Below are positions 1 through 64,000 of a DNA stretch of 64,000 nucleotides, one piece after another (position 1 is the first letter of the stretch; each line of letters opens with the position of its first letter). The notes beneath the pieces are model-generated. The model was not told where the DNA came from and ran no database searches. It worked only from the letters and a program-made list of their open reading frames with translations. Origin of the DNA: an uncultured Acidobacteriota bacterium (lineage in GTDB: Bacteria; Acidobacteriota; Terriglobia; Terriglobales; Acidobacteriaceae). Made by a program: the position numbers and the translations under genes. The stretch covers positions 1 to 64,000 of the forward strand of contig CAIQPK010000002.1 in the NCBI GenBank assembly GCA_903873705.1. Direction: 5' to 3'.

Positions 1-111
1 GAACCAACGGCAGAAGCCCTGGCTGCGTTAATGGCGATCTGCATCGCAGGCCTGATCATCGTCGGTGCAGCGACAGCCATACAACGCCTTCAAGATAACG
101 ACCAGCGCTGA
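1..111 (+). CDS. C-terminal end of a membrane protein (partial)
   Basis: The first 36 codons are open from the window edge and end at TGA (109-111). The visible peptide has a hydrophobic helix (ALMAICIAGLIIVGAATAI) followed by a short polar tail ending in DNDQR, so it looks like the last membrane segment of an inner-membrane protein with its C-terminus exposed. The start and most of the gene lie upstream of the window and no family can be assigned. It could also be a chance open frame, but the clean hydrophobic-then-charged pattern argues for a real gene end. Confidence 0.45.
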   Translation, partial: EPTAEALAALMAICIAGLIIVGAATAIQRLQDNDQR

Positions 112-141
112 GTGTTCGACTGCGGCAAGCCGTAACGGGCC

Positions 142-155
142 CTACCCTCTACCCT
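142..155. repeat. Heptamer repeat (CTACCCT)2 at the end of the RDD gene
   Basis: Two perfect CTACCCT units. They supply the stop codon of the minus-strand RDD gene (CTA at 142-144 read as TAG). Related heptamers occur at 1835-1862, and other 7-bp repeats at 5461-5495, 12067-12087 and 19745-19765. Confidence 0.6.
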
Positions 156-627
156 TTCGCGCATCCACCACGATCGTCTCCGCCAGCCGGTCCTGCGCGC
201 ACTGTCGGTTCTTGTCCCAGAAGAACTGCAGAAACCCCAGCCCACCCTCCAGCACCGCCGCGCCATACCCCAGCCCGCGCTCAATCGACTGCCACAACCC
301 CATCCGTTCGCTCACCAGCGACACCACCCGCGTGCGTGCCACCCACTTCCCCACCGTCCGCCCGTTGCCAAAATAATTCGCCAGCCCAAAGTAAAGCAGC
401 ATCACGATCAGGTTGCCCCACTCATGAAAGTCCCACTTCAGCTCAATGTTGGATTGGTGCAGCACATATCGCCGCCAGTAAAGCTCCATCGGCCACCAGA
501 TCACCACCGCTACCATCAAATCGACAACATACCCCACCACCCGCTGCCAGAAGCTCGCCAGCAGCACCCCTTCCAGGGCCTCCTGCCGCGCCGTCTCGTG
601 CATATGGAAATGCCGCATGCCCCGCAT
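142..627 (-). CDS. RDD family membrane protein
   Basis: About 161 residues. RDD-family proteins are small inner-membrane proteins, some linked to ion transport, others of unknown role. The sequence has the typical first helix with an Arg and an Asp (QRVVGYVVDLMVAVVIWW, about residues 27-44), a second helix (WGNLIVMLLYFGLANYF), the family GRTVGKW motif after it, and a C-terminal DKNRQCAQDRLAETIVV block (about 138-154) that matches the conserved end of the family. The frame stays open up to 747, but the ATG at 627 has AGGAGA about ten bases upstream and the extra 40 residues look non-coding, so I start there. The stop codon lies inside a CTACCCT heptamer repeat. Neighbours give no functional hint. 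Confidence 0.72.
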   Translation of the reverse strand: MRGMRHFHMHETARQEALEGVLLASFWQRVVGYVVDLMVAVVIWWPMELYWRRYVLHQSNIELKWDFHEWGNLIVMLLYFGLANYFGNGRTVGKWVARTRVVSLVSERMGLWQSIERGLGYGAAVLEGGLGFLQFFWDKNRQCAQDRLAETIVVDARKGRG

Positions 628-655
628 CCGCTCCGTCTCCTCGCCCCGGCACAAT

Positions 656-685
656 GGGGGTGCCCCCTGTCCGGATTCTCGGACA
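656..685. repeat. Two small palindromes upstream of the RDD gene
   Basis: GGGGGTGCCCCC (656-667) is a near-perfect palindrome and is followed at once by TGTCCG-GATTCT-CGGACA (668-685), a perfect 6-bp stem. They lie in the leader of the minus-strand RDD gene and resemble other G/C palindromes in this window (for example 18885-18898). Function unknown. Confidence 0.4.
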
Positions 686-833
686 TGGGTCTCCACAACA
701 TTGTCTATCGAGCGTCCGTGCCTCCACTCTAAAGCCCCGCATGACAAACGTCACAACGCTTTCCTGACGCCCCACACTAAATTTCCCCGCTCCAAACCCA
801 CACACTAGCTCTTGTCATCACAAGGAGCCACCC

Positions 834-1820
834 ATGAGCGCAGTGCTGGACATCACCGAACCCACCGCCACCCGCACCATCCCCGCCACCCGGCAACCCG
901 AGGTCGTCGCCTCCCTCACCGGCGTCACCAAGCGCTACGCCAACGGCGTCCTCGCCCTCGACAACCTCTCGCTCTCCCTCCGCCGCGGAGAAATCGTCGC
1001 TCTCCTCGGCCCCAACGGCGCCGGCAAATCGACAGCCGTCAAGCTCATGCTCGGCCTCTCGTCACCCACCTCCGGTCTCGTCCGCGTTTTCGGCGCCGAC
1101 CCCCGCGACCCCGCCGCCCGTCTCCGCACCGGCGCCATGCTCCAGGTCGGCAGCGCCCCCCTCATGCTCCGCGTACGCGAGCACATCACCATGTTCCGCA
1201 CCTACTATCCCGCCCCCATGCCCTACGCCCAGATCATCAAGGCCGCCGGCCTGGATGGCCTGGAAGACCGCATGTTCGGCCAGCTCTCAGGCGGCCAGAA
1301 GCAGCGCATGCTCTTCGCCCTCGCCCTCGCCGGCAACTCCGACCTCATCTTCCTCGACGAGCCCACCGTCGGCCTCGACATCGAAGCCCGCCGCGGCCTT
1401 TGGACCCAGATCCGCGCCCTCGCCGCCCTCGGCAAAACCGTCCTCCTCACCACCCACTATCTCGAAGAGGCCGACGCCCTCGCCCACCGCATCATCGTCG
1501 TCAACCAGGGCCGTGTCGTCTGCGAAGGCACTCCCGCCGAAGTGAAATCCATGGGCGCCACCGGCTCGCTCACACCCTCGCCCTCCGCAACCGCCACCCG
1601 CACCATCCGCTGCGCCACCACCCTGCCGCCCACCACGCTCCACGCTCTCCCCGGCGTAACCGAGATCCAGGTCCACGCCGGCCTCAGCACCATCATCACC
1701 TCGAAGCCCGAAGCCGCCCTCCGCGAAATGCTCGCCCTCGACACCAGCCTCCACTCCCTCGAAGTGATCGCCCCAGCCCTCGAAGACGCCTTCCTCGCCC
1801 TCACGTCGAAAGCCCAGTAG
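834..1820 (+). CDS. ABC transporter ATP-binding protein
   Basis: 328 residues. Cytoplasmic ATPase that would drive the permease encoded 56 bases downstream. Walker A GPNGAGKST is at 59-67, the ABC signature LSGGQKQR at 151-158, Walker B LIFLDEP at 171-177 and the switch His at 208 (TTHYLEEAD), so it should be catalytically competent. It belongs to the drug/lipid-export-like single-domain class (CcmA/DrrA/YvfR type). After residue 240 comes a roughly 85-residue C-terminal extension typical of DrrA-like proteins. The start ATG follows AAGGAGC. With the permease, kinase and regulator downstream it forms a four-gene set like Bacillus yvfRSTU; the substrate is unknown. Confidence 0.9.
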   Translation: MSAVLDITEPTATRTIPATRQPEVVASLTGVTKRYANGVLALDNLSLSLRRGEIVALLGPNGAGKSTAVKLMLGLSSPTSGLVRVFGADPRDPAARLRTGAMLQVGSAPLMLRVREHITMFRTYYPAPMPYAQIIKAAGLDGLEDRMFGQLSGGQKQRMLFALALAGNSDLIFLDEPTVGLDIEARRGLWTQIRALAALGKTVLLTTHYLEEADALAHRIIVVNQGRVVCEGTPAEVKSMGATGSLTPSPSATATRTIRCATTLPPTTLHALPGVTEIQVHAGLSTIITSKPEAALREMLALDTSLHSLEVIAPALEDAFLALTSKAQ

Positions 1821-1834
1821 TCGCGGGCATCTTT

Positions 1835-1862
1835 CTACCCTCTACTGTCTACGCTCTACCCA
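1835..1862. repeat. Heptamer repeat, four CTACNCN-like units
   Basis: CTACCCT, CTACTGT, CTACGCT and CTACCCA follow one another with exact 7-bp period in the gap between the ABC ATPase stop and the permease start. The last unit runs into the region just before the permease ribosome-binding site (TGGAG at 1864-1868). Confidence 0.6.
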
Positions 1863-1876
1863 CTGGAGATCACGCC

Positions 1877-2665
1877 ATGTCCACCGCCACACTCCCCCTC
1901 ACCGCCCCCAGCACCTTCGAAATCTTCCTCTCCGAAACCCGTTACGAGTTCCTCCGCATGCTGCGCACGCGCACCTACTCGCTCTCGGTCATCGGCTTCC
2001 CGGTCATGTTCTACATCCTCTTCGGTCTGCTGCTGAACCGCGGCGAGCACATCGGCGGCGTCGCCGTCTCCCGCTACCTGCTCGGCGGCTACTCGGTCTT
2101 CGGAGCCATGGGCGCCGCGCTCTTCGGCGTCGGCGTCGGCCTCGCCGGCGACCTCTCCGCCGGCTGGCTCGAGCTCAAGCGCTCCAGCCCCATGCCGCCG
2201 CTCGCCTATCTCCTCGCCAAGTGCTGCACCGCGATGGCCTTCGGCGTCATCATCGTCAGCATCCTTCTCACCCTCGGCATCGCCTTCGGCCACGCTCGCT
2301 TCTCCGCCACCGAGATCGCCTCCCTCCTCGGCCTCACCCTCGCTTTCGCCATCCCCTTCGCCTGCATGGGGCTGGTTGTCGCCATGCTCGTCCCCATGAA
2401 CTCCGCCCCCGGCGTCACCAACCTCATCTACCTCCCCATGAGCTTCCTCGGCGGCCTCTGGCTCCCCATCGACATGCTCCCCACATTCCTGAAACACTTC
2501 GCCCCCGTGCTGCCCACCTACCACGCCGGCCAGCTCATGTTTATCGCCCTCAACGCCCCCGCATACGGCAGCGCACTCACCCACTGGCTCTACCTCGCCG
2601 GCTTCTCCTGCGTCATGCTCGGCATCGCCTCCCTCCTCTTCCACCGCAGCGAGCAGAAGAGCTAG
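1877..2665 (+). CDS. ABC-2 type transporter permease
   Basis: 262 residues, the membrane partner of the preceding ATPase. Six hydrophobic segments are visible, starting with SVIGFPVMFYILFGLLL after an amphipathic N-terminus, and ending with LAGFSCVMLGIASLLF. The YLPMSFLGGLWLPIDMLP stretch is characteristic of the ABC2_membrane family of drug/polysaccharide/lipid exporters. The frame is open much further upstream, but the ATG at 1877 is preceded by TGGAG and the residues before it are antisense-like Arg/Pro/His-rich sequence, so this start is firm. It ends 26 bases before the kinase gene, consistent with co-transcription. Substrate unknown. Confidence 0.88.
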   Translation: MSTATLPLTAPSTFEIFLSETRYEFLRMLRTRTYSLSVIGFPVMFYILFGLLLNRGEHIGGVAVSRYLLGGYSVFGAMGAALFGVGVGLAGDLSAGWLELKRSSPMPPLAYLLAKCCTAMAFGVIIVSILLTLGIAFGHARFSATEIASLLGLTLAFAIPFACMGLVVAMLVPMNSAPGVTNLIYLPMSFLGGLWLPIDMLPTFLKHFAPVLPTYHAGQLMFIALNAPAYGSALTHWLYLAGFSCVMLGIASLLFHRSEQKS

Positions 2666-2691
2666 CGGCGTAAACTAACCACGGACAAATC

Positions 2692-3819
2692 ATGATCAGC
2701 AGCGTCAACAACCCGCGACCCAACACCAAAAAACGCTGGGCATGGATGTGGCTCGCCTACACCGGCTTCCTTTTCATCGAGCCGGCAATGGACCCCAGCC
2801 GCAACCTCTGGCTCGCCACCCTCGCGTCCTTCGCCATCTTCGTCGTCATCTTCGCCTTCTACGTCAGCGCGTACGGCGAAGACCGCCCCATCCGCTTCTG
2901 GCTGATCGCTGCCACCTACGTCCTTGGCCTCGCCACGTTCCCCTGGAACCAGGGCGCATCCACCTACTTCGTCTACACCGCAGCGTTCCTCCCGTTCGCC
3001 ATCGCTTCGGTGCCGCGCGTGCTGGCCCTTTTCGCGCTGGAGTCCGGCGGCATCATCGCCGAGCACTACATCTTCAACCACCCTCACACCACCTTCCACG
3101 TCGACTGGCCCAACGCCATCATCGCCATCGGCCTCTCGCTCGTCATCGGCGGCAGCAACATCTTCTTTGCCGAGCAGAAGCGTCACGACTGCAAGCTCCG
3201 CCTCGCCCAGGAACAGAACGTCGCCCTCGCCGCCGTCGCCGAGCGCGAACGCATCGCCCGCGACCTGCACGACGTCCTCGGCCACACCCTCTCCGTCATC
3301 GTCCTCAAAGCCGAACTCGCCGGCCGCCTGCTCGACCGAGACCCCGCCCGTGCAGCGCTTGAAATCGCCGACGTCGAACACACCGCCCGCACCGCGCTCG
3401 CCGAAGTCCGCGAAGCCATCGGCGGCTACCGCTCCCGCGGTCTCATCGCCGAAATCGAAGCCGCCCGCCGCACCCTCGACGCCGCCGGCGTCACCCTCCT
3501 CTGCGACGCCATGCCGGAGACCAACACCGGCCTCGGCGCCAACGAAGAAACCGTCCTCGCGCTAGCCCTTCGCGAAGCCGTCACCAACATCGTCCGCCAC
3601 GCGCAGGCCACCACCTGCACCCTCCGCTTTCACATCGAAGACAACCAGCACCGCCTCAGCGTTGAAGACAACGGCAACACGCCAGAGACAATCCTCCGCG
3701 AAGGCAACGGCCTCCGCGGTATGCGCGAGCGCGTTGAAGCCCTCGGCGGCCGCCTCACCCTCGACCACAACGCCGGAACCCGCCTCCTCATCGCCCTCCC
3801 CGCTGGTCGTTCTACTTAG
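2692..3819 (+). CDS. Sensor histidine kinase (DesK/NarL type)
   Basis: 375 residues. The N-terminal 160 residues form about five membrane helices without a periplasmic domain, like DesK and LiaS-type sensors that detect changes in or near the membrane. The phosphoacceptor motif RDLHDVLGHTLSVI (His 193) marks a HisKA_3 domain, and the HATPase has an N-box EAVTNIVRHA (Asn 299), DNG (327-329) and GNGLRGMRERV (338 on). It should phosphorylate the regulator encoded 71 bases downstream and probably controls the ABC transporter upstream. The stop codon and last few bases lie inside a copy of the dispersed repeat (3811-3873), so the natural C-terminus may have been altered slightly. Confidence 0.9.
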   Translation: MISSVNNPRPNTKKRWAWMWLAYTGFLFIEPAMDPSRNLWLATLASFAIFVVIFAFYVSAYGEDRPIRFWLIAATYVLGLATFPWNQGASTYFVYTAAFLPFAIASVPRVLALFALESGGIIAEHYIFNHPHTTFHVDWPNAIIAIGLSLVIGGSNIFFAEQKRHDCKLRLAQEQNVALAAVAERERIARDLHDVLGHTLSVIVLKAELAGRLLDRDPARAALEIADVEHTARTALAEVREAIGGYRSRGLIAEIEAARRTLDAAGVTLLCDAMPETNTGLGANEETVLALALREAVTNIVRHAQATTCTLRFHIEDNQHRLSVEDNGNTPETILREGNGLRGMRERVEALGGRLTLDHNAGTRLLIALPAGRST

Positions 3820-3873
3820 CGAAACTTGGCGTTTAAACTTCGCGAACATGGCGTCAAGGCTTTTGCATTTGCC
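3811..3873 (+). repeat. Dispersed intergenic element, copy 1
   Basis: A unit of about 55-60 bp reading GCGAAACTTGGC, then TTAAACTTCGCGAAC, then GGCGTCAAGGC, and ending in a TTTGC-rich tail. Similar copies lie at 4922-4980, 5936-5989, 12860-12920 and 14171-14230, with a diverged one at 11986-12060, all in the same orientation. This copy overlaps the last codons and stop of the histidine kinase. Confidence 0.65.
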
Positions 3874-3890
3874 TCACCCCGGAGAGCCCC

Positions 3891-4499
3891 GTGAAAATCC
3901 GCGTCCTTCTAGCCGAAGACCAGACCATGCTCCGCGGCGCCCTGGCTTCGCTCCTCTCGCTCGAACCCGACATCACCATCGTCGGCCAGGCCGCCAACGG
4001 CCGCGAAGCCTTCCGCCTCGCCCGCGACCTCGCCCCCGACGTCATCGTCACCGACATCGAGATGCCCGAAATGACCGGCCTGGAACTGGCCGCTTCCCTC
4101 AAACAAGCCGAAAGCAAAGCAAGAGTCGTCATCCTCACCACCTTCGCCCGCCCCGGCTACCTCCGCCGCGCGTTAGACGCTGGCGCCCGCGGCTACCTCC
4201 TCAAAGAGCGTCCCGCATCCGAGCTCGCCGAAGCCATCCGCCGCGTTCACTCCGGCCTCCGCGCCGTCGACCCCGCCCTCGCCGCCGAAGCCTGGGCCGC
4301 CGACGAAGACCCTCTCTCCGACCGCGAGCGACACATCCTCCAACGCGCCGGCGACGGCCGCTCTTCCGCCGACATCGCCACCGAGCTCCACCTCTCCGAA
4401 GGCACCGTCCGCAACTACCTCTCCGAAGCCATAGCCAAACTAGGCGCCACCAACCGCATAGACGCCGCCCGCATAGCCCGCTCCAAAGGCTGGCTCTAG
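3891..4499 (+). CDS. LuxR/NarL-family response regulator
   Basis: 202 residues. The receiver domain has acidic residues E9-D10, phosphoacceptor Asp 55 (VTDIEMPEMTG), Thr 83/84 and Lys 105, so it should be phosphorylatable. The C-terminal LuxR helix-turn-helix spans about 142-202 (LSDRERHIL ... IATELHLSEGTVRNYLSEAI). Cognate partner is the DesK-type kinase upstream; the likely target is the ABC transporter operon itself. A GAGAGCC stretch sits before the ATG. The pair plus transporter forms a self-contained stress or export module. DesR is the closest named relative by architecture, but the stimulus cannot be read from sequence. Confidence 0.92.
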   Translation: MKIRVLLAEDQTMLRGALASLLSLEPDITIVGQAANGREAFRLARDLAPDVIVTDIEMPEMTGLELAASLKQAESKARVVILTTFARPGYLRRALDAGARGYLLKERPASELAEAIRRVHSGLRAVDPALAAEAWAADEDPLSDRERHILQRAGDGRSSADIATELHLSEGTVRNYLSEAIAKLGATNRIDAARIARSKGWL

Positions 4500-4520
4500 C
4501 CACCCCACGGCCACGCTAAA

Positions 4521-4620
4521 AAACCACCGCAGCTCTAGTCACACCACTGCGGCTCGAGTCACCCCACCGCGGCTCTAGTCACTCGACCACAGCTATAGTC
4601 ACACCACCGCAACTCTAGTC
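4521..4620. repeat. Tandem array, five units of exactly 20 bp
   Basis: Five consecutive 20-bp units, each ending in a variant of AGCTCTAGTC (ends at 4540, 4560, 4580, 4600 and 4620). The first half reads ACACCACCGC with variants. Units differ from each other by 2-6 bases, so the array is old or constrained. There are no spacers, so it is not a CRISPR array. Confidence 0.85.
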
Positions 4621-4674
4621 GCCCCAAAACTTCCAAATTGTCATTCCGCAGCGCAGCGGAGGAATCTGCTTTTA

Positions 4675-4811
<137 letters not shown>

Positions 4812-4888
4812 CCCCAACCCCAGCAACCGTCATCTCGACCGAAGCATCGCGCACTTTGCGATGCGCAGTGGAGAGATCCCCGCATTGG

Positions 4889-4920
4889 CACTTGCCTTTG
4901 CCTTTGCCTTTGCACTTGCC
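4889..4920. repeat. Short hexamer tract (TTTGCC)n
   Basis: CACTTGCC followed by three TTTGCC-type units and another CACTTGCC, directly abutting the dispersed-element copy at 4922. The dispersed element itself tends to end in such hexamers. Confidence 0.75.
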
Positions 4921-4921
4921 T

Positions 4922-4980
4922 GTTCTACCTCGCGAAACTTGGCTAACTCCGCGCACGTTACGTCAGGCACTTGCACTTGC
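4922..4980 (+). repeat. Dispersed intergenic element, copy 2
   Basis: Begins GTTCTACCTCGCGAAACTTG, continues with a diverged middle (CGCGCACGTTACGTCAGGC) and ends in CACTTGC hexamers. Same orientation as the other copies. Confidence 0.6.
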
Positions 4981-4989
4981 TCGAAGGTA

Positions 4990-5050
4990 CCCCGAGGCTT
5001 CAGCCTCGGGTCTCACAAACCCGCCACCAATCGGGCTTCAGCCCCTGGGG
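4990..5050. repeat. REP-like double hairpin upstream of gluQ
   Basis: CCCGAGGCT-TC-AGCCTCGGG (4991-5010) is a perfect 9-bp stem; 22 bases on is a second hairpin GGGCT-TC-AGCCC (5033-5044). The pair ends about 25 bases before the gluQ start. A related pair lies at 10032-10088. The layout resembles REP/BIME elements; it could also act as an attenuator for gluQ. Confidence 0.55.
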
Positions 5051-5074
5051 TATGCTCTCTTCTGAGCCCGCACC

Positions 5075-5887
5075 ATGCCCACCACCTACACCGGCCGCCT
5101 CGCCCCATCCCCCACAGGCCTCCTCCACCTCGGCCACGCCCGCACCTTCTGGATAGCCCACGAGCGGGCAAAAGAAGGCACCCTCTGGCTGCGCGACGAA
5201 GACCTCGACCCCCACCGCTCCCGCCCCGACTTCGCCACCGCCATGCGCGAAGACCTCCACTGGCTGGGCATCACCTGGCAGCACGAAGCAAAGCAATCCG
5301 ACCGCCTCGACCTCTACCGCCACGCGATGCAACAACTTCTCGCCACCGGTTACGCCTACCCCTGCCACTGCTCCCGCCGCGACCTCGCCCAATCCGTCGC
5401 CGCACCCCATGACGACACCGACGACGAACCCCTCTACAACAACCGCTGCCGCCCCACCACCCCTGAACCCTGGGCCCTGAGCCCTGGACCCTCGCTCAAC
5501 TACCGTTTCCGCATCCCCGCCACCGACCCCATCACCTTCACCGACCGCCACGCCGGCCCCCAATCCTTCACCCCCGGCAAAGACTTCGGCGACTTCATCA
5601 TCTGGCGCAAAGACAACCTCCCCAGCTATCAACTAGCCTGCACCGTAGACGACGCCGACATGCGCATCACCGAAGTCGTCCGCGGCCGCGACCTCCTGAA
5701 ATCCACCGCCCGCCAGATCCTCCTCCAGCGTGCGCTCGCACTCCCAACCCCCACCTACTTCCACACCGACCTCATGCGCGACGACCAAGGCACCCGCCTC
5801 GCCAAGCGCCACGACGCCCTCAGCATCCGCTCCCTCCGCGAATCCGGTCTCACCCTCGAAGAACTCCGCGCCCAATTCAACCTCTAG
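5075..5887 (+). CDS. gluQ: Glutamyl-Q tRNA(Asp) synthetase
   Basis: 270 residues, a stand-alone GluRS-like catalytic core without an anticodon-binding domain. The enzyme activates glutamate and attaches it to the queuosine base of tRNA-Asp. The HIGH-type motif HLGH is at 18-21 after the GRLAPSPTG signature, and the KMSKS equivalent is RLAKR (241-245). The zinc site has Cys 97, Cys 99 and Cys 125, with Tyr 121 in the fourth position as in many family members. Between the zinc site and NYRFRIP the gene carries a 7-bp tandem repeat (5461-5495) that encodes an extra loop PEPWALSPGPS. No strong Shine-Dalgarno is visible; a hairpin pair precedes the gene. Confidence 0.9.
   Translation: MPTTYTGRLAPSPTGLLHLGHARTFWIAHERAKEGTLWLRDEDLDPHRSRPDFATAMREDLHWLGITWQHEAKQSDRLDLYRHAMQQLLATGYAYPCHCSRRDLAQSVAAPHDDTDDEPLYNNRCRPTTPEPWALSPGPSLNYRFRIPATDPITFTDRHAGPQSFTPGKDFGDFIIWRKDNLPSYQLACTVDDADMRITEVVRGRDLLKSTARQILLQRALALPTPTYFHTDLMRDDQGTRLAKRHDALSIRSLRESGLTLEELRAQFNL
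5461..5495. repeat. Heptamer repeat inside gluQ, five CCCTGRR units
   Basis: CCCTGAA, CCCTGGG, CCCTGAG, CCCTGGA and CCCTCGC follow in exact 7-bp register within the coding sequence. Because seven is not a multiple of three, each unit is read in a different frame, yet the gene stays open. It falls between the zinc site and the rest of the catalytic domain. Confidence 0.75.
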
Positions 5888-5935
5888 CCTTAAACGAACC
5901 GGGACCGCGACAAACCTCATCGCGGCCCCAATCCC

Positions 5936-5989
5936 ACTTCGCGAAACTTAGCGCTTAAACTTCGCGAACGTTGCGTCAAAGCTTTCGCA
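5936..5989 (+). repeat. Dispersed intergenic element, copy 3
   Basis: Reads CTTCGCGAAACTTAGC, then TTAAACTTCGCGAACG and TTGCGTCAAAGC, ending TTTCGC. It is the copy closest to copy 1 over its whole length. It lies between the convergent gluQ and S9 peptidase genes. Confidence 0.65.
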
Positions 5990-6024
5990 CGAGCCCATCA
6001 AGCCTCAGAACCCCGGGGCAAAAC

Positions 6025-8430
6025 CTACTCCTCATCCTCCACCCCATCCGAAGGCCCGCCATTCGCATTGATCAGCTTCTGCGTCTGGTCATAAGGCATC
6101 GTCTGATACTCATGCGGCGGCACTTCCCCCGCCAGGTACCGCACAAAATAATCCCACCGCCGCCGCATCATGTACTGCGACGCCTCCGCGTACCCATGGT
6201 GCACATTCGGAATCATGATCAGGTCGAAATCCTTGTTCGCCTTGATCAGCGCATCCACCACCAGCAGCGTATTGTTCGGCGGAACGTTGTCGTCCATCGT
6301 CCCATGCGCCAGCAGCAGGTGCCCCTTCAGCTTGCTCGCCCAGTTCTGGTTCGCCTGCGCATCGTAGTTGCTTTTGCCATCCGCAACCTTCTCCAGCCCG
6401 CCCCACTTCTCATCCCAGTCGTCTTCATACATGCGAGCATCGTGGTTGCCGCTCTCTGAAATCCCCACCTTGAAGAAGTCCGGGTAGTGGAACATCGCCG
6501 AAGCCGTAGCCTCGCCGCCACCCGAGTGCCCCCAAACACCAACGCGCTCCATGTCGATCCAGCTATTCTCCGCACCCAGCTGCTTGATAGCCGCCACCTG
6601 GTCAGGAATCGTTCCATCGCCCAGCTTCTCCGGCGCAGCATACGTATCGTGGAAGCTCTTCGACCGCCACGGAGTCCCCATGCCATCCACGCAGATCACA
6701 ATGAAACCCAAATCCGCCAGCGACTGGTTATCCCGCGTAGCCGTCGTAAAATTCCGCGTCGGGCAAGACCCCTCCTGCGGCCCCGGATACACGTTGTCCA
6801 CCAGCGGATATTTCTTCGCCGCATCGAAATTCGTGGGCTTCCACATAAACCCATACAGCTCCGTCTTGCCGTCCCTCGCCTTCACCGTAATCGACACCGG
6901 CGGCTTCCATCCCTTCGCCCGCAGCGCCGCATCGTCTTCCTTCGCCAGCGTAGCCAGCACCTTGCCCGTGTTGTCGCGCACTACCGCCACCGCAGGCGTC
7001 TGCTTGGTCGAGTACACATCCACAAACGTGCCGCCATCCGGCGCAGGCGTGATCACATGGTTCGCCGCTTCAGGCGTCAACAGCTGCTGACCCTTCCCAT
7101 CAAACCCCACGCGATAGTAGTGATCGAAGTAAGGATCAACACCCTTCTCCTTCCCATCAGCCAGGAAGTAAATCACGCGTTCCTTCGCATCCACATGCAA
7201 CACCTGCGTCACCGGCCCATCGCCATGCGTTATCGCGTTCTTCACCTTCCCGGTCGTCAGGTCATACAGGTAAAGCTGTCCCCAGTTATCCCGCTCCGAG
7301 TACCAGATGAACTCATTCGACTCCGGCAGATACTTCCAATTGATCCGCCCCTGTCCCGACTCGTAATACGTCGGCACATGCTCGTGATAAATCTCCTTCA
7401 CCTCGCCCGTCGCCACATCGGCCACCCGCAACCACGCGTCTTTGTGGTCCCGCGAGCTCGACACAAACGCCAGCTTCGTTCCATCGTTCGAAAACTGAAC
7501 ATCATCCCATCCCGACCCACCCCGGCAGCTCACGTCATCGCAGATCGTGCTGCGGTGCTGGTCCGGCGGCATCTTCAGCCGCGTCACCCTCGCGCTCGCA
7601 ACGTCAATGACGACGCGCTCGATCGTCGTCACATCCTGGTCGCCCACCAGAGGATACTTCCACGCCTCCAGCTTCGGATGACGATTCGTCACTGGCACCA
7701 GGTACAGCTCACCCGTCTTCCGCTGGTCCTGCTGATAAGTCGCAATCGTCTTCGAGTCCGCCGACCACAACACAATCGGCGCATCCGAGTGCGTCCACCC
7801 CGCGTTGTCAGTCGCATACCCATAATCCTTCACGCCGTCGGTCGTCAGTTGCTTGTCTTCATTCGTAGCAACCACGTGCACCCACAAATTGTTATCGCGA
7901 ATAAACGCCGCATACTGCCCGTTCGGCGACGTATCCGCCGGCCCCCGCCGCCTTCCTCCCGGAGCCCCCGCACCACGCCGCCGCGCTCCGCCACCATCCG
8001 GAGCCTCACACCGATCGCCGCCCACATTGCAGTGAAACCGCCCCGCGGCCGTGCCCACGGTAAAGCCCTTCTCATCCGGCACAAAGCTGTTGATGCCCAG
8101 GTGCTTCGCCTCAAACGCACGCTTCGACGCCTCCACCAGTGCCGCACCCAGCTTCGCATTGTCGAACGCCGCAGCTACCTTGCCCGTCTTCGGGTCCACC
8201 ACCTTGTACACCACTTCCCCATCCGCCGGATCGCGGAAGAACACGCGCCCATCCGCCAGGTACTGCACCCCACCCACCGTGTGCTGCACCAACGGATTGG
8301 CGTTGTAGTTCATCCACCGCTCGGCGCGCGAATAATCGTCAGCGGTCAGTACCCGCGGCGCCTGCGCGCCAACACCAAGAGCAGAACAGACAGAAACAGC
8401 AAGAGCAACCTGCAAACCACGGAAAGACAT
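6025..8430 (-). CDS. S9 family prolyl oligopeptidase (DPP IV-like), secreted
   Basis: 801 residues with a Sec signal peptide (LQVALAVSVCSALGVGAQA), so exported to the periplasm or beyond. The middle is a beta-propeller of the DPPIV_N type with repeated WSADSKTIA / FSNDGTKLAFVS blades, and the last 250 residues are the alpha/beta-hydrolase. The nucleophile is Ser 636 in GHSGG, the acid is in HGTMDDN (about 713-714) and the His is in NVHHGY (about 744), so the triad is complete. It would remove dipeptides, typically X-Pro, from peptides, fitting a protein-scavenging lifestyle. An Ala/Gly/Arg-rich linker near 145-160 (RRRGAGAPGGRRRG) is a low-complexity insertion. Family-level assignment is firm; exact specificity is inferred. 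Confidence 0.9.
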   Translation of the reverse strand: MSFRGLQVALAVSVCSALGVGAQAPRVLTADDYSRAERWMNYNANPLVQHTVGGVQYLADGRVFFRDPADGEVVYKVVDPKTGKVAAAFDNAKLGAALVEASKRAFEAKHLGINSFVPDEKGFTVGTAAGRFHCNVGGDRCEAPDGGGARRRGAGAPGGRRRGPADTSPNGQYAAFIRDNNLWVHVVATNEDKQLTTDGVKDYGYATDNAGWTHSDAPIVLWSADSKTIATYQQDQRKTGELYLVPVTNRHPKLEAWKYPLVGDQDVTTIERVVIDVASARVTRLKMPPDQHRSTICDDVSCRGGSGWDDVQFSNDGTKLAFVSSSRDHKDAWLRVADVATGEVKEIYHEHVPTYYESGQGRINWKYLPESNEFIWYSERDNWGQLYLYDLTTGKVKNAITHGDGPVTQVLHVDAKERVIYFLADGKEKGVDPYFDHYYRVGFDGKGQQLLTPEAANHVITPAPDGGTFVDVYSTKQTPAVAVVRDNTGKVLATLAKEDDAALRAKGWKPPVSITVKARDGKTELYGFMWKPTNFDAAKKYPLVDNVYPGPQEGSCPTRNFTTATRDNQSLADLGFIVICVDGMGTPWRSKSFHDTYAAPEKLGDGTIPDQVAAIKQLGAENSWIDMERVGVWGHSGGGEATASAMFHYPDFFKVGISESGNHDARMYEDDWDEKWGGLEKVADGKSNYDAQANQNWASKLKGHLLLAHGTMDDNVPPNNTLLVVDALIKANKDFDLIMIPNVHHGYAEASQYMMRRRWDYFVRYLAGEVPPHEYQTMPYDQTQKLINANGGPSDGVEDEE

Positions 8431-8505
8431 GTTCGCCTCGAATCAATGAAAATCGCAAAGTGAAGTGCTGTACTAGAGAATACGGCGAAACAGCCTATGA
8501 AGACG

Positions 8506-9936
8506 CTATATTTCGGTCTCGCCGTGGTCTTCGGGAACCGGTTTCAGCCGCCGTAGCCGCTGCAAAACCTTCTCCGGCCGCAGCGACTGCGGATAAGCAA
8601 ACATCGCCAGCATAAACCCGCCCCACGTATCCTCGGCCACCCGTAGCGACGTCGGCAGCACGTACACATTCATAATCAGGTCGCTCAATACCAGCGACGC
8701 CGCAGCCGCCAGCAGTCCATAGCGGCTCGCAGCAAAGTACGTCGCCACCATTGTCACGCCCGTGCCCACGATGTACCACGCCGCCAGCACCTGGTGCCGG
8801 TTGATCGCCTGCAGCAGCGTCGAGCTTGTCGACCAGCCCGCATAGAAAAACACGCTCACCATCAGCACGAACAGCAGCCCCGGGCTCGGCGGCAGCTTAT
8901 GCAGCGTAAAGTGCGTCAACGCCCACGGCCCCACCGTCATCATCAGCGCGATCACCGCCACCGCCACCAGCGCAGCCAGCTGGCACGCCCGGCGATGCAG
9001 CACCCGCACCAGCCCGATATTGCCTGCCCCATACGCAATGCTCATCTCCGGCCAGAACGTCTGGTTCACCAGCTGCACCATCTGTAGCGCCGCCCGAGAC
9101 ACCGTTCGCGCCGTCGTAAACACCACCACCGCCACCGGCCCCAGCGCGTAGCTCACCGCCAGCACTGACCCCTGCAGATTGAACGCGTTCCCAATCGGAA
9201 ACGCCATGAACGCAACCGCCGGCGCAGCCAGCCGCCGGATTTCGTCCCAGCTCGCATGTCTCCATCCGAACTCAATCCACGGCACATCCCTTCGCGCCAT
9301 CACGCCAAAAACGATCGTCCCCACAACGTTCGCCGCGCCAAACGTAATCGCCGCGCCGCGCGGCCCTCCGCCCAGCGTCACTGGCACAATCATCGCCGTA
9401 AACGCACAAAGCGAAATGATGCTTTTCACAAACGTTCCATACGGATAGCGCCCCACGCACGTATAAGCCGCTCCCAGCAGCTGCTCCAGCTGCGAAAACA
9501 ACACCGCCGTCCCCAGCGCAAACAGTATCCAGCGCACATCATGGTCCGTCATCCCGCCCGAGAGATGCCCGCCAATCAGCCGTCGCCATCCCGCCGCAGG
9601 CAGCACAAACAGCACCGTAGCCAGCAGCAACACCACGCCGGTGCACACCAGGGAAATCAGCCACCAGCAACTCTGGAAAACCCGCAGCGCCGCCGCCTGG
9701 TCGCCGCGCCCCATCAGCATCGTCATCTCGTTGGCGGCCACATTGCCAAAGCCAACGCTGGAAAAGCTCAGATAAGAAGGGATGGCATTGATCGTCAACC
9801 ACTCGCCATAAAGCGGTATGTTCCAGAAGTGCAGAAACACCGGAACCTGCACCAGCTGAATCAAGATACCCGCAAGCCGGCTCACCCAGTTCGAAAGAAA
9901 CCCGAGTGTCATCCGCTTGCGAACTGCGTTATTCAT
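8506..9936 (-). CDS. Oligosaccharide flippase / polysaccharide biosynthesis membrane protein
   Basis: 476 residues with about twelve to fourteen hydrophobic helices and short charged loops. The N-terminus (GFLSNWVSRLAGILIQLVQV) and the following FLHFWNIPLYGEWLTINAIP resemble the Wzx-like polysaccharide flippase family of the MOP superfamily, which move lipid-linked sugars across the inner membrane. No glycosyltransferase genes adjoin it, so its substrate cannot be guessed from context. The start ATG at 9936 precedes a basic NNAVRKRM leader. The C-terminus has a cytoplasmic tail rich in Arg/Lys (RPEKVLQRLRRLK). A MATE-type drug exporter is less likely given the sequence. Confidence 0.75.
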   Translation of the reverse strand: MNNAVRKRMTLGFLSNWVSRLAGILIQLVQVPVFLHFWNIPLYGEWLTINAIPSYLSFSSVGFGNVAANEMTMLMGRGDQAAALRVFQSCWWLISLVCTGVVLLLATVLFVLPAAGWRRLIGGHLSGGMTDHDVRWILFALGTAVLFSQLEQLLGAAYTCVGRYPYGTFVKSIISLCAFTAMIVPVTLGGGPRGAAITFGAANVVGTIVFGVMARRDVPWIEFGWRHASWDEIRRLAAPAVAFMAFPIGNAFNLQGSVLAVSYALGPVAVVVFTTARTVSRAALQMVQLVNQTFWPEMSIAYGAGNIGLVRVLHRRACQLAALVAVAVIALMMTVGPWALTHFTLHKLPPSPGLLFVLMVSVFFYAGWSTSSTLLQAINRHQVLAAWYIVGTGVTMVATYFAASRYGLLAAAASLVLSDLIMNVYVLPTSLRVAEDTWGGFMLAMFAYPQSLRPEKVLQRLRRLKPVPEDHGETEI

Positions 9937-10031
9937 GACACCGCCCGAACAGGAATCAGCACACTCAATTTTCGCATGGCCTCTGCGCTCAGCTTAGCGC
10001 GGCGTCAAAGCGCCAACGGCGCGCTCTTTAC

Positions 10032-10088
10032 CAGCCTGGGGCGAAGCTCCAGGTTTGGGCCCCGAAGACGACAAAGGGCTGAAAGCCC
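10032..10088. repeat. REP-like double hairpin downstream of dnaG
   Basis: CCTGGGGC-GAA-GCTCCAGG (10035-10053, one mismatch) and GGGCT-GAA-AGCCC (10075-10087, perfect). Both hairpins share the GGCT/AGCC core of the pair at 4990-5050 but in the opposite orientation. They lie between dnaG and the flippase gene, both on the minus strand. Confidence 0.5.
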
Positions 10089-10163
10089 GTCCCATTCCCC
10101 CGACGGCAATCCGGGCGCGCATCATGCGGCATGAGCGGGCCGCCACAAATCCAGCCGGACAAC

Positions 10164-11945
10164 CTACAACTCCCGCAGCGACCGATCCACCGCCATCTTC
10201 TCCACCATCAACGTCCGCAGCGCCTCTGGATCACCGCCCCGGTCCGCCGCCGCTATCAGCCCCCGCAGCGACCCCTGCCGCCGCTCCAGACTCCGCCGAT
10301 GCAGCGTCGTCAACGCGTCCCGCACCTGCACCACCAGCGCATCGCGAGAGTCATCCCCTGGCTCATGCAGTGCCATCGCCAGCAGCGTCCGCGAGTGCCC
10401 ATCACCCGCCGCCTCCATCGGATTATCCGGAGCCGAAGCATTCGCCAGCGTCTCCATCAACCCCGCCGTTGCCAGCCCCGCATACCACTCCGGATGCATG
10501 CCCAGCTCCGCCGCCGCCAGCTCCCGCGCCGGATCCACATCCGGCAACACCAGCGCCCGCAGCAACACGCGCTCCAGCTCGCTAAGCTGAGTAGCTTGCG
10601 GCGCCCGCACACTCTCCAGCCGCTGCGCCGCCGCCTGCCGCAGCTCCTGCTGCATCAGCGCCGAGTCGATCCCCAGTTGCTGCGCCGCGTTCTTCGCAAA
10701 CTCATCCCGCATCAGCGCATTTGGAATCCGCCGAATATGCGGCAGCAGAAAATTTAGCGCCCTTACCTTCGCCTCCGGTGTCTGCCCCGGATGCAACACC
10801 CGCGCCCGCTCAATCAGATAATCCGCATGACGCTTCGCCCCGCGCACCGCAGCCGAGTACGCCGCCACCCCGTTTTCACGTATAAACCGGTCCGGATCGA
10901 GCCCACCCTCCAGCGTCATCACCCGAACTTCAAAATCTTCCTCACTCAACAGCGCCAGTGACTTCTCCGCCGCATTCGCTCCTGCCGTGTCCGGATCGAA
11001 ATTCAAAATCACGCGCTTGGTAAACCGCCCCAGCAACCGCACCTGCGCCTCGGTAAACGCCGTCCCGCTCGTCGCCAGCACATTATGAATCCCGGCCGTG
11101 TACACCGAGATGCAATCCATCTGCCCCTCAACCAGCAGCGCAAACCCCAGCTCCCGGATCGCCGCCTTCGCCTTATCCAGGTTGAACAGCACATTGCCCT
11201 TCGTATACAGCAGCGTCTCAGGCGAGTTCAGATACTTCGGCCCCGCCTTCGCATCCTGCTCAGCCGAGTCCAGCGCTCGCGCCGTAAACGCAATCGGCTT
11301 CCCCTGCTCATTCGCAATCGGAAACGTAATCCGTTTGCGAAACTTCGCATACATCGGCCCCGGAGAACCATCCTCCTGTTCCTTCCAGCTAAACAGCCCA
11401 CTCCCCCGCAACACCGCCTCACCAAAATGCTTACCCATCCGGTCGCGCATATCGTTGAAGCTCTCCGGCGCATACCCAATCCGGAACTTCGCAATCGTCT
11501 CCGCCGTCAACCCCCGCCCGGTCATATACTCCCGCGCCCGCGCGGCCTCCGGAGACTTCAGCGCCTGCTCAAAATACTGCGTCGCCGCCTCATGAATCTC
11601 CATCAACTGCCGCCGCTCGCCCGCCTCCTTCGCCTCTTCAGCCGAGTGGAACTGCCGCTGCGGCAGCGCCATCCCAATCTTCTGCGCCACCACCCGCACC
11701 GCCTCAGGAAACGTCACCGAGTCCATCTTCATCACGAACGTAAACACATCGCCCGTCTCATGGCACCCAAAGCAGTAATAGAACCGCTTCGCCACATTCA
11801 CCGAAAAACTCCCCGACTTCTCCTTATGAAACGGACACAGCCCCGTAAAGTTCTGCGCCCCAGCCTTGCGCAGCTTCACATAGTCGCCAATGATGCGAAC
11901 AATGTCAGCCTGGTCCTTCACTTGTTGAGAAAAGCTATCCGCCAT
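10164..11945 (-). CDS. dnaG: DNA primase
   Basis: 593 residues, near the usual length. Makes RNA primers for replication. The CHC2 zinc finger has Cys 37, His 40, Cys 58 and Cys 61 (LCPFHKEKSGSF ... RFYYCFGCHETG), followed by the primase catalytic core and the TOPRIM fold with EGQMD as the first acidic motif and a DPDTAG motif as the second. The C-terminal 150 residues are the diverged helicase-binding domain. The protein starts MADSFSQQVKDQADIVRIIG, a typical DnaG N-terminus, so the start is secure. No rpoD lies next to it, unlike in many bacteria. Confidence 0.96.
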   Translation of the reverse strand: MADSFSQQVKDQADIVRIIGDYVKLRKAGAQNFTGLCPFHKEKSGSFSVNVAKRFYYCFGCHETGDVFTFVMKMDSVTFPEAVRVVAQKIGMALPQRQFHSAEEAKEAGERRQLMEIHEAATQYFEQALKSPEAARAREYMTGRGLTAETIAKFRIGYAPESFNDMRDRMGKHFGEAVLRGSGLFSWKEQEDGSPGPMYAKFRKRITFPIANEQGKPIAFTARALDSAEQDAKAGPKYLNSPETLLYTKGNVLFNLDKAKAAIRELGFALLVEGQMDCISVYTAGIHNVLATSGTAFTEAQVRLLGRFTKRVILNFDPDTAGANAAEKSLALLSEEDFEVRVMTLEGGLDPDRFIRENGVAAYSAAVRGAKRHADYLIERARVLHPGQTPEAKVRALNFLLPHIRRIPNALMRDEFAKNAAQQLGIDSALMQQELRQAAAQRLESVRAPQATQLSELERVLLRALVLPDVDPARELAAAELGMHPEWYAGLATAGLMETLANASAPDNPMEAAGDGHSRTLLAMALHEPGDDSRDALVVQVRDALTTLHRRSLERRQGSLRGLIAAADRGGDPEALRTLMVEKMAVDRSLREL

Positions 11946-11985
11946 AGGAGCCTTACCAGTTTAGTCTCTCGTCATCGCCCTGAAA

Positions 11986-12060
11986 CCCTGCACAAAACCT
12001 TCGCGCCCTTGGCGTGCTTTCGTTTTTCTTACCGCCCTTTGCGTGAAACGCTTTTGCCTT
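11986..12060 (+). repeat. Dispersed intergenic element, diverged copy
   Basis: Between dnaG and the DUF1648 gene the sequence keeps the recognisable words AACCTTCGCGCCCTTGGCG, CTTTGCGTGAAACGC and a TTTTGCCTTTGCC tail, in the same orientation as the other copies, but the middle is rearranged. Confidence 0.4.
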
Positions 12061-12066
12061 TGCCTT

Positions 12067-12087
12067 ATTCACTATTCACTATTCACT
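12067..12087. repeat. Heptamer repeat (ATTCACT)3
   Basis: Three perfect ATTCACT units directly after the hexamer tail of the diverged element. The same heptamer occurs at 19745-19765, more than 7 kb away, also between genes. Confidence 0.75.
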
Positions 12088-12137
12088 CCTCCCACCCCAC
12101 CCTCCCCCGATTACAGTAGACATACAACCATCCCCCC

Positions 12138-12836
12138 ATGATCATCGACGCCCACCTCAACGAGCCCGAACCCCGCTCCGCCCCGCGCTGGCTCGCCGCC
12201 ATATTCCTCTTCGTCGCCCCGCTCGAGGCCACCTGGCTCTATCTCCGCCGCCACTGGGACGACATCCCCTACCACTTCCCCACCCACTGGAACGGCCACG
12301 GCATCGCCGACCGCTGGGCCCCGCGCACCGACGCCACCGTAGCCACCCCGCTCCTCATCGCCGCCGCCATCATTGCCATCATGATCGCTGTCGCCCTCTA
12401 TACCCTCTTCGCCCCCATGGCCAACCGCCAGCGCACCACCGACGTCGTCCTCCCCACCCTCACCGCGGTCGCCTGGTCGCTCTCCCCCGTCTTCTGCTGG
12501 ATAGCCCTGCTCCCCCTCGGCGGCACCTTCAGCATCAACCGCCTCACCCTCATCCTCACCGCCCACGTCCTCATCGTGATGGCCATCATCATCTGGATGT
12601 CCTGGCGCCTCATCCACCATCCCCGCCCCGACAGCGCCCGCCCCACCGACGACGACTCCTGGGTCGGCGGATACCTCTACTACAACCCCTACGACCCCGC
12701 CGTCATGGTCCCCAAGCGCATAGGCTGGGGCTGGACCCTCAACTTCGGCCAACCCGCCGCCTGGTGGTACATGGTCCTCACCCTCCTGGCCTCAGCCGGC
12801 ATGATCATCCTCATCTTAATGCTGGGCAGACACTAG
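12138..12836 (+). CDS. DUF1648 / DUF5808 membrane protein
   Basis: 232 residues with about five membrane helices. After the first helix comes the DUF1648 hallmark HFPTHWNGHGIADRWAP (about residues 55-71), a motif shared with SdpI-type immunity proteins. Near the C-terminus is a DUF5808-like block, YYNPYDPAVMVPKRIGWGWT followed by LNFGQP (about 180-205), and then a final helix. The combination is known from Gram-positive and acidobacterial membrane proteins of unknown function; SdpI relatives protect against membrane-active peptides or regulate gene expression. The gene stands alone, divergent from dnaG, and is followed by a copy of the dispersed element. Role unknown. Confidence 0.75.
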   Translation: MIIDAHLNEPEPRSAPRWLAAIFLFVAPLEATWLYLRRHWDDIPYHFPTHWNGHGIADRWAPRTDATVATPLLIAAAIIAIMIAVALYTLFAPMANRQRTTDVVLPTLTAVAWSLSPVFCWIALLPLGGTFSINRLTLILTAHVLIVMAIIIWMSWRLIHHPRPDSARPTDDDSWVGGYLYYNPYDPAVMVPKRIGWGWTLNFGQPAAWWYMVLTLLASAGMIILILMLGRH

Positions 12837-12859
12837 CCTGCGTTCGCCCTCGTCGTTCG

Positions 12860-12920
12860 TCTTACTTCGCGAAACTTGGCCAACTTTGCGAACATCGCGT
12901 CAAGGCCGTTGCCGTTGCCT
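12860..12920 (+). repeat. Dispersed intergenic element, copy 4
   Basis: CTTACTTCGCGAAACTTGGC, then CAACTTTGCGAACATCGCG, TCAAGGC and a GTTGCC hexamer tail. It begins 24 bases after the stop of the DUF1648 gene. The region from here to 13093 holds no gene. Confidence 0.65.
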
Positions 12921-13093
12921 GTTTTTCGCCGTCATCCTCTAAGGACCCCCGAAGTCCCCCGCACCACCCTGAAACTCTTTAAACCCACCTTCGCAACTAA
13001 GCATCTCATTTCCGTGTCTTCACAAATGACGCTTCCCGGCCCATCCACGCCGGCGCAACCCCGTCTGCACTTGTAGGAGAATAGGAGAACGCC

Positions 13094-14158
13094 ATGATCA
13101 CCCCCCGCATCATCCCGTCCGCCGCTCGCAGAACCGCCGGGATCCTGCTCATGGCCGCCACCCTCGCTCTCCCCGCCGCCCACCCGGAAGTCTTCATCTC
13201 CGTCGGCTTCGCTCCCCCCGCGCTCCCCGTCTACGCCCAGCCCATCTGCCCCGGCGACGGCTACATCTGGACCCCCGGATACTGGGCCTACGGCCCCGAA
13301 GGCTACTTCTGGGTCCCCGGAACCTGGGTCCGCCCACCCCAGATCGGCTACCTCTGGACGCCCGCCTACTGGGGCTGGGGCGGCAACGCCTACATCTTCC
13401 ACGCCGGATACTGGGGGCCTCACATAGGCTTCTACGGCGGCATCAACTACGGATTCGGCTACGGCGGCCTCGGCTACGAAGGCGGCTACTGGCGCGGCAG
13501 CACCTTCTTCTACAACCGCTCCGTCAACAACATCAACGCCGGCTACGTCCACAACGTCTACGAGCACCCGGTCATTGTCCGCAACGCCGCCTACACCCAC
13601 GTCAGCTACAACGGCGGCAACGGCGGCATCCCCTACCGCGCCTCCCCGCAGGAGCTGGCCGCCGTCCGCGAGCGCCACGTCCAGCCCACCGGCGAGCAGC
13701 TCCAGCACCAGAACTTCGCCGCCCAGAACCGCGACCAGTTCGCCAACGTCAACCGCGGCCACCCCTCCATCGCCGCCGCCCCCACCCCTTCAGCCTTCCG
13801 CTCCAACCCGGCCGTCCGCGGCGGTTTCGGCAACAACAACGGATTCAACGGCCCACAGCGCGGCAACCCAGCCGCCAACAGTGCGGCTCGGCCCATGCCC
13901 CCGCAACAAGGACGTCCCCAGTTCTACAACCAGAACCGCACTCCCAACGCCGCTCCCCGCCCGGCCTACAACCAGCCCGAGTACCGCCAGCAGATACAGC
14001 CCCAGCAACAACCCCGGCAGCCAATGCAACAGCCCGGACCCCAAATGCAACCCCGCCTCCAGATGCAGCCTCGCCCCCAAATGGAATCCCGCCCAGCCCC
14101 TGCTCCCCGCGCCGAAAACCGTCCCGCCGGCGGCGAAGGCCACCCGGGCCGCCACTAA
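13094..14158 (+). CDS. YXWGXW repeat secreted protein
   Basis: 354 residues. A signal peptide (GILLMAATLALPAAHP) is followed by a block of Trp/Tyr/Gly repeats of the YXWGXW type (GYIWTPGYWAYGPEGYFWVP, then YLWTPAYWGWGG, HAGYWG and GGYWRG, about 55-140). From residue 190 the chain becomes low-complexity: Asn-rich, then Gln/Pro/Met-rich (QPQQQPRQPMQQPGPQMQPR), ending in an Arg/Pro/Ala tail. Such proteins are common in Acidobacteria and Proteobacteria, exported and of unknown role, possibly surface-associated. GGAG motifs lie just before the ATG. It stands alone between two repeat copies. Confidence 0.82.
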   Translation: MITPRIIPSAARRTAGILLMAATLALPAAHPEVFISVGFAPPALPVYAQPICPGDGYIWTPGYWAYGPEGYFWVPGTWVRPPQIGYLWTPAYWGWGGNAYIFHAGYWGPHIGFYGGINYGFGYGGLGYEGGYWRGSTFFYNRSVNNINAGYVHNVYEHPVIVRNAAYTHVSYNGGNGGIPYRASPQELAAVRERHVQPTGEQLQHQNFAAQNRDQFANVNRGHPSIAAAPTPSAFRSNPAVRGGFGNNNGFNGPQRGNPAANSAARPMPPQQGRPQFYNQNRTPNAAPRPAYNQPEYRQQIQPQQQPRQPMQQPGPQMQPRLQMQPRPQMESRPAPAPRAENRPAGGEGHPGRH

Positions 14159-14170
14159 ACTGCGCCTCGC

Positions 14171-14230
14171 CCTGCTTTGCGAAACTTAGCCCAACTTGGC
14201 GCACGTTGCGTCAAAGCCCCTGCCCCTGCC
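14171..14230 (+). repeat. Dispersed intergenic element, copy 5
   Basis: CCTGCTTTGCGAAACTTAGC, CCAACTTGGCGCACGTTGCG, TCAAAGC and a CCCCTGCC hexamer tail. It lies between the YXWGXW gene and the convergent membrane-protein gene. Confidence 0.62.
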
Positions 14231-14233
14231 CCG

Positions 14234-14884
14234 CTAAAGAATATTCACCGCCCGAGCCGCCAGCAGTGCCACCGTCGCAAACGAAATCAACGCCTGCACC
14301 ATCATCAACCCCTTGGCCCACCGGGACATCACCGGTGAATCCGTCGGCGAAAATGCCGTACTCGCATTGAACGCCAGGAACAGGTAGTCCACAAACCCTG
14401 GACTCCACCGGTCCTCCCCCATCTCTTTCCTCACCTCCGGCGTGAGCATCATCTGCGGAAAGAGAAACGCCCCATCCGTATGCACGCCCCGCAGCTCCCG
14501 CTCCCGCGGCCCTCCCCCGTCGAGCCGCCAGTACCACGAAGCAAACACCAGAATATTCGTCACCCACAACGCCGCCGCGGAAGTCAGCAGCACCCGCGGC
14601 GACAGCGTATGCTTCGGCAGTGCCGCAATCAGCAGCCACAGCGACCACGCCAGGTCCGCCGTCACCAGCCCGTTCAGCAAATACCCCAGCCACTGGTTCA
14701 ACCGGTCATTCCCGCTATAGTGCGCCCAGACCGTCGGCACCAGCAGCACACCCACCACCACAATCAGCAGCCACCGCGGCCCCACCGACAGCGACTCCGG
14801 CAGCACCAGCCGCAACCCACCCACACCAAACAGCGCAATAACCGCCGGCCACCGCGGTTCCAGCTTATGTTCCGTCTCCGTCAT
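14234..14884 (-). CDS. Six-helix membrane protein, possibly DUF1345-like
   Basis: 216 residues with about six hydrophobic segments. Between the fourth and fifth lies a polar loop (WYWRLDGGGPRERELRGVHTD) and then FVDYLFLAFNASTAFSPTDS, which resembles the pore-loop region of DUF1345 and two-helix ion-channel proteins (YxxFxxxTxxxxSDxxP pattern). The final helix (ALISFATVALLAARAVNIL) also fits that family. This is pattern recognition only; it could be an unrelated membrane protein. The gene begins MTETEHKLEPRWP with no strong Shine-Dalgarno. Neighbours give no clue to a substrate. Confidence 0.5.
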   Translation of the reverse strand: MTETEHKLEPRWPAVIALFGVGGLRLVLPESLSVGPRWLLIVVVGVLLVPTVWAHYSGNDRLNQWLGYLLNGLVTADLAWSLWLLIAALPKHTLSPRVLLTSAAALWVTNILVFASWYWRLDGGGPRERELRGVHTDGAFLFPQMMLTPEVRKEMGEDRWSPGFVDYLFLAFNASTAFSPTDSPVMSRWAKGLMMVQALISFATVALLAARAVNIL

Positions 14885-14954
14885 CTCCCATCCATCATGA
14901 CATCGTTACGCGCGTACGTGCTCCTCCTCCCGCCGACGCCTTGCTCACATCCCG

Positions 14955-15500
14955 TCAGCAGTCACGACGAGTACGCATCAGTCGCTTCACCACCAAGGCC
15001 ATTGGAACAGTGAAAAACAGGTGCGACATCATGCCGCCGATAATCACGGCAGGATCGCTATAGTTTGGGTGGTCGTTGGAAGTAATGGAGATGGCGGCGT
15101 GCATCACGACCCAGGCCACCACGGCGTAGGGAAGCGCAGCCAGCGTGGCTTCATAACCCCGGCGGCGGAGCCACGGCCACATCATCGCAAACAAGACACC
15201 CCAGAAAATGGCAAAGCTAAAGTGGATCGAAGTCCCAAGCAGATAAGCCCACGCCCCGATTGCCTCCTGGAATCTTTTCCCAAACACCAGTCCGGTGGCG
15301 TTCGGCGGAATGCCGGACAGCGGCATCAAGTGCTGCGCTCCGACCCAAACGAGGGCTTCATAAATCCAGATGGTGATGCCGCCGGTCAAGCCGCCGATGA
15401 ACCCGACCCTGGCGATGTCTTTCGCGCCCGAAGATCCTGGCACGACGTTCGACGTTCCCATCTTCGAAGCTCCAGGCTGTGGTACCTCACTGCTGTTCAT
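14955..15500 (-). CDS. Small membrane protein, perhaps YagU-like
   Basis: 181 residues with four helices. I start at the ATG at 15500 because AAGGAG lies eight bases upstream; the frame is open to 15668 but those residues overlap the region before the MFS gene and look non-coding. The arrangement (GFIGGLTGGITIWIYEALVW, then a loop, IHFSFAIFWGVLFAMMW, ALPYAVVAWVVMHAAISI and HLFFTVPMALVV) recalls the YagU/DUF1440 family of inner-membrane proteins, one of which supports acid survival in E. coli. The similarity is weak and is an impression rather than a domain hit. It ends in a basic tail (RLMRTRRDC). Confidence 0.5.
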   Translation of the reverse strand: MNSSEVPQPGASKMGTSNVVPGSSGAKDIARVGFIGGLTGGITIWIYEALVWVGAQHLMPLSGIPPNATGLVFGKRFQEAIGAWAYLLGTSIHFSFAIFWGVLFAMMWPWLRRRGYEATLAALPYAVVAWVVMHAAISITSNDHPNYSDPAVIIGGMMSHLFFTVPMALVVKRLMRTRRDC

Positions 15501-15588
15501 GATCCTGCTCCTTTCCACCGCAATCCCGTCTAAGGTTTCCCGCACGCGCCTATGGCCCGTTCTGTCATCCGGCCACCCAACCCAGGTG

Positions 15589-16836
15589 TCACTCCACCAC
15601 CTGCGGGGACGAGGATTCAGGATGAGATCGGGATGTAGTGCCCATATTGCTCGCACAAACCGCAGCAAGGATAGCCGACAGGCCCGTCATCACCGGAACC
15701 CAACTCCATCCGTAGTGAATGGCAATGAAGCTCATGAGCGGAGGCCCTGCCACGATTCCCAGGTTGCTCCCTTGAACCAGCAACCCATTCGTCGCTCCCA
15801 GCAACGAGGGTGATGGCGTGTGAAAGGGAGCAGCGCCCATGACAGCAGACGGCACCAGGCCACCCACGCAGGAAAACGCAAACGCGCAGGCATAAAACGC
15901 CGGCAGCGATAGGTGCAATACGAACATGCCTACCGTCATGCACGCCATAAACATGGAAGTGACCGCAATGATGTAGGCCCGGGAGAACCCGCGCTGCAGG
16001 AGAATACCCGCTGCCAGGTTCCCCATGATGTTTGAAGCCATGGCGATAGCGACAAGCACGCCTATCGTGCCGTCCGAAACCCCAAAGCGTTCGTGCAAGA
16101 CGGTTGGCATGAAACCCATCACGGACAGGTGCTGCATCGTATACATGCCGAAGATGATGGCGAGTAGCAGAGGGCCACGCGACGAGAGCACGCTGGTGAA
16201 CTGTTGCCATGTGCCGAGACTTTGCCTCCTGGGACCGCGTGGGAGGCCAGGCTTCGCCACAACGGCGACGAGAAGGGCCACGATAAGCAGCAGTGCGCCG
16301 TTGCACCACCACACGGCGCGCCAGGTGTGATGAGCCAGTACGAAGGGTGCTAGAAACGTCACCGCAGCAACCCCACCGGGCACGTACGCCGACCAACCCG
16401 CAAGGGCGAGCTTCAACTCTCGTTCACCCGTCGTTTCCACAATGAGCGACGGGGCCGCGACGACGATCAAGACATAGCCAAAGCCTTCAATGAACCGCGA
16501 CGCCAGCAAGAGGTTCAAGCTTGGAGCGAATCCGCCGGCAGCGCTCGCGGCAGCCGCCAACACCAGACCGAGCACGACGGCTCGCTTGTTTCCCAGGCGC
16601 GCCGACCACGTGCCTACCGGCGTCGCGATGAATAGGCCGACAATGTTCAGAGCGGAGAGTATCCATGATGCGCTGATCAGCCCCAGTGCGAACGATTGCC
16701 GGATCGACGGCAATGCGATGTGCACCTTCCCTATCTGGAAAGCCGCCAGGGCACCAGCCAGGATCGCCACCAGCACGGTGGGCCAGGACGTCCGAAGTAA
16801 ACTGCCACGTGCGCCATCGGACGGGTGGGAAACCAT
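15589..16836 (-). CDS. MFS transporter
   Basis: 415 residues, twelve predicted helices in two halves with the central cytoplasmic loop near residue 200 (VVAKPGLPRGPRRQS). After the second helix there is a typical MFS loop motif (GTWSARLGNKRAVVLG). The start lies two bases after the stop of the dioxygenase gene, so the two are almost certainly co-transcribed and the transporter may import or export the aromatic substrate or product. GAGGAAGAGG inside the end of the dioxygenase gene acts as its ribosome-binding site. The subfamily (aromatic-acid/H+ symporter or efflux) cannot be fixed from sequence alone. Confidence 0.85.
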   Translation of the reverse strand: MVSHPSDGARGSLLRTSWPTVLVAILAGALAAFQIGKVHIALPSIRQSFALGLISASWILSALNIVGLFIATPVGTWSARLGNKRAVVLGLVLAAAASAAGGFAPSLNLLLASRFIEGFGYVLIVVAAPSLIVETTGERELKLALAGWSAYVPGGVAAVTFLAPFVLAHHTWRAVWWCNGALLLIVALLVAVVAKPGLPRGPRRQSLGTWQQFTSVLSSRGPLLLAIIFGMYTMQHLSVMGFMPTVLHERFGVSDGTIGVLVAIAMASNIMGNLAAGILLQRGFSRAYIIAVTSMFMACMTVGMFVLHLSLPAFYACAFAFSCVGGLVPSAVMGAAPFHTPSPSLLGATNGLLVQGSNLGIVAGPPLMSFIAIHYGWSWVPVMTGLSAILAAVCASNMGTTSRSHPESSSPQVVE

Positions 16837-16838
16837 TT

Positions 16839-17798
16839 CTAGGCCTCTTCCTCATTCGGCGTGCCGTAAGTATGGAACGTCGGCACGGTAGCCAATCCCC
16901 AGGCCTGTCCCTGCGCTCGTTCCTCGCGGCTCCACACCACAGGCGTCCAGTCCGGATCGAAGATCAAATAGCCGCCGGAGCCGATTTCAATGCGGTTACC
17001 GCCAGGTTCATAAAAGTACAGGAAGAACGTCTGTCCGATCGAATGCTTGTGCGGACCGGTTTCGATCGCTACACCGGCTTCAGTCAGAATGTCGGCTGCT
17101 CTGAGCACGTCCTCTCGGCTCTCCATCATGTATGTCAGGTGATGGAATCGTCCGTGGGCGGCGCTCTTGTCCTTCGTGAAGGCAATGTCATAAGACTTGT
17201 TGGTTGCGGCCAGCCACGCGCCCATCTCCTGGTCGCCGTCGAAGATGATCTGCTCCGTAACCCGCAGGCCGAGCTTTTCATGGAAGAACTGGCGGCACGC
17301 GCGAATGTCCTGCGCGAGGAGGTTGAGATGGTCCAGTCGCTTCGGCGCTATACCGTGCGGGGAGTAGCGTTGCGGAAGGTTCTTGTACCCCGGAACCTGG
17401 TCTCCTTCCGCTTTGAACTTCTCGGTCTCATAGTAGATCTCCACGGGGTGTCCATCGGGACTCGGAAACCGGAACGCACGTCCCTGGCCAAAGCTCTTCT
17501 CCCGCCACTCGCCTTGTGTGCCAGCCTGCTCGATACCGCGAACGAGTTCTTCCAGAACGGGGCCGCTGCGAGCGCGAAAGGCCACGTGTCCCAGGCCCGC
17601 TCGGGCAGAGCGGGTGAGTTGCAGAGTGAAGCGCTCGTAATCTCCCCATGCACGCAGATACGCGGACCTCTCGTCTCTGCCGGCGATATGGAGACCAATA
17701 ATCTCGGTAAAGAAGCAGAGGCTCTTGTCGAATTGAGGCGTCAAGAGTTCAACGTGTCCCAGGTGCGCGATATCGCCAAAGGCGGGATGGATTGCCAT
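16839..17798 (-). CDS. Extradiol ring-cleavage dioxygenase (catechol 2,3-dioxygenase type)
   Basis: 319 residues, the usual length for type I extradiol dioxygenases: two pseudo-repeated glyoxalase modules. Such enzymes open catechol-like rings next to the hydroxyls using Fe(II). The three metal ligands are visible in the C-terminal module: His 157 (RLDHLNLLA), His 220 (RFHHLTYMM) and Glu 271 (GGNRIEIGS). ATG at 17798 has AGAGG at correct spacing; the longer reading frame would need a TTG start at 17831. The gene is alone except for the MFS transporter; no hydrolase, dehydrogenase or ferredoxin genes follow, so the pathway is incomplete here and the substrate is unknown. Confidence 0.85.
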   Translation of the reverse strand: MAIHPAFGDIAHLGHVELLTPQFDKSLCFFTEIIGLHIAGRDERSAYLRAWGDYERFTLQLTRSARAGLGHVAFRARSGPVLEELVRGIEQAGTQGEWREKSFGQGRAFRFPSPDGHPVEIYYETEKFKAEGDQVPGYKNLPQRYSPHGIAPKRLDHLNLLAQDIRACRQFFHEKLGLRVTEQIIFDGDQEMGAWLAATNKSYDIAFTKDKSAAHGRFHHLTYMMESREDVLRAADILTEAGVAIETGPHKHSIGQTFFLYFYEPGGNRIEIGSGGYLIFDPDWTPVVWSREERAQGQAWGLATVPTFHTYGTPNEEEA

Positions 17799-18151
17799 AA
17801 AGCCTCTTCTACGACTTTGGTGGGTACTCAAAGTACTTCAGGCCGAGCTACTCACACATGGCCCCAGCAGTCTCAGCATTCGGTCCCGCTGTCCGTTCAC
17901 TGGCCGTTGACGCATGGGCTCGTCAGCATGGCGCGAATCGGCCACAGGTAGTCCGCCAGGCAAACATGCAGTGATCGCCCGATGGCGTGGCTCACCCTTT
18001 GGCCCAGGCTGGAATTACACAGTCGTATAACCCTCTGAAGCGAGCATTGTCAACGTCGGTCGGCTACTCGCGAACGTAAGAGTGCCGCTTGCGGCCCCAA
18101 TCTCCAGCCCGTCCGCAAAAGGCGCCAGTTGCTCAGTCGGTCACTAAAACT

Positions 18152-18179
18152 CGGGGACAGACAGAAGACGGGGACAGAC
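18152..18179. repeat. Direct repeat CGGGGACAGAC x 2
   Basis: Two identical 11-mers with a 17-bp period (18152-18162 and 18169-18179). GGGGACAGAC words are common beside REP-associated transposase genes, and here they lie immediately downstream of such a relic. Confidence 0.5.
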
Positions 18180-18190
18180 GGGATGTTCAC

Positions 18191-18420
18191 TCAAGATGAT
18201 CCCTCTCGAATCGCAGCAGTCGTTGCGGCATCGTCTCGACGCGCTTAACGGTTCCACCTCTCCATTGTGGGGCCAGCGATTCGCTTCGTCATCTCCCCCA
18301 GCCATGTCCGAACTCCTCACCGCTGAGTGGCCGTTCAGTATGGGAATGGCCGGATCTGTTTCAACACCGATGCATTCTCCCCGGCGAGCAGAAACGCTTC
18401 CCAGGCCGGCGCGTTCCAAT
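18191..18420 (-). pseudogene. Relic of a REP-associated tyrosine transposase (RAYT), C-terminal part
   Basis: Reading the minus strand from 18420, one frame gives WEAFLLAGENASVLKQIR and a second, shifted frame gives HTERPLSGEEFGHGW, a stop, then SESLAPQWRGGTVKRVE. Together these follow the C-terminal pattern of RAYT proteins (WxxFL...IRxHTxTGRPLGxEEF...LxPxxxGR). A frameshift and an internal stop show that it is dead. The N-terminal HUH nuclease part could not be found. RAYTs are IS200-like enzymes domesticated to maintain REP elements; the REP-like hairpins elsewhere in this window fit that picture. Identification rests on a short pattern and needs a profile search. Confidence 0.45.
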
Positions 18421-18597
18421 GTGCGCTTCAGGGTTCCATCGCCGGATACGCATCAACCCACGAGCTACCCCAAATTCTGTCAAGCCTCAGATGGCCGCAG
18501 GCGCCCGTAACATGCACAAAACAAACGCAAATCTCCCAGACAAAGTTGGCGTAGTTATTCACCCCAAAACGCTATACTGGTAACAGACATCAGAAAA

Positions 18598-18625
18598 GGT
18601 CGCCCATTTCAGGGCGGCCTTTTTT
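18598..18625 (+). terminator. Rho-independent terminator without an obvious gene
   Basis: GGTCGCCC-ATTTCA-GGGCGGCC forms an 8-bp stem (one G-U pair) followed by six T. No coding gene on the plus strand lies upstream within 500 bases. TATACT at 18573-18578 could be a -10 box, which would give a transcript of only about 45 bases. It may end a small RNA or be the remnant of a lost gene. Confidence 0.65.
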
Positions 18626-18871
18626 CAATCCAAAAGCATCGACGAATCCCGGTACTTCACCGAATCAAATCGACATTGGATATGGAGTACCACAGGCAGC
18701 CGTGTATGTACGGGAGTTCTGAACGCTCGGCACCGGTCGACCTCCGCGTCGCGGGGCCACCGTCCAGAACTTGCGAAGGAGCCGCCCGTCAGTCCACCAT
18801 ACTTGGTCGTTGAGATCGAAGATCGGCATCAAGGTCTCCCCAGACCGCGCCCAATAGAATCAGAGACTTTG

Positions 18872-18898
18872 CAGACCGGGTCTGGGGGTGGCCACCCC
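18872..18898. repeat. Adjacent G/C palindromes before trmJ
   Basis: CAGACCGGGTCTG (18872-18884) and GGGGTGGCCACCCC (18885-18898, a perfect 14-bp palindrome) abut each other and end 28 bases before the trmJ start. They may be a mobile-repeat relic or an operator. Confidence 0.45.
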
Positions 18899-18926
18899 TC
18901 CCCAGCCGTCACCATAAAATACCCAC

Positions 18927-19703
18927 ATGCTCTCCACCGCCGATCGCTCCCGGCTCACCGTCATCCTCGTCGGAGCCCGCAACCCCTCCAACATCGGCGC
19001 CGCCGCCCGCGCCATGCAGGACTTCGGCTTCTCCAGCCTCCGCATCGTCAACGACTACTCCGCTCCCTTTGAGGCCGCCCAGCTCGAACACACCAAGTCG
19101 GCCGTCGGAGCCGCCACCATCCTCCACAACGCCCAGCTCTTCGCCACCCTACCCGACGCCCTCGCCGACTGCACCCTGGTCATCGGCACCACCGCCGTCG
19201 GCGACCGCACCGTCACCCAGCCTATCCTCCCCCTCCAGCAAGCCGCCCCCCACCTCCTCACCACCCTCCAAACCCCCGGCACCCCCCGCGCCGCCCTCCT
19301 CTTCGGCTCCGAAAAAACCGGCCTCACCAACGAGCAGCTCAGTTACTGCAACAGGCTCACCACCATCCCGATGTTCGCGCCCGAAGACGCTCGCCATCTC
19401 TCCATGAACCTCGGCCAGGCAGTCGCCGTCTGCCTCTACGAACTCACCCGCTCCGGCCTTGAGGGAGCCAAGCCCATCCCCGAGCCCACCGCAGCACCCG
19501 CCACCGCAGACGACCGCGAACGCCTCACACAGCTCCTGCTGGAGGTCATGCAGCTCACCGAATACACCCGCCGCTTCCCCGCCAACGCCAACCCACCCCA
19601 GGTCCGCTCCCTGACCCAACCCCTGGCCACCACCCACAACGAAGCCGAAACCTGGATGGGCATCCTCCGCCAAATTCTGTGGCAAGCGAAAAAGAAAAAG
19701 TAG
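18927..19703 (+). CDS. trmJ: tRNA/rRNA 2'-O-methyltransferase, TrmJ/SpoU family
   Basis: 258 residues, the normal TrmJ length. Enzymes of this SPOUT family methylate the ribose of a tRNA or rRNA nucleotide from SAM; TrmJ acts on position 32 of tRNAs. The N-terminal motif 1 is VILVGARNPSNIGAAARAM (about 12-30), motif 2 LLFGSEKTGLTNEQL and motif 3 HLSMNLGQAVAVCLYEL, all intact and containing the knotted SAM site. The C-terminal 60 residues form the helical extension seen in TrmJ dimers. The family is certain; the exact target nucleotide is inferred from length and similarity. Confidence 0.85.
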   Translation: MLSTADRSRLTVILVGARNPSNIGAAARAMQDFGFSSLRIVNDYSAPFEAAQLEHTKSAVGAATILHNAQLFATLPDALADCTLVIGTTAVGDRTVTQPILPLQQAAPHLLTTLQTPGTPRAALLFGSEKTGLTNEQLSYCNRLTTIPMFAPEDARHLSMNLGQAVAVCLYELTRSGLEGAKPIPEPTAAPATADDRERLTQLLLEVMQLTEYTRRFPANANPPQVRSLTQPLATTHNEAETWMGILRQILWQAKKKK

Positions 19704-19708
19704 CGACC

Positions 19709-19739
19709 AAAACAAAAGCCCCGCCTCAGCGGAGCTCTT
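19709..19739 (-). terminator. Terminator of the act-cox operon
   Basis: On the minus strand GAGCTCCGCTGAGGCGGGGC folds into a hairpin followed by TTTTGTTTT, 31 bases past the last oxidase gene. On the plus strand the hairpin may also serve trmJ, though the T-tract there is poor. Confidence 0.6.
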
Positions 19740-19744
19740 GCCTT

Positions 19745-19765
19745 ATTCACTATTCACTAGTAACT
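19745..19765. repeat. Heptamer repeat, ATTCACT x 2 plus AGTAACT
   Basis: ATTCACT, ATTCACT, AGTAACT in exact 7-bp register between trmJ and the oxidase operon. The same word forms the array at 12067-12087, with the same CCTT leader. Confidence 0.65.
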
Positions 19766-19769
19766 GCCT

Positions 19770-20120
19770 CTACCAAAGTCCCCAGGCGCGAGACATATAG
19801 TCGCTCAACGTCATCCCGATCAGGATGATAAAGGTCAGAAAGCCCGCGCCAACCGTCATCTTGATCAGCCGCGACTGATACTTCACATGCATGAAGAACA
19901 GGATCACGATGACGGCCTTGGTGCAGGCAATCGCCAGCGCAATGATCGGGTTCAGCACGCCCATGTCGACGTAAGCTGCGCCAACCGTAATTGCCGTTCC
20001 AACCAGCAGCGTACCGAACACAATGCTGTACTGCCCTGGTGTGACAAGGTGATGCTCAGCATGCTCCGGGTTGGTAACGTTCATCGGGTCGTGATAGTGA
20101 TGCTCGGTATCGTGAGCCAT
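19770..20120 (-). CDS. Cytochrome c oxidase subunit IV (CyoD/CtaF type)
   Basis: 116 residues with three membrane helices (SIVFGTLLVGTAITVGAAYV, IIALAIACTKAVIVILFFMH and MTVGAGFLTFIILIGMTLS). The KAVIVILFFMHVKYQ motif is the signature of caa3/prokaryotic subunit IV, a small structural subunit of the heme-copper oxidase. A His-rich leader (HDTEHHYHDP) precedes it. ATG at 20120 has AAGGA before it; the longer frame lacks such a site. It is the last gene of the act-cox operon, 32 bases after subunit III. Confidence 0.88.
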   Translation of the reverse strand: MAHDTEHHYHDPMNVTNPEHAEHHLVTPGQYSIVFGTLLVGTAITVGAAYVDMGVLNPIIALAIACTKAVIVILFFMHVKYQSRLIKMTVGAGFLTFIILIGMTLSDYMSRAWGLW

Positions 20121-20152
20121 AAGTATTTTCCTTGTAGAGGGCTGTTGCGCTG

Positions 20153-20920
20153 TTACTTCAGCGGATGCCGGTTGATCAGGTACAGCAGTGGAAACAGGAA
20201 CAGCCACACTATATCGACGAAGTGCCAGTAAAGCCCGAAGTTCTCAATCGGCGCCACATAGCCTTCTGAAAATTCCCCTCGATTCGCTCGCCAGATGAGC
20301 CACACCAGCAGCCCAATCCCGATAATCATGTGCAGCGCATGCATGCCGGTCATAGCGAAGTAGAGGAAGAAGAACAGCTGCGTATGCTGCGCCATATCTG
20401 GAGCCAGCGGCTTCTCCGCGAATGTATCTGGATATTGCGGGAACGCCTGCGGGTTCACGAACATCGATACGCTGAAGCCCGACCCGGGAATGTGGTGCAG
20501 TTCGTACTTTTCCTTGTACTCAAAGTACTTGACGCCAAGAAACGCGCAGCCAAAGATCGTGGTGACGATCAACGCGATCACCAGCTTCTTGCGGTCCCGC
20601 ACCTCAGCGTAGTAAACGCCCAAGGCCATCGCGAAACCCGACGTGATCAGGATCGCCGTATTCGCCGCGCCCATCGGAACGTTGAGCTGGTTGGACGCTG
20701 CCGCAAACGCCGGGTAGTACCAGTTGCGATACAGCAGGTAGGCAAAGAACATGCCACCGAAGAACATGATTTCGGTGAGCAGGAAGAGCCACATGCCAAA
20801 GCTGCCGGCCTCGCGTTGCTGCTCTTCGGTTTCGAAGTGATGCCGATGCTGAGGCAGAGCGATATGCTCGTGCTCCTCGTGCACTCCGGCGTCATGGGTG
20901 GTCGCGATCGCGTTATCCAA
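20153..20920 (-). CDS. ctaE: Cytochrome c oxidase subunit III
   Basis: 255 residues. Membrane subunit of the aa3/caa3 oxidase that stabilises subunit I and sits near its proton-uptake side. Typical features are the [20 protein letters not shown] helix near 45-64, and the C-terminal [19 protein letters not shown] and [18 protein letters not shown] helices, with the conserved Glu/His (LLTEIMFF and HFVD). The N-terminal 35 residues are His-rich ([15 protein letters not shown]). It overlaps the end of subunit I by eight bases, so the two are translationally coupled. Confidence 0.93.
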
Positions 20921-22598
20921 CGGTCGTCACCTGTTCTTTCTGCTTTTTCTCGAGCCATTCGTAGTCGTAAGCTTCATAGTCGACGATTGGAATCTCGGTG
21001 AAGTTTTCGGTCAGCGGCGGCGACTGGATCTGCCACTCGAGGCCCGTAGCCTGCCACGGATTATCGCCGGCGATCGCACCATACTTGAGGCTCCAGCCGA
21101 GGTAGAGGATCGGCAACATGTAGCCAACACCGAGGACGGTTGCGCCCGCAGTCGAAAGCACGTTGAGCACCTGGTAGTCGACCGGGTAAGCATGATAGCG
21201 GCGCGGCATACCCAGGTAGCCGAGGATGAACTGAGGAAGGAACGTCAGGTTGAATCCAATGAATGTGACGACGGCAGCAAGCTTGGATATCCCTTCCGGA
21301 TACATGCGACCGGTCAGTTTTGGCCACCAGAAGTGAACCCCTGCGAGGAACGCCATCAGCATGCCGCCCACCATCACGAAATGAAAGTGCGCCACAATGA
21401 AGTATGTCTCGGTAAGGTGAATGTCCATGCCGAGCGAGCCAAGGAATACGCCAGTCAGGCCGCCGATGGTAAACAGACCCATGAAGCCGAACGCGTATAG
21501 CATCGGGGTCTCGAAGGTAATGGACCCCTTCTGCAGCGTGAATGCCCAGTTGAAGATCTTGATGGCAGATGGCACAGCCACCAGCATGGTCAGTAAGCTG
21601 AACACCAGCGCTGAGTAGTTCGACACGCCCATGATGAACATGTGGTGCGCCCAGACGAAGAATCCGAACAGCGCGATCGCAACAGACGAGAACGCGACAG
21701 CAGTGTAGCCAAAAACGCGCTTGCGGCTAAAGGTCGATATGACCTCGGAAATCACGCCCATACCCGGCAAGATCATGATGTACACGGCCGGATGCGAGTA
21801 GAACCAGAACAGATGCTGGAACAGTAGCGGATCGCCACCCTTGGCCGGGTCGAAGACGCCGATGCCGATCGTGCGCTCGAGAGCCACCAGGACGATAGCG
21901 ATTGCCAACACGGGTGTACCGAGCACCATGAGAATGGAAGCGGCGTAGTTTGACCAGCAGAACAGCGGCATCCGGAACCACGTCATGCCCGGCGCGCGCA
22001 TGCGGTGGATGGTCACGATGAAGTTGAGGCCCGTAAAGATCGAGCTGAAGCCGGCGATGAAGATGGCGGTCGCAGCTGTGAGGACGTGGGTGTTCAGATA
22101 ATGGGTCGACAGCGGCGTCGTAAACGTCCAACCGGTATCGACACCACCCAGGACCAGAGCTGCGAGGGTCAGCGTTCCGCCGATCAGGTACAGGTACCAG
22201 CTCAGCAGGTTGATCTTCGGGAAAGCAAGGTCCTTAGCACCGATCATGATCGGGATCAGGAAGTTCCCCAGCGTGGCCGGCACCGAAGGCACGAGGAAGA
22301 GGAAGATCATGATGATGCCGTGCATCGTGAAGAACTTGTTGTACGTGTCGGACGCCACCAGGTCAGGCATCGGCGTCAGCAACTCGAGCCGGATCAGGCC
22401 GGCGAACGCTCCGCCGATAAAGAAGAAGAACGTGATCGAGAACAGGTACAGCATCGCGATGCGCTTGTGGTCGCCGGTCAGCAACCAGCTTAGAATGCCG
22501 TGCTCGGCGTTGATGTAATTCCGCTTCGGAAGCGTGGCCGTACTCTGGTCCGGGAGCGTAAGGATCGTGTTCGAGATTGCGATGGGTGCGGTACTCAT
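20913..22598 (-). CDS. ctaD: Cytochrome c oxidase subunit I, A2-type
   Basis: 561 residues, twelve helices. Catalytic subunit reducing oxygen to water at heme a3-CuB. Ligands seen: His 93 (FTMHG) and His 406 for heme a, His 404 for heme a3 (AHFHFVM), and His 269, His 318 and His 319 for CuB, with the His-Tyr crosslink Tyr 273. The sequence WFYSHPAVY (265-273) has Tyr-Ser where A1 oxidases carry the D-channel Glu, which marks the A2 subtype. It overlaps subunit II by four bases and subunit III by eight. Expected electron donor is the cytochrome c domain fused to subunit II. Confidence 0.96.
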
Positions 22599-23638
22599 GG
22601 CTTCACCATTTCGGGCGTTGTGGGCGCCGCCTGGTTCGACTGCGAAGTGACATTGGTTTGTTGGACGCGATAGTTCGTTTGCAACGTCTTGATGTACTCA
22701 ATGATGTCGATCAAGCCGTCTTCGCTGATCTGTCCCTGATACGTGGGCATGATCGGGGCGAAGCCAGCCGTGATGTGCTGCGACGGATTCAGGATTGCAT
22801 CGCGAAGATAGGCTTCGTTCACCAGAGCCTGGTTGCCGTTGGCCAGCGTCAGCTTGGAGCCAAACACTCCCGCAAGATTTGGTCCGCGTGCCGCCGCGTT
22901 ACCGCTGTGGCAGGCATTGCAGCCCAGGCTTGCGAACAGGCGCTCGCCATTCTGTGCCAGGCTCATCCCGCTGGTTGACTGCTGCGTCCACTTTTCGTAG
23001 TCGGCCGGTGTCATCGCGACAACTTCGCCAATCATGCCCGAGTGCTGCGTGCCGCAGTACTGCGTGCAAAAAAGGTGGTAGGTTCCAGGTTCCGTGGCGT
23101 TGAACCAGACGGTGGTATAACGTCCGGGAATTACTTCACGCTTCACGCGGAATTCCGGAATCGAGTAGCTATGGAACACGTCCTGCGAGATCATGGTCAG
23201 CTGTACAGGGCGCCCGGTGGGCACGTGGAGCGCGTTGATCTCATGTTGGCCTCCCGGATGCTCTGCCTTCCACATCCACTGCTTGCCCACGATATAGATG
23301 TTCATCGCGTTGGCAGGCGGGTTGTAGATGCGGAAGTAGAGCAGCGCGCCCCACACGAAGCAGACGAGGAACAGAGCAAGCGGAATGATCGTCCACGTCG
23401 CTTCCAGCAGCGTCGAACCTTCCACTTGCGTCGCGACCGGATTCTTTACGCGGCGGTAGCGCAGCGAGAAGCCGATAAGCAGCGCGCCCACCAACACGAT
23501 ACCGATGATGGTGATGAGCAGCAGAAAGAAGTACAGCGCGTCCATGTAGGGCGCAATCGTCGAGGCCTCCGCCGGAAACAGCGAGGAAGAGTGAAGCCAC
23601 TTCACCAGAAATTGCCACAGTACTGGACTAATATGCAT
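22595..23638 (-). CDS. ctaC: Cytochrome c oxidase subunit II with fused cytochrome c
   Basis: 347 residues. Two N-terminal helices (about 34-58 and 83-104) anchor a periplasmic CuA domain with His 156, Cys 191, Cys 195, His 199 and Met 202 ([13 protein letters not shown]). From about residue 225 a mono-heme cytochrome c follows, with CNACH at 240-244 and the axial Met near 297 (APIMPTY). The fusion makes this a caa3-type oxidase: the cytochrome domain takes electrons from the Act complex or a soluble carrier and passes them to CuA. It lies 33 bases after the SCO1 gene, whose product probably loads the CuA copper. Confidence 0.95.
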
Positions 23639-23671
23639 CGTTAGCCTTTATGAGCTCCGCTCGTGTCGTCA

Positions 23672-24604
23672 TCAAAGTTTTCTGCCCGTGTCATCGTCAG
23701 CCGGTTTAAGAAGATCGTGGTTGCGCCCGAGGCGGATATCCCGCCGGAACATAACAAATATGAAACTGCCCAGGCTGACCACCGTCATCATGCCGCCCAA
23801 CTGCACCACGCGCGCCACGATGATCGAATGCTTGTTCGTCGTCGGGTCATAGTGGTAGCAGTAGGTCAGGATGTTCGCGACCGGTGATCCAATCTTGTTG
23901 CCTGAGGCCTCAATCAGGCCCAGCATCATGTCCTTGGGTGAGTACTCCACACCCATGTAGTACTGCGCCATTCTGCCCAGGGGTGTTACCAGCTGGATTG
24001 AACTCGCATGCGCGAACTGCGTCAGCTTGCCATCCGGTCCCGGGACTCGGATGTAACCAAAACCTACAGCCTCGGTCACCGCGTCAATAGCCGGCCGCTG
24101 CCCAGTGAGGTAGTGCCAGCCTGCGGCCGATTCGGGCCGTCCATAACGCTTTAGGTAGAAGGCCTTTTTCTGTGCGGCCTTCGCGGGCGTGTCATTGGGA
24201 TCAATACTGACCACAACGATGTCGAAGTCTTTGCCCGGTTGAAGCTTCACCATCTCCAGCGAACTGGTAATGCCATCCAGTTCTTCGGAGCACAGCATAG
24301 GGCAATCGAAGTACACCAGCGAAAGAATGGCTGGCCGGGTACCGTTGAAATACGTGCCCAGCGTAACCGGTTTGCCACCTTCATCGACGAAAGCGGCGCT
24401 CAGGGGCAGTTGACCGTTCAGGTGTTGCTGAATGCCCACGGTCTTTAGCACCTGCGGCAACTCATCGCCCCGGTTGACGCCTTCTTCCTTATCGCCGTAG
24501 CTCGACACTTGAGCTGAAGCCATGCCAACAGCGAGTATGCAGGCGGCTGCGGCTACTCCGTAACGGAGCCAATGCTTGCGGCGAGTTGTTTCCTGCGTCG
24601 ACAT
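23672..24604 (-). CDS. SCO1/SenC copper chaperone
   Basis: 310 residues, longer than usual because of a C-terminal membrane helix (IIVARVVQLGGMMTVVSLGS) and a polar tail. The thioredoxin-like domain has the copper-binding Cys 101 and Cys 105 (YFDCPMLCSEELDG) and a distal His in FAHASSIQ. An N-terminal signal or anchor (HWLRYGVAAAACILAVGMASA) exports it. SCO proteins deliver copper to CuA of subunit II, which is the next gene. ATG at 24604 is chosen because it begins the typical MSTQE-signal sequence; the frame extends to 24727 without a good ribosome site and overlaps the previous gene. Confidence 0.87.
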   Translation of the reverse strand: MSTQETTRRKHWLRYGVAAAACILAVGMASAQVSSYGDKEEGVNRGDELPQVLKTVGIQQHLNGQLPLSAAFVDEGGKPVTLGTYFNGTRPAILSLVYFDCPMLCSEELDGITSSLEMVKLQPGKDFDIVVVSIDPNDTPAKAAQKKAFYLKRYGRPESAAGWHYLTGQRPAIDAVTEAVGFGYIRVPGPDGKLTQFAHASSIQLVTPLGRMAQYYMGVEYSPKDMMLGLIEASGNKIGSPVANILTYCYHYDPTTNKHSIIVARVVQLGGMMTVVSLGSFIFVMFRRDIRLGRNHDLLKPADDDTGRKL

Positions 24605-24632
24605 CTTTACCTGATTTCTCAAACCTGGCTCG

Positions 24633-25310
24633 CTATTCCTTCTTTGCCGCCCCAGCTGTGGCGTGGGCGTATTCATTCTTCTGTTCGCGCGTTTCGATCG
24701 TGTCGAGTTCGTAGCCGGTGCGTGCAAATCCTGTCGTCAGCGGAGCCTGAATATTCGGTGTGTTGTCGCCCGTCATCAACGTGGGCGTATTTGCCGGTGC
24801 TGTAGGCGCCGTTCCGAGTCCGCGCGTCGCGATCAGCTCCATGGCGCGCTGGATGGGGATGCGGGTAATGCCGTTGGCATCGGTGCTGGTGTTTTCCAGA
24901 AGGAGATCTTCCTGCGCGTGCAGATCGGCGGTCGCCTGAAGGCCGTCGTCGGTATCCAGCCGCGGCGTGGGGAAGGTTGCCGTGATCGCCCGGAGATCCT
25001 TCTGTTCCATGTCAGGATTCGGAGTCAGGTTCTGGCGTTCGGCCTCGTGTGTGTTGCTGTACTGGTGCCACTTATCTGGAGGTCCATCTTCCTTCACGAA
25101 GCTGTAGTTGATGACCTTGCCCAGGTAGAAGCAGAGCACGAAAAACACGGCGACGCACGCCAGCAGACCTCCGAGAAAGTAGACGATGCCGCCGACGTTG
25201 ACATCCTGCGTTTCATAACCGGGATGCTCTGCGTCGACCTTAGGCGACGGGTGAGCGGGCACGCCCTCCGGCTTGCCCATATCGTGTCCTTCGTGTCCGT
25301 TAGTGGGCAT
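24633..25310 (-). CDS. Uncharacterised single-span membrane protein of the act-cox operon
   Basis: 225 residues. One membrane helix (about 41-63, GIVYFLGGLLACVAVFFVLC) with a short His/Gly-rich N-terminus and a soluble C-terminal part. In it PRLDTDDG, a region with LHAQEDLLLE, and IPIQRAMELIATRG (151-164) follow a pattern I recall from small proteins encoded beside SCO1 and alternative complex III genes (PRLQ...D...L...E..LL..Y...IPIxRAMxLLxxRG). No enzyme motif is visible; a structural or assembly role in the oxidase supercomplex is the simplest inference. It overlaps the end of actF by 11 bases and starts after GGAG. Confidence 0.75.
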   Translation of the reverse strand: MPTNGHEGHDMGKPEGVPAHPSPKVDAEHPGYETQDVNVGGIVYFLGGLLACVAVFFVLCFYLGKVINYSFVKEDGPPDKWHQYSNTHEAERQNLTPNPDMEQKDLRAITATFPTPRLDTDDGLQATADLHAQEDLLLENTSTDANGITRIPIQRAMELIATRGLGTAPTAPANTPTLMTGDNTPNIQAPLTTGFARTGYELDTIETREQKNEYAHATAGAAKKE

Positions 25311-26622
25311 GTTCGGGCTCCAGCATTTCCGCAAGGTGCGGATCGTTTGTGTTCACCAGCGGGCGCGACATCAGCAATGTCAGGTAGCAGTACGCCCACA
25401 CCGCAAGAATAGCGACGGGAACAGTAATATACGCGAGAATTCCGAAGTTGCCCGAGAGGTGCAGATTACGCGCCGCGTCAGGGAAGTTCGGCTCAATTAA
25501 CCAGAAGAGATCGAATGCGCGAGCGAAGATCATCCAGCTCGTCAGGATCACCATCTTCTTCTTCGAACGCTTGAGATCGCGCGAGAGCAGCAGGCAGAAG
25601 GGAACGACCCAATGGAAGATGAAGTCCATCGAGCAGATGACCCACCACCCACCGCGGATGCGGTTCAGATACCAGGGAATCTCGTCCGGCAGGTTCCCCG
25701 ACCAGATGATGAGGAACTCGGCAAACGTCAGGTAGATGTTCAGCATGACAAAAGCGAACAGGAACTTGCCGAGATCGTGCTGCTCGGTCGTGCGCAGCAA
25801 GGTCTTCATGGGCTCAGTCTTCGAGAGCAGGACGACGGTCAGGATCGAAAGAGCGAGTACCGCGAAGCCCTGGCCGACAAGGAACTGCAGACCCCAGATT
25901 GACGAGTACCACGTCACATCGAGCGACATGACCCACACAATTGCACCAACCGACATCAGGATCACGTAGATCAGGATGCCAATGCCGCTGAGATTCTCGA
26001 AACGTTCGCGCCACTTGTCGTAGCTGCGCTGAGATCCCGCGGCCGGGTCGGCGTCGCGTTCTACCGACCACTTCTGCAGGAAGTACATCATCGCCAGGAA
26101 GACGCCGAAGATGACGGCCCACTCGACGATCATGCTCGACTTGCTGAGCATCGCGTGTTTTGCAATCGACGTGAGTGCTTCTTCTTCCGTAATCAGGCCT
26201 TGATGCGCTGCCTGCCAGAACTCGGTGGGGGTCGTGTAACGCGCCCACACATATAGAGACTTGGCGCCGAAGATGATGGGGAGAAACAACACCGCCACCA
26301 CTGGCAGAGTGCGTGCCATGGCTTCCAGCGGACGCCGCAGTAGAAGGCCCCATTTGCCGCCCGAGACGTACTGCAGCATCAACATGCAGAGTCCGCCACC
26401 CGCGAAAGTGAAGGCCATCATGAAGCCCAGCAGGTAAGCGCGGAGAATGTGCGCCGGACCATCGTGGACCAGGAAGAAGACCAGCGAGACGAGGGTCGCC
26501 GCAACCGCGACGACCAGCATCCGGGTGCGCCACGCAGCGACGAAGTCAGGCGCCGTCAGCACAGCCGGAAGCGTCTTCGGCCCATGTGCGTGATGTTCGA
26601 TATGTTCGGTTCCGTGTGCCAT
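25300..26622 (-). CDS. actF: Alternative complex III membrane subunit ActF (NrfD-like)
   Basis: 440 residues with about ten membrane helices. ActF is the second polytopic subunit of alternative complex III, a paralogue of ActC, and packs beside it in the membrane. Seen here: a His-rich N-terminus (GTEHIEHHAHGPKT), AYLLGFMMAFTFAGGGLCML, a long loop, and C-terminal HWVVPFCLLLSRDLKRSKKK before the last helices. Position after actE and before the SCO1/oxidase genes is the standard order. A gap of 103 bases separates it from actE. The identity follows from synteny plus topology. Confidence 0.88.
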   Translation of the reverse strand: MAHGTEHIEHHAHGPKTLPAVLTAPDFVAAWRTRMLVVAVAATLVSLVFFLVHDGPAHILRAYLLGFMMAFTFAGGGLCMLMLQYVSGGKWGLLLRRPLEAMARTLPVVAVLFLPIIFGAKSLYVWARYTTPTEFWQAAHQGLITEEEALTSIAKHAMLSKSSMIVEWAVIFGVFLAMMYFLQKWSVERDADPAAGSQRSYDKWRERFENLSGIGILIYVILMSVGAIVWVMSLDVTWYSSIWGLQFLVGQGFAVLALSILTVVLLSKTEPMKTLLRTTEQHDLGKFLFAFVMLNIYLTFAEFLIIWSGNLPDEIPWYLNRIRGGWWVICSMDFIFHWVVPFCLLLSRDLKRSKKKMVILTSWMIFARAFDLFWLIEPNFPDAARNLHLSGNFGILAYITVPVAILAVWAYCYLTLLMSRPLVNTNDPHLAEMLEPEHAH

Positions 26623-26725
26623 GCGTTGCGGCCTTTTGATCCTTTTGTCTTCTCGAAGTTCAGCCCGTGGTGGATGGTGCCTTGCTGTTTGCTTCTAAAC
26701 TTGCCGTCCGTTTGCGCGGACTTAC

Positions 26726-27874
26726 TTACGGCTTCTTTTCTGCGCTGCCCGTGCTGCTCAAAAAGGCGATCAGATGGTCGATGTCCTCGCTTGAGAGTTT
26801 GGCGGCAAATGAGGGCATGGGTGGCTTGGCTGTCGGTACGCCGTTGGTTACGTTGGAGCGGACGTGAGCGGCGCTGGTCCGCTGCACCACACCGATCAGG
26901 GCGGGAATCATGGGCGGCATGCCCTGCAAAGTCGGTTGATGGCAGACTTGGCAGTTACGCTGGTAGATCTCCTTACCGGCTGCGATATCAGCTGCGGATG
27001 ACGCAGCAGGCTTGGCCGGTGTCGTGGCGACAGCGGGTGCCTTTCCTGCAGCTGGTGCGGCAGCGGCGCCCGGAACGGGCTTGGCTGTCGCGGGAGCAGG
27101 CGTGGCGGTCGGGGTCGCGGAAGGAGCCGTTGGGGGTGGCGTGGGTGCGGCCGTTGTTGGAACCGGGCGGTCATCAAGACCAGCCATGGACGTCGCGGTC
27201 CGCGGCATTTCCCATTCGCCCGCAAAGCTTGCCGGCATCCCCTCACGCTCGGCGATAGCGCTCAGCGTTTCAGGGTGTGCACCGGGAGCGATGTCCGACT
27301 GAGTCGCATTCTGGGAAAGCTGGAGAGCCTTGATATAGGCCACGACTGCCCAGCGATCAGCCGGGGTCAGCTGTGCGGCATAATCTGGCATCGCACCATA
27401 ACCGTTGGTCATCACGTTGAAGAAGTGGCCCAGTGGAGCATTACGCAGACGCTCACTGTGATAAGTTGCCGCCGGCATATAGCCGCGCTGCACAATCATG
27501 CCTTGGCCGTTACCCACGCGCGAATGGCAGGGCGTGCAGTAAACGTTGAAGCGTTCCTGGCCGCGCTGCAACACTGCCAGCGTCACCGGAAAGGGGAAAG
27601 TGTTGCCTTCGCCGCCATTCTGCATGCCGGTATAGAAATAAGCGTCGTCGTGCATCTGACCGCGGGCTACGGTGTTGTCAACCTGTGGCCGCGCGGAGCG
27701 CCCGTCGGCGAAGAAGTCGGTGCCGCGCTGCGGGAAGAACTTGGGCTGATCGTGCATGTCCTGACGGCAACCCGCCAGCACCAGCATGGCTGCCAGGGCC
27801 GAAGCACCTGTTACTCGCTTGAGGATATGCACGCTGCTACCCGATCCTTGATTCTGCTTGCGAAGTCCCTGCAT
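26726..27874 (-). CDS. actE: Alternative complex III cytochrome c subunit ActE
   Basis: 382 residues. A lipobox (LAAMLVLAGC, lipidated Cys 36) anchors it to the periplasmic face. Two CxxCH heme sites are present: CTPCH at 113-117 and CQVCH at 308-312, joined by a Pro/Ala/Thr-rich linker of some 70 residues. ActE is normally mono-heme, so the second module is a fused cytochrome c that probably hands electrons on towards the caa3 oxidase. ATG at 27874 overlaps the actD stop (TAATG); the frame open further upstream is the shadow of actD. Confidence 0.88.
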   Translation of the reverse strand: MQGLRKQNQGSGSSVHILKRVTGASALAAMLVLAGCRQDMHDQPKFFPQRGTDFFADGRSARPQVDNTVARGQMHDDAYFYTGMQNGGEGNTFPFPVTLAVLQRGQERFNVYCTPCHSRVGNGQGMIVQRGYMPAATYHSERLRNAPLGHFFNVMTNGYGAMPDYAAQLTPADRWAVVAYIKALQLSQNATQSDIAPGAHPETLSAIAEREGMPASFAGEWEMPRTATSMAGLDDRPVPTTAAPTPPPTAPSATPTATPAPATAKPVPGAAAAPAAGKAPAVATTPAKPAASSAADIAAGKEIYQRNCQVCHQPTLQGMPPMIPALIGVVQRTSAAHVRSNVTNGVPTAKPPMPSFAAKLSSEDIDHLIAFLSSTGSAEKKP

Positions 27875-28416
27875 TAGTGGTCGACCTCCACAACGGAAGC
27901 CGGAGAAAACTGCTCCAGGAACGCCCGCGATTCGGTCAGCGAAAACTTCGGATCGTGCGCTTCCAGACAGAGGAAGAACTTGTCCGTGGTCGCTCCATTG
28001 CGGAAATTCGGCGCATTGAAGACCGGATGATAAAGCTGCGGCAAGCCATTCAGCGCCAGCATGCCAAACGCGGCCGACAGGCCGGAAAACAGGATCGTCC
28101 ACTCGTATGCGGGAATGATAAACGCCGGCCACGAGAACAGCGGGCGGCCACCGATATTGAGCGGATACGCATAGACGTTGATCCATGTTTCCATCAGGAA
28201 TGCGGTGGTCAGGCCCATCACCCCACCCATCAGGCAGAGCAGTGGCACGCGCGTCTTGTGGAAGTGCAGCGCCTCAGCAGCCTCTTCCACCGGATACGGC
28301 GTGTAGCACTCCATGCGGCGATAGCCTTCACGGCGCGCCATCTGGGTCGCGTGAACCAGCTCGCTCGGCGTATTGAATTCGGCCAGGAGGCCGTAAGTTC
28401 CTTCTCTCGGCGGCAT
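27874..28416 (-). CDS. actD: Alternative complex III subunit ActD (DUF3341)
   Basis: 180 residues. ActD has two membrane helices and an N-terminal cytoplasmic domain. Seen: YGLLAEFNTPSELVHATQMA followed by EGYRRMECYTPYPVEE, the DUF3341 signature, then two helices (VPLLCLMGGVMGLTTAFLME and SWPAFIIPAYEWTILFSGLS). The start overlaps the actC stop (TGATG) and the stop overlaps the actE start, so translation is coupled. Confidence 0.93.
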   Translation of the reverse strand: MPPREGTYGLLAEFNTPSELVHATQMARREGYRRMECYTPYPVEEAAEALHFHKTRVPLLCLMGGVMGLTTAFLMETWINVYAYPLNIGGRPLFSWPAFIIPAYEWTILFSGLSAAFGMLALNGLPQLYHPVFNAPNFRNGATTDKFFLCLEAHDPKFSLTESRAFLEQFSPASVVEVDH

Positions 28417-29858
28417 CAGGCGGTCTCCTCGATGACGGTCTCAGCATTCGCGCCACCGGGACGAATCTTGGTCTGCGGCAGCATCATCTTGATTTCGTTC
28501 ATCGGAATCATCGGAGCGAACCGTGCAAAGCACAGAAACAGGGTCGTAAACAGGCCCCACGTTCCGATAAAGAGCATGTAATCCCACTTGGTCGCTCGGT
28601 ATGTTCCCCAGCTTGACGGCAGGTAGTCGCGGTAGAGCGACGTCACAACGATGACAAAGCGCTCAAACCACATACCGATATTCACCACGAATGAGAGGAT
28701 GAACAGGTAGGTGACGTTGACCCGCAGTTTGCGCCACCACAGCGTCGTCAGCGGAATCAGGATGTTGGTCAGGATCAGGATCCAGTAGCCCCAGCCCATC
28801 GGGCCGAACATACGGTTCCACATCATGAAGAACTCCCAGTGACTGGCCGAGTACCAGCTCATGAACACTTCCATCGCGTAGCCATAAGCCACGATCAGGC
28901 CGGTTCCGAGCATGACCTTTGCCATGTTATCCAGGTGGCGCAAGGTCACCAGATCTTCGAGGTGATAGAACTTGCGGATCGGAATCGCCAGCGTCAGCAC
29001 CATGGCGAAACCCGAGTAGATCGCGCCCGCCACGAAGTACGGCGGGAAGATAGTCGTATGCCATCCAGCCAGCGCCGCGACCGCGAAGTCGAAGCTGATG
29101 ACCGTGTGCACGGAGAGCACCAGGGGCGTTGAAAGACCGGCCAGCAGCAGCGAGGCTGTCTCGTAACGAATCCAGTGGCGTGTCGATCCGCGCCAGCCCA
29201 GTGAGAGCAGGCCGTAGATGTACTTGGCCAGGGGCAGCTTGGCGCGATCGCGCAGCGTACCGAAGTCGGGGATCATGCCGATGTACCAGAACACCACCGA
29301 GATGGTTGCGTAGGTGGAGACAGCGAAGACGTCCCACGCCAAAGGGCTGCGGAACTGCGGCCAGATGTTCATGGTGTTCGGGTACGGAAAGAGCCAGTAG
29401 CCGAGCCACGGACGGCCGACGTGCAGCAGCGGGAACATACCCGCGCAGACGACCGCGAAGATCGTCATTGCTTCTGCGAAGCGGTTGATCGAGTTGCGCC
29501 ACGTCTGTTTGAACAGCAGCAGGATTGCCGAGATCAGCGTACCGGCGTGGCCAATACCGATCCACCAGACGAAGTTAATGATGGCGAAGCCCCAGGCGCC
29601 GGGGATCGTGATACCCCAGATGCCGACGCCCTTGAGAAACAGCCAGGTCACGGCGATCACTACCAGCGACGCAACGCCGCCAGCAAACATCAGGCCGAAG
29701 AACCACGCCAGCGGCGTGTGTCCCGTCAGCACGATGCCCGCGATCTTCTGTGTGACCGACTTGAAGTTGTGACCCGGTGCGATGACTGCGTACTCGCCGG
29801 TACGCGGGTCGATCATCGGGTCGACAACCGGGTCTTCAATAGGACTCTTGGTTGCCAT
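28416..29858 (-). CDS. actC: Alternative complex III quinol-oxidising membrane subunit ActC (NrfD)
   Basis: 480 residues with about ten helices. ActC belongs to the NrfD family and forms the quinol-binding membrane part of alternative complex III. Recognisable stretches are VWWIGIGHAGTLISAILLLF, MFPLLHVGRPWLGYWLFPYP and VHTVISFDFAVAALAGWHTT. These include the conserved His-Ala-Gly, HxGRP and W-H-T motifs. The ATG at 29858 follows GGGAGC and lies one base after the actB stop, so the upstream extension to 29978 is excluded. Confidence 0.94.
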   Translation of the reverse strand: MATKSPIEDPVVDPMIDPRTGEYAVIAPGHNFKSVTQKIAGIVLTGHTPLAWFFGLMFAGGVASLVVIAVTWLFLKGVGIWGITIPGAWGFAIINFVWWIGIGHAGTLISAILLLFKQTWRNSINRFAEAMTIFAVVCAGMFPLLHVGRPWLGYWLFPYPNTMNIWPQFRSPLAWDVFAVSTYATISVVFWYIGMIPDFGTLRDRAKLPLAKYIYGLLSLGWRGSTRHWIRYETASLLLAGLSTPLVLSVHTVISFDFAVAALAGWHTTIFPPYFVAGAIYSGFAMVLTLAIPIRKFYHLEDLVTLRHLDNMAKVMLGTGLIVAYGYAMEVFMSWYSASHWEFFMMWNRMFGPMGWGYWILILTNILIPLTTLWWRKLRVNVTYLFILSFVVNIGMWFERFVIVVTSLYRDYLPSSWGTYRATKWDYMLFIGTWGLFTTLFLCFARFAPMIPMNEIKMMLPQTKIRPGGANAETVIEETA

Positions 29859-29859
29859 A

Positions 29860-32800
29860 CTAAGCAAGCTCCCGGTTCGGGTTGATGACGCCCGCGGTGT
29901 AGGTGGTGCGAGGACGATAGTTGAGGTCGCCGAGCACGGTATAGTCGCGCTCCTCGGCCTTCCGCTTGGACACGGCACTGTTCGGATCGTTCAGGTTGCC
30001 GAACGAGATGGCACTGGTCGGGCAGGCCTGTTGGCATGCCGTCACGATTTCGCCGTCCTTGATCGCCCGGTTTTCCTTGTCCGCTTCAATCTTCACCGCT
30101 TCAATGCGCTGGATGCAGTACGAACACTTCTCCATCACACCACGCGAACGCACACTGACGTCCGGGTTACGCATGAACTTCAGGCTCTCGGTATCGAAGT
30201 CCGAGTACAGCAGGAAGTTGAACCGGCGCACCTTGTACGGGCAGTTGTTGGAGCAGTAACGCGTGCCCACGCAGCGGTTGTAAACCATGGTGTTGATGCC
30301 TTCTGGCGTATGTACCGTAGCGCCGACCGGGCAGACCAATTCGCAACCTGCGTTTTCGCAGTGCTGGCAGGCCATCGGCTGGAAGTGCGCCCTGGGGGCG
30401 TGCAGATCGCCTTCGAAGTACGTATCGATGCGCAGCCATTGCATGTTGCGGCCGACCTTGACCTGCTCACGGCCGACCACGGGAATATTGTTCTCCGCGT
30501 AGCAGCTCACGATGCAGGCGTTGCAGCCCACGCAGGAGTTCAGGTCGATCGCCATGCCCCACTTGTTCTGGAGGGTGCCCTTATCCCGGAGTGAAGACTC
30601 GGCCTTCGAGTAATTCCAGGCATCCGGGAACATGCTGTCGTCGTGCTTCGGCGTCTCGACGAGCGGGTTGAAGTCCGACTTGTCTGCGGGTGCGCCTGCC
30701 GGTTCCTCACCGTGCGCAAAGCCAGGGTTAGCCTTGACTTCCTCTAATGTCGCGTAACGAATGATCGCCCGCTCCATCGCTTCGTGGCCCGGTAGCGAGT
30801 AGGCTCCAGTCTTAGGCGAAAGAGTCTTCTGCAAATCGTGCTGAGCGTAGGCGCCGCGCGTTTCCATCGCATGGACCTTGGTCACACACAGGTCATACGT
30901 TCCCTGTCCGCGCTTCACGGTCAACCCGGTTGCCGCGTGCGGCTTATCCGCAGTCCGCAGAACGTAGGCATTGAAGCCCACACCCCCGCCGACACGTAGA
31001 CCGTCGCCGCCACTGCGTCCAAAGCCGAGGTACACCGTAACGCACTCATCGGGATGCCCGGGGACCATTAGCACCGGAGCGACGACCTTGCGGCCACCGA
31101 CCGAAAGCTCGATCGCATCGTTCTCCTCGATGTGCAGCCCGGCCATGGTATCCATGCTCATCAGCGCGGCGTTGTCCCAAGCAAGCGACGTCACCGGCTT
31201 GGGTAGTTCCTGCAGCCAGCCATTGTTGGCGTAACGCCCGTCATACAGTGACGGATCAGCCTTGAAGGCAATTTCGAGACCAGCATTTGGATTGCTCGTC
31301 ACCGCGGGGAGTGTTCCACCAGGCGCGCCAACAGCCTTCGGCGCGAACGCCGTGCCTTCTACCCAGCCATCGTGCAGCGCCTTGCGCCAGCCGTTGGCAA
31401 AATCGCCGGTGATGTAGGTCTTCGCGGTGGCGACCACCGCGTCATATCCACCCTGCGACGGATCAAGCAGCACCTGCAGCACATCGTGCGCGCTCTTGCC
31501 GCCCCACAGCGGATCGATCATAGGCTGGATGATGGAGATCGTGCCATCATAAGCGCGCGCGTCCGACCACATCTCCAGGTAGTGGGCCTTGTTCACGTGC
31601 CAAGTGGAAGCGAAGCCGGTCTCATCCATGTGCGATCCCAGATGCACCGTCGTCGACACCTTCGCAAACGCAGCGGCAAATTCGAGATCGGCGGGGGCGT
31701 TATACAGGGGATTCGTACCCAGCATGACCAGCCACTTCACCTTGCCGGCGTTCATATCGGCGACGAGCGACTTGAGGTCAGCGCCCTGCTCGCTTGGAAC
31801 GGGGTTGATTGACTCCGTGTAGACCACCGTCTTACCCACTGCACCCAACGTGGCGTTGAAGGCGTGCGCTGCCGCATGCACCGTGGTTGAAGCCTGCGGA
31901 CCAGCGATCACGACAGCGCGTCCGCCAGCAGCCTTCAGGTCCTTGGCCACCGCAACCGCGAACGCTTTCACTTCAGCAAAGCGATTGCCGGCGTAATTCG
32001 ATTCAGCGGTTGACGTCGTTCCACTGCCAACCATGGCATCCTTCAACAACAGCGTGAAAGCGTCAATCTCGCTCGGCTTCAGTGCCAGGCGATGCTCAGC
32101 CTTATATCCGGTAACGGTCGGCATCGTCTCGACGACGTACATCCGATTCATCGTCTTGCCCGCATCATAGCGATGGCGCTCAGCATAAGCCGCTGCCATG
32201 GGAAGGTGGCCCGGGAAGGCAATACCACCCAGGAAATCAGCATCGATCGCCAGGATCACATCGGCATCTTCAAGCTTGTACTGAATATCCAAGTAGTCAT
32301 TGAATGCAGCCTTCGAGGCAGCGCGGCCGGCGTCGCCGTTCACGGCGTCATACTGCACCAGCTTGGCGGAAGGATACTTTGCCGTAACTTGCTTCCACTG
32401 CGCTGCCAGCGTGGGAGACGTGATCGTCTCACTAAGGAAGTAGACGCCTTCGCCGCCCCTGGTATTGCTGACGGCCGTTCCGAATGCCTGCTGAAAGCGT
32501 CCCCACTCCGAATCGTTGCCGTGGAACACTACGCCCTTGGAGCGGTCGGGATCATAAAGATCGAGCAGGGTGGCCTGCGTGAACGTATCAGACTTGCCCT
32601 TGGTTGCGGGGTGCTCTGGATTGCCGTCGACCTTGATCGGGCGGAACGCGTCAGACTTCACCAGCACCGGGATAGCGCCCGTCGGAAACGGGTGCGCGGT
32701 CGCAAAGTACATCGGCTTGCCCAAGACGAGATCCTCAGGCTGCTTCACGTACGGAAAGATGGGTTCGTCGGGCTGCTTGGTGCAACCGGCAAGGCCGGCC

Positions 32801-33093
32801 AGCGCGAAGCTCGCGCCCATGACTTTCAGGAATCCGCGGCGGGAAACAGCATCCACCCACTCGCCGGCGCCGGACTGCCGTGGGAACTCTTCCTGCATCA
32901 GTTCCTGGAACTGCGGCGTGTCGGCCAGCTCGTCCAGGTTCTTCCAGAAGCGCTTGCCGGTCTGACCATCGAGTTTGGCACGCACTTCGGCGAGCGTCAT
33001 CTTGGCCGGAGCGATGCTGTTCACAATCTGCGGCACTACTGTTTCTGCCTTGTCGTCCATGACTGGGTCTTGCCCCATCGGTGTCGAATTCAT
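29860..33093 (-). CDS. actB: Alternative complex III iron-sulfur subunit ActB
   Basis: 1077 residues: an N-terminal molybdopterin-oxidoreductase-like domain and a C-terminal ferredoxin domain. In ActB proteins the first domain has lost the molybdenum cofactor. A Tat-type motif (SRRGFLK, Arg 85-86) is followed by a lipobox-like LAGC (Cys 104). Four cysteine clusters occur within about residues 850-1035: CVGCNACIVSC, CQHCENAGCELVCP, CVGTRYCSNNCP, and CSYCIQR with CQQACP, as for the [3Fe-4S]/[4Fe-4S] set. It carries electrons from quinol at ActC to the ActA hemes. I start at ATG 33093, which overlaps the actA stop as ATGA; the longer GTG start is less likely. Confidence 0.95.
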   Translation of the reverse strand: MNSTPMGQDPVMDDKAETVVPQIVNSIAPAKMTLAEVRAKLDGQTGKRFWKNLDELADTPQFQELMQEEFPRQSGAGEWVDAVSRRGFLKVMGASFALAGLAGCTKQPDEPIFPYVKQPEDLVLGKPMYFATAHPFPTGAIPVLVKSDAFRPIKVDGNPEHPATKGKSDTFTQATLLDLYDPDRSKGVVFHGNDSEWGRFQQAFGTAVSNTRGGEGVYFLSETITSPTLAAQWKQVTAKYPSAKLVQYDAVNGDAGRAASKAAFNDYLDIQYKLEDADVILAIDADFLGGIAFPGHLPMAAAYAERHRYDAGKTMNRMYVVETMPTVTGYKAEHRLALKPSEIDAFTLLLKDAMVGSGTTSTAESNYAGNRFAEVKAFAVAVAKDLKAAGGRAVVIAGPQASTTVHAAAHAFNATLGAVGKTVVYTESINPVPSEQGADLKSLVADMNAGKVKWLVMLGTNPLYNAPADLEFAAAFAKVSTTVHLGSHMDETGFASTWHVNKAHYLEMWSDARAYDGTISIIQPMIDPLWGGKSAHDVLQVLLDPSQGGYDAVVATAKTYITGDFANGWRKALHDGWVEGTAFAPKAVGAPGGTLPAVTSNPNAGLEIAFKADPSLYDGRYANNGWLQELPKPVTSLAWDNAALMSMDTMAGLHIEENDAIELSVGGRKVVAPVLMVPGHPDECVTVYLGFGRSGGDGLRVGGGVGFNAYVLRTADKPHAATGLTVKRGQGTYDLCVTKVHAMETRGAYAQHDLQKTLSPKTGAYSLPGHEAMERAIIRYATLEEVKANPGFAHGEEPAGAPADKSDFNPLVETPKHDDSMFPDAWNYSKAESSLRDKGTLQNKWGMAIDLNSCVGCNACIVSCYAENNIPVVGREQVKVGRNMQWLRIDTYFEGDLHAPRAHFQPMACQHCENAGCELVCPVGATVHTPEGINTMVYNRCVGTRYCSNNCPYKVRRFNFLLYSDFDTESLKFMRNPDVSVRSRGVMEKCSYCIQRIEAVKIEADKENRAIKDGEIVTACQQACPTSAISFGNLNDPNSAVSKRKAEERDYTVLGDLNYRPRTTYTAGVINPNRELA

Positions 33094-34007
33094 CGGTGGC
33101 ACACCTCGCAGCTCGAAAGCTCGTTGGCTGTGCGGATGTGGTACTGAGTGGTCAGAAAGCGTCCAAGCTCTGCCTGGCTGTAGTACGCCTTATAGCTGGC
33201 ACCCGGAATCATCTCTGAGGTTGGCGAGACATCGGAAACTGTCTGGCCTTCGCCCGTATTCGGATGCGCCTCAAGTCTCGTCCCCGACTGCGCCGCCGGC
33301 AGGCCCTGCCGGTCGTAACCAGGGGTCTGCAGCATCGCCATTTCCGTGTTCTTGGTCGGATCCTTTGTGACGCAGCTCACAGCCTGCGCCGTGGGACCGG
33401 TCTTACCCGTCGTCGCACACCAGACCGGTTTTTCGCTGCTCGGTCCAGCCCACGCCATGTTGTAAATTTCGCTCGTTGGACGCAGATTGCTGGCCGGATT
33501 GCGGTGGCAGTTGAGGCACCACTCCATCTGGAGCGTATTTTCCTGGTACATCAGTGGCATCTCATCCACGCGGCCATGGCAGCTTGCGCAGCCAATTCCC
33601 TTGTTCACGTGAATCTCGTGGTTGAAGTACACGTAGTCGGGAAGGTCATGGACGCGGATCCAGTTGATCGACGCACCGGTAGCCCAGCTGGTCCGCACCG
33701 GTTGCAACATGTCGGCGTTGGTCCAGATCTGCGAGTGGCAGTTGATGCAGGTCTTGGTTGGCGGAATGCCAGCATAAGAGCTCTTTTCCACCGACGTATG
33801 GCAGTACTGACACTGCAGGCCGAGGCCCTCGACGTGGTGTTTGTGGCTGAACGGAATGGGCTGGTCCGGCCGCTGTCCCTGCCGCGTCACCCAAGGCGAC
33901 CGCTGCAGCGAGTTCAGCGCCACACCGAGCGCGATGACGATCAAGCCCGTCAGCACCAGGCTCGCGCGAGCCAGTGCGTTCGAGTTGCGATCAAAAACTT
34001 GCGCCAT
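33090..34007 (-). CDS. actA: Alternative complex III pentaheme cytochrome ActA
   Basis: 305 residues. One N-terminal anchor helix (SLVLTGLIVIALGVALNSL) and five CxxCH heme-binding motifs: CQYCH 66-70, CINCH 87-91, CASCH 140-144, CLNCH 164-168 and CEVCH 300-304. The last one sits at the extreme C-terminus, after an inserted 60-residue stretch (about 196-260) with two extra Cys. ActA is the periplasmic pentaheme subunit that receives electrons from ActB. It is the first gene of the 14 kb act-cox operon, with AGGAA before the start. The neighbouring genes leave no doubt about the assignment. Confidence 0.94.
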   Translation of the reverse strand: MAQVFDRNSNALARASLVLTGLIVIALGVALNSLQRSPWVTRQGQRPDQPIPFSHKHHVEGLGLQCQYCHTSVEKSSYAGIPPTKTCINCHSQIWTNADMLQPVRTSWATGASINWIRVHDLPDYVYFNHEIHVNKGIGCASCHGRVDEMPLMYQENTLQMEWCLNCHRNPASNLRPTSEIYNMAWAGPSSEKPVWCATTGKTGPTAQAVSCVTKDPTKNTEMAMLQTPGYDRQGLPAAQSGTRLEAHPNTGEGQTVSDVSPTSEMIPGASYKAYYSQAELGRFLTTQYHIRTANELSSCEVCHR

Positions 34008-34416
34008 GAGTGCGTTCCTGCTTCCTCTGCGTCAAAAAAATGAACGAGGGACGGTTTCGTATCAAGTTGACCTGCGCTGACGACATACGCCGTCCGCGAT
34101 CTGCTGGAGTGTTACTGAGCCTGCGTTCAGTTGTTGTTGAGACCTGCCAAGAAAAGTCGAGTATATCAGCCGAAGAAGGCGTATATGTGACCGTGAGCAC
34201 AATCAGGGCCCGTGCGTCTTCGATAATCGAAGCGATAAGAGCCGTATAAGAACACCATCCCGAGCGACATCCCGGTAACGTCCCGAATCGGGCCTGTTCG
34301 CTCGATTTTCGGGCAGTGCCTGAACGGTAAATGGCGTCCACAATAGTCCGAATTCCCTGTTAAAAAGTTCTGGGCACGCACCGCTGGCAGGCATGAAAGC
34401 CGCTCAGAACCAGAAA
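34008..34416. other. Upstream region of the act-cox operon
   Basis: About 410 bases between actA and the TetR gene. No gene is seen. On the minus strand GATATACTCG contains a TATACT that could be the operon -10 box, though no good -35 lies 17 bases before it. The stretch is AT-richer than the flanks, as expected of a promoter. Confidence 0.4.
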
Positions 34417-35007
34417 TCAATAACGCGTCAGCAGCCGGAAGTGTTCCCGCAATTGACTCACCGTGCGATCAAAGGGATCCACTGAGCCATAGGACCGCGA
34501 GATCATCACCCCGCCTTCCATCACTGCAAGCACATACGTTGCCAGAGCCGCGACATCGGTATTTTCCGGTAGCCGGTTTCCCATCTGCACCAGGCACTCG
34601 CCGATCACATCGATCCACCCCTGGAAGTTCCCGGCAATCAACTGATGCGCTGGTCGATTCTCGGGGTCTATCTCCAGCGCCAGCCGGCCGAGAGGGCATC
34701 CGTACCGGCTCTCCGTCATCACTATCCGGTCGCGATAGCCCGCCAATATCGCGAATATCCTCTCCATCGGATCGTCGGTCGTGGCAAACGCCGGATCAAC
34801 CACCATCGGCCGCAACGCATGAAGATAGCCTTCGAGGACTGCCCGGAGCAGGGCTTCCTTGCTCTCGAAGAAGTGATAAAAGCTGCCCGAGTTCACAGCG
34901 GCGTGGGCCAGCAGATCCGCCATACTGGTCCCCGCAAAGCCGCGCTCCCAGAACAGGTAGCGCGCCGATGCGATAAGCCGGTCGCGAGTCGGTTGAGCCT
35001 TGGCCAT
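34417..35007 (-). CDS. TetR/AcrR family transcriptional regulator
   Basis: 196 residues. The N-terminal helix-turn-helix is clear: RDRLIASARYLFWERGFAGT followed by SMADLLAHAAVNSGSFYHFF and ESKEALL (about 8-55). The rest is the helical ligand-binding domain, with the TetR_C-like start at about 80. I use ATG 35007 (MAKAQPTRDRL); the frame open to 35073 would overlap the promoter. It is transcribed away from the SRPBCC gene, and the 86-base gap carries candidate promoters for both, so it most likely represses that gene and itself. Ligand unknown. Confidence 0.88.
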   Translation of the reverse strand: MAKAQPTRDRLIASARYLFWERGFAGTSMADLLAHAAVNSGSFYHFFESKEALLRAVLEGYLHALRPMVVDPAFATTDDPMERIFAILAGYRDRIVMTESRYGCPLGRLALEIDPENRPAHQLIAGNFQGWIDVIGECLVQMGNRLPENTDVAALATYVLAVMEGGVMISRSYGSVDPFDRTVSQLREHFRLLTRY

Positions 35008-35032
35008 AACAAAAATCCCATCACAAATGGTC

Positions 35033-35073
35033 TTGACAGGGTTACTATATCTCCAATTTACTTGAACAACCAA
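35033..35073. promoter_or_regulatory. Divergent promoter region, TetR / SRPBCC
   Basis: Minus strand: TTGGTT (35068-35073) and TATAGT (35044-35049) with 18-bp spacing, towards the TetR gene. Plus strand: TTGACA (35033-35038) with a weak TTTACT (35057-35062) towards the SRPBCC gene. The two overlap, so one operator could control both. Confidence 0.45.
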
Positions 35074-35093
35074 CCAACTTTAGGAGCGCCGAT

Positions 35094-35618
35094 ATGAAAA
35101 CGCTTGTTCTTGCCCTGCCTCTCCTCTTTCCTTTGCCTGCGATCTCAGCGCAATCGCCCCCATCCGCGGCCATGCCCAACGAAAATGCCCTGATCATTCA
35201 GTTGACCATTCCTGCACCGCTTCCTGAGGTCTGGAAGGCTTTCACCACTAAAGAAGGCCTGGCCACCTGGCTCGCTCCCGACGTTACGGTCGACTTGCGC
35301 CCGGGCGGAGACTGGATCGTGCATTTTCCCGGATCGACCGGCGGCGGTAAGATCATCAGCTTCATTGCTCAGAAAGAGCTGGTGATTTCCGCGCTCGCTC
35401 CCGACAAGTTCCCCACGGTTCGCGCCGAGCGCACGCGCGCGGCTTTCACCTTTACCGCTGTGGGCAATCAGACGCTCGTCCGACTGACCCAGACCGGGTG
35501 GAAAGATGGCGCTGAATGGAGCGCTGCCTACGAGTACCTGGCCTCCGGCAACGGTCAACTGCTCGCCATGCTCCACCACCGCTTCGTCTCCGGCCCCATC
35601 GACTGGTCAAAGATGTAG
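35094..35618 (+). CDS. SRPBCC (AHSA1/START-like) protein with signal peptide
   Basis: 174 residues. The first 20 residues are a Sec signal peptide (LVLALPLLFPLPAISA); the remainder is a SRPBCC domain with the usual PLPEVWKAFTTKEGLATWLA entry, the beta-strands DLRPGGDWIVHF and a C-terminal helix (WSAAYEYLASGNGQLLAMLH). These domains form a deep hydrophobic pocket for lipids or aromatic ligands; most family members are cytosolic, so the secretion signal is unusual. AGGAG lies before the ATG. Its divergent TetR neighbour is the probable regulator. Function unknown. Confidence 0.8.
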   Translation: MKTLVLALPLLFPLPAISAQSPPSAAMPNENALIIQLTIPAPLPEVWKAFTTKEGLATWLAPDVTVDLRPGGDWIVHFPGSTGGGKIISFIAQKELVISALAPDKFPTVRAERTRAAFTFTAVGNQTLVRLTQTGWKDGAEWSAAYEYLASGNGQLLAMLHHRFVSGPIDWSKM

Positions 35619-35620
35619 TC

Positions 35621-35644
35621 AAATCACGCGGTACCGTGTGATTT
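35621..35644. repeat. 24-bp palindrome after the SRPBCC gene
   Basis: AAATCAC-GC-GGTACC-GT-GTGATTT is symmetric with two mismatched positions, centred on GGTACC. It begins two bases after the SRPBCC stop, between convergent genes. It may be a bidirectional terminator without T-tract, or a protein-binding site. Confidence 0.5.
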
Positions 35645-35658
35645 GGGGGCAGCACACT

Positions 35659-35931
35659 TTACAACTGCCACCATTCCACTGGTGCCCCCTGCTCGCCTGG
35701 CTGATCCTTGGCGCTGCGAGCTTTCTCGGGATCCGGTCCTCGCCGCCGCAAGGCCATCCTTTGATAGCCCTCCAACGCCTGCTCGCGACCGGCATAGGCG
35801 ATCTCGCTCGACAGCGATCCGATCCGGGTGACCTCAACGGCAGACCCATCCCGCAACGCCCACTCTTCACCCACTTCCGGCGGCAGCAGAATCGCATACC
35901 CGCCGCTAACTTTTTCAACTCGAAAAACCAT
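35659..35931 (-). CDS. AbrB-like antitoxin, orphan
   Basis: 90 residues. The first 40 residues read as an AbrB/SpoVT fold: MVFRVEKVSGGYAILLPPEV followed by GEEWALRDGSAVEVTRI, close to the antitoxin at 36400 (MVVYVQKVGDQFVLP...GVAVEIHRV). The second half is polar and presumably binds the toxin. No intact toxin follows; upstream on the same strand lies the broken Doc gene. The ATG at 35931 has only a weak ribosome site, so it may be a fossil of the same toxin-antitoxin locus. Confidence 0.55.
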   Translation of the reverse strand: MVFRVEKVSGGYAILLPPEVGEEWALRDGSAVEVTRIGSLSSEIAYAGREQALEGYQRMALRRRGPDPEKARSAKDQPGEQGAPVEWWQL

Positions 35932-36010
35932 AAATCCATTATCGCAAGCACGCCAGCAGTGCGGGCCGGGAATGGCGAACTTTCTGTTTCCAAACTTCGA
36001 ATGAGTGCGA

Positions 36011-36399
36011 CTAAGAGGCGACTGGCGTAACACTGTGCTCCACCCACGCCGTCCATGCTTCCTCATTCATTTCGCTTGCAGCTACGCGCTTAACAATGGC
36101 AATCCGCTCGTCCATGGGAACCGAGATAATATAACCATTCATTCTCAGAAAAGCGACAAGCACAGCCGGCCCTACACGCTTGTTTCCATCGATGAAGGCA
36201 TGATTCTTGATGAGCCCAAAGCTCAATGGGGCCCCGGCGTTGCCGCTGACGCGGTCGGATCAAAATGAGCCTTATTCTCCGCGCGCGAGACAGCAGATTC
36301 GAGTAACCCTACGTCGCGCAGTCCGTGCGATCCGCCATAAATCGTGATCAGATCGGTGTGGATGGCTTCGACCGCCTCCACACTCAGGAATATTCACAT
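36011..36399 (-). pseudogene. Broken Doc-family (Fic) toxin gene
   Basis: Two frames together read as a death-on-curing toxin: LSVEAVEAIHTDLITIYGGS-HGLRDVGLLESAV in one frame up to a stop at 36223, then LSFGLIKNHAFIDGNKRVG with a normal C-terminus in the next. The Fic-like motif HAFIDGNKR is intact. A single extra C in the GGGGCCCC run near 36230 would join the frames, so either one base was lost or it is a sequencing error. The ATG after the antitoxin stop is followed at once by TGA, and only a GTG at 36381 offers another start. Likely inactive. Confidence 0.6.
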
Positions 36400-36615
36400 C
36401 TACTTTGCCAATTTCTTGTAGGCCGGAGCGTATTCGGGCTCCATCTCACGATGGACTTTGAGAACCTCTTCGGCAGACGCGAACCGGGACGCGGGCTTGT
36501 TCCCGGTGCCGACGCGATGAATCTCAACCGCCACGCCATCCGACAATTCGAGCTCATCCACCGCGTGAGCGGGGAGCACAAACTGGTCACCAACCTTTTG
36601 GACATAGACGACCAT
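36400..36615 (-). CDS. AbrB-like antitoxin of the Doc locus
   Basis: 71 residues. The N-terminal half is an AbrB-type DNA-binding fold (VYVQKVGDQFVLPAHAVDEL then SDGVAVEIHRV), the C-terminal half a polar helix (SAEEVLKVHREMEPEYAPAY) that would wrap the toxin. Its stop TAG is directly followed by the Doc reading frame, the usual antitoxin-first arrangement with autoregulation. ATG at 36615 has GGGGA ten bases upstream; the longer frame to 36648 has none. With the toxin damaged it is possibly a surviving antitoxin. Confidence 0.65.
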   Translation of the reverse strand: MVVYVQKVGDQFVLPAHAVDELELSDGVAVEIHRVGTGNKPASRFASAEEVLKVHREMEPEYAPAYKKLAK

Positions 36616-36674
36616 TCGTAAATGATCCCCGGCGTTGGCACAATTCACTCTTAAATCGTGGCAAACTCATCCTC

Positions 36675-37367
36675 ATGCCCCACCCCTCCCGCACCCGTAA
36701 GCCCGCCTACGACACTGAAGCGGCCGTTGCTCACCTCATCGCCGCCGACCCCAAGCTAGCTAAGCTCATCGCGCGCGCTGGACCGTTCACGCTGCGTCTG
36801 GCCCATCAACAGTCACCGTTCGAGGCTCTTACCGAGTCGATCATCTACCAGCAGCTGCACGGAAAGGCCGCGGCCACCATCCATCGCCGTCTGCTGGAAA
36901 GCTTCGGCGAAGGCCATCCCTTGCCCGAACAGATTCTCGATGCGCCGAACGAGCAGCTACGTGCCGCCGGACTCTCTGCCAACAAGTCGCTGGCGCTGCG
37001 CGATCTCGCCGCCAAGACGCTCGACGGCACCGTTCCCACGCTGGCCCGCATCCGTCGCATGTCGGACGAGGCCATCATCGAGCACCTGACACAGGTCCGC
37101 GGCGTCGGCCGCTGGACAGTCGAGATGTTCCTCATGTTCCGTCTCGGCCGTCCCGACATTCTTCCCGTCAGCGACTTCGGCGTCCGCAAAGGCTTCGCGC
37201 TTACCTTCCAGGGCCTCAAGCCGGAAACCAAGCTCACGCCGGCCCTGCTCGCCAAGCCCGCCGACATGGAACGCCGCGCCCGGAAGTGGGCGCCGTGGCG
37301 CTCGGTTGCCAGCTGGTACATGTGGCGCGCCTGCGATCTCGCCAAACCGAGTGCGGAAGCGAAATAG
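36675..37367 (+). CDS. DNA-3-methyladenine glycosylase II (AlkA type)
   Basis: 230 residues. Excises alkylated bases such as 3-methyladenine. The helix-hairpin-helix (LTQVRGVGRWTVEMFLMF, about 138-155) is followed by the catalytic Asp 167 in PVSDFGVRKG. QSPFEALTESIIYQQLHGKA (about 46-65) is the first conserved helix pair of HhH-GPD glycosylases. It lacks the N-terminal AlkA_N domain of E. coli AlkA, matching the shorter form found in many bacteria. No regulator such as Ada adjoins it. The ATG follows the sequence CTCATC without a strong Shine-Dalgarno. Confidence 0.9.
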   Translation: MPHPSRTRKPAYDTEAAVAHLIAADPKLAKLIARAGPFTLRLAHQQSPFEALTESIIYQQLHGKAAATIHRRLLESFGEGHPLPEQILDAPNEQLRAAGLSANKSLALRDLAAKTLDGTVPTLARIRRMSDEAIIEHLTQVRGVGRWTVEMFLMFRLGRPDILPVSDFGVRKGFALTFQGLKPETKLTPALLAKPADMERRARKWAPWRSVASWYMWRACDLAKPSAEAK

Positions 37368-37373
37368 GTCGGC

Positions 37374-38516
37374 CTACAACGAAACCAGGGCCATCACTTC
37401 CTTATCGATCAACCCAGCGTGGGAGAGACTGTCGAGCTTCATCAGCAGCGCACTGGTGATCTCCTGCCCCTTAGCGACCATCAACACGCCGTTGGCGTTC
37501 TTGATTTCCTGGTTCAAAATCATGCCCGTCCGCAGATGGCCCGTCGACACCTTGCGCAGCTGCCGGGTTTCGCCATCGGGAACGAGCCCATTGAGCGTCG
37601 CCAAGAGTTCCGGCTCAAACTCGTCCTTGCGTCCTCGCAGAAAGGCCACAATGGCGTTGATGTTCGGGTATTTTGTGCGTAGCTGTTCGTAAGCGACCGC
37701 AAGTTTAAGCATCCTGGCGCCGAGCTGAATCTCCTTCTCTTCCGCTGCAGAGCACCCGGGAACGCGTTCGGGGATTGACGTCTTGAACTGCTGACCGATC
37801 ATCCACGCCACTGCCTCCAGCCGCGGGATGGACGCCAGCAAATGCATGGCGGCGGCGGGATGGCCTTCGAACCGCGTCTGCTCTTCTTCGCGCAACAACG
37901 CTCCAGCGTAAGCCTCTTTCATCAGCTGAGGATCGAGCGCAACACAGCCAAGCTGCGAGAGAGTCGCCGCGGCCTGCAAGCGCCATGGCTGGGCCAGTTT
38001 GAACGCGCGCATCATGTGCTGCACATAGTGCGCAATGCGGAGCGAACGCCCAAAGGCTTCCGGACTAGCCGCGCTGAGCACATCGGCCATCACCTTGATG
38101 CTGCCCATCAACGTCTTTTCGAGCAGATCTCTTTCGCCTGTCACCAGACGGTATTGCTCCACACCTGCGGTGATCGCCTTGAGCAGCACGTCTCGCTCGC
38201 AGGGTTTGGTCAGGAACCGAAAGATGCTGCCATGATTAACCGCCTCGATGGCACTGCTCACCTCGGTGTAACCCGTCAGCAGCATGCGTACCGTGTCGGG
38301 ACAAATCCCGCGCAGCCTGCCAAGAAACTCGGCGCCATTCATGCCCGGCATGCGCATATCGGAAATGACCACGGCGTACGGACCTTTTTCGTGGACGGAC
38401 GTGAGCCCTTCCGCCGCGCCGAGGGCAATGTCGACTTCAAAGTCACGGTAAAGGGTGCGTCGGTACCCGTCCAGGACGGCGGCCTCGTCGTCTACCAGCA
38501 GGATTTTTGGCGGCAT
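37374..38516 (-). CDS. Response regulator with degenerate HD-type output domain
   Basis: 380 residues. The receiver (1-120) has acidic residues D9-D10-E11, phosphoacceptor Asp 53 (VVISDMRMPGMNG) and Lys in FLTKPCERD. Then comes a long helix and an HD-GYP-like helical domain, but the metal ligands are missing: SLRIAHYVQHMMRAF replaces the H...HD region. The C-terminal 80 residues (HLRTGMILNQEIKNANGVLM) resemble the tail that follows HD-GYP modules in similar regulators. It probably signals by protein interaction rather than by c-di-GMP hydrolysis. ATG 38516 follows GAGGAAG; it diverges from the MHYT kinase. Confidence 0.8.
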   Translation of the reverse strand: MPPKILLVDDEAAVLDGYRRTLYRDFEVDIALGAAEGLTSVHEKGPYAVVISDMRMPGMNGAEFLGRLRGICPDTVRMLLTGYTEVSSAIEAVNHGSIFRFLTKPCERDVLLKAITAGVEQYRLVTGERDLLEKTLMGSIKVMADVLSAASPEAFGRSLRIAHYVQHMMRAFKLAQPWRLQAAATLSQLGCVALDPQLMKEAYAGALLREEEQTRFEGHPAAAMHLLASIPRLEAVAWMIGQQFKTSIPERVPGCSAAEEKEIQLGARMLKLAVAYEQLRTKYPNINAIVAFLRGRKDEFEPELLATLNGLVPDGETRQLRKVSTGHLRTGMILNQEIKNANGVLMVAKGQEITSALLMKLDSLSHAGLIDKEVMALVSL

Positions 38517-38668
38517 GTTCTTCCTCGCGTTGCAGCAAGTTACCTTATCGGCAGCGACCACGGTTGGGGTCACCTTCCAGAGCGAATTCAGCCGAAGATT
38601 CAACTCGGGACGGCGCTTGCCGATGAGGTGTCCATGAGTTGTCACGTTCAACCGAGGACGGCCCAGCG

Positions 38669-41071
38669 ATGAACATGGCTGTGACCATGGCGGGCTCCTA
38701 CAATCATTGGCTGGTTGCGTTCTCGCTGGTAATCGCCATAGCCACCTCTTACACGGCGCTGGACCTGGCCCGCCGCGTCACCGCCAATCACGGAACGGCG
38801 CGTATAGCCTGGCTGCTGGGAGGGGCATTTGCGATGGGCAGCGGCATCTGGTGTATGCACTACATCGGGATGCTCGCCTTTCGACTCCCCGTGCCGGTCT
38901 ACTACCATCTGCCCACGGTTGCGTTGTCGCTATTTGCCGCGATAGCGGCATCAGTTGTCGCGCTATACGTAGTCAGCCGAGGGCGTCTTACTGCGGCCAA
39001 CGCTCTAGCCGGCAGTGGGCTGATGGGCGCCGGCATCGCAACCATGCACTACACCGGCATGGCAGCTATGCGGTCGGAGGCTATGCATCACTACACGGCT
39101 TCCATCGTGATACTTTCCATCGTGCTGGCGATATTGATCTCCTTCGCGGGACTGCTGCTCATTTTCTCCTCGCGAAACGGGCAGAACGACGGCGGACGTA
39201 ACGCCCTCACGGCCCTGGCGCTGGGCCTGGCGATCCCGGTGATGCACTACACCGGCATGGCCGCCACCACGTTTTCGCGTATGCCTACGCTTCCCAGCCT
39301 TGCAAACTCGGTCGACATATCGAACCTTGCGGTCATCACCATCCTGGTCGTGACGCTGGTCATTCTCGGATTCGCCCTGGTGACGGGCGTCGTCGATCGC
39401 CGGCTCTCAGCACAGCAGGAGACGCTGGACCGAGAACGCGAAATTCTTCGCGCACTCATCGACAACGTGCCGGACTTCATGTTCGTCAAGGACACTCACG
39501 GGCGCTTCGTTCTCGCTAACCCACAAACCTGCCGCGCGGTCGGGGCGGGGTCGCCGCAGGAACTCATCGGTCACACTCTCTTCGAATTTTTTCCCTTTGC
39601 TATCGCGGACGCCATTGCCCTGGACGAACAGCGCATGCTGCGCTCCGGCGTCGGGCTCTTCAACCACGAAGAGACCATCGTGGACGTCAAGGGTAATCGC
39701 ATCGCTGTTCTCATGACGAAGGTGCCGCTGCATGATGGCGAAGGCCGGATCACCGGCATTGCAGCGGTCGGCTGCGACATTACCGAACGAAAGAAAATTG
39801 AAGTAGCCCTGCGCGAAGCCGAACAGAAGTATCGCCGCATGTTCGATGAGGCCTTGGTCGGTATCTTCAGGCTCGATGCCGAGGGCCGCGTGGCTGACGC
39901 GAACCCTGCAATGGCCTCGTATCTCGGCTACGCTTCGCCTCGGGACCTTCTGCAATGCTTCACCGAACCCCTGTGGTTAAAAGCCGTCTCGAACACACGG
40001 CGGGCCGAGTTCATGGAGCTGATGCAGCAGCAGGGATTCGTCCGCGCCTTTGAAGTAGAAGTTTTTCGCAAAGATCACAGCAAGATCTGGATTACGACCA
40101 GCGTGCGTGCCCTCACTAACAAGGGTGAAGTCAACGGCTACGAAGGCATGTTTGAAGACATCACCGAGCGCAAGCTGCTGCGCGAACAACTGCTCCAGGC
40201 CCAGAAGCTTGAGTCAGTGGGTCAACTGGCCGCAGGTATTGCTCACGAAATCAATACGCCAACGCAATATATCGGGGACAACGTCCGCTTCCTGCAGGAC
40301 GCCTTCAAAGACCTTACCAACCTCACCGAGATGTATCGCGGCATTTTCGCGTCGGCGCGGACCGGCACGCTTTCCGTCGCCGTCATTGAGCAGGCCGTCG
40401 CAGCCGAGGGGCGCGCCAATCTCGTCTACCTGTTGCAGGAAATTCCCGAGGCCATCGAGCAGACCCTGGAGGGTGTTACGCGCGTTTCCACGCTGGTCGG
40501 CGCCATGAAGGAGTTCTCTCATCCCGGCACGAAAGAGAAGGTCCCGCTCGACCTGAACCACGCCATTCAAAGCACGATCACCGTCGCCCGCAATGAGTGG
40601 AAGTACGTCGCGGAGATGGACCTTGACCTGGACCCGACGCTGCCCTTGGTCGCCTGCCAGCCCGGCGAGTTCAATCAGGTAATCCTCAACATTATTGTCA
40701 ACGCCGCCCACGCTATCGCGGCCAAGCTCGGCGACAGTGGCGAACGGGGACGGATACGCGTATCCACCCGCAACACGCCAACAGCAGCGGAAATCCGGAT
40801 CACCGATACCGGCATCGGCATACCCGCGGACGTGCAACCACGCATCTTCGATCCGTTTTTTACGACCAAGGACATCGGCAAGGGAACCGGCCAGGGCCTT
40901 GCCATCGCGCGCTCGGTCATTGTCGACAAGCACGCGGGCGCCCTCGACTTCGAGACCATGGTCGGCAGGGGGACAACATTCATCCTTCGCCTGCCGCACG
41001 CACCCGCAGGCGGCGCTCACGCTTCGAACAGCGGTATCGGCACAGCCGCGGGAGTGGCGCTGGTGAACTGA
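38669..41071 (+). CDS. MHYT-PAS-PAS sensor histidine kinase
   Basis: 800 residues. Seven N-terminal helices carry three MHYT motifs (CMHYIGM, TMHYTGMAAM and VMHYTGMAA), thought to bind copper and to sense oxygen, CO or NO. Two PAS domains follow (about 260-380 and 385-500), then a HisKA-like domain with H-box GIAHEINTPTQYIGDNVRFL, and a HATPase with N-box ILNIIVNAAHAI and DTGIGIP. GAGGA lies ten bases before ATG 38669; the longer frame would start at a TTG. It has no receiver; the divergent regulator next door is a plausible partner. Its last 55 bases overlap the convergent HNH gene. Confidence 0.9.
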   Translation: MNMAVTMAGSYNHWLVAFSLVIAIATSYTALDLARRVTANHGTARIAWLLGGAFAMGSGIWCMHYIGMLAFRLPVPVYYHLPTVALSLFAAIAASVVALYVVSRGRLTAANALAGSGLMGAGIATMHYTGMAAMRSEAMHHYTASIVILSIVLAILISFAGLLLIFSSRNGQNDGGRNALTALALGLAIPVMHYTGMAATTFSRMPTLPSLANSVDISNLAVITILVVTLVILGFALVTGVVDRRLSAQQETLDREREILRALIDNVPDFMFVKDTHGRFVLANPQTCRAVGAGSPQELIGHTLFEFFPFAIADAIALDEQRMLRSGVGLFNHEETIVDVKGNRIAVLMTKVPLHDGEGRITGIAAVGCDITERKKIEVALREAEQKYRRMFDEALVGIFRLDAEGRVADANPAMASYLGYASPRDLLQCFTEPLWLKAVSNTRRAEFMELMQQQGFVRAFEVEVFRKDHSKIWITTSVRALTNKGEVNGYEGMFEDITERKLLREQLLQAQKLESVGQLAAGIAHEINTPTQYIGDNVRFLQDAFKDLTNLTEMYRGIFASARTGTLSVAVIEQAVAAEGRANLVYLLQEIPEAIEQTLEGVTRVSTLVGAMKEFSHPGTKEKVPLDLNHAIQSTITVARNEWKYVAEMDLDLDPTLPLVACQPGEFNQVILNIIVNAAHAIAAKLGDSGERGRIRVSTRNTPTAAEIRITDTGIGIPADVQPRIFDPFFTTKDIGKGTGQGLAIARSVIVDKHAGALDFETMVGRGTTFILRLPHAPAGGAHASNSGIGTAAGVALVN

Positions 41072-41451
41072 AACGCCATCTGTTCATGGCCGCGCGGATG
41101 CCGTTCACGCCAGAGCTTCAGCAGCATCGGCGGCATCTCCGACAACACCGCCTTGGTGCGATGCAGGCGCGCATGGCATGCCGGGCACAGCGAAATCATC
41201 AGGTGCAGCAGTGACTTTCCCGGCACCCTATGATGCACGATGATCGAGCGCTTGTCGCGGCCTGATGCACCGCACGACCGGCACGCGTAGCCATCACGTT
41301 CCAGTACACTTTCGCGCAGGCCGCCGAACCGCTCCCGGTCCTGCCGCCGCAACGTGTAGCAAGCCGCGCAGCAGCCTTTAGCCAGGATGTTCTCCCGTCC
41401 GCAGCTGCAGTACATCGCTCTTTGCCTGCTCTTAGTCGCCCGCGTGGCCAT
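41017..41451 (-). CDS. HNH endonuclease family protein
   Basis: 144 residues. A cysteine-rich start (CSCGRENILAKGCCAACY) and a second zinc pair (CRSCGASG, CPACHARLH) bracket the HNH motif IIVHHRVPGKSLLHLMISLC. Such proteins cut DNA or act as nickases; many small ones of this form are of unknown biological role, some phage- or restriction-related. The C-terminus ends with a hydrophobic tail (FQFTSATPAAVPIPLFEA). It overlaps the end of the MHYT kinase by 55 bases on the opposite strand, and no phage genes adjoin it. Confidence 0.78.
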   Translation of the reverse strand: MATRATKSRQRAMYCSCGRENILAKGCCAACYTLRRQDRERFGGLRESVLERDGYACRSCGASGRDKRSIIVHHRVPGKSLLHLMISLCPACHARLHRTKAVLSEMPPMLLKLWRERHPRGHEQMAFQFTSATPAAVPIPLFEA

Positions 41452-41822
41452 GGCAGCGTCTCTCGCCTAAATTCTTCCACACTCTTCGGTCCGCCGGCGC
41501 GACGATTCGCTAAGGCTTCACCAGGAAATAACGGCGGTTGATTCCACCGAGTTCATCCCATTTCCCTTCCCAATATGGAAACGCACATACAAAAGGGCGA
41601 TCTCGCACGGAGTCAGCTACTCCTGCATCGGTTGGGCGTACCAATTTTCTGTCGCATTGCGTGAAGAATCAGCCGGATATGCCGATACGGTTCACAGGTC
41701 GCCGACAAGGGCTCCGCCGGCTGATACGCCAACCGGAGCCCTGTTCAGGCCTTCGGCCCACCACAGCCGCATTCCGGCCCAATTTGCCTGGCAGCTTCGT
41801 TGCCACCTTCGGAGTCTCACAC
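41452..41822. other. Upstream region of the NHL gene
   Basis: 370 bases without a supported gene. GGGCTCCG (41709-41716) and CGGAGCCC (41734-41741) form a perfect 8-bp stem with a 17-base loop about 80 bases before the NHL start; the frame across this region is open but the translated sequence looks non-coding. It may be a leader hairpin. Confidence 0.4.
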
Positions 41823-44800
41823 ATGATCATCGCTGCGGTAGCTCGTCTGCTCTCCACTCGCCTCCACCTCTCGCACAGCGCCCGCACGCGGGCGTCACTG
41901 TTGCTCGCCATGGCGACTCTTTGCTTTCCGGCCGCAGCGCAGACGGCTCACGTCAGCAGCGTACAGAGCACAATCTACAGGCAGCCGTCGTCAGCGCTTT
42001 CGGGTGTCGCGGCCGACACAGCCGGAAACATCTACGTTGCCGACGCCACACTCAACCAAGTGCTCCGCCTGACGCCATCGGCAGGAGGCTATACGCAAAC
42101 CGTCGTCGCGACAGCCACCTTTGTGCCGTCGGCCATTGCGGTAGACGCCGGCGGCAACGTCTATATCGCTGATGTCCAGCACAACCAGATTCTGAAGGAA
42201 AAGCTCACCGGCCCCAACACCTACAGCGAGAACGTCTTCACTACCGGCGGCGTTGCCGGCACACTTTCCAACCCTCAAGGCAGCGCTGTCGACGCAACTG
42301 GGAACGTCTACATCGCCGATACCGGCAACAATCGCATCGTGTTGGAGTCGTTTGCCGGCACATACACCGAGAGCGTGCTACCCACCACCACCAGCCTCTC
42401 CGGCCCCACCAGCGTCGCAGCTGACGCCGCCGGGAACATCATCATCGCCGATGCAGGCCATCTCCAGATGTTGCTTGAAGTACCCGTTGGCGACGGCACT
42501 TACAACGAAACCGTCTATTCAACTGGCGGAGCCTATCTGCCAAGTGTCGCGGTGGACGCAACGGGCAACGCCTACTTTGTCGGGCCCAGTCTCCTGTTGA
42601 AGGAGACCTTCGTCTCGACCGGAAACTATGCCACCAGCCTTATCGCTTCTTCAGGCCTTGGCGGTACCCTCCCAGCCATCGCTGCCGACTCTACGGGCAG
42701 CATCTACGTCGCCGATGCAAGTAATGCACGCCTCGTAAAAGAGTCTTCGGCCAGCGCCAGTTTCGGCAGCATTCCCGTCGCTACCTCCACAAACGGGGTC
42801 ACTGTCTTCTTCACCTTCGATAGTGGCGGCACCGCCGTAACGCCCACCGTGCTTACTCAGGGCGTCACCGGCCTCGACTTCGCTGACGCGAATACCGGAA
42901 CCTGCACAACCAACGGCACCGGCTTCAACTACAACCCGGGCGACACCTGCGCCGTCGACGTCGCGTTTACACCGCTGTTCCCCGGCAGTCGTTTCGGCGG
43001 GGTCAGGCTGGTGGATGGCGGCGCCAACAACCTGGCTTCCGCGTTCATCTACGGCACCGGGACAGGCCCCAAGGTCTCGTTTCCCAGTGCGCAGCAGTCT
43101 CACCCCGACACCGATATCAACAGCGCCCAGGGCATCGCCGGCGACGCGGGCGGCAACCTCTTCATCGCCGATACCTTCGACAATCTCATTTATGTTGACA
43201 CGATTGCGAGTGGCTACAACCACGCCACGATCCCCACCGACACCCTCAGTAACCCGTACGGCATTGCACTCGATGGCGCCGGCGTGGTCTACGTTGCCGA
43301 CACCGGCAACAATCGCATCTTCAAACTCGTTCCCTCCGCAGGAACTTATCTTCAGGCAGCGATCGCCACAGGCTCACTCACCAGCCCGCAGGGAATCGCG
43401 GTCGATGGCACAGGCAATCTCTACATCGCGGACACCGGAAGCAATCGCCTGCTGAAAGAAACACTTTCCGCCGGCACTTATTCCGAGACCACCATCGCCA
43501 CCAGCGCACTTGCGAATCCCGCCGGCGTGGCCGTGGACACCGATGGCACGATCTACATCGCCGACACCGCCAATGGCCGCGTCCTTAAGGAAACTCCTTC
43601 CGCCGGCACTTACACAGAAGCCGTAGTCGACAGCAGCCTGGCGCAACCGACCGGCGTAGCCGTGGACGGCACCGGCAATGTCTATGTATCCGACTCCGGC
43701 ACCAGCAAGATCTATCTCGAAGCCCTCTCCGGCAGCAGCTACATTCGCATCACGCTGCGTAACAACACTGCCGGTCCGCAGGCGCTGGCCTTCGCCGGCC
43801 TCGGCGACCTCTTCTACGTCAACGGCACGCTGCGCCGCCTGAATATCACCAGTGCTCCGAGCCTTGGCTTTGACGACAGCGCGGTCAATGCAACCAGCTC
43901 GTCCGCCAGCGTGGTCATCGCCAACACCGGCAACGCCACGCTCAACTTCCCCGCTCCTGCGAGTGGCAATAACCCGAGCGTCGCCGCCAATTTTCTTCTC
44001 GACAGCTCCGGTAGTTCAGCTTGCCCGCTGCTCAGCACGATCTCAGCAAATGGGGCGCTCGCCTCGGGTAGCACTTGCACGCTTTCGCTCAGCTTCTCGC
44101 CCACCGTGGAAGGCAGCATCAGCGGTGCCCTGGTGATCACCGACGACAACCTCAACGCCGCCGGTCCCTCCTATGCCACGCAAAGCATCGCACTCTCCGG
44201 CAATGCCACAGCCGGCAACGCCGCCATCACCTTTACCGTCGCCGACCACACCTACGGCGACGCGGCCTTTACCGTTGCCGCGACTTCGGCTTCAAACGGG
44301 GCAATCACTTACTCCGTGGTCTCAGGTCCGGCTACGGTCTCCGGTGACTCCGTTACCCTCACCGGCACCGGAACCGTCGTTCTACAGGCCAGCCAAGCTG
44401 CCGACAGCAACTACGCGGCCGGTACTCAAAACGCCACCTTCACCGTAACCACTGGCACCGCAGCCATCACCTTTACCGTCGCCGACCACAACTACGGAGA
44501 GATCCCCTTTACTCTGGTCGCCACTTCGGCCTCAAGCGGAGGGTTCACCTACTCTGTTGTATCAGGCCCGGCTACGATCTCGGGTGGACTGCTTACGCTT
44601 ACTGGGACGGGTACGGTCGTGCTGCAAGCCAGCCAGGCCGCAGACAGCAACTATGGAAGCAACACCCAGAACGCCACCTTCAACGTCGCTGCCGGATCAG
44701 CACCCATCACCTTCACCGTAGCCGACCACACCTATGGTGACGCCTTTGCGGTCTCCGCCACCTCGGCTTCCACCGGCGCGTTCACCTACTCCATTATCTC

Positions 44801-45557
44801 CGGTCCGGCCAGCCTCTCCGGCAACACCGTTACGCTTACCGGGACAGGCGCCGTCGTCATGCAGGCAGCCCAGGCAGCCGATGCCAACTATGCCTCCAGC
44901 ACGCAGAATGCGACGTTTGCCTCAGCCGCCGCCACCCCTGTCATCACCTTCTCGGTAGCCGATCACACGTACGGCGACGCCCCCTTCACCGCCGCACTCA
45001 ATATCGCGAAGAACCCGGCGCAGAACGTTGCCGCTCTCAGCATGCTTCCCACTCCTTCGGCACCCTTCCAGCCGATCAGCCCGACCGCACCGGCGGCTTG
45101 GACCATCGCTATCCGTTATCCGGCGGGCAACAGCTTCTCCGCACCATCCAGCCTCGCGACCGATCAGACCGGCAACGTCTGGGTCGCCAACAAGACAGCC
45201 AACAACGTTATCAAGCTCGACACCACGGGTGCCGTCATCTCCGGAACAAACGGCTATGCCGCCGGCCAGGCCGGTCTTGGCCTGCTGGCCATAGATCAGG
45301 CCGGCAGCGCCTGGGCACCCGGCGTTAGCGCCGGCTCGCTACTGAAGATCACAGCCGGCGGCACCGTTTCATCCTTCAGCGGCGGCGGCCTGGACACGAC
45401 CACCTCGCTCGCCATCGACGCCCAGGGCGAAATTTGGGCGGCAGGCAATCTCGGTGTCAGCGCCTTCGCCAACGACGGCACGCCGCTTTCACCCTCCGGT
45501 GCGTTCACCGGTGGAGGTGTGACGGCTCCGCAGAGTATTGCGATTGCCGGCCGCTAG
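41823..45557 (+). CDS. Secreted NHL-repeat / MBG-domain protein, probably chimeric
   Basis: 1244 residues. A signal peptide (LLLAMATLCFPAAAQ) is followed by about twelve NHL-like blades, each with a GVAVDxxGNVYVADxxNNRI pattern, forming beta-propellers to about residue 680. An ASH-like domain follows, and then three and a half MBG-like modules (ITFTVADHTYGD...) of 78-80 residues. After the fourth module's first 20 residues (about 44995) the text changes abruptly to AALNIAKNPAQNVAALSML and a second propeller that stops at PQSIAIAGR, mid-repeat. So the gene looks like a join of two secreted proteins and is also cut at its end. The ATG at 41823 begins the signal peptide. Confidence 0.72.
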   Translation: MIIAAVARLLSTRLHLSHSARTRASLLLAMATLCFPAAAQTAHVSSVQSTIYRQPSSALSGVAADTAGNIYVADATLNQVLRLTPSAGGYTQTVVATATFVPSAIAVDAGGNVYIADVQHNQILKEKLTGPNTYSENVFTTGGVAGTLSNPQGSAVDATGNVYIADTGNNRIVLESFAGTYTESVLPTTTSLSGPTSVAADAAGNIIIADAGHLQMLLEVPVGDGTYNETVYSTGGAYLPSVAVDATGNAYFVGPSLLLKETFVSTGNYATSLIASSGLGGTLPAIAADSTGSIYVADASNARLVKESSASASFGSIPVATSTNGVTVFFTFDSGGTAVTPTVLTQGVTGLDFADANTGTCTTNGTGFNYNPGDTCAVDVAFTPLFPGSRFGGVRLVDGGANNLASAFIYGTGTGPKVSFPSAQQSHPDTDINSAQGIAGDAGGNLFIADTFDNLIYVDTIASGYNHATIPTDTLSNPYGIALDGAGVVYVADTGNNRIFKLVPSAGTYLQAAIATGSLTSPQGIAVDGTGNLYIADTGSNRLLKETLSAGTYSETTIATSALANPAGVAVDTDGTIYIADTANGRVLKETPSAGTYTEAVVDSSLAQPTGVAVDGTGNVYVSDSGTSKIYLEALSGSSYIRITLRNNTAGPQALAFAGLGDLFYVNGTLRRLNITSAPSLGFDDSAVNATSSSASVVIANTGNATLNFPAPASGNNPSVAANFLLDSSGSSACPLLSTISANGALASGSTCTLSLSFSPTVEGSISGALVITDDNLNAAGPSYATQSIALSGNATAGNAAITFTVADHTYGDAAFTVAATSASNGAITYSVVSGPATVSGDSVTLTGTGTVVLQASQAADSNYAAGTQNATFTVTTGTAAITFTVADHNYGEIPFTLVATSASSGGFTYSVVSGPATISGGLLTLTGTGTVVLQASQAADSNYGSNTQNATFNVAAGSAPITFTVADHTYGDAFAVSATSASTGAFTYSIISGPASLSGNTVTLTGTGAVVMQAAQAADANYASSTQNATFASAAATPVITFSVADHTYGDAPFTAALNIAKNPAQNVAALSMLPTPSAPFQPISPTAPAAWTIAIRYPAGNSFSAPSSLATDQTGNVWVANKTANNVIKLDTTGAVISGTNGYAAGQAGLGLLAIDQAGSAWAPGVSAGSLLKITAGGTVSSFSGGGLDTTTSLAIDAQGEIWAAGNLGVSAFANDGTPLSPSGAFTGGGVTAPQSIAIAGR
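44221..45003 (+). repeat. Direct repeats of about 240 bp encoding MBG modules
   Basis: Units start at about 44221, 44461, 44701 and 44935 with 234-240 bp spacing; each begins with a near-identical ATCACCTTTACCGTCGCCGA. The fourth copy breaks off after some 65 bp. Such long near-identical repeats invite slippage, recombination and assembly collapse. Confidence 0.8.
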
Positions 45558-47769
45558 CGCTGAAGCCGTCACTCCACTCATCCGGCGGGCCCTGGTACAC
45601 CACCAGGCCGGCCGGATCGGTGCGGCTGCACAGATCTACGACGAGATTCTCCTCATCGAGCCTGCCCACGCGCAGGCCCTTCACTACGCGGGCCTTGCCG
45701 CTCATCAGCAGGAAGACACCGGGCGCGCCATTCTACTGATGCAGCGTTCGCTGGAAAGCGAACCGGATAACGCGACGTTTCACCTCAACCTTGGCCAGGT
45801 CTTTCAAACCAGCGGCGATTTCCCCAGCGCCTCGGAACACTATCGCAAGGCCATCGCTTCCGACCCTTCTATCGTCGCTGCCCATCAATTTCTAGGCAAT
45901 GTTCTTTTAGAGCTCGGCTATCTCGACGAGGCCGCCAGCGCCTATGCCTCCGCGTTGAAACTCGCACCCGACTCTCCTGAGATCATCAACAGCCTCGGAA
46001 CACTCCTGCGCCAGGCTGGACGCACAGCGCAGGCCTGCACATTCTTCCAGAAAGCGCTCGCCCTCAATCCTCTCTACGCTGAAGCTCACAATAACCTCGG
46101 CCTCGCACAGCTTGATCTCGGCGATCTTGACCAGGCAGTTGCAAGCTGCCGGATGGCGCTCGACTGCAATCCCGACCTGGCTGAAGCTCACTGCAATCTC
46201 GGTAACATGCTCCGCCTGCAAGGCGACATCACCACGGCCATCTCCAGCTGCCGCACGGCCATCGCTCTTCAGCCCGGGCTGATTGACGCTCACCTCAATC
46301 TCGGCAACGCGCTCCGCACCCAGGGTCTGCTCCGCGAGGCCGTGGACAGCTACAAGCGAGCCATCAGGTTCCAGCCCACGCATACCGGGGCGCTCAACAA
46401 TCTCGCCGAAACCCTCAAGGACCAGGGAAACATTCGCTGCGCTGTCGCAGCTTTCGAGCAGGCTCTTGCGCTGGAGCCGCACTCGGCAGCCATCCGGAGC
46501 AATCTTCTCTACCTCCATGCCTTCACTCGCGATATCACGCACGCGGAAGAGCGGGCCCTCGCTCAGCAATGGGAACGTAACGCACTGTCGGACGCGGAAC
46601 GCAGAGCAGCCCGAGAGCGCGCGTCGGTTGCCGCCGGGGCCTTTTCCGCACAGCCCCGCAGCGGCCGCCGACTCCGCCTCGGCATCGTCTCCGCCGAGCT
46701 TGGCTCCCACGCGGTTGCTGAGTTCCTCGAACCCGTCCTTGAGCAACTTGACCGCTCGCGCTTCCACCTCACGCTCTTCCCTACCACCACACGCTCCTGT
46801 GCCCGTGCAGACCACTTCCGCGCCCTGGCAGATGCGTTCATCCCGCTCCTGGGCTCCACCGACGAACAAGCCGCCGACTTCATCCGCACGCAGCAGATCG
46901 ACGTCCTGATCGATACGAGCGGTCACACCTTTGGTAACCGTCTCGGCATCTTCGCCCGACGCGCCGCCCCCGTACAGTGCAGCTACATCGGCTACTGGAG
47001 CACCACTGGCCTTACGGAAATGGACTGGTTCTTCGGCGACCCCTACTGCGGCCCCGCGATCGACATCCACTTCACCGAAGGCATCTGGCGTCTGCCTCGC
47101 ATAGCGGTCGCTTATCGCGGTGACGTCTCGCTCCCCAAACCCCAATGGAAGCCCGACCACTCAGGCACCATCTGGCTCGGCTCATTCAACAAGTTCGGCA
47201 AAATCCGCGAGCAGACCATTCACCTCTGGGCACAATGCTTACACGCATTACCTGAAGCAAAACTCCTGCTGGAAGACGCGGCGGTCTGCGAAGGAGAGAC
47301 TCACGAACGCATCCACACGCTGCTCGCCGCCGAGGGCATCGGCCGGGACCGCGTCGAGTTCATCCCCTACATCCGCGGTCACGAGCGCCACATGCAGCTC
47401 TACGATCGACTCGACATTGCGCTCGATACCATCCCCTTCAACAGCGGCACCACCGCCTTTGACGCACTCTGGATGGGGGTTCCTCTCGTCGCTCTCGCCG
47501 GCGAAGGCATCGGCGCGCAGATGGGTACCTCGTTACTGCGCGAGTTCGGGCACCCGGAATGGATCGCGCAAACCGAATCCGAATACGCCGCGATCGTCTG
47601 CAGTCTGGCTCGCAATGTTGAGCATCGCAGCGCACTCCGCAACACCCAACGCGCACGTATGTCCGCCAGCCCGCTTTGCGATGCCGTCGCCATGGCCCGC
47701 GCACTCGAATACGCCTTTGAAGCCATGTACGACCGCTGGCTCAAAGGCGAGCCTGCCCCCAACACTTAA
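45538..47769 (+). CDS. TPR / O-GlcNAc transferase-like glycosyltransferase (GT41)
   Basis: 743 residues. About nine to ten TPR repeats (residues 10-335, such as AHNNLGLAQLDLGDLDQAVASC) are followed by a GT41 catalytic region (RLRLGIVSAELGSHAVAEFL, then VLIDTSGHTFGNRLGIFARR, GSFNKFGKIRE, ALDTIPFNSGTTAFDALWMG). Relatives attach sugars such as GlcNAc to Ser/Thr of proteins. The only start is a TTG within the end of the NHL gene, without a proper ribosome site, so the native N-terminus may be lost. The stop overlaps the motB stop on the other strand (shared TTAA). Proximity to fliC suggests flagellin as a substrate; this is inference. Confidence 0.82.
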   Translation: MRLPAASAEAVTPLIRRALVHHQAGRIGAAAQIYDEILLIEPAHAQALHYAGLAAHQQEDTGRAILLMQRSLESEPDNATFHLNLGQVFQTSGDFPSASEHYRKAIASDPSIVAAHQFLGNVLLELGYLDEAASAYASALKLAPDSPEIINSLGTLLRQAGRTAQACTFFQKALALNPLYAEAHNNLGLAQLDLGDLDQAVASCRMALDCNPDLAEAHCNLGNMLRLQGDITTAISSCRTAIALQPGLIDAHLNLGNALRTQGLLREAVDSYKRAIRFQPTHTGALNNLAETLKDQGNIRCAVAAFEQALALEPHSAAIRSNLLYLHAFTRDITHAEERALAQQWERNALSDAERRAARERASVAAGAFSAQPRSGRRLRLGIVSAELGSHAVAEFLEPVLEQLDRSRFHLTLFPTTTRSCARADHFRALADAFIPLLGSTDEQAADFIRTQQIDVLIDTSGHTFGNRLGIFARRAAPVQCSYIGYWSTTGLTEMDWFFGDPYCGPAIDIHFTEGIWRLPRIAVAYRGDVSLPKPQWKPDHSGTIWLGSFNKFGKIREQTIHLWAQCLHALPEAKLLLEDAAVCEGETHERIHTLLAAEGIGRDRVEFIPYIRGHERHMQLYDRLDIALDTIPFNSGTTAFDALWMGVPLVALAGEGIGAQMGTSLLREFGHPEWIAQTESEYAAIVCSLARNVEHRSALRNTQRARMSASPLCDAVAMARALEYAFEAMYDRWLKGEPAPNT

Positions 47770-48521
47770 GGCGCAACCGCTCCGGCCTTGTTGTCCACCG
47801 CAACAATCACAATATCCACGCGCCGGTTAGCACGGCGGCCTTCCGGCGTCTCGTTACTCCCGGCTGGGTGATATTCGCCGTACCCAGCAATCGACATACG
47901 CTTCGGATCGAAGTTTGAATCGTTCATGAGCATCATCGCCACGGTCGTCGCGCGCGCCGTCGACAACTCCCAGTTCGACGCAAACGCAGCATTGTGAATC
48001 GGCACATTGTCCGAATGCCCTTCGATACGCATGTCGAGCCCGTACTGCATCAGTACTCCGGCTATCCGCTTAATCGTATCCGTTGCCCCGGGCAGCAGAT
48101 TCGCCTGACCGCTGTCGAAGAAGCCCAGTTCGTGCAGGCTGATCACAAAACCTTCCGGCGTCATCTTCAGCACCACTTCCTGCCGCTCGATCTCCTTACC
48201 CAGTGCCTTGGTCAGCTTCCGCTGCAGTTCAACAGTATCGATCCCCGACCGGTCGGCCGGTGCAACCGGCGTCTCGATCGCCTCCGCCTTCACCGCGCCA
48301 AGTTGTGACCCGTGAGCATCGGTGCTGCTGCCGGTGAAAGCACCCATCTCACTGAAGCCGTTCTTCACCGCATGCGACACCTGACGGATAGCCTGCTTGT
48401 CATGATGCGATGAGGCGAAGAGCACCACGAACAACGCGAACAGTAATGTCATGAAGTCGGCATACGAGACCAGCCAGCGCTCGTGATGAACGTGGCCCTC
48501 AGGCTTCCGCTGCCGACTCAT
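47766..48521 (-). CDS. motB: Flagellar motor stator protein MotB
   Basis: 251 residues. One membrane helix right after the N-terminus carries the proton-binding Asp 22 (WLVSYADFMTLLFALFVVLF). The C-terminal OmpA/MotB domain binds peptidoglycan (DMRIEGHSDNVPIHNAAFAS, then STARATTVAMML, MSIAGYGEYHP and NRRVDIVI). With MotA it forms the ion channel that drives rotation. The start overlaps the motA stop by four bases, so the two are coupled. It is the last gene of the flagellar cluster in this direction. Confidence 0.94.
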   Translation of the reverse strand: MSRQRKPEGHVHHERWLVSYADFMTLLFALFVVLFASSHHDKQAIRQVSHAVKNGFSEMGAFTGSSTDAHGSQLGAVKAEAIETPVAPADRSGIDTVELQRKLTKALGKEIERQEVVLKMTPEGFVISLHELGFFDSGQANLLPGATDTIKRIAGVLMQYGLDMRIEGHSDNVPIHNAAFASNWELSTARATTVAMMLMNDSNFDPKRMSIAGYGEYHPAGSNETPEGRRANRRVDIVIVAVDNKAGAVAP

Positions 48522-49294
48522 TTGCCCGCCAGCGTCACGGGTTTTCGCGCTGGTCCTTCGACGTACACGGCCAGCTTGGCTTCCAGCACGCGTGGGCTGG
48601 TGCGTTCTACGATGGCCAGAACGCCTTCGAGCATCAACTCACGCAAGACCTGGCGCCGGTGCATCAAAATCCTTATGCGTCCCGCACAAGGAAAGAACAG
48701 CAGGTTCGCCGCGCCTACGCCGTAGATCGTTGCCACGAATGCGACCGCAATGCCCCGTCCCACTTCGTTGATGTTGTCTAACCTCTGCATGACCTGGATC
48801 AGGCCTATTACAGCTCCGAGAATCCCTATCGTCGGCGCATACCCGCCGGCCGCTTCAAATACCTTCGGCAGCAGATCTTCCTGGTCTGCTTCGGTCTGCA
48901 TCACCATCTCCATCGTGTCGCGGAGGTCGTTGGCGCGTGACCCATCGACCGCCAGCATCAGTCCCTTCCGCAGGAATGGGTTTCTCACCATCTCCAGTTC
49001 AGAATCAAGCGACAACAAGCCATTACGCCGCGCCTGCATGGCGTAGCGCGAGAGATCTTCGATCAGCGCAGCCGCCGGGTCGCTGCTACCCATGAACACC
49101 GGCTGCAACTGCGCAACTGCCCTTTTCATAACCGCAAACGGGAACTGCACGACCACCGCTCCCAGTGTTCCACCAAAGACAATCAGCGCGGCCGTCGGCT
49201 GGAGCAGCTGTCCAACTTTGCAGCCATCCAGGTGCAGCCCAACCCCGATTCCGGCCAGCGCTACAACCACCCCGATTGTTGCGCTTCTGTCCAT
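48518..49294 (-). CDS. motA: Flagellar motor stator protein MotA
   Basis: 258 residues, four helices. The first helix (ATIGVVVALAGIGVGLHLDG) and GGTLGAVVVQFPFAV are typical, as is the cytoplasmic loop carrying charged residues that touch FliG, and the two C-terminal helices (GYAPTIGILGAVIGLIQVMQ, GRGIAVAFVATIYGVGAANL). ATG 49294 follows GAGGT; the longer frame would use TTG. The gap of 86 bases to fliS has no clear promoter. Confidence 0.93.
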   Translation of the reverse strand: MDRSATIGVVVALAGIGVGLHLDGCKVGQLLQPTAALIVFGGTLGAVVVQFPFAVMKRAVAQLQPVFMGSSDPAAALIEDLSRYAMQARRNGLLSLDSELEMVRNPFLRKGLMLAVDGSRANDLRDTMEMVMQTEADQEDLLPKVFEAAGGYAPTIGILGAVIGLIQVMQRLDNINEVGRGIAVAFVATIYGVGAANLLFFPCAGRIRILMHRRQVLRELMLEGVLAIVERTSPRVLEAKLAVYVEGPARKPVTLAGK

Positions 49295-49380
49295 CCCGAA
49301 CCTCAATCACTGCTAACTACATCATCGGCTGCAGCAGATCACCGAGAGATAGAGCAGCGATTTTGTACAGTGGCAGCCAC

Positions 49381-49836
49381 TCAAGCATCACGCGAGAAAG
49401 CACCGTTTCGCCGTTGCGGCACCATCAGCATCACGCCAGCGGAAGCACCTCCGGCCGCGGGCTCGCCACCGGCATCACGCTGTTGCCACGCGCTTCGCAC
49501 CTGGAGGATCAACCCGATCTGCGCTTCCAATATCTCGGCGGACTTCATCGTCGAAGCGTCGAGCAGCTTCATGCGCAACCACGCATAAAAGCTCGTCAAG
49601 TTCTGCGCCAGTTCGCCGCCATGCTCGACGTCTACCCAGCTCTCCAGCTGGCCAATCACCAGGAAGGCGTGGTTCAACTCAGCGCAGCGCTTCTCAATCT
49701 CATTCGACCGTAGCGCCGCTGCAGCCCGCCTCAGGTTTCCTGAGAGTGTGTCATACAACGCGATTACGAGTCCGATCTCACTCGCGCCCTCAACAGCCGA
49801 CCGGCGATAAGAGAGTTGCATCTCATTCGCTTTCAT
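49381..49836 (-). CDS. fliS: Flagellar export chaperone FliS
   Basis: 151 residues. FliS holds flagellin monomers in the cytosol before export. The helical family features are seen: MQLSYRRSAVEGASEIGLVI, ALYDTLSGNLRRAAAALRSN and CAELNHAFLVIGQLESWVDV, then a shorter helix and a 25-residue Ala/Gly-rich tail that is longer than usual. The start overlaps the fliD stop (TGATG). Confidence 0.9.
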   Translation of the reverse strand: MKANEMQLSYRRSAVEGASEIGLVIALYDTLSGNLRRAAAALRSNEIEKRCAELNHAFLVIGQLESWVDVEHGGELAQNLTSFYAWLRMKLLDASTMKSAEILEAQIGLILQVRSAWQQRDAGGEPAAGGASAGVMLMVPQRRNGAFSRDA

Positions 49837-51521
49837 CAGCCACCACTCTTGGTGTTGTTGCCCAACTCGGCCTGTATCTGCGCCATCTGCGTAGGCAGCT
49901 GCTGGAGTGCAATCTCCGCCTTGCTGTACATGGCCGTAAGCAGGGTCTGTTGATTGGCAATGTAGATCGATTCAAAGTCCGCAACGTGCTGCGCCAGGTC
50001 CGCATTCGTCTTGCTGATGCTGTTCAGATCGACCGTGAAGGCGCCGTTGCCCGGATTCGTAAACACGCTCAGCTGATTGTTCATTGAGGCCGCAAATCCG
50101 TTGAGCGAAGCACCCTGAAAAAAGTTTTGCACGTCGGAGGCATTGTTTGCGAGAGCGTTTGCAAGCGTCGTGTTGTCCACCGCCAACACGCCATCATTGC
50201 TTGCAGAAATTCCCAGTGCACTCAATGTTGAGACAGTCGTGGTTCCTGATGCCGGCGTGCTCACATAGTTGAGTACCTGCAGCATCACCGCCTGCAGGGA
50301 ACGCACCGTGGGATCCGATCCCAACACGCCCTGCGAGCCCGCCGTAGCGCCGAACTGGGCATTCACCAGCCCGAGCGCAGTGTTGTAATCCGTTACGAAC
50401 TTACTGATTGCCGCCGAGACCTGCGTGCTGTCGGAAGCGATGGTGAGGTTCGCCGGCGTCGCAGCCAGCGTCGTACCCTGAAGATTCAGCGTTACTCCCG
50501 CAATCGCGCCGGTCACCTTGTTGCTCGCGCTGCTGATCGGTACACCATCCACCGTCAATACGGCATTCGCACCATGCGCCGCGAGTGTATAGCCGAACCC
50601 CGGCTCGCTGATGGTGAACGGTGTCGTCCCATCGCTGCTGACGACGTTCAGGTGGGAGCCACTGGAATCAGTTACCACACTGGCCGTCACACCCAGACGC
50701 TGTGTGTTGATATCGTCCGCCACCTGGCTAAACGTTTCGCCATCGGTGACGGCAATTGTCGTCGTCGTCGGACTCCCTGCGGCTCCGATGGTCAGCGTGA
50801 AGCTGTCCGCACCCAATGGCGTTGTTGGACTCGGGACGGGGGGTGAATTCCATGTGGTGGTCGTTGTTGGCCCGGAGGTAATTGAAAAGTCTCCCGCGCT
50901 ACCCGACGCATTACTGATAATGGCCAGCCGCGAACCCGATGCGTCGTTGATGACTGAAGCCGTTACACCGAGGTTCTTACCCGTGATCGTGGATGCAAGA
51001 TCATTCAGCGAGTTCACGCCTGCGCCAGTGGTGATCGTGGCCGAACCTGTGCTGGTGGTGAGGGTAAAAGTCGAATCCGGCAGCGCCGCCGTCGCACTTG
51101 CAGACAGGTCGGAGTACCACGACCCCGTACTCGCGAGGCTGGTCACGCCGACCGTGTGATTTCCCGTAACCGTTCCTGTAGCGGCCGTCGCGAGCACCGC
51201 ACTGGAGTTCGACGATGTCACGGTGCGTGCGGAAAGCGGTCCGCTCAACGTGTTCAGCGTCGTCATATCCGTCGTCAACGCCTTAGTTGCTGTCTGTATC
51301 GCGGAGAGTGCGCTTGTCTGACTGCTCAGCGTGGTCTGCTCTACCTGCCAGATCCGTTCCGAAGCTCGATCCGCGTAGATGGCCGCGTTAACCGCAGCAG
51401 TGACATCGATGCCCGGCGTGGAGGCCCCCACGCTCGATGCCAGGATGGAGCTCACATTGACAGACGGCGTCGTTGTCGCCGTCGACGAGAGCAGCGAATT
51501 AACCGCAGATACCGAACTCAT
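49836..51521 (-). CDS. fliD: Flagellar filament cap protein FliD
   Basis: 561 residues. FliD caps the growing filament and helps flagellin fold. The N-terminus has the coil-forming ASERIWQVEQTTLSSQTSAL region, the middle contains two Flagellin_IN-like repeats (NSLNDLASTITGKNLGVTAS and ETFSQVADDINTQRLGVTAS), and the C-terminus returns to a coiled segment with AEIALQQLPTQMAQIQAELG. The Ser/Thr-rich centre is poorly conserved. It sits between fliS and fliC, as expected. Confidence 0.93.
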   Translation of the reverse strand: MSSVSAVNSLLSSTATTTPSVNVSSILASSVGASTPGIDVTAAVNAAIYADRASERIWQVEQTTLSSQTSALSAIQTATKALTTDMTTLNTLSGPLSARTVTSSNSSAVLATAATGTVTGNHTVGVTSLASTGSWYSDLSASATAALPDSTFTLTTSTGSATITTGAGVNSLNDLASTITGKNLGVTASVINDASGSRLAIISNASGSAGDFSITSGPTTTTTWNSPPVPSPTTPLGADSFTLTIGAAGSPTTTTIAVTDGETFSQVADDINTQRLGVTASVVTDSSGSHLNVVSSDGTTPFTISEPGFGYTLAAHGANAVLTVDGVPISSASNKVTGAIAGVTLNLQGTTLAATPANLTIASDSTQVSAAISKFVTDYNTALGLVNAQFGATAGSQGVLGSDPTVRSLQAVMLQVLNYVSTPASGTTTVSTLSALGISASNDGVLAVDNTTLANALANNASDVQNFFQGASLNGFAASMNNQLSVFTNPGNGAFTVDLNSISKTNADLAQHVADFESIYIANQQTLLTAMYSKAEIALQQLPTQMAQIQAELGNNTKSGG

Positions 51522-51556
51522 AAGTTATTCCAGATCGTGCTGCGCTAAGACGAAGT

Positions 51557-51584
51557 GGAGGCGGAGCCATTCAGCTCCGCCCCC
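51557..51584 (-). terminator. Terminator of fliC
   Basis: GGCGGAGC (51560-51567) pairs with GCTCCGCC (51574-51581) around a short loop, beginning about 20 bases after the fliC stop on the minus strand; the tail reads ACTTCGTCTT, with few T. It would let flagellin be expressed above fliD. Confidence 0.6.
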
Positions 51585-51602
51585 GTGCTTACGTCAACGT
51601 GT

Positions 51603-52748
51603 TTACTGGAGCAGCTTCAGTACAGCCTGTTGCGCCTGGTTGGACTGCTGCAGTGCCGCCATGCCGGTCGATTGCAGAATGTTGAACTGCGTCATGTTCG
51701 CAACCGTCTTGCCGATGTCGGCGTTCTGGATGCTGTTCGACGCGCTCTGCAGGTTCTGCACCTGGTTGTTCATGACGTTGGACGCCGCTTGCAACCGGTT
51801 GACCGAAGCGCCAATCACACCACGCTGTGCCGATACGGTATTGATGGCGTTGTTGACCGCCGTCAATGCAGACTGGGCATTGGTCGTGCTGGTGAGCGCG
51901 CTGGTGTTCAGGTTGAGCTGCGTTGCCGAAAGCTGGCTGATCGCGGTAGAGATGGTCAGGTTTGTGGTCGATGTGCCATCGCTCAGGAACACCGTGTTGG
52001 TGCCACCGGTCGTGGGCGCGCTTTGCGCGAAGGCACCCATGACGGCGTCGTTCGAACTGACCGTGATGCCGGCCGTGCCGCCCTCAGCGATGACCGCCTT
52101 GCCGCCGGTCAGGGACAAAGCCGTGCCAGTGGACAGTGTGCCGTCAGCAACAGCCGCCGTGATCGAGGCTTGGAGATCGGAGATCTTGCTGCTTGCGCCC
52201 GCCGTGAAGACAAACGTGCCACCGGTCGCTGCATCTGAAATGACCGTCTTGCTGCCCGAGGTCAGAGCCGTGGTGGTTGCCAGCGAGCCCTGCGTCGAGG
52301 TGAAAGCTGTCGGCGCGTTCGAGGTGAACACGTTCTGGCCGTTGAAGTTTGTGTTCGTGCCGATCTGGTTGATCTCCGACATGATCGACTGGAATTCGTT
52401 GTCCAGCGCGACAGCCTGGCTGCCGGTGCCGCTGGTGATATTGCTCGAAGATGCTTCCGTCGCCAGCGTGACAGCGCGGTTGAGCAGTGTCGTCACCTGC
52501 GAGAGCGCACCGTCGGCGGTCTGCAGCATGCCGATGCCGTTGGACGCGTTCTGCTGAGACTGAGTGAGAGCAGCAATGTTAGCCTGCATTCCGTTGGCGA
52601 TCGACAGGCCGGCCGAATCGTCGGAACCAGAGTTGATCTTCAGGCCGGTCGAAAGCTGCGTGAGGGTCTTCTGGAGGCTCATCTGCGTATTCGACAGGGA
52701 GTTCTCCGCCGTCAGCGAGGAAATGTTATTCAGAATCGTGAGTGACAT
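51603..52748 (-). CDS. fliC: Flagellin
   Basis: 381 residues, medium length. The N-terminal D0/D1 region (LTILNNISSLTAENSLSNTQ then STGLKINSGSDDSAGLSIAN) and the C-terminal one (AAGLQQ-type end, here VLKLLQ, preceded by SNSIQNADIGKTVANMTQFN) are well conserved, with a short variable Ser/Thr/Ala-rich D2 in between (about 170-300), a good target for O-glycosylation. A sigma-28-type promoter lies at 52857-52883 and a terminator after the gene. It is the only flagellin in the window. Confidence 0.95.
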   Translation of the reverse strand: MSLTILNNISSLTAENSLSNTQMSLQKTLTQLSTGLKINSGSDDSAGLSIANGMQANIAALTQSQQNASNGIGMLQTADGALSQVTTLLNRAVTLATEASSSNITSGTGSQAVALDNEFQSIMSEINQIGTNTNFNGQNVFTSNAPTAFTSTQGSLATTTALTSGSKTVISDAATGGTFVFTAGASSKISDLQASITAAVADGTLSTGTALSLTGGKAVIAEGGTAGITVSSNDAVMGAFAQSAPTTGGTNTVFLSDGTSTTNLTISTAISQLSATQLNLNTSALTSTTNAQSALTAVNNAINTVSAQRGVIGASVNRLQAASNVMNNQVQNLQSASNSIQNADIGKTVANMTQFNILQSTGMAALQQSNQAQQAVLKLLQ

Positions 52749-52856
52749 GAGGTAGTGCTCCTTTTGGTTGCCGATGTACGTTCCGCACCCGGCATCTGTA
52801 GTAGCCCCAGGTTGAGGCGCCAGTCCGTCAAGACTTGGACTTCTCGGACAAGCAAC

Positions 52857-52883
52857 CTATCGGCCACTCTCATTTCCCGTTTC
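52857..52883 (-). promoter_or_regulatory. Sigma-28 (FliA) promoter of fliC
   Basis: On the minus strand GAAA, 15 bases and GCCGATAG follow the sigma-28 consensus TAAA-N15-GCCGATAA with one mismatch in each box. It lies about 110 bases before the fliC ATG. The presence of an anti-sigma factor gene (flgM) nearby supports a FliA-controlled late class. Confidence 0.75.
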
Positions 52884-52945
52884 AATGCTGCGAACGAGAA
52901 TCCGAAATTCGGACAACAAAAGGCGCCTTCGTTCGCGTAGGCAAG

Positions 52946-53839
52946 TTATTTCAAATAATCCAACAGCGTCTGCGGCAGTACCTTGCCCGCCACCGCCAAC
53001 ACCGCACTGTGGACCATCGATGCTTGCGACAAATCCGTCGCCGCCTTGGCAATGTCCACGCCCACCAACGCCGTCTGCTGGGTCGTCAACGTCACTGACT
53101 CCTGGTTCAGGTAGCTCTCCTGCGAACTCAGCTGGCTGATGCTGTTGTCGAGAGGCACACGCTGCTGTCCTACGTAATTCAACGCCGCTGTCACGGCTGT
53201 GGTTGCGGCGCCAATCGCTGTCGTCGATCCGGTTTGCAGCGCGGCGATCAATCCCTGCAGCGACCCGACCACGTTCGCGCCCGATGTGAACACCTGATCC
53301 CCCGGTAAATTCGTGACGACGCTCATCGCATCGCCAACCTGAACACTGTTCACGCTGCTATTACCGACGTACGTATAAGCAGCCGCACCCCCGGCGACAG
53401 CAGTATTCACGAAAGGCGGTGAGCCCGTAGCCGATCCGCCGAACAGATAGCTTCCCTGGTAAGACGTATTCGCCTCGGCCATCACGCTGCTCAGCACACC
53501 CTGGACCTGCGCCGCCACGACCTGGCGCTGCGCTACGGTCAGGGTTCCATTTGCTCCGCCCGTGCCGAGCGATACCGCCTGGTTCAGCGAGGTGACCACC
53601 ATGCTCAACGCCGAGTCCGCGGTCTGCATGCGCGCCGTCACCGTGCTCACATTCGCCGTGTAGCGATCAACGTTCGCCGTCGCCGCCAGTGACCGCACCA
53701 TACTCGCTGAGGCAGACGGATCATCGGCCAGCTGATTGACGCGACGGCTCGTCGATACCTGCTGCGTCGCCGTCGCCAGCGTCTCTTCGCTCTGCTGCAT
53801 CGCATACTGCACATCCGGCATCATCGTTGTTACGCGCAT
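52946..53839 (-). CDS. flgL: Flagellar hook-filament junction protein FlgL
   Basis: 297 residues. FlgL joins FlgK to the filament. The flagellin-like N-terminus (QYAMQQSEETLATATQQVST then NQLADDPSASASMVRSLAAT) and C-terminus (SYLNQESVTLTTQQTALVGV, then AATDLSQASMVHSAVLAVAG) are both present. In between lies the YLFGGSATGSPPF block seen in many FlgL. It ends 197 bases before the fliC start, a space that contains the fliC promoter. Confidence 0.93.
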   Translation of the reverse strand: MRVTTMMPDVQYAMQQSEETLATATQQVSTSRRVNQLADDPSASASMVRSLAATANVDRYTANVSTVTARMQTADSALSMVVTSLNQAVSLGTGGANGTLTVAQRQVVAAQVQGVLSSVMAEANTSYQGSYLFGGSATGSPPFVNTAVAGGAAAYTYVGNSSVNSVQVGDAMSVVTNLPGDQVFTSGANVVGSLQGLIAALQTGSTTAIGAATTAVTAALNYVGQQRVPLDNSISQLSSQESYLNQESVTLTTQQTALVGVDIAKAATDLSQASMVHSAVLAVAGKVLPQTLLDYLK

Positions 53840-53894
53840 CGTTTCCCTCGATCCCTCTTATCCGCCGCCTGTGCTTGCCACGCCGTTTCCTCGT

Positions 53895-55259
53895 TCATGT
53901 GCCCATGTTCATCGTGACGCTGAAGAGATCGTTGATCACCGAAACCACCCGCGCCGCCGCTGCATAGGCCTGCTGATACCGAATCAAATTCGTCGACTCC
54001 TCATCGATCGACACACCCGACACCGCGTTATTCTGATCGTTCAATTGCAGCAGGCTCGCTGTCGTTGCGCTGGCTTCGGCAGACGCGTGCGCCGTTAGAC
54101 TACCCACCTGGTAGACGAGATTGGCGTACGTCTCCGTTGGCGTCGCTCCGCCCGGCAGCGCGCTCGTCTGCACGGCAGTAAAGTTCACCAGGTTGCCATT
54201 GCTTCCCGCGTCGCCGTCCGAACTCGCCGCCACCGCAGCCGGATCGCTTGTGGCCATGCTGATCGTCGCCGCCGAGCCCGTTGCGGTCGCCGATAAATTG
54301 AACAGCTTTCCACCTGCGACCCCATGCTGATCGAAGCCCATTGCCTGCGCCGCGTTGAACGCTGCTCCTACCTGGTTCGCCAGCGCATCCAGCTGGTTCA
54401 GCAGGCCGGGAATGATCTGGTCGCGGGTAGTAATCGTTCCACCCAGGTCGCCCGTTTGGAGCGACGCTGTCACATCTGCGCCATTGCTGTCGAGCACATG
54501 CTGCATGCCATCGCTTCCCGTGGCCGTTTGCAGCGCAAAACTCTTGTCCGCCACCACCAGCGGCGTTCCGTTACCTGTTGTCACCGTGATGCCATTGTCG
54601 GTCTGTGTGATCGCCACATTGCTCAGCTTGAACAGGCTCAATACCAGCTGGTCCTGCTTGTCCTGCAACGACCCACCATCCTGCCCGTTTGCCTTCAGAG
54701 CCGCGAGTTGTGGGTTCAGCGCCGCGATCTGCTGCGCAAGCTGATTGATCTGACCCACGTCCTGCTTTACCTGCGTATTCAAGCCTGTCTGGGTCGCTGT
54801 GAGCGTCTGCGATACAGCATTGAATGCTAACGCCAGGTTCTGCCCGGACGTCAACACAGCCTGCCGCAACGACACATTCGCGGGGTCGGTCGAAAGAGTC
54901 GATACACTCGAAAACAACGCCGACATCTGTGTACCAATGTCCTGCGCCGACGTCGTGAACGCCGGCTGGATCTGCTGCAGCGTGCCCAATTGCGCATTGG
55001 CGCCGCTCTGCTCCTGCGCCTCTTGCCGGATCTGCATCTGCAACAGCTCGCTGCGCACACTCTGAAAGCCTTCAAGCACCACACCATTGCCCAGGCTCAC
55101 CCCACCGCTTTCGGTCGGTGCTGCCGTTTGCAGCACCACCGTCTGCCGCGAGTATCCTGGCGTATTCGCGTTAGCAATATTGTTGTTGGTCGCCTGCAAA
55201 GCTCCATTGTTGGCCAGCAGCGATTGCACGGCGATAGTAAGAGAGGTGTTCAATGACAT
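53895..55259 (-). CDS. flgK: Flagellar hook-associated protein FlgK
   Basis: 454 residues. First hook-filament junction protein. The conserved start (LTIAVQSLLANNGALQATNN then NIANANTPGYSRQTVVL) and end (SGVSIDEESTNLIRYQQAYA, AAARVVSVINDLF) are clear. The central part has the FlgK coiled segment (DIGTQMSALFSSVSTLSTDP) and an FlgK-specific domain with GTLQQIQPAFTTSAQ. The gene starts three bases past the stop of the FlgN-like gene. Confidence 0.95.
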   Translation of the reverse strand: MSLNTSLTIAVQSLLANNGALQATNNNIANANTPGYSRQTVVLQTAAPTESGGVSLGNGVVLEGFQSVRSELLQMQIRQEAQEQSGANAQLGTLQQIQPAFTTSAQDIGTQMSALFSSVSTLSTDPANVSLRQAVLTSGQNLALAFNAVSQTLTATQTGLNTQVKQDVGQINQLAQQIAALNPQLAALKANGQDGGSLQDKQDQLVLSLFKLSNVAITQTDNGITVTTGNGTPLVVADKSFALQTATGSDGMQHVLDSNGADVTASLQTGDLGGTITTRDQIIPGLLNQLDALANQVGAAFNAAQAMGFDQHGVAGGKLFNLSATATGSAATISMATSDPAAVAASSDGDAGSNGNLVNFTAVQTSALPGGATPTETYANLVYQVGSLTAHASAEASATTASLLQLNDQNNAVSGVSIDEESTNLIRYQQAYAAAARVVSVINDLFSVTMNMGT

Positions 55260-55262
55260 CGG

Positions 55263-55691
55263 CTACATCTCGCAGGACCAGGTTTGATGTTTCGACCTGG
55301 CGCCACGAGCCTCCTGAAATTGTCCTGAATGGGTTCTGCACAAAGAGGAAAGCAGCGCGATCGACCTGCCCGAATGCTTCAGCAGGGCCGCATACTGCAA
55401 GTTCAATAACTGGAGCGTTCCTTGCGTCACGCGGATCTTGGCTGCCAACCCTTCATCCATTTGGGACGGCAGGCTCGCCTGCGGTTGCTGCTCCAGCCCC
55501 TGCCACACTGTGCCGGCTACCTTCGCCAGGCTCGCGCACATCATCTCCTGCCTCGCGACGCTTTCTTCCAATCGCGGCAGCGCATTGCAGGCAACAGCTT
55601 CCACGGCCACAGAGATCTCCGCGGCCAGAGCCTGCATCTGCTGCAGATACACCGCCCCCAGTTCATCGCGACTCTGGACTGCTCTCGCCAT
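55263..55691 (-). CDS. FlgN-like export chaperone
   Basis: 142 residues, mostly helical. FlgN proteins bind FlgK and FlgL before export. Supporting signs are position directly before flgK, the repeated coil pattern (ARAVQSRDELGAVYLQQMQA, LPRLEESVARQEMMCASLAK) and a LQYAALLKHSGRSIALLSSL segment like the family C-terminus. Sequence similarity to known FlgN is low. I start at ATG 55691; the frame open to 55760 would overlap flgM. Confidence 0.65.
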   Translation of the reverse strand: MARAVQSRDELGAVYLQQMQALAAEISVAVEAVACNALPRLEESVARQEMMCASLAKVAGTVWQGLEQQPQASLPSQMDEGLAAKIRVTQGTLQLLNLQYAALLKHSGRSIALLSSLCRTHSGQFQEARGARSKHQTWSCEM

Positions 55692-55740
55692 CTCTAACCC
55701 TGCCCTCTCGTTCCGGCCTTCACCGGCGCGCGGCCGGCTG

Positions 55741-56022
55741 CTAGTTGCTGCTGTCGCCAATCAACGCTGAAGCCAGCTTGTTAACGTCAACCTTGTACGT
55801 TCCGTTGCTAATCGCCGACCGCAGAGCATCAACTTTGTCCTGCCGCACATCCGGTGTGCTCAGCGCCTGCTTCACCAGTGACTGCACCGACGCCGAGCCC
55901 GATTGAAACGTCGTACGGTCTGCCGTAACTTCGCTCGGAGCCGTGCTGCCCGGCGAAATCTGCTTAGCGCTGCGTTCCACCGCGCCCGTCACACTCGCCA
56001 GCCCGTTAAGTTCAACCTTCAT
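55741..56022 (-). CDS. flgM: Anti-sigma-28 factor FlgM
   Basis: 93 residues, unstructured in the first half and helical in the second. FlgM holds FliA inactive until the hook is finished and is then exported. The FlgM block is VRQDKVDALRSAISNGTYKV followed by DVNKLASALIGD at the C-terminus. ATG 56022 follows AGGAGGG; the frame open to 56097 lacks a start signal. Its presence implies a fliA gene elsewhere. Confidence 0.88.
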   Translation of the reverse strand: MKVELNGLASVTGAVERSAKQISPGSTAPSEVTADRTTFQSGSASVQSLVKQALSTPDVRQDKVDALRSAISNGTYKVDVNKLASALIGDSSN

Positions 56023-56103
56023 CGCGTCCCTCCTGTGTTCAACAGGTATGCCTATCGGCAGTTCCTGAAAAATGTTCAGAAGCAACCACCAACACAAAAT
56101 TCC

Positions 56104-56454
56104 TCAGCCTTTCTCCGTTTCCTCCGTCTTGTGCAGCTGCTTCGCGATCATCTTCGCCAGTCCAATCCCCCCAGCCTCAGTCAGCGACGCCCCCAGCGAC
56201 TGCATCGCCATCCCCTGGAACTGCTCCTTGCAGGGATCCTCGTCTTCGTCATCACCGCCCGGCAGTTTCGCAAAACTGTTCTCGGCCTCCTGCAACCAGT
56301 TGCTCAGCAGCAGCGACTCGAAATCCTTAGCGGACTTTTCGATCTTCACTCCCTCTTTCGTTAGCCCGGAAGCCTGTTTCAGCAGCTTGTCCGCTTGCGC
56401 ATTCAGCGCCCCGGCTCCTGCTTGTGCCATCGCATTCATTGCCACGTCCGCCAC
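56104..56454 (-). CDS. Flagellar rod-binding protein, FlgJ N-terminal domain
   Basis: 116 residues, only the rod-binding part of FlgJ without the muramidase, as in many non-enteric bacteria. SAKDFESLLLSNWLQEAENS and FQGMAMQSLGASLTEAGGIG are the family blocks (Rod-binding domain), followed by LAKMIAKQLH. An acidic linker (GGDDEDEDPCKE) separates them. It directly follows the flgI-like part of the hybrid gene, the normal flgI-flgJ order. Confidence 0.82.
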   Translation of the reverse strand: MADVAMNAMAQAGAGALNAQADKLLKQASGLTKEGVKIEKSAKDFESLLLSNWLQEAENSFAKLPGGDDEDEDPCKEQFQGMAMQSLGASLTEAGGIGLAKMIAKQLHKTEETEKG

Positions 56455-58368
56455 TTAGATCACCTCCAACTCAGCCTGCAAACCACCCGCCGCCTTGATT
56501 GCCTGCAGGATCGCAATAATGTCGTGCGACGTCGCACCGATCGCGTGCAGTCCCTTGATGAGCTCGTCGACGTTGGCCCCTTCCTTCATCTGGATCGACC
56601 TTGCTGGCGCATCCTTCACCGTCACGCGCGTCTCCGGCACCGCGGTCGTCCCGCCGGTCTTCGAGAAGGACGAAGGCTGCGAGACCGCGAAATCCGTCTG
56701 CACTTCGATCGTCAGGCTGCCGTGGATAACCGACACCGGCGACAACTTCACATCCCCTCCCATTACAATCGTGCCCGTCCGCTCGTTCACCACCACTCTC
56801 GCCGGCGCCGACAAACTCACCGCCAGCCGTTGCACCCGCGCAATCAAATTCGGCACGGAAGCCACGCCACTATCGGCCACACTCACATCTACCCGGCTGC
56901 TATCGACAGCCGTTGCCACCGTCTTTGCAAAATCAGAGTTGATTGCTGCCGCTATATCCCGCGCCGCCGTGAAGTCCTGGTTGCGCAGCAGCAGCGACAC
57001 GGTATGAAATCGGCTCAAATCCACAGCCACGCCCCGCTCAATCGTCCCGCCCTCCGCAATGCGCCCCACCGTCGGATGATTCACGGTCTTCGTATTGCCC
57101 ACCGCTCCTTCCGAGTAGCCGCCAATGGTCATCGGTCCCTGCGCCTCGGCATAAACCTGCCCGTCGATGCCCCGCAGCGCTGTAAACAACAACACCCCGC
57201 CTTCAAGACTCTTCGCATCGCCCACCGAAGACACGGTCACATCCATTTTCATTCCCGGCCGTGCAAACGCCGGCAGCGACGCCGTCACAAACACCGCCGC
57301 TACATTTTTTACGACCACCACACCCGGAGCGATCTGCACTCCCATGCGCTGCATGATGTTGGCCAGCGTCTGCACCGTAAAGAACGTCTGCTGCCGGTCA
57401 CCCACTTCAACCGTCTTGTAGAGTGCCTGCGCCAGCGGCCGGTTCTCGATCGTCATGATCCCGTTCTCGCGCGCAATCGCCTTGATCTTCTCGGCCAAGA
57501 GATCAAGCCCCTTCGCCACCACGATGGGCGCCGCCATGTCCTGCTCATACTTCAGTGCTACCGCGAAGTGCGTCGGGTTCGTCACCACCACCGTCGCCGT
57601 CGCGGCAGCCATCAACGACTGCTTCCGCCGCATTGCCCGCTGCACCTGCCGCACACGCTGCTTGATCACCGGGTTGCCTTCGGTCTCCTTGTACTCTTCT
57701 CGCACTTCCTGCTTGGTCATCTTCATGTCGCTCTGCATCTTCTTCAGCGTCAGCACGTAATCCACCACCGACCAACCCAGCAGAATCAATCCTGCCTTCC
57801 ACGCCATCGCAAAGATCACCTGCCCCACAAAGCTCGCGAAGTTCCGCAGCCCCAGGCTCGACGCGTTCACCATCGTCTGCCAGTTATCCCGCATCGCGCC
57901 GACCGTGATCCACAGAATCGCGCCAAACGGCAGCAGCGACTTGCCAAGGTTGCTCAACCCGACCGGCGAGAAGATCTGTCCCAGCTTGCTCGCCGGATTG
58001 AAGCGCTCAAACTTCGGCTGCAGCGCTTCGGGCGCGAAGTTGATGCCGCCCTGCATGAATCCAGTGAGCAGCGACACGCCCAACCCCGCCAGCAGAATCG
58101 GAACAATCCACCGCAGTACTTCAATCGCGCTCCAGAACAACACCGGACCATTCGCATCCAGATTCTGCGTCGCTGCCACGAACAGCGTCTCGCGATATAG
58201 CGCGCCCCAATGCGTCACCGCTGTCGGCGTCATCAGCATCGTCACCGCGGTGACGGCAGCCAGCGCGAAGACGCCCGGCAGTTCACGCGACCGCGCAACC
58301 TGCCCCTGCTCCCGCGCCTTCAGCTTTCGCCGGTCTGTCGCCTGTTCTGTTTTGCTGCTATCTGCCAT
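56455..58368 (-). CDS. FlhB-FlgI hybrid: export-gate protein fused to truncated P-ring protein
   Basis: 637 residues in one open frame. Residues 1-324 are FlhB: the MADSSKTEQATDRRKLKARE start, four helices, the autocleavage site NPTH (264-267) and IENRPLAQALYKTVEVGD. At residue 323-324 (57397-57402) the sequence switches to FlgI: RQQTFFTVQTLANIMQRMGV, KNVAAVFVTASLPAFARPG, VTVSSVGDAKSLEGGVLL and so on to the normal C-terminus ELEVI. FlgI thus lacks its signal peptide and about 60 residues, FlhB lacks its last 30 or so. FlhB ends in VGD and FlgI has TGDRQQTF at the join, so a deletion at a short homology fits. The fused P-ring part could not be secreted by Sec. Confidence 0.85.
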   Translation of the reverse strand: MADSSKTEQATDRRKLKAREQGQVARSRELPGVFALAAVTAVTMLMTPTAVTHWGALYRETLFVAATQNLDANGPVLFWSAIEVLRWIVPILLAGLGVSLLTGFMQGGINFAPEALQPKFERFNPASKLGQIFSPVGLSNLGKSLLPFGAILWITVGAMRDNWQTMVNASSLGLRNFASFVGQVIFAMAWKAGLILLGWSVVDYVLTLKKMQSDMKMTKQEVREEYKETEGNPVIKQRVRQVQRAMRRKQSLMAAATATVVVTNPTHFAVALKYEQDMAAPIVVAKGLDLLAEKIKAIARENGIMTIENRPLAQALYKTVEVGDRQQTFFTVQTLANIMQRMGVQIAPGVVVVKNVAAVFVTASLPAFARPGMKMDVTVSSVGDAKSLEGGVLLFTALRGIDGQVYAEAQGPMTIGGYSEGAVGNTKTVNHPTVGRIAEGGTIERGVAVDLSRFHTVSLLLRNQDFTAARDIAAAINSDFAKTVATAVDSSRVDVSVADSGVASVPNLIARVQRLAVSLSAPARVVVNERTGTIVMGGDVKLSPVSVIHGSLTIEVQTDFAVSQPSSFSKTGGTTAVPETRVTVKDAPARSIQMKEGANVDELIKGLHAIGATSHDIIAILQAIKAAGGLQAELEVI

Positions 58369-58382
58369 CGTGTCCTGACCAG

Positions 58383-59150
58383 TTACCGAGCAAGATGAAG
58401 CAAGTGGTCTGCCATCTGCATCGCGTTCAAAAACAAATGTTCGAAAAGCTGCGGCCAGTACTTCAGCGCCGCCATCAAAATGCCCAGGCCCAACACACTC
58501 TTCACTGCGGGGCCGAGCAACATCAGCGGCAGCTGCGGCGACGCTTTCCCCATCAGCCCCAGCGCGATGTCAGCGATCAATGTGGCCGAAAGCACCGGCG
58601 CCGCAATCTGTATCCCAATCGTGAACACGGCGGCCCCGGCCTCGAGCGCGGCCTTCACAAAGGCCCCACTGAAGTGCCCCGTGGACGGCGGCAGATACTC
58701 AAAGCTGTGCACCACTGCCCGCAGAATCCACATGTGAACATCGAGCCGCAGAAAAATCAGCATCGCCATAGTCTGGTGAAACAACGCCACCACAGTGGAG
58801 TCGACCTGCGTCTGCGGATCGAGAATATTCACCAACGAGTAGCCCATCTGCACGCTCAGCACCGACCCCGCCATCTGCACACCGTCGAATACAATGTTGG
58901 TGGCAATCCCCACTGCAACCCCAATGATCAACTCGCCGAAGATCATCATCGGCCACTGGCTAATCTCCAGCGCAGGCATCTTGGCCTGCAGCATCGGATA
59001 AAGCAGCGCCGTCAGCGCCAGCACCAGCACGGCCTTCACGCGCGCCGGGATTGCGACGCTGCCAAAGAACGGCGCAAACAGCATCATGCCGGTCAGCCGC
59101 ACGCTGATCGTCAGCAGCGTGCCGAAGAGCTGCACCAGCGAGATCCGCAT
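58383..59150 (-). CDS. fliR: Flagellar export-gate protein FliR
   Basis: 255 residues with about six helices. It is part of the FliP/Q/R gate complex. Recognisable: SLVQLFGTLLTISVRLTGMM with FAPFFGSVAIPARVKAVLVL, ELIIGVAVGIATNIVFDGVQ and IGIQIAAPVLSATLIADIAL. ATG 59150 overlaps the fliQ stop (TAATG). The stop lies 14 bases before flhB. Confidence 0.93.
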   Translation of the reverse strand: MRISLVQLFGTLLTISVRLTGMMLFAPFFGSVAIPARVKAVLVLALTALLYPMLQAKMPALEISQWPMMIFGELIIGVAVGIATNIVFDGVQMAGSVLSVQMGYSLVNILDPQTQVDSTVVALFHQTMAMLIFLRLDVHMWILRAVVHSFEYLPPSTGHFSGAFVKAALEAGAAVFTIGIQIAAPVLSATLIADIALGLMGKASPQLPLMLLGPAVKSVLGLGILMAALKYWPQLFEHLFLNAMQMADHLLHLAR

Positions 59151-59419
59151 TACTCCAGCACCTGGTGAAAGTCGCTCAACAGATTGATGGTGTACTGCGC
59201 CAGGTGCCGCCACATCCACGGCATCATGAAGAACAGCACCGCTCCCGTAGCCAGAAGCCGAGGCACCGCGGCCAGTGTCTGGTCCTGCAACGAGGTCAAT
59301 ACCTGCAGTACGTTTACGATCAGGCTCACGATCACTGCCGCCAGCAGGATCGGCGCCGTCAACATCACGACCTCCCGCAACATCGACCGCCCCAGGAACA
59401 CCACGGCATCCACACCCAT
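59150..59419 (-). CDS. fliQ: Flagellar export-gate protein FliQ
   Basis: 89 residues, two helices (VVMLTAPILLAAVIVSLIVN and ATGAVLFFMMPWMWRHLAQY) joined by LQVLTSLQDQTLAAVPRL, the family motif. Both ends overlap the neighbouring genes by one base. Confidence 0.95.
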   Translation of the reverse strand: MGVDAVVFLGRSMLREVVMLTAPILLAAVIVSLIVNVLQVLTSLQDQTLAAVPRLLATGAVLFFMMPWMWRHLAQYTINLLSDFHQVLE

Positions 59420-60219
59420 TAGTGAAAGCTCCTCATCAACGCACCGATCAGCAGGTGCCAGCCGTCGACCATCAAAAACAGCAGCAGCTTCAGCGGCGTC
59501 GAAATCACCACGGGCGGCAGCTGCATCATGCCCACCGACGTCGTAATTGACGCCACCACCATGTCCACAATCAGGAACGGCAGGAACAGCACCGCACCAA
59601 TCTGAAAGCCCGCCTTTAACTCCGACAGAATGTAGGCCGGCAACAAGACGCGCAACGAAAGATCGTTCGCCGTCCTCGGCCGCGGCTCCTTCGCCAGGTC
59701 AAGAAACAGCGCAACGTCCTTCTCGCGCACATAATGCGACATGAACTCCCGCAGCGGCACCGACCCACGTTCGACCGCCACCAGCGCCGTAATCTTGCCA
59801 CTCTGCAGCGGCACAATCGACTCTCGATAGACGCGATCGCCCACTGGCTGCATCAGGAAGAACGTCAAAATCATCGACAAGCCCACCAGCGTCTGGTTCG
59901 AAGGCGTCGTCTGCAAACCCAGTGCCTGCCGAAGAAAATGAAACACAATCAGCAGCCGCGCAAACGGCGTCATGCAGATCAGGATCGAAGGAATCAGTGT
60001 CAGAAACGTCAGCAGAACGACGATCGTCCACTGTGCCGATCCGCCGCCGATTCCGGCAATCGTTAACTCATTCGGATTTACAGCCTGCGCGCCCAACGGC
60101 GCCACCTGCACTGGCGCAACCTGCGCTGTCTTCGCCGCCTCGGGCGTCACCATTTGCCCACGAGCGCCACCTCCGCCGATCAGTATCAGCAGTGCGAGCC
60201 CAAGCATCCGCAGCTTCAT
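59419..60219 (-). CDS. fliP: Flagellar export-gate protein FliP
   Basis: 266 residues. A signal peptide (MLGLALLILIGGGGARG) precedes four helices. FliP motifs: LIPSILICMTPFARLLIVFH, RQALGLQTTPSNQTLVGLSM, AYILSELKAGFQIGAVLFLP and FLIVDMVVASITTSVGMMQL. It has a somewhat long periplasmic start (AAKTAQVAPVQVAPLGAQAV). The start overlaps the fliO stop by four bases. Confidence 0.95.
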   Translation of the reverse strand: MKLRMLGLALLILIGGGGARGQMVTPEAAKTAQVAPVQVAPLGAQAVNPNELTIAGIGGGSAQWTIVVLLTFLTLIPSILICMTPFARLLIVFHFLRQALGLQTTPSNQTLVGLSMILTFFLMQPVGDRVYRESIVPLQSGKITALVAVERGSVPLREFMSHYVREKDVALFLDLAKEPRPRTANDLSLRVLLPAYILSELKAGFQIGAVLFLPFLIVDMVVASITTSVGMMQLPPVVISTPLKLLLFLMVDGWHLLIGALMRSFH

Positions 60220-60635
60220 GCTCGCCTCTTTGCGGCGGCAAGTTTTACTGCGGGCTTCTTCGCGGCGGGCCGTTTACGCTTCACGCTCGCTTTCTTTAGC
60301 GTTTCGCCGAACAGGCTCACTTCCGATACAACCTTCGTCGCTTTATCCTCGGCCAGCGGGGCCAGAAGCGCGACTCCGGTCGGTCCTCCGCCGATCAGAA
60401 ACTGCACGTTGTCCACCTGCACCACGGCGACAAAGCGCTTGTCCCCCAAAGACGCCGTCTCCACCACCCGGAGCCGTCGCGAATCCAGGCGCGCAGTTTT
60501 TCGCGCCTGAATCCATATCCATGCCCGCGTCAGAAATCCCGTAGTGGACCTCCACGCCTGCAGTGACGACTCTGCCGTCGCAGCCGCGAAAGGCAGCTGC
60601 GCCTGCATCGGCGGCGGCACCACGCGCGCGCTCAC
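60216..60635 (-). CDS. fliO: FliO-like flagellar export protein
   Basis: 139 residues. FliO normally has one membrane helix and a cytoplasmic domain. The domain is clear (RLRVVETASLGDKRFVAVVQ then VDNVQFLIGGGPTGVALLAP, about 54-93), but no convincing membrane helix precedes it; only TTGFLTRAWIWIQ is moderately hydrophobic. The C-terminus is a strongly basic Lys/Ala-rich tail (VKRKRPAAKKPAVKLAAAKR). Position between fliN and fliP supports the call; overlaps of four bases at each side. Confidence 0.78.
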   Translation of the reverse strand: MSARVVPPPMQAQLPFAAATAESSLQAWRSTTGFLTRAWIWIQARKTARLDSRRLRVVETASLGDKRFVAVVQVDNVQFLIGGGPTGVALLAPLAEDKATKVVSEVSLFGETLKKASVKRKRPAAKKPAVKLAAAKRRA

Positions 60636-60949
60636 GATAGGTCCGTGAGTCGCACGGCAAGGCGTTCGCCGACAACTTCAAACTCTGTCCAACCCACCAG
60701 CTGCCCATTCACCCGCAGCGGCAGATCGCTGCTCTGGTGATAAGCCGTCTCCACGATCGAGCCCCGGGTCAGACTCAGCAGGTCGCTCACCGTAAACTTC
60801 ACCACCGGAATATCCAGTGCGAGCTTGCACGGCAGCCACGGTAACGACTCGCCGGGGTCCTTCTGCTCCTGCACCTTCTCCACCAGTTGTAGGCCGGCGC
60901 TGGGCTTTACCTCAACTTCAGTTATCGCTGTGCTCGCTGCCAGGTTCAT
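60632..60949 (-). CDS. fliN: Flagellar motor switch protein FliN
   Basis: 105 residues. The SpoA domain fills the C-terminal 70 residues: LPCKLALDIPVVKFTVSDLL, then LTRGSIVETAYHQSSDLPLR, VNGQLVGWTEFEVVGERLAV and RLTDL. FliN forms the bulk of the C-ring and binds CheY and FliH. ATG 60949 follows AGGAG, so the longer frame to 61051 is rejected. No fliM is seen in the window, though it could lie elsewhere. Confidence 0.9.
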   Translation of the reverse strand: MNLAASTAITEVEVKPSAGLQLVEKVQEQKDPGESLPWLPCKLALDIPVVKFTVSDLLSLTRGSIVETAYHQSSDLPLRVNGQLVGWTEFEVVGERLAVRLTDLS

Positions 60950-61072
60950 TGCGCATCTCCTAACAGCAGGAGATAAAGCAATCCGGCGACCATTCTTCAG
61001 CACGAGGCGAAACCCCAGCAAAATCAGGGCCGTGCATCCTCTGTTCCCCAATCGATGAGAGCGTTTCTCACC

Positions 61073-61126
61073 AACATGAGCCCGCGCCCCTCAGCCTGCA
61101 GGCCGAGAGGACGGGCGCTCATGTTG
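61073..61126 (-). terminator. Long inverted repeat between flgE and fliN
   Basis: AACATGAGC...CCCTC (from 61073) pairs with GAGG...GCTCATGTT (to 61126), a stem of about 18 bp with small bulges around CAGCCTGCAGGCC. No T-tract follows. It may attenuate transcription after flgE or process the transcript, in a 190-base gap without genes. Confidence 0.5.
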
Positions 61127-61139
61127 TCCTAAGAAAGCA

Positions 61140-62402
61140 TTACTGGATCATTGCAATCGTTGCCTGCGACACTTGGTTGAACGTCGTAATCGACTTCGCA
61201 TTCGCCGAATAGGCCTGCTGCGCCACGATCAACTTCGCAAACTCCGTCGCAATGTCCACGTTCGACTGCTCCACCGAGCTCCCGACCACTGTGCCGCGAC
61301 CGCCTGTTCCCGCCATGCCGATAACCGCTCCGCCCGATGCCGATGTCGCCTGGAAGTTCGTGCCGCCCGTGTGGGCCAGCCCCTGCACGTTGGCAAATGA
61401 GGCCACCGCCACCTGTCCCAGCGCCAGCGTCTTTCCGCTTGAAAACGTTCCGTCAATCGTCCCGTCGGTACGTACCGTGTAGCTCTTCAGCGTTCCGCTC
61501 GCGTAGCCGTCCTGGTTCGTCGCGTTGGTCGCGCTCGCCGATGCCGTCTGGCTGATCGTCGTATTGCCCGAGGCATCGGTCAAATTCCATTTCAGACTCG
61601 GAGCCGCAGCGCCATCGGCCAAGGTCGTTCCCGTCGGCAGGGTTACGGTAATGCTCTTAGCCGGTGGCGTGCCCGCTAGCACCATGGCACCTTTTGTATC
61701 GAAGTTAAACGTGCCGGAGCCAACCTGCGTCGTCCCCGTTCCGCCCGTGCTCAAATCCGCGGAAGGCAGCGACACCGAGTAGCTCCACTGGTTCGTCCCC
61801 GTCTTGGTATACGAAACGCTCAGCGTGTGTGATGATCCCAGCGAGTCGTAAACCGAAAATGTGCTGGGCGCTCCCGTCCCGCCAATCGCAGTGTCCGAGT
61901 TCAGGTTCGCGGAAATATCGAATTGCGTCGATGCCACGGCCGGGCTGGTCACGCTGCCTACCTGTAATGGCTGCAGTGCTGCAGTCGTGTTCACAATGCC
62001 GTTCACTGCCGGATAACCCAGCAGTAACTGCCCGCTCGGGGTTGTCAGTTGGCCTGCGTTGTTCGTCGTAAAGTCACCGGCGCGCGTAAAGCTCTCCAGG
62101 CCCGTCGAGTCCTCGGTAACAAAGAAGCCATTTCCCGATAACGCCATGTTCGATGACGTACCGGTCGAGTTAATGTTGCCTTCAGTAAAGTTCGCGTCGG
62201 TCGCCGCGATCTGTACACCCGACCCCGTCTGCAGCGGGTCGCCGCTGCCGTTGGTGTTGCTTACCTGCGAGAACAGGTCGCTGAAGCTGACGTTCTGGTC
62301 TTTGTAGCCATCCGTATTCAGGTTGGCGAGATTGTTGGAGACCGACTGCAGCTGCTGTTGCGCCGCAGTCAAACCGGATAAGGGAATTGAAAATGAAGCC
62401 AT
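61140..62402 (-). CDS. flgE: Flagellar hook protein FlgE
   Basis: 420 residues. The conserved rod/hook N-terminus (SIPLSGLTAAQQQLQSVSNN then LANLNTDGYKDQNVSF), the NMALSGNGFFV block and C-terminus (EQSNVDIATEFAKLIVAQQA then YSANAKSITTFNQV) are all there. The Thr/Ser/Gly-rich centre is variable. Start overlaps the flgD stop by one base, consistent with operon order flgD-flgE. Confidence 0.96.
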   Translation of the reverse strand: MASFSIPLSGLTAAQQQLQSVSNNLANLNTDGYKDQNVSFSDLFSQVSNTNGSGDPLQTGSGVQIAATDANFTEGNINSTGTSSNMALSGNGFFVTEDSTGLESFTRAGDFTTNNAGQLTTPSGQLLLGYPAVNGIVNTTAALQPLQVGSVTSPAVASTQFDISANLNSDTAIGGTGAPSTFSVYDSLGSSHTLSVSYTKTGTNQWSYSVSLPSADLSTGGTGTTQVGSGTFNFDTKGAMVLAGTPPAKSITVTLPTGTTLADGAAAPSLKWNLTDASGNTTISQTASASATNATNQDGYASGTLKSYTVRTDGTIDGTFSSGKTLALGQVAVASFANVQGLAHTGGTNFQATSASGGAVIGMAGTGGRGTVVGSSVEQSNVDIATEFAKLIVAQQAYSANAKSITTFNQVSQATIAMIQ

Positions 62403-62902
62403 TACTTTCCTCCTGAAATCGTGGTGCCGGGGAAGCCCATCGCTGCAGCATTGAGGGGCGAGTTGATGTCGGCCACAGGCGTGGTGCCCACGGGCATCAT
62501 CGTGTTGGGGTCAAAAGGCAGCGTATTCCCTGCTGCAGCAGCAGTTGCCGGCGACGTGGCTGCAGCATTGGGCGAAGTCTTCACGACCGTTGAACTCGCC
62601 GCCGGCACGGGAGTCGTGCCGCTGGCCGCGCCTCCGAGAGTCTGGTTGATGCCGATCAACTGGTTCAACTGGTTCAGAGAAATCATCTGGCCCACCATCG
62701 CCGTTGAATCCATCGGCGCCGTCGGGTCCTGGTTCTGCAACTCCTTCACCAGCAGGCTAAGGAACGTCGAATCCAGGTTGCCGTCCGCTGCATTGCTGGC
62801 GCTGCTTCCAGTTGTGGAGTCGGCAGCCTTCGCCGTCGGCGTGGTTACCGCTGCGGGTGTGTACATCGATGTTGAAAAATTTGTTGCCACTGCGCTCATC
62901 AT
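62402..62902 (-). CDS. flgD: Flagellar hook-cap protein FlgD
   Basis: 166 residues, short for FlgD: only the N-terminal hook-cap part is present and the C-terminal Ig/tudor-like domains are missing. The core is LDSTFLSLLVKELQNQDPTA then PMDSTAMVGQMISLNQLNQL, with the rest a Pro/Ala/Thr-rich tail. FlgD scaffolds hook assembly and is discarded afterwards. Short FlgD forms of this kind are known outside enterics. Confidence 0.9.
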   Translation of the reverse strand: MMSAVATNFSTSMYTPAAVTTPTAKAADSTTGSSASNAADGNLDSTFLSLLVKELQNQDPTAPMDSTAMVGQMISLNQLNQLIGINQTLGGAASGTTPVPAASSTVVKTSPNAAATSPATAAAAGNTLPFDPNTMMPVGTTPVADINSPLNAAAMGFPGTTISGGK

Positions 62903-62941
62903 TCCTCCTGCTTGCTCACAACTGCTTTCAAAAACGACCCG

Positions 62942-64000
62942 CTAAGCCCTCACATCCAACCGGACACTGCCTCGGCTCTCGTTGGTTGCGCCCGAAACAG
63001 CACTGGGCACAAATCGCTGCGCTACCGAATACCCCCGCGCGCTTGCCGCCCCCTGCTCGCGCTGCTGGCGAGGCTCCCGGCCATCACCAGCATTGGCGTT
63101 CGCTCCATGCGCCTCTCGCGAGGATTCAGACGACCCATTCGATCCACCCTGGGCACCACGCCCGTTCAAATCGATCTGCACATGACTGGTCTGCCCAGTG
63201 CCGGCGAGCTTCGCCTGCATCTCCGGAATGTGTGTCGCCAGCGCACGTGCGAGATCACCATGATCAAGAGAGATTTGTGCGGACACCCTATCCGGCGTAG
63301 TAGAAGTGCGGATCGAGATCGACCCAAACTCCGCCGACCGCATCCCGACCCGCATCTCTGTCTGGCCAATCCCCTGCACCAGCTTCGCCATACTCACTCC
63401 GGGAAGCACTTGTGGTACGACCGCAGGAGTCATTGCGCCGTCTGCACCAACATCAACGCCCGTCTTTTCTGCATGCGCACTCACTAGCGCGCCTGCTGCG
63501 GGCGGGATCGCAATGCCGGCCGTCCCTGCGCTCGTGCGCCCATCCATCACGGCCGGTGCGTTCCCGTTCGTAACCGCAGGCCCTCCCATCGCTTCGTCAC
63601 GCTGGCTGTGCTCCAATCCCGCGTGCACTGGCAAGGCGTCAGGGACTTCATTCACTTCGGGCGCATCGCTCAGCGCCGCGACACTCTTCTCATGCTTCGC
63701 TGCCCCATCATCCTTTGCACTGGCTTTGCCCTTCCCCTTTGCCGCTTGGCCCGCCACCGATGGGGTCTTGCTGACTGGCCCGGCCGCAGCAGCGGCCACC
63801 CGCGTCACGCCCGTGCCCTTCAAATCCGTACGCGCCACCGGGACCGCGGGAACCTGGGCCGGTTGCACCGTCGCAGCCTGCGCGTTCGTCTGTACCGGAA
63901 CCGCGATCTGCTGCATGGCCGCCAGGTGCTTCTCAACGGGGTCGCCTTGCGGAGTAGCTGGAACCGGCGTACCGGCTCCAGGAGCAGCTGCCGGTCCCCT
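62942..64000 (-). CDS. fliK: Flagellar hook-length control protein FliK (partial)
   Basis: At least 353 residues; the frame remains open to the end of the window, so the N-terminus is missing. FliK is exported and measures hook length. The C-terminal Flg_hook domain is visible: KLVQGIGQTEMRVGMRSAEF, SISIRTSTTPDRVSAQISLD and LARALATHIPEMQAKLAGTG. Then a Gly/Asn/Ser/Gln-rich tail. The N-terminal part is Ala/Pro/Val-rich low complexity, usual for FliK. Confidence 0.88.
   Translation of the reverse strand, partial: RGPAAAPGAGTPVPATPQGDPVEKHLAAMQQIAVPVQTNAQAATVQPAQVPAVPVARTDLKGTGVTRVAAAAAGPVSKTPSVAGQAAKGKGKASAKDDGAAKHEKSVAALSDAPEVNEVPDALPVHAGLEHSQRDEAMGGPAVTNGNAPAVMDGRTSAGTAGIAIPPAAGALVSAHAEKTGVDVGADGAMTPAVVPQVLPGVSMAKLVQGIGQTEMRVGMRSAEFGSISIRTSTTPDRVSAQISLDHGDLARALATHIPEMQAKLAGTGQTSHVQIDLNGRGAQGGSNGSSESSREAHGANANAGDGREPRQQREQGAASARGYSVAQRFVPSAVSGATNESRGSVRLDVRA

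Follow-up and report, generated by a model that had tools for sequence, protein, structure and literature searches.

The hybrid frame and its flagellar neighbors

The window (the whole stretch of DNA analyzed, 64,000 nucleotides) holds on its minus strand a single open frame of 637 aa, at 56455..58368, that starts with the ATG at 58368, has zero internal stops and joins parts of two flagellar genes, flhB and flgI. Residues 1-322 (57403..58368, minus strand) correspond to FlhB, as delimited by the Pfam domain Bac_export_2 and by alignment to the protein of G017, the relative with the best match. Residues 325-637 plus the stop codon (56455..57396, same strand) correspond to FlgI by the Pfam domain of that name and, again, the G017 alignment. 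Between them lies the junction GGTGAC (57397..57402, minus strand), coding for Gly323-Asp324, which the comparison of flhB and flgI from eight relatives assigns to both parts. Bac_export_2 (FlhB, PF01312) covers hybrid residues 5-325 (profile 2-319 of 335, E 1.5e-98) and FlgI (PF02119) residues 323-636 (profile 29-343 of 343, E 1.1e-108). Compared with G017, the C-terminal 56 of 380 residues of FlhB are gone, as are the first 69 of 383 residues of FlgI; the NPTH self-cleavage motif is kept at residue 264 of the hybrid. Judged by eye, the FlgI signal peptide falls within the lost start, and the frame opens with FlhB. An earlier note on this DNA had described FlhB residues 1-324 followed in one frame by FlgI without its start, a reading that these alignments bear out.

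The hybrid scores 292.1 with the FlhB equivalog TIGR00328, below the cut-off of 349.25, and 350.6 with the NCBIfam FlgI model NF003676, above the cut-off of 300. As it passes for FlgI and falls short for FlhB, automatic annotation may hide a deletion of this kind. The genome to which the window belongs (4,181,895 bases in 94 contigs, with a listed completeness of 100% and a contamination of 1.56%) matches each of the two families once, in the halves of the hybrid. The whole-genome family search detected no second flhB or flgI copy elsewhere, a check that had been proposed in the earlier note.

We examined the whole contig (positions 1-150879) for other flagellar genes. Upstream of the hybrid, at 58383..64000 on the minus strand, there are fliR, fliQ, fliP, a fliO-like and a fliN-like gene, flgE, flgD and fliK, all open; the fliO and fliK matches stay below their curated cut-offs, so that these names lean partly on synteny. 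The FliN-like gene, recognized by Pfam, is located at 60632-61051. Downstream (49381..56454, minus strand) follow a flgJ-type rod-binding gene, flgM, a flgN-like gene, flgK, flgL, fliC, fliD and fliS, also open, the flgN-like gene being named by synteny alone with no Pfam match. The cluster ends with the open frames of a motA/motB pair (47766..49306, minus strand). Regulators, flgB, flgC, fliE, fliF, fliG, fliH, fliI and fliJ appear at 106197-112449 of the contig, again on the minus strand, open and syntenic with the relatives, and the contig carries two mot pairs in all, both with open frames. The fliK, flgD, fliO, flgM and flgN-like genes align only partially to relatives and were called open by frame length. 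With this reading, all the flagellar genes identified on the contig other than the hybrid are open frames, and the loss therefore amounts to one contiguous block. Two apparent exceptions were discarded. fliK is not truncated at the window edge, since its frame (635 aa) passes the window end and continues to contig position 64849. The internal stops seen in some flagellar matches were an artefact of a joined query crossing gene ends; taken separately, the genes are open.

Other features of the region deserve mention. fliJ and fliK are about 41 kb apart (contig 64849-106197), and they are neighbors in the four relatives compared. The intervening stretch contains a CheA-like gene, other signalling genes and a motAB pair. 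On the plus strand at 45538-47769 there is a TPR protein with a glycosyltransferase family 41 domain (O-GlcNAc-transferase type), the end of which overlaps the end of motB. This protein is possibly a flagellin glycosyltransferase.

The locus in relatives and the genes missing from this genome

We searched 61 genomes of relatives with the hybrid and found matches in 27, the window's own genome being one of these. No other genome among them has the hybrid: 24 hold flhB and flgI at separate places, and two (G047 and G048) match FlgI only. Of the 27 further genomes in the genus, the hybrid query matches 13. In 12 of these 13, which have both genes, flhB and flgI are on one contig and strand with 7-10 kb between them; in the remaining one (G008) they are found on different contigs. 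The gene order in G017 is flhB, flhA, fliA, fliM, fliN, an unnamed gene, a frame with an HDOD domain, flgF, flgG, flgA, flgH and flgI. The unnamed gene has a weak MshEN match, below the cut-off. The HDOD frame (L023 10433-11158, 241 residues) carries a partial domain and lies between the unnamed gene and flgF. In eight relatives the two points that meet at the join, one in flhB and one in flgI, are 7.2-9.7 kb apart, with 9.4 kb in G017. Thus, the flanks of the hybrid are collinear in relatives with extra DNA between them (in 12 of the 13 genus genomes, with the gene content taken from G017). The comparison with sister genomes that the earlier note had called for gives the same picture, flhB and flgI being separate in the relatives and the intervening genes in place.

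Three genomes from other genera (G186, G237 and G312) have a FlgI 68-71% identical to the FlgI part of the hybrid. The values for members of the same genus were 72% (G017) and 68% (G027), with G015 and G007 lower than the three from other genera. These three also carry a second, more distant FlgI, 50-51% identical over the tested stretch. The identities hint at two types of flagellar cluster and at transfer between genera.

A wider search was made in the class. A 189-residue query across the join matched 155 of 299 genomes of the class, and among the matches listed only the genome of the window covered the full 1-189 span. Any second fusion would be expected high in the ranking of these matches. 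We also examined nine loci, seven with listed FlgI matches in frames of at least 500 residues and two with matches reaching far left of the join. FlgI was found in all nine and FlhB before FlgI in none, and both were found in two control loci. Four other left-reaching matches (G172, G244, G249 and G339) are in frames that, at 375-431 residues, could not accommodate the hybrid. In a scan of named genomes (579 relatives), close matches to the hybrid came from Granulicella, Terriglobus and Silvibacterium bohemicum, which suggests that the genome belongs to the Acidobacteriaceae, and none of the matches listed in the best 80 loci spanned both halves. Titles and the opening parts of abstracts yielded no published account of an FlhB-FlgI fusion or of flagellar loss in this group.

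To establish what is missing, family profiles were used for FlhA and FlgH only. Neither has a match in this genome, and the same profiles match in 4 of 14 (FlhA) and 3 of 14 (FlgH) control genomes. For the rest of the block, G017 proteins were joined into one query of 2408 residues (FliP as a control, FlhA, FliA, FliM, FliN, the unnamed gene, FlgF, FlgG, FlgA and FlgH). Its five matches were FliP, the control, at 86%, two cross-matches to FlgE, and two sigma factors. By this single-sequence search, less sensitive than a profile, we found no orthologues of FliM, FliN, the unnamed gene, FlgF, FlgG or FlgA; for the latter, which would be the chaperone, the G017 protein matches nothing in the genome. 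The sensitivity of the joined query is limited, as shown by the Pfam-recognized FliN-like gene that it did not list, and distant relatives of the block genes could escape it. The earlier note had named flhA, flhF, fliA, flgF, flgG, flgA and flgH as missing and had suggested searching the rest of the genome for flhA, flgH, flgA and flgG. None of these four turned up elsewhere, and most of the list holds, by profile for flhA and flgH and by single-sequence search for the others. The exception is flhF, which is not among the nine assigned genes of the G017 block, and the list was incomplete, the block also holding fliM, fliN and the unnamed gene.

The case of fliA requires some comment. Some fliA adjoins flhA in 12 of the 13 relatives (none does in G018), and from this adjacency it is likely that a fliA stood in the lost block. 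The nearer of the two sigma factors matched by the joined query, an orphan of the FliA/WhiG type that passes the FliA/WhiG model, lies on another contig (contig 16:151-843, L116, minus strand). It is 43-50% identical to the flhA-adjacent fliA of eight relatives, and six of those eight carry a closer copy of it (73-77%) elsewhere. That it is the deleted fliA, relocated, is less likely given these closer copies, yet in G006, G012, G024 and G025 the flhA-adjacent gene is itself of the close type (81-83%), which is contrary evidence. Copies at 72-80% identity are also present in 9 of the 14 genus genomes lacking FliP. A flagellar sigma factor retained without flagella may serve another regulon.

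The join and the time since it formed

The hybrid DNA at residues 322-325 reads GTG GGT GAC CGG. At the position of the join, Gly-Asp is found in FlgI of all eight relatives compared and in FlhB of six of the eight, and the run of DNA common to flhB and flgI is 5-7 bp in six of them and 2 bp in the other two. The comparison with these eight relatives thus places a short direct repeat at the join. By a hand estimate, a random pair of breakpoints would share at least 6 bp about once per thousand. Joins of this sort usually arise when short repeats undergo slippage or end-joining. GGTGAC at this place lends support, short of proof, to a deletion at short homology. This had been the suggestion of the earlier note and it is now well supported, with the intervening genes absent here and present in relatives, and Gly-Asp usual in both parents. 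The chance that a deletion keeps the frame is one in three.

We consider it highly probable that the locus is a real deletion scar, the result of a recent loss of a flagellar block at a short repeat, with the hybrid as a by-product. A single in-frame deletion, of roughly 7-10 kb by comparison with relatives, would have joined the DNA at the 6-bp repeat, one copy being close to the 3' end of flhB and the other close to the 5' end of flgI. Gone with it would be the end of flhB, the start of flgI and the genes in between, which in G017 are flhA, fliA, fliM, fliN, the unnamed gene, flgF, flgG, flgA and flgH.

An artefact of assembly or of a mixed population would leave the same trace. The cells, or most of them, would then have the full cluster, flhB would have been joined to flgI by a scaffolding error, by a chimeric molecule or through a minority strain, and the block would be unassembled or unbinned. 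The genome is a draft of 94 contigs, possibly a metagenome bin, and a block left out of the bin would look absent in the FlhA, FlgH and single-sequence searches alike. No 16S gene was found in it, which would fit a bin, but the same is true of 5 of the 14 control genomes. However, k-mer assemblers need overlaps longer than about 6 bp, and the run shared at the join is about that short, so that a real joined molecule is likely. A mixed population would also be expected to fork the assembly graph at the join, and the genome is listed as 100% complete, yet FlhA and FlgH are absent. We regard an artefact as unlikely.

If the block was lost, its loss seems to be recent. The 25 flagellar frames, 7059 codons in total, contain no break, which sets a 95% bound of about 0.005 substitutions per site on the neutral divergence since the deletion, assuming that all 25 genes were free of selection at once, from the deletion on. 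The set includes the fast-changing fliK, flgD and fliO, which align to relatives only partly. The hybrid alone gives a weak bound of 0.056. A three-way comparison that included G017 and G015 gave the share of protein change falling on this branch. It is 0.26 for the FlhB part, 0.17 for the FlgI part and on average 0.227 for 24 other genes taken as controls, or a mean of 0.26 (range 0.12-0.34) for the 21 genes left after removing three wrong-paralogue comparisons (MotA2 and MotB2 in G017, MotA1 in G015). A faster decay of the halves of the hybrid is thus not seen. The unbroken frames and branch shares fit a recent deletion, at strain or species level, without proving it, and this is what they suggest.

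The same data bear on an older loss, fixed in the whole species, after which the remaining flagellar genes would have been retained in a different role, for example as a secretion remnant or in surface sensing. The other genes of the cluster are indeed open and the FliA-type sigma factor remains on contig 16. Nevertheless, the four markers searched reveal no part-set in any other genome of the genus, secretion without FlhA is not expected, and frames that are still unbroken speak for a short interval. An older loss appears to us quite improbable.

The conservation of the two halves could also be read as function. According to this reading, self-cleavage at NPTH would free a cytoplasmic piece made of the FlhB end and FlgI, or the FlhB half would work in a reduced export gate. 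The frame is open, the motif is kept, the halves change no faster than other flagellar proteins, and a natural FliR-FlhB fusion has been described in Clostridium (PMC7064499). On the other hand, recency explains the conservation equally well, FlhA is absent, the FlgI start is lost, and the fusion was seen in none of the 61 relatives, the matches listed from the 299 class genomes or the nine loci checked. A functional fusion is accordingly very unlikely, and a conserved or useful fusion, including the novel one with FlgI freed by autocleavage that the earlier note had listed as a possibility, is not supported, as no second genome with it was seen and FlhA is missing. We give equally little credence to the more specific version in which the hybrid is made and kept, its FlhB half sitting with FliPQR and shedding the FlgI half, and the FlhA-less gate acting as a reduced export or surface-sensing device.

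Expected consequences for the cell and comparison with known systems

We expect this soil bacterium to make no flagellum, because it lacks FlhA for export and FliM for the switch as well as the distal rod and the L ring. According to PMC7911332, FlhA is central to the flagellar export machine and NPTH is the site of FlhB self-cleavage. In a Salmonella flhA null mutant with the empty vector, the substrate FlgD is reported to accumulate inside the cell (PMC3139655). The hybrid protein itself is probably functionless, with FlhB deprived of its end and a FlgI that, without signal peptide, would stay inside. The FlgI part should be unable to reach the periplasm by the usual route, and the FlhB half, which keeps NPTH, might self-cleave and leave a cytoplasmic FlgI fragment.

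Within the genus, FliP is present in 14 of 28 genomes and FlhA in 13, the same 13 that match FlhB and FlgI. The genome of the window is the only one of the 28 with FliP and without FlhA. FlhA is likewise absent from the 14 genomes that have no FliP, and none of them matched the hybrid; 5 of these 14 are less than 90% complete, and FliP is absent in 9 of the 19 near-complete genomes of the genus. Loss of the flagellum looks common in the genus, and this genome seems to represent an early stage of it. To speak of a lineage that lost motility, one of the options in the earlier note, goes beyond the data, which are one genome of the species with its remaining flagellar frames unbroken. What the locus would offer is a clean snapshot of early flagellum loss, one deletion with the other flagellar frames open. 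It is most likely a deletion scar of the ordinary kind and brings to light neither a new protein nor a new mechanism.

The FlhB family has the Bac_export_2 domain and NPTH as the hybrid does; the hybrid is short of the C-terminal residues present in G017, and the partner FlhA is not in the genome. The FlgI family profile is matched from position 29 to its end, without the first residues, signal peptide included, and the partner FlgH of the L ring is likewise not in the genome. Short-homology deletions that abolish bacterial motility, removing a block of flagellar genes in one step and leaving the rest open, are a close parallel; the case described here differs in that it happens to leave an in-frame hybrid, and titles and abstract openings yielded no matching published case with such a hybrid. 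The natural FliR-FlhB fusion of Clostridium likewise joins neighboring flagellar export genes (PMC7064499). That fusion unites two partners of one gate, whereas the hybrid combines two truncated proteins that belong to different compartments, with the intervening genes gone.
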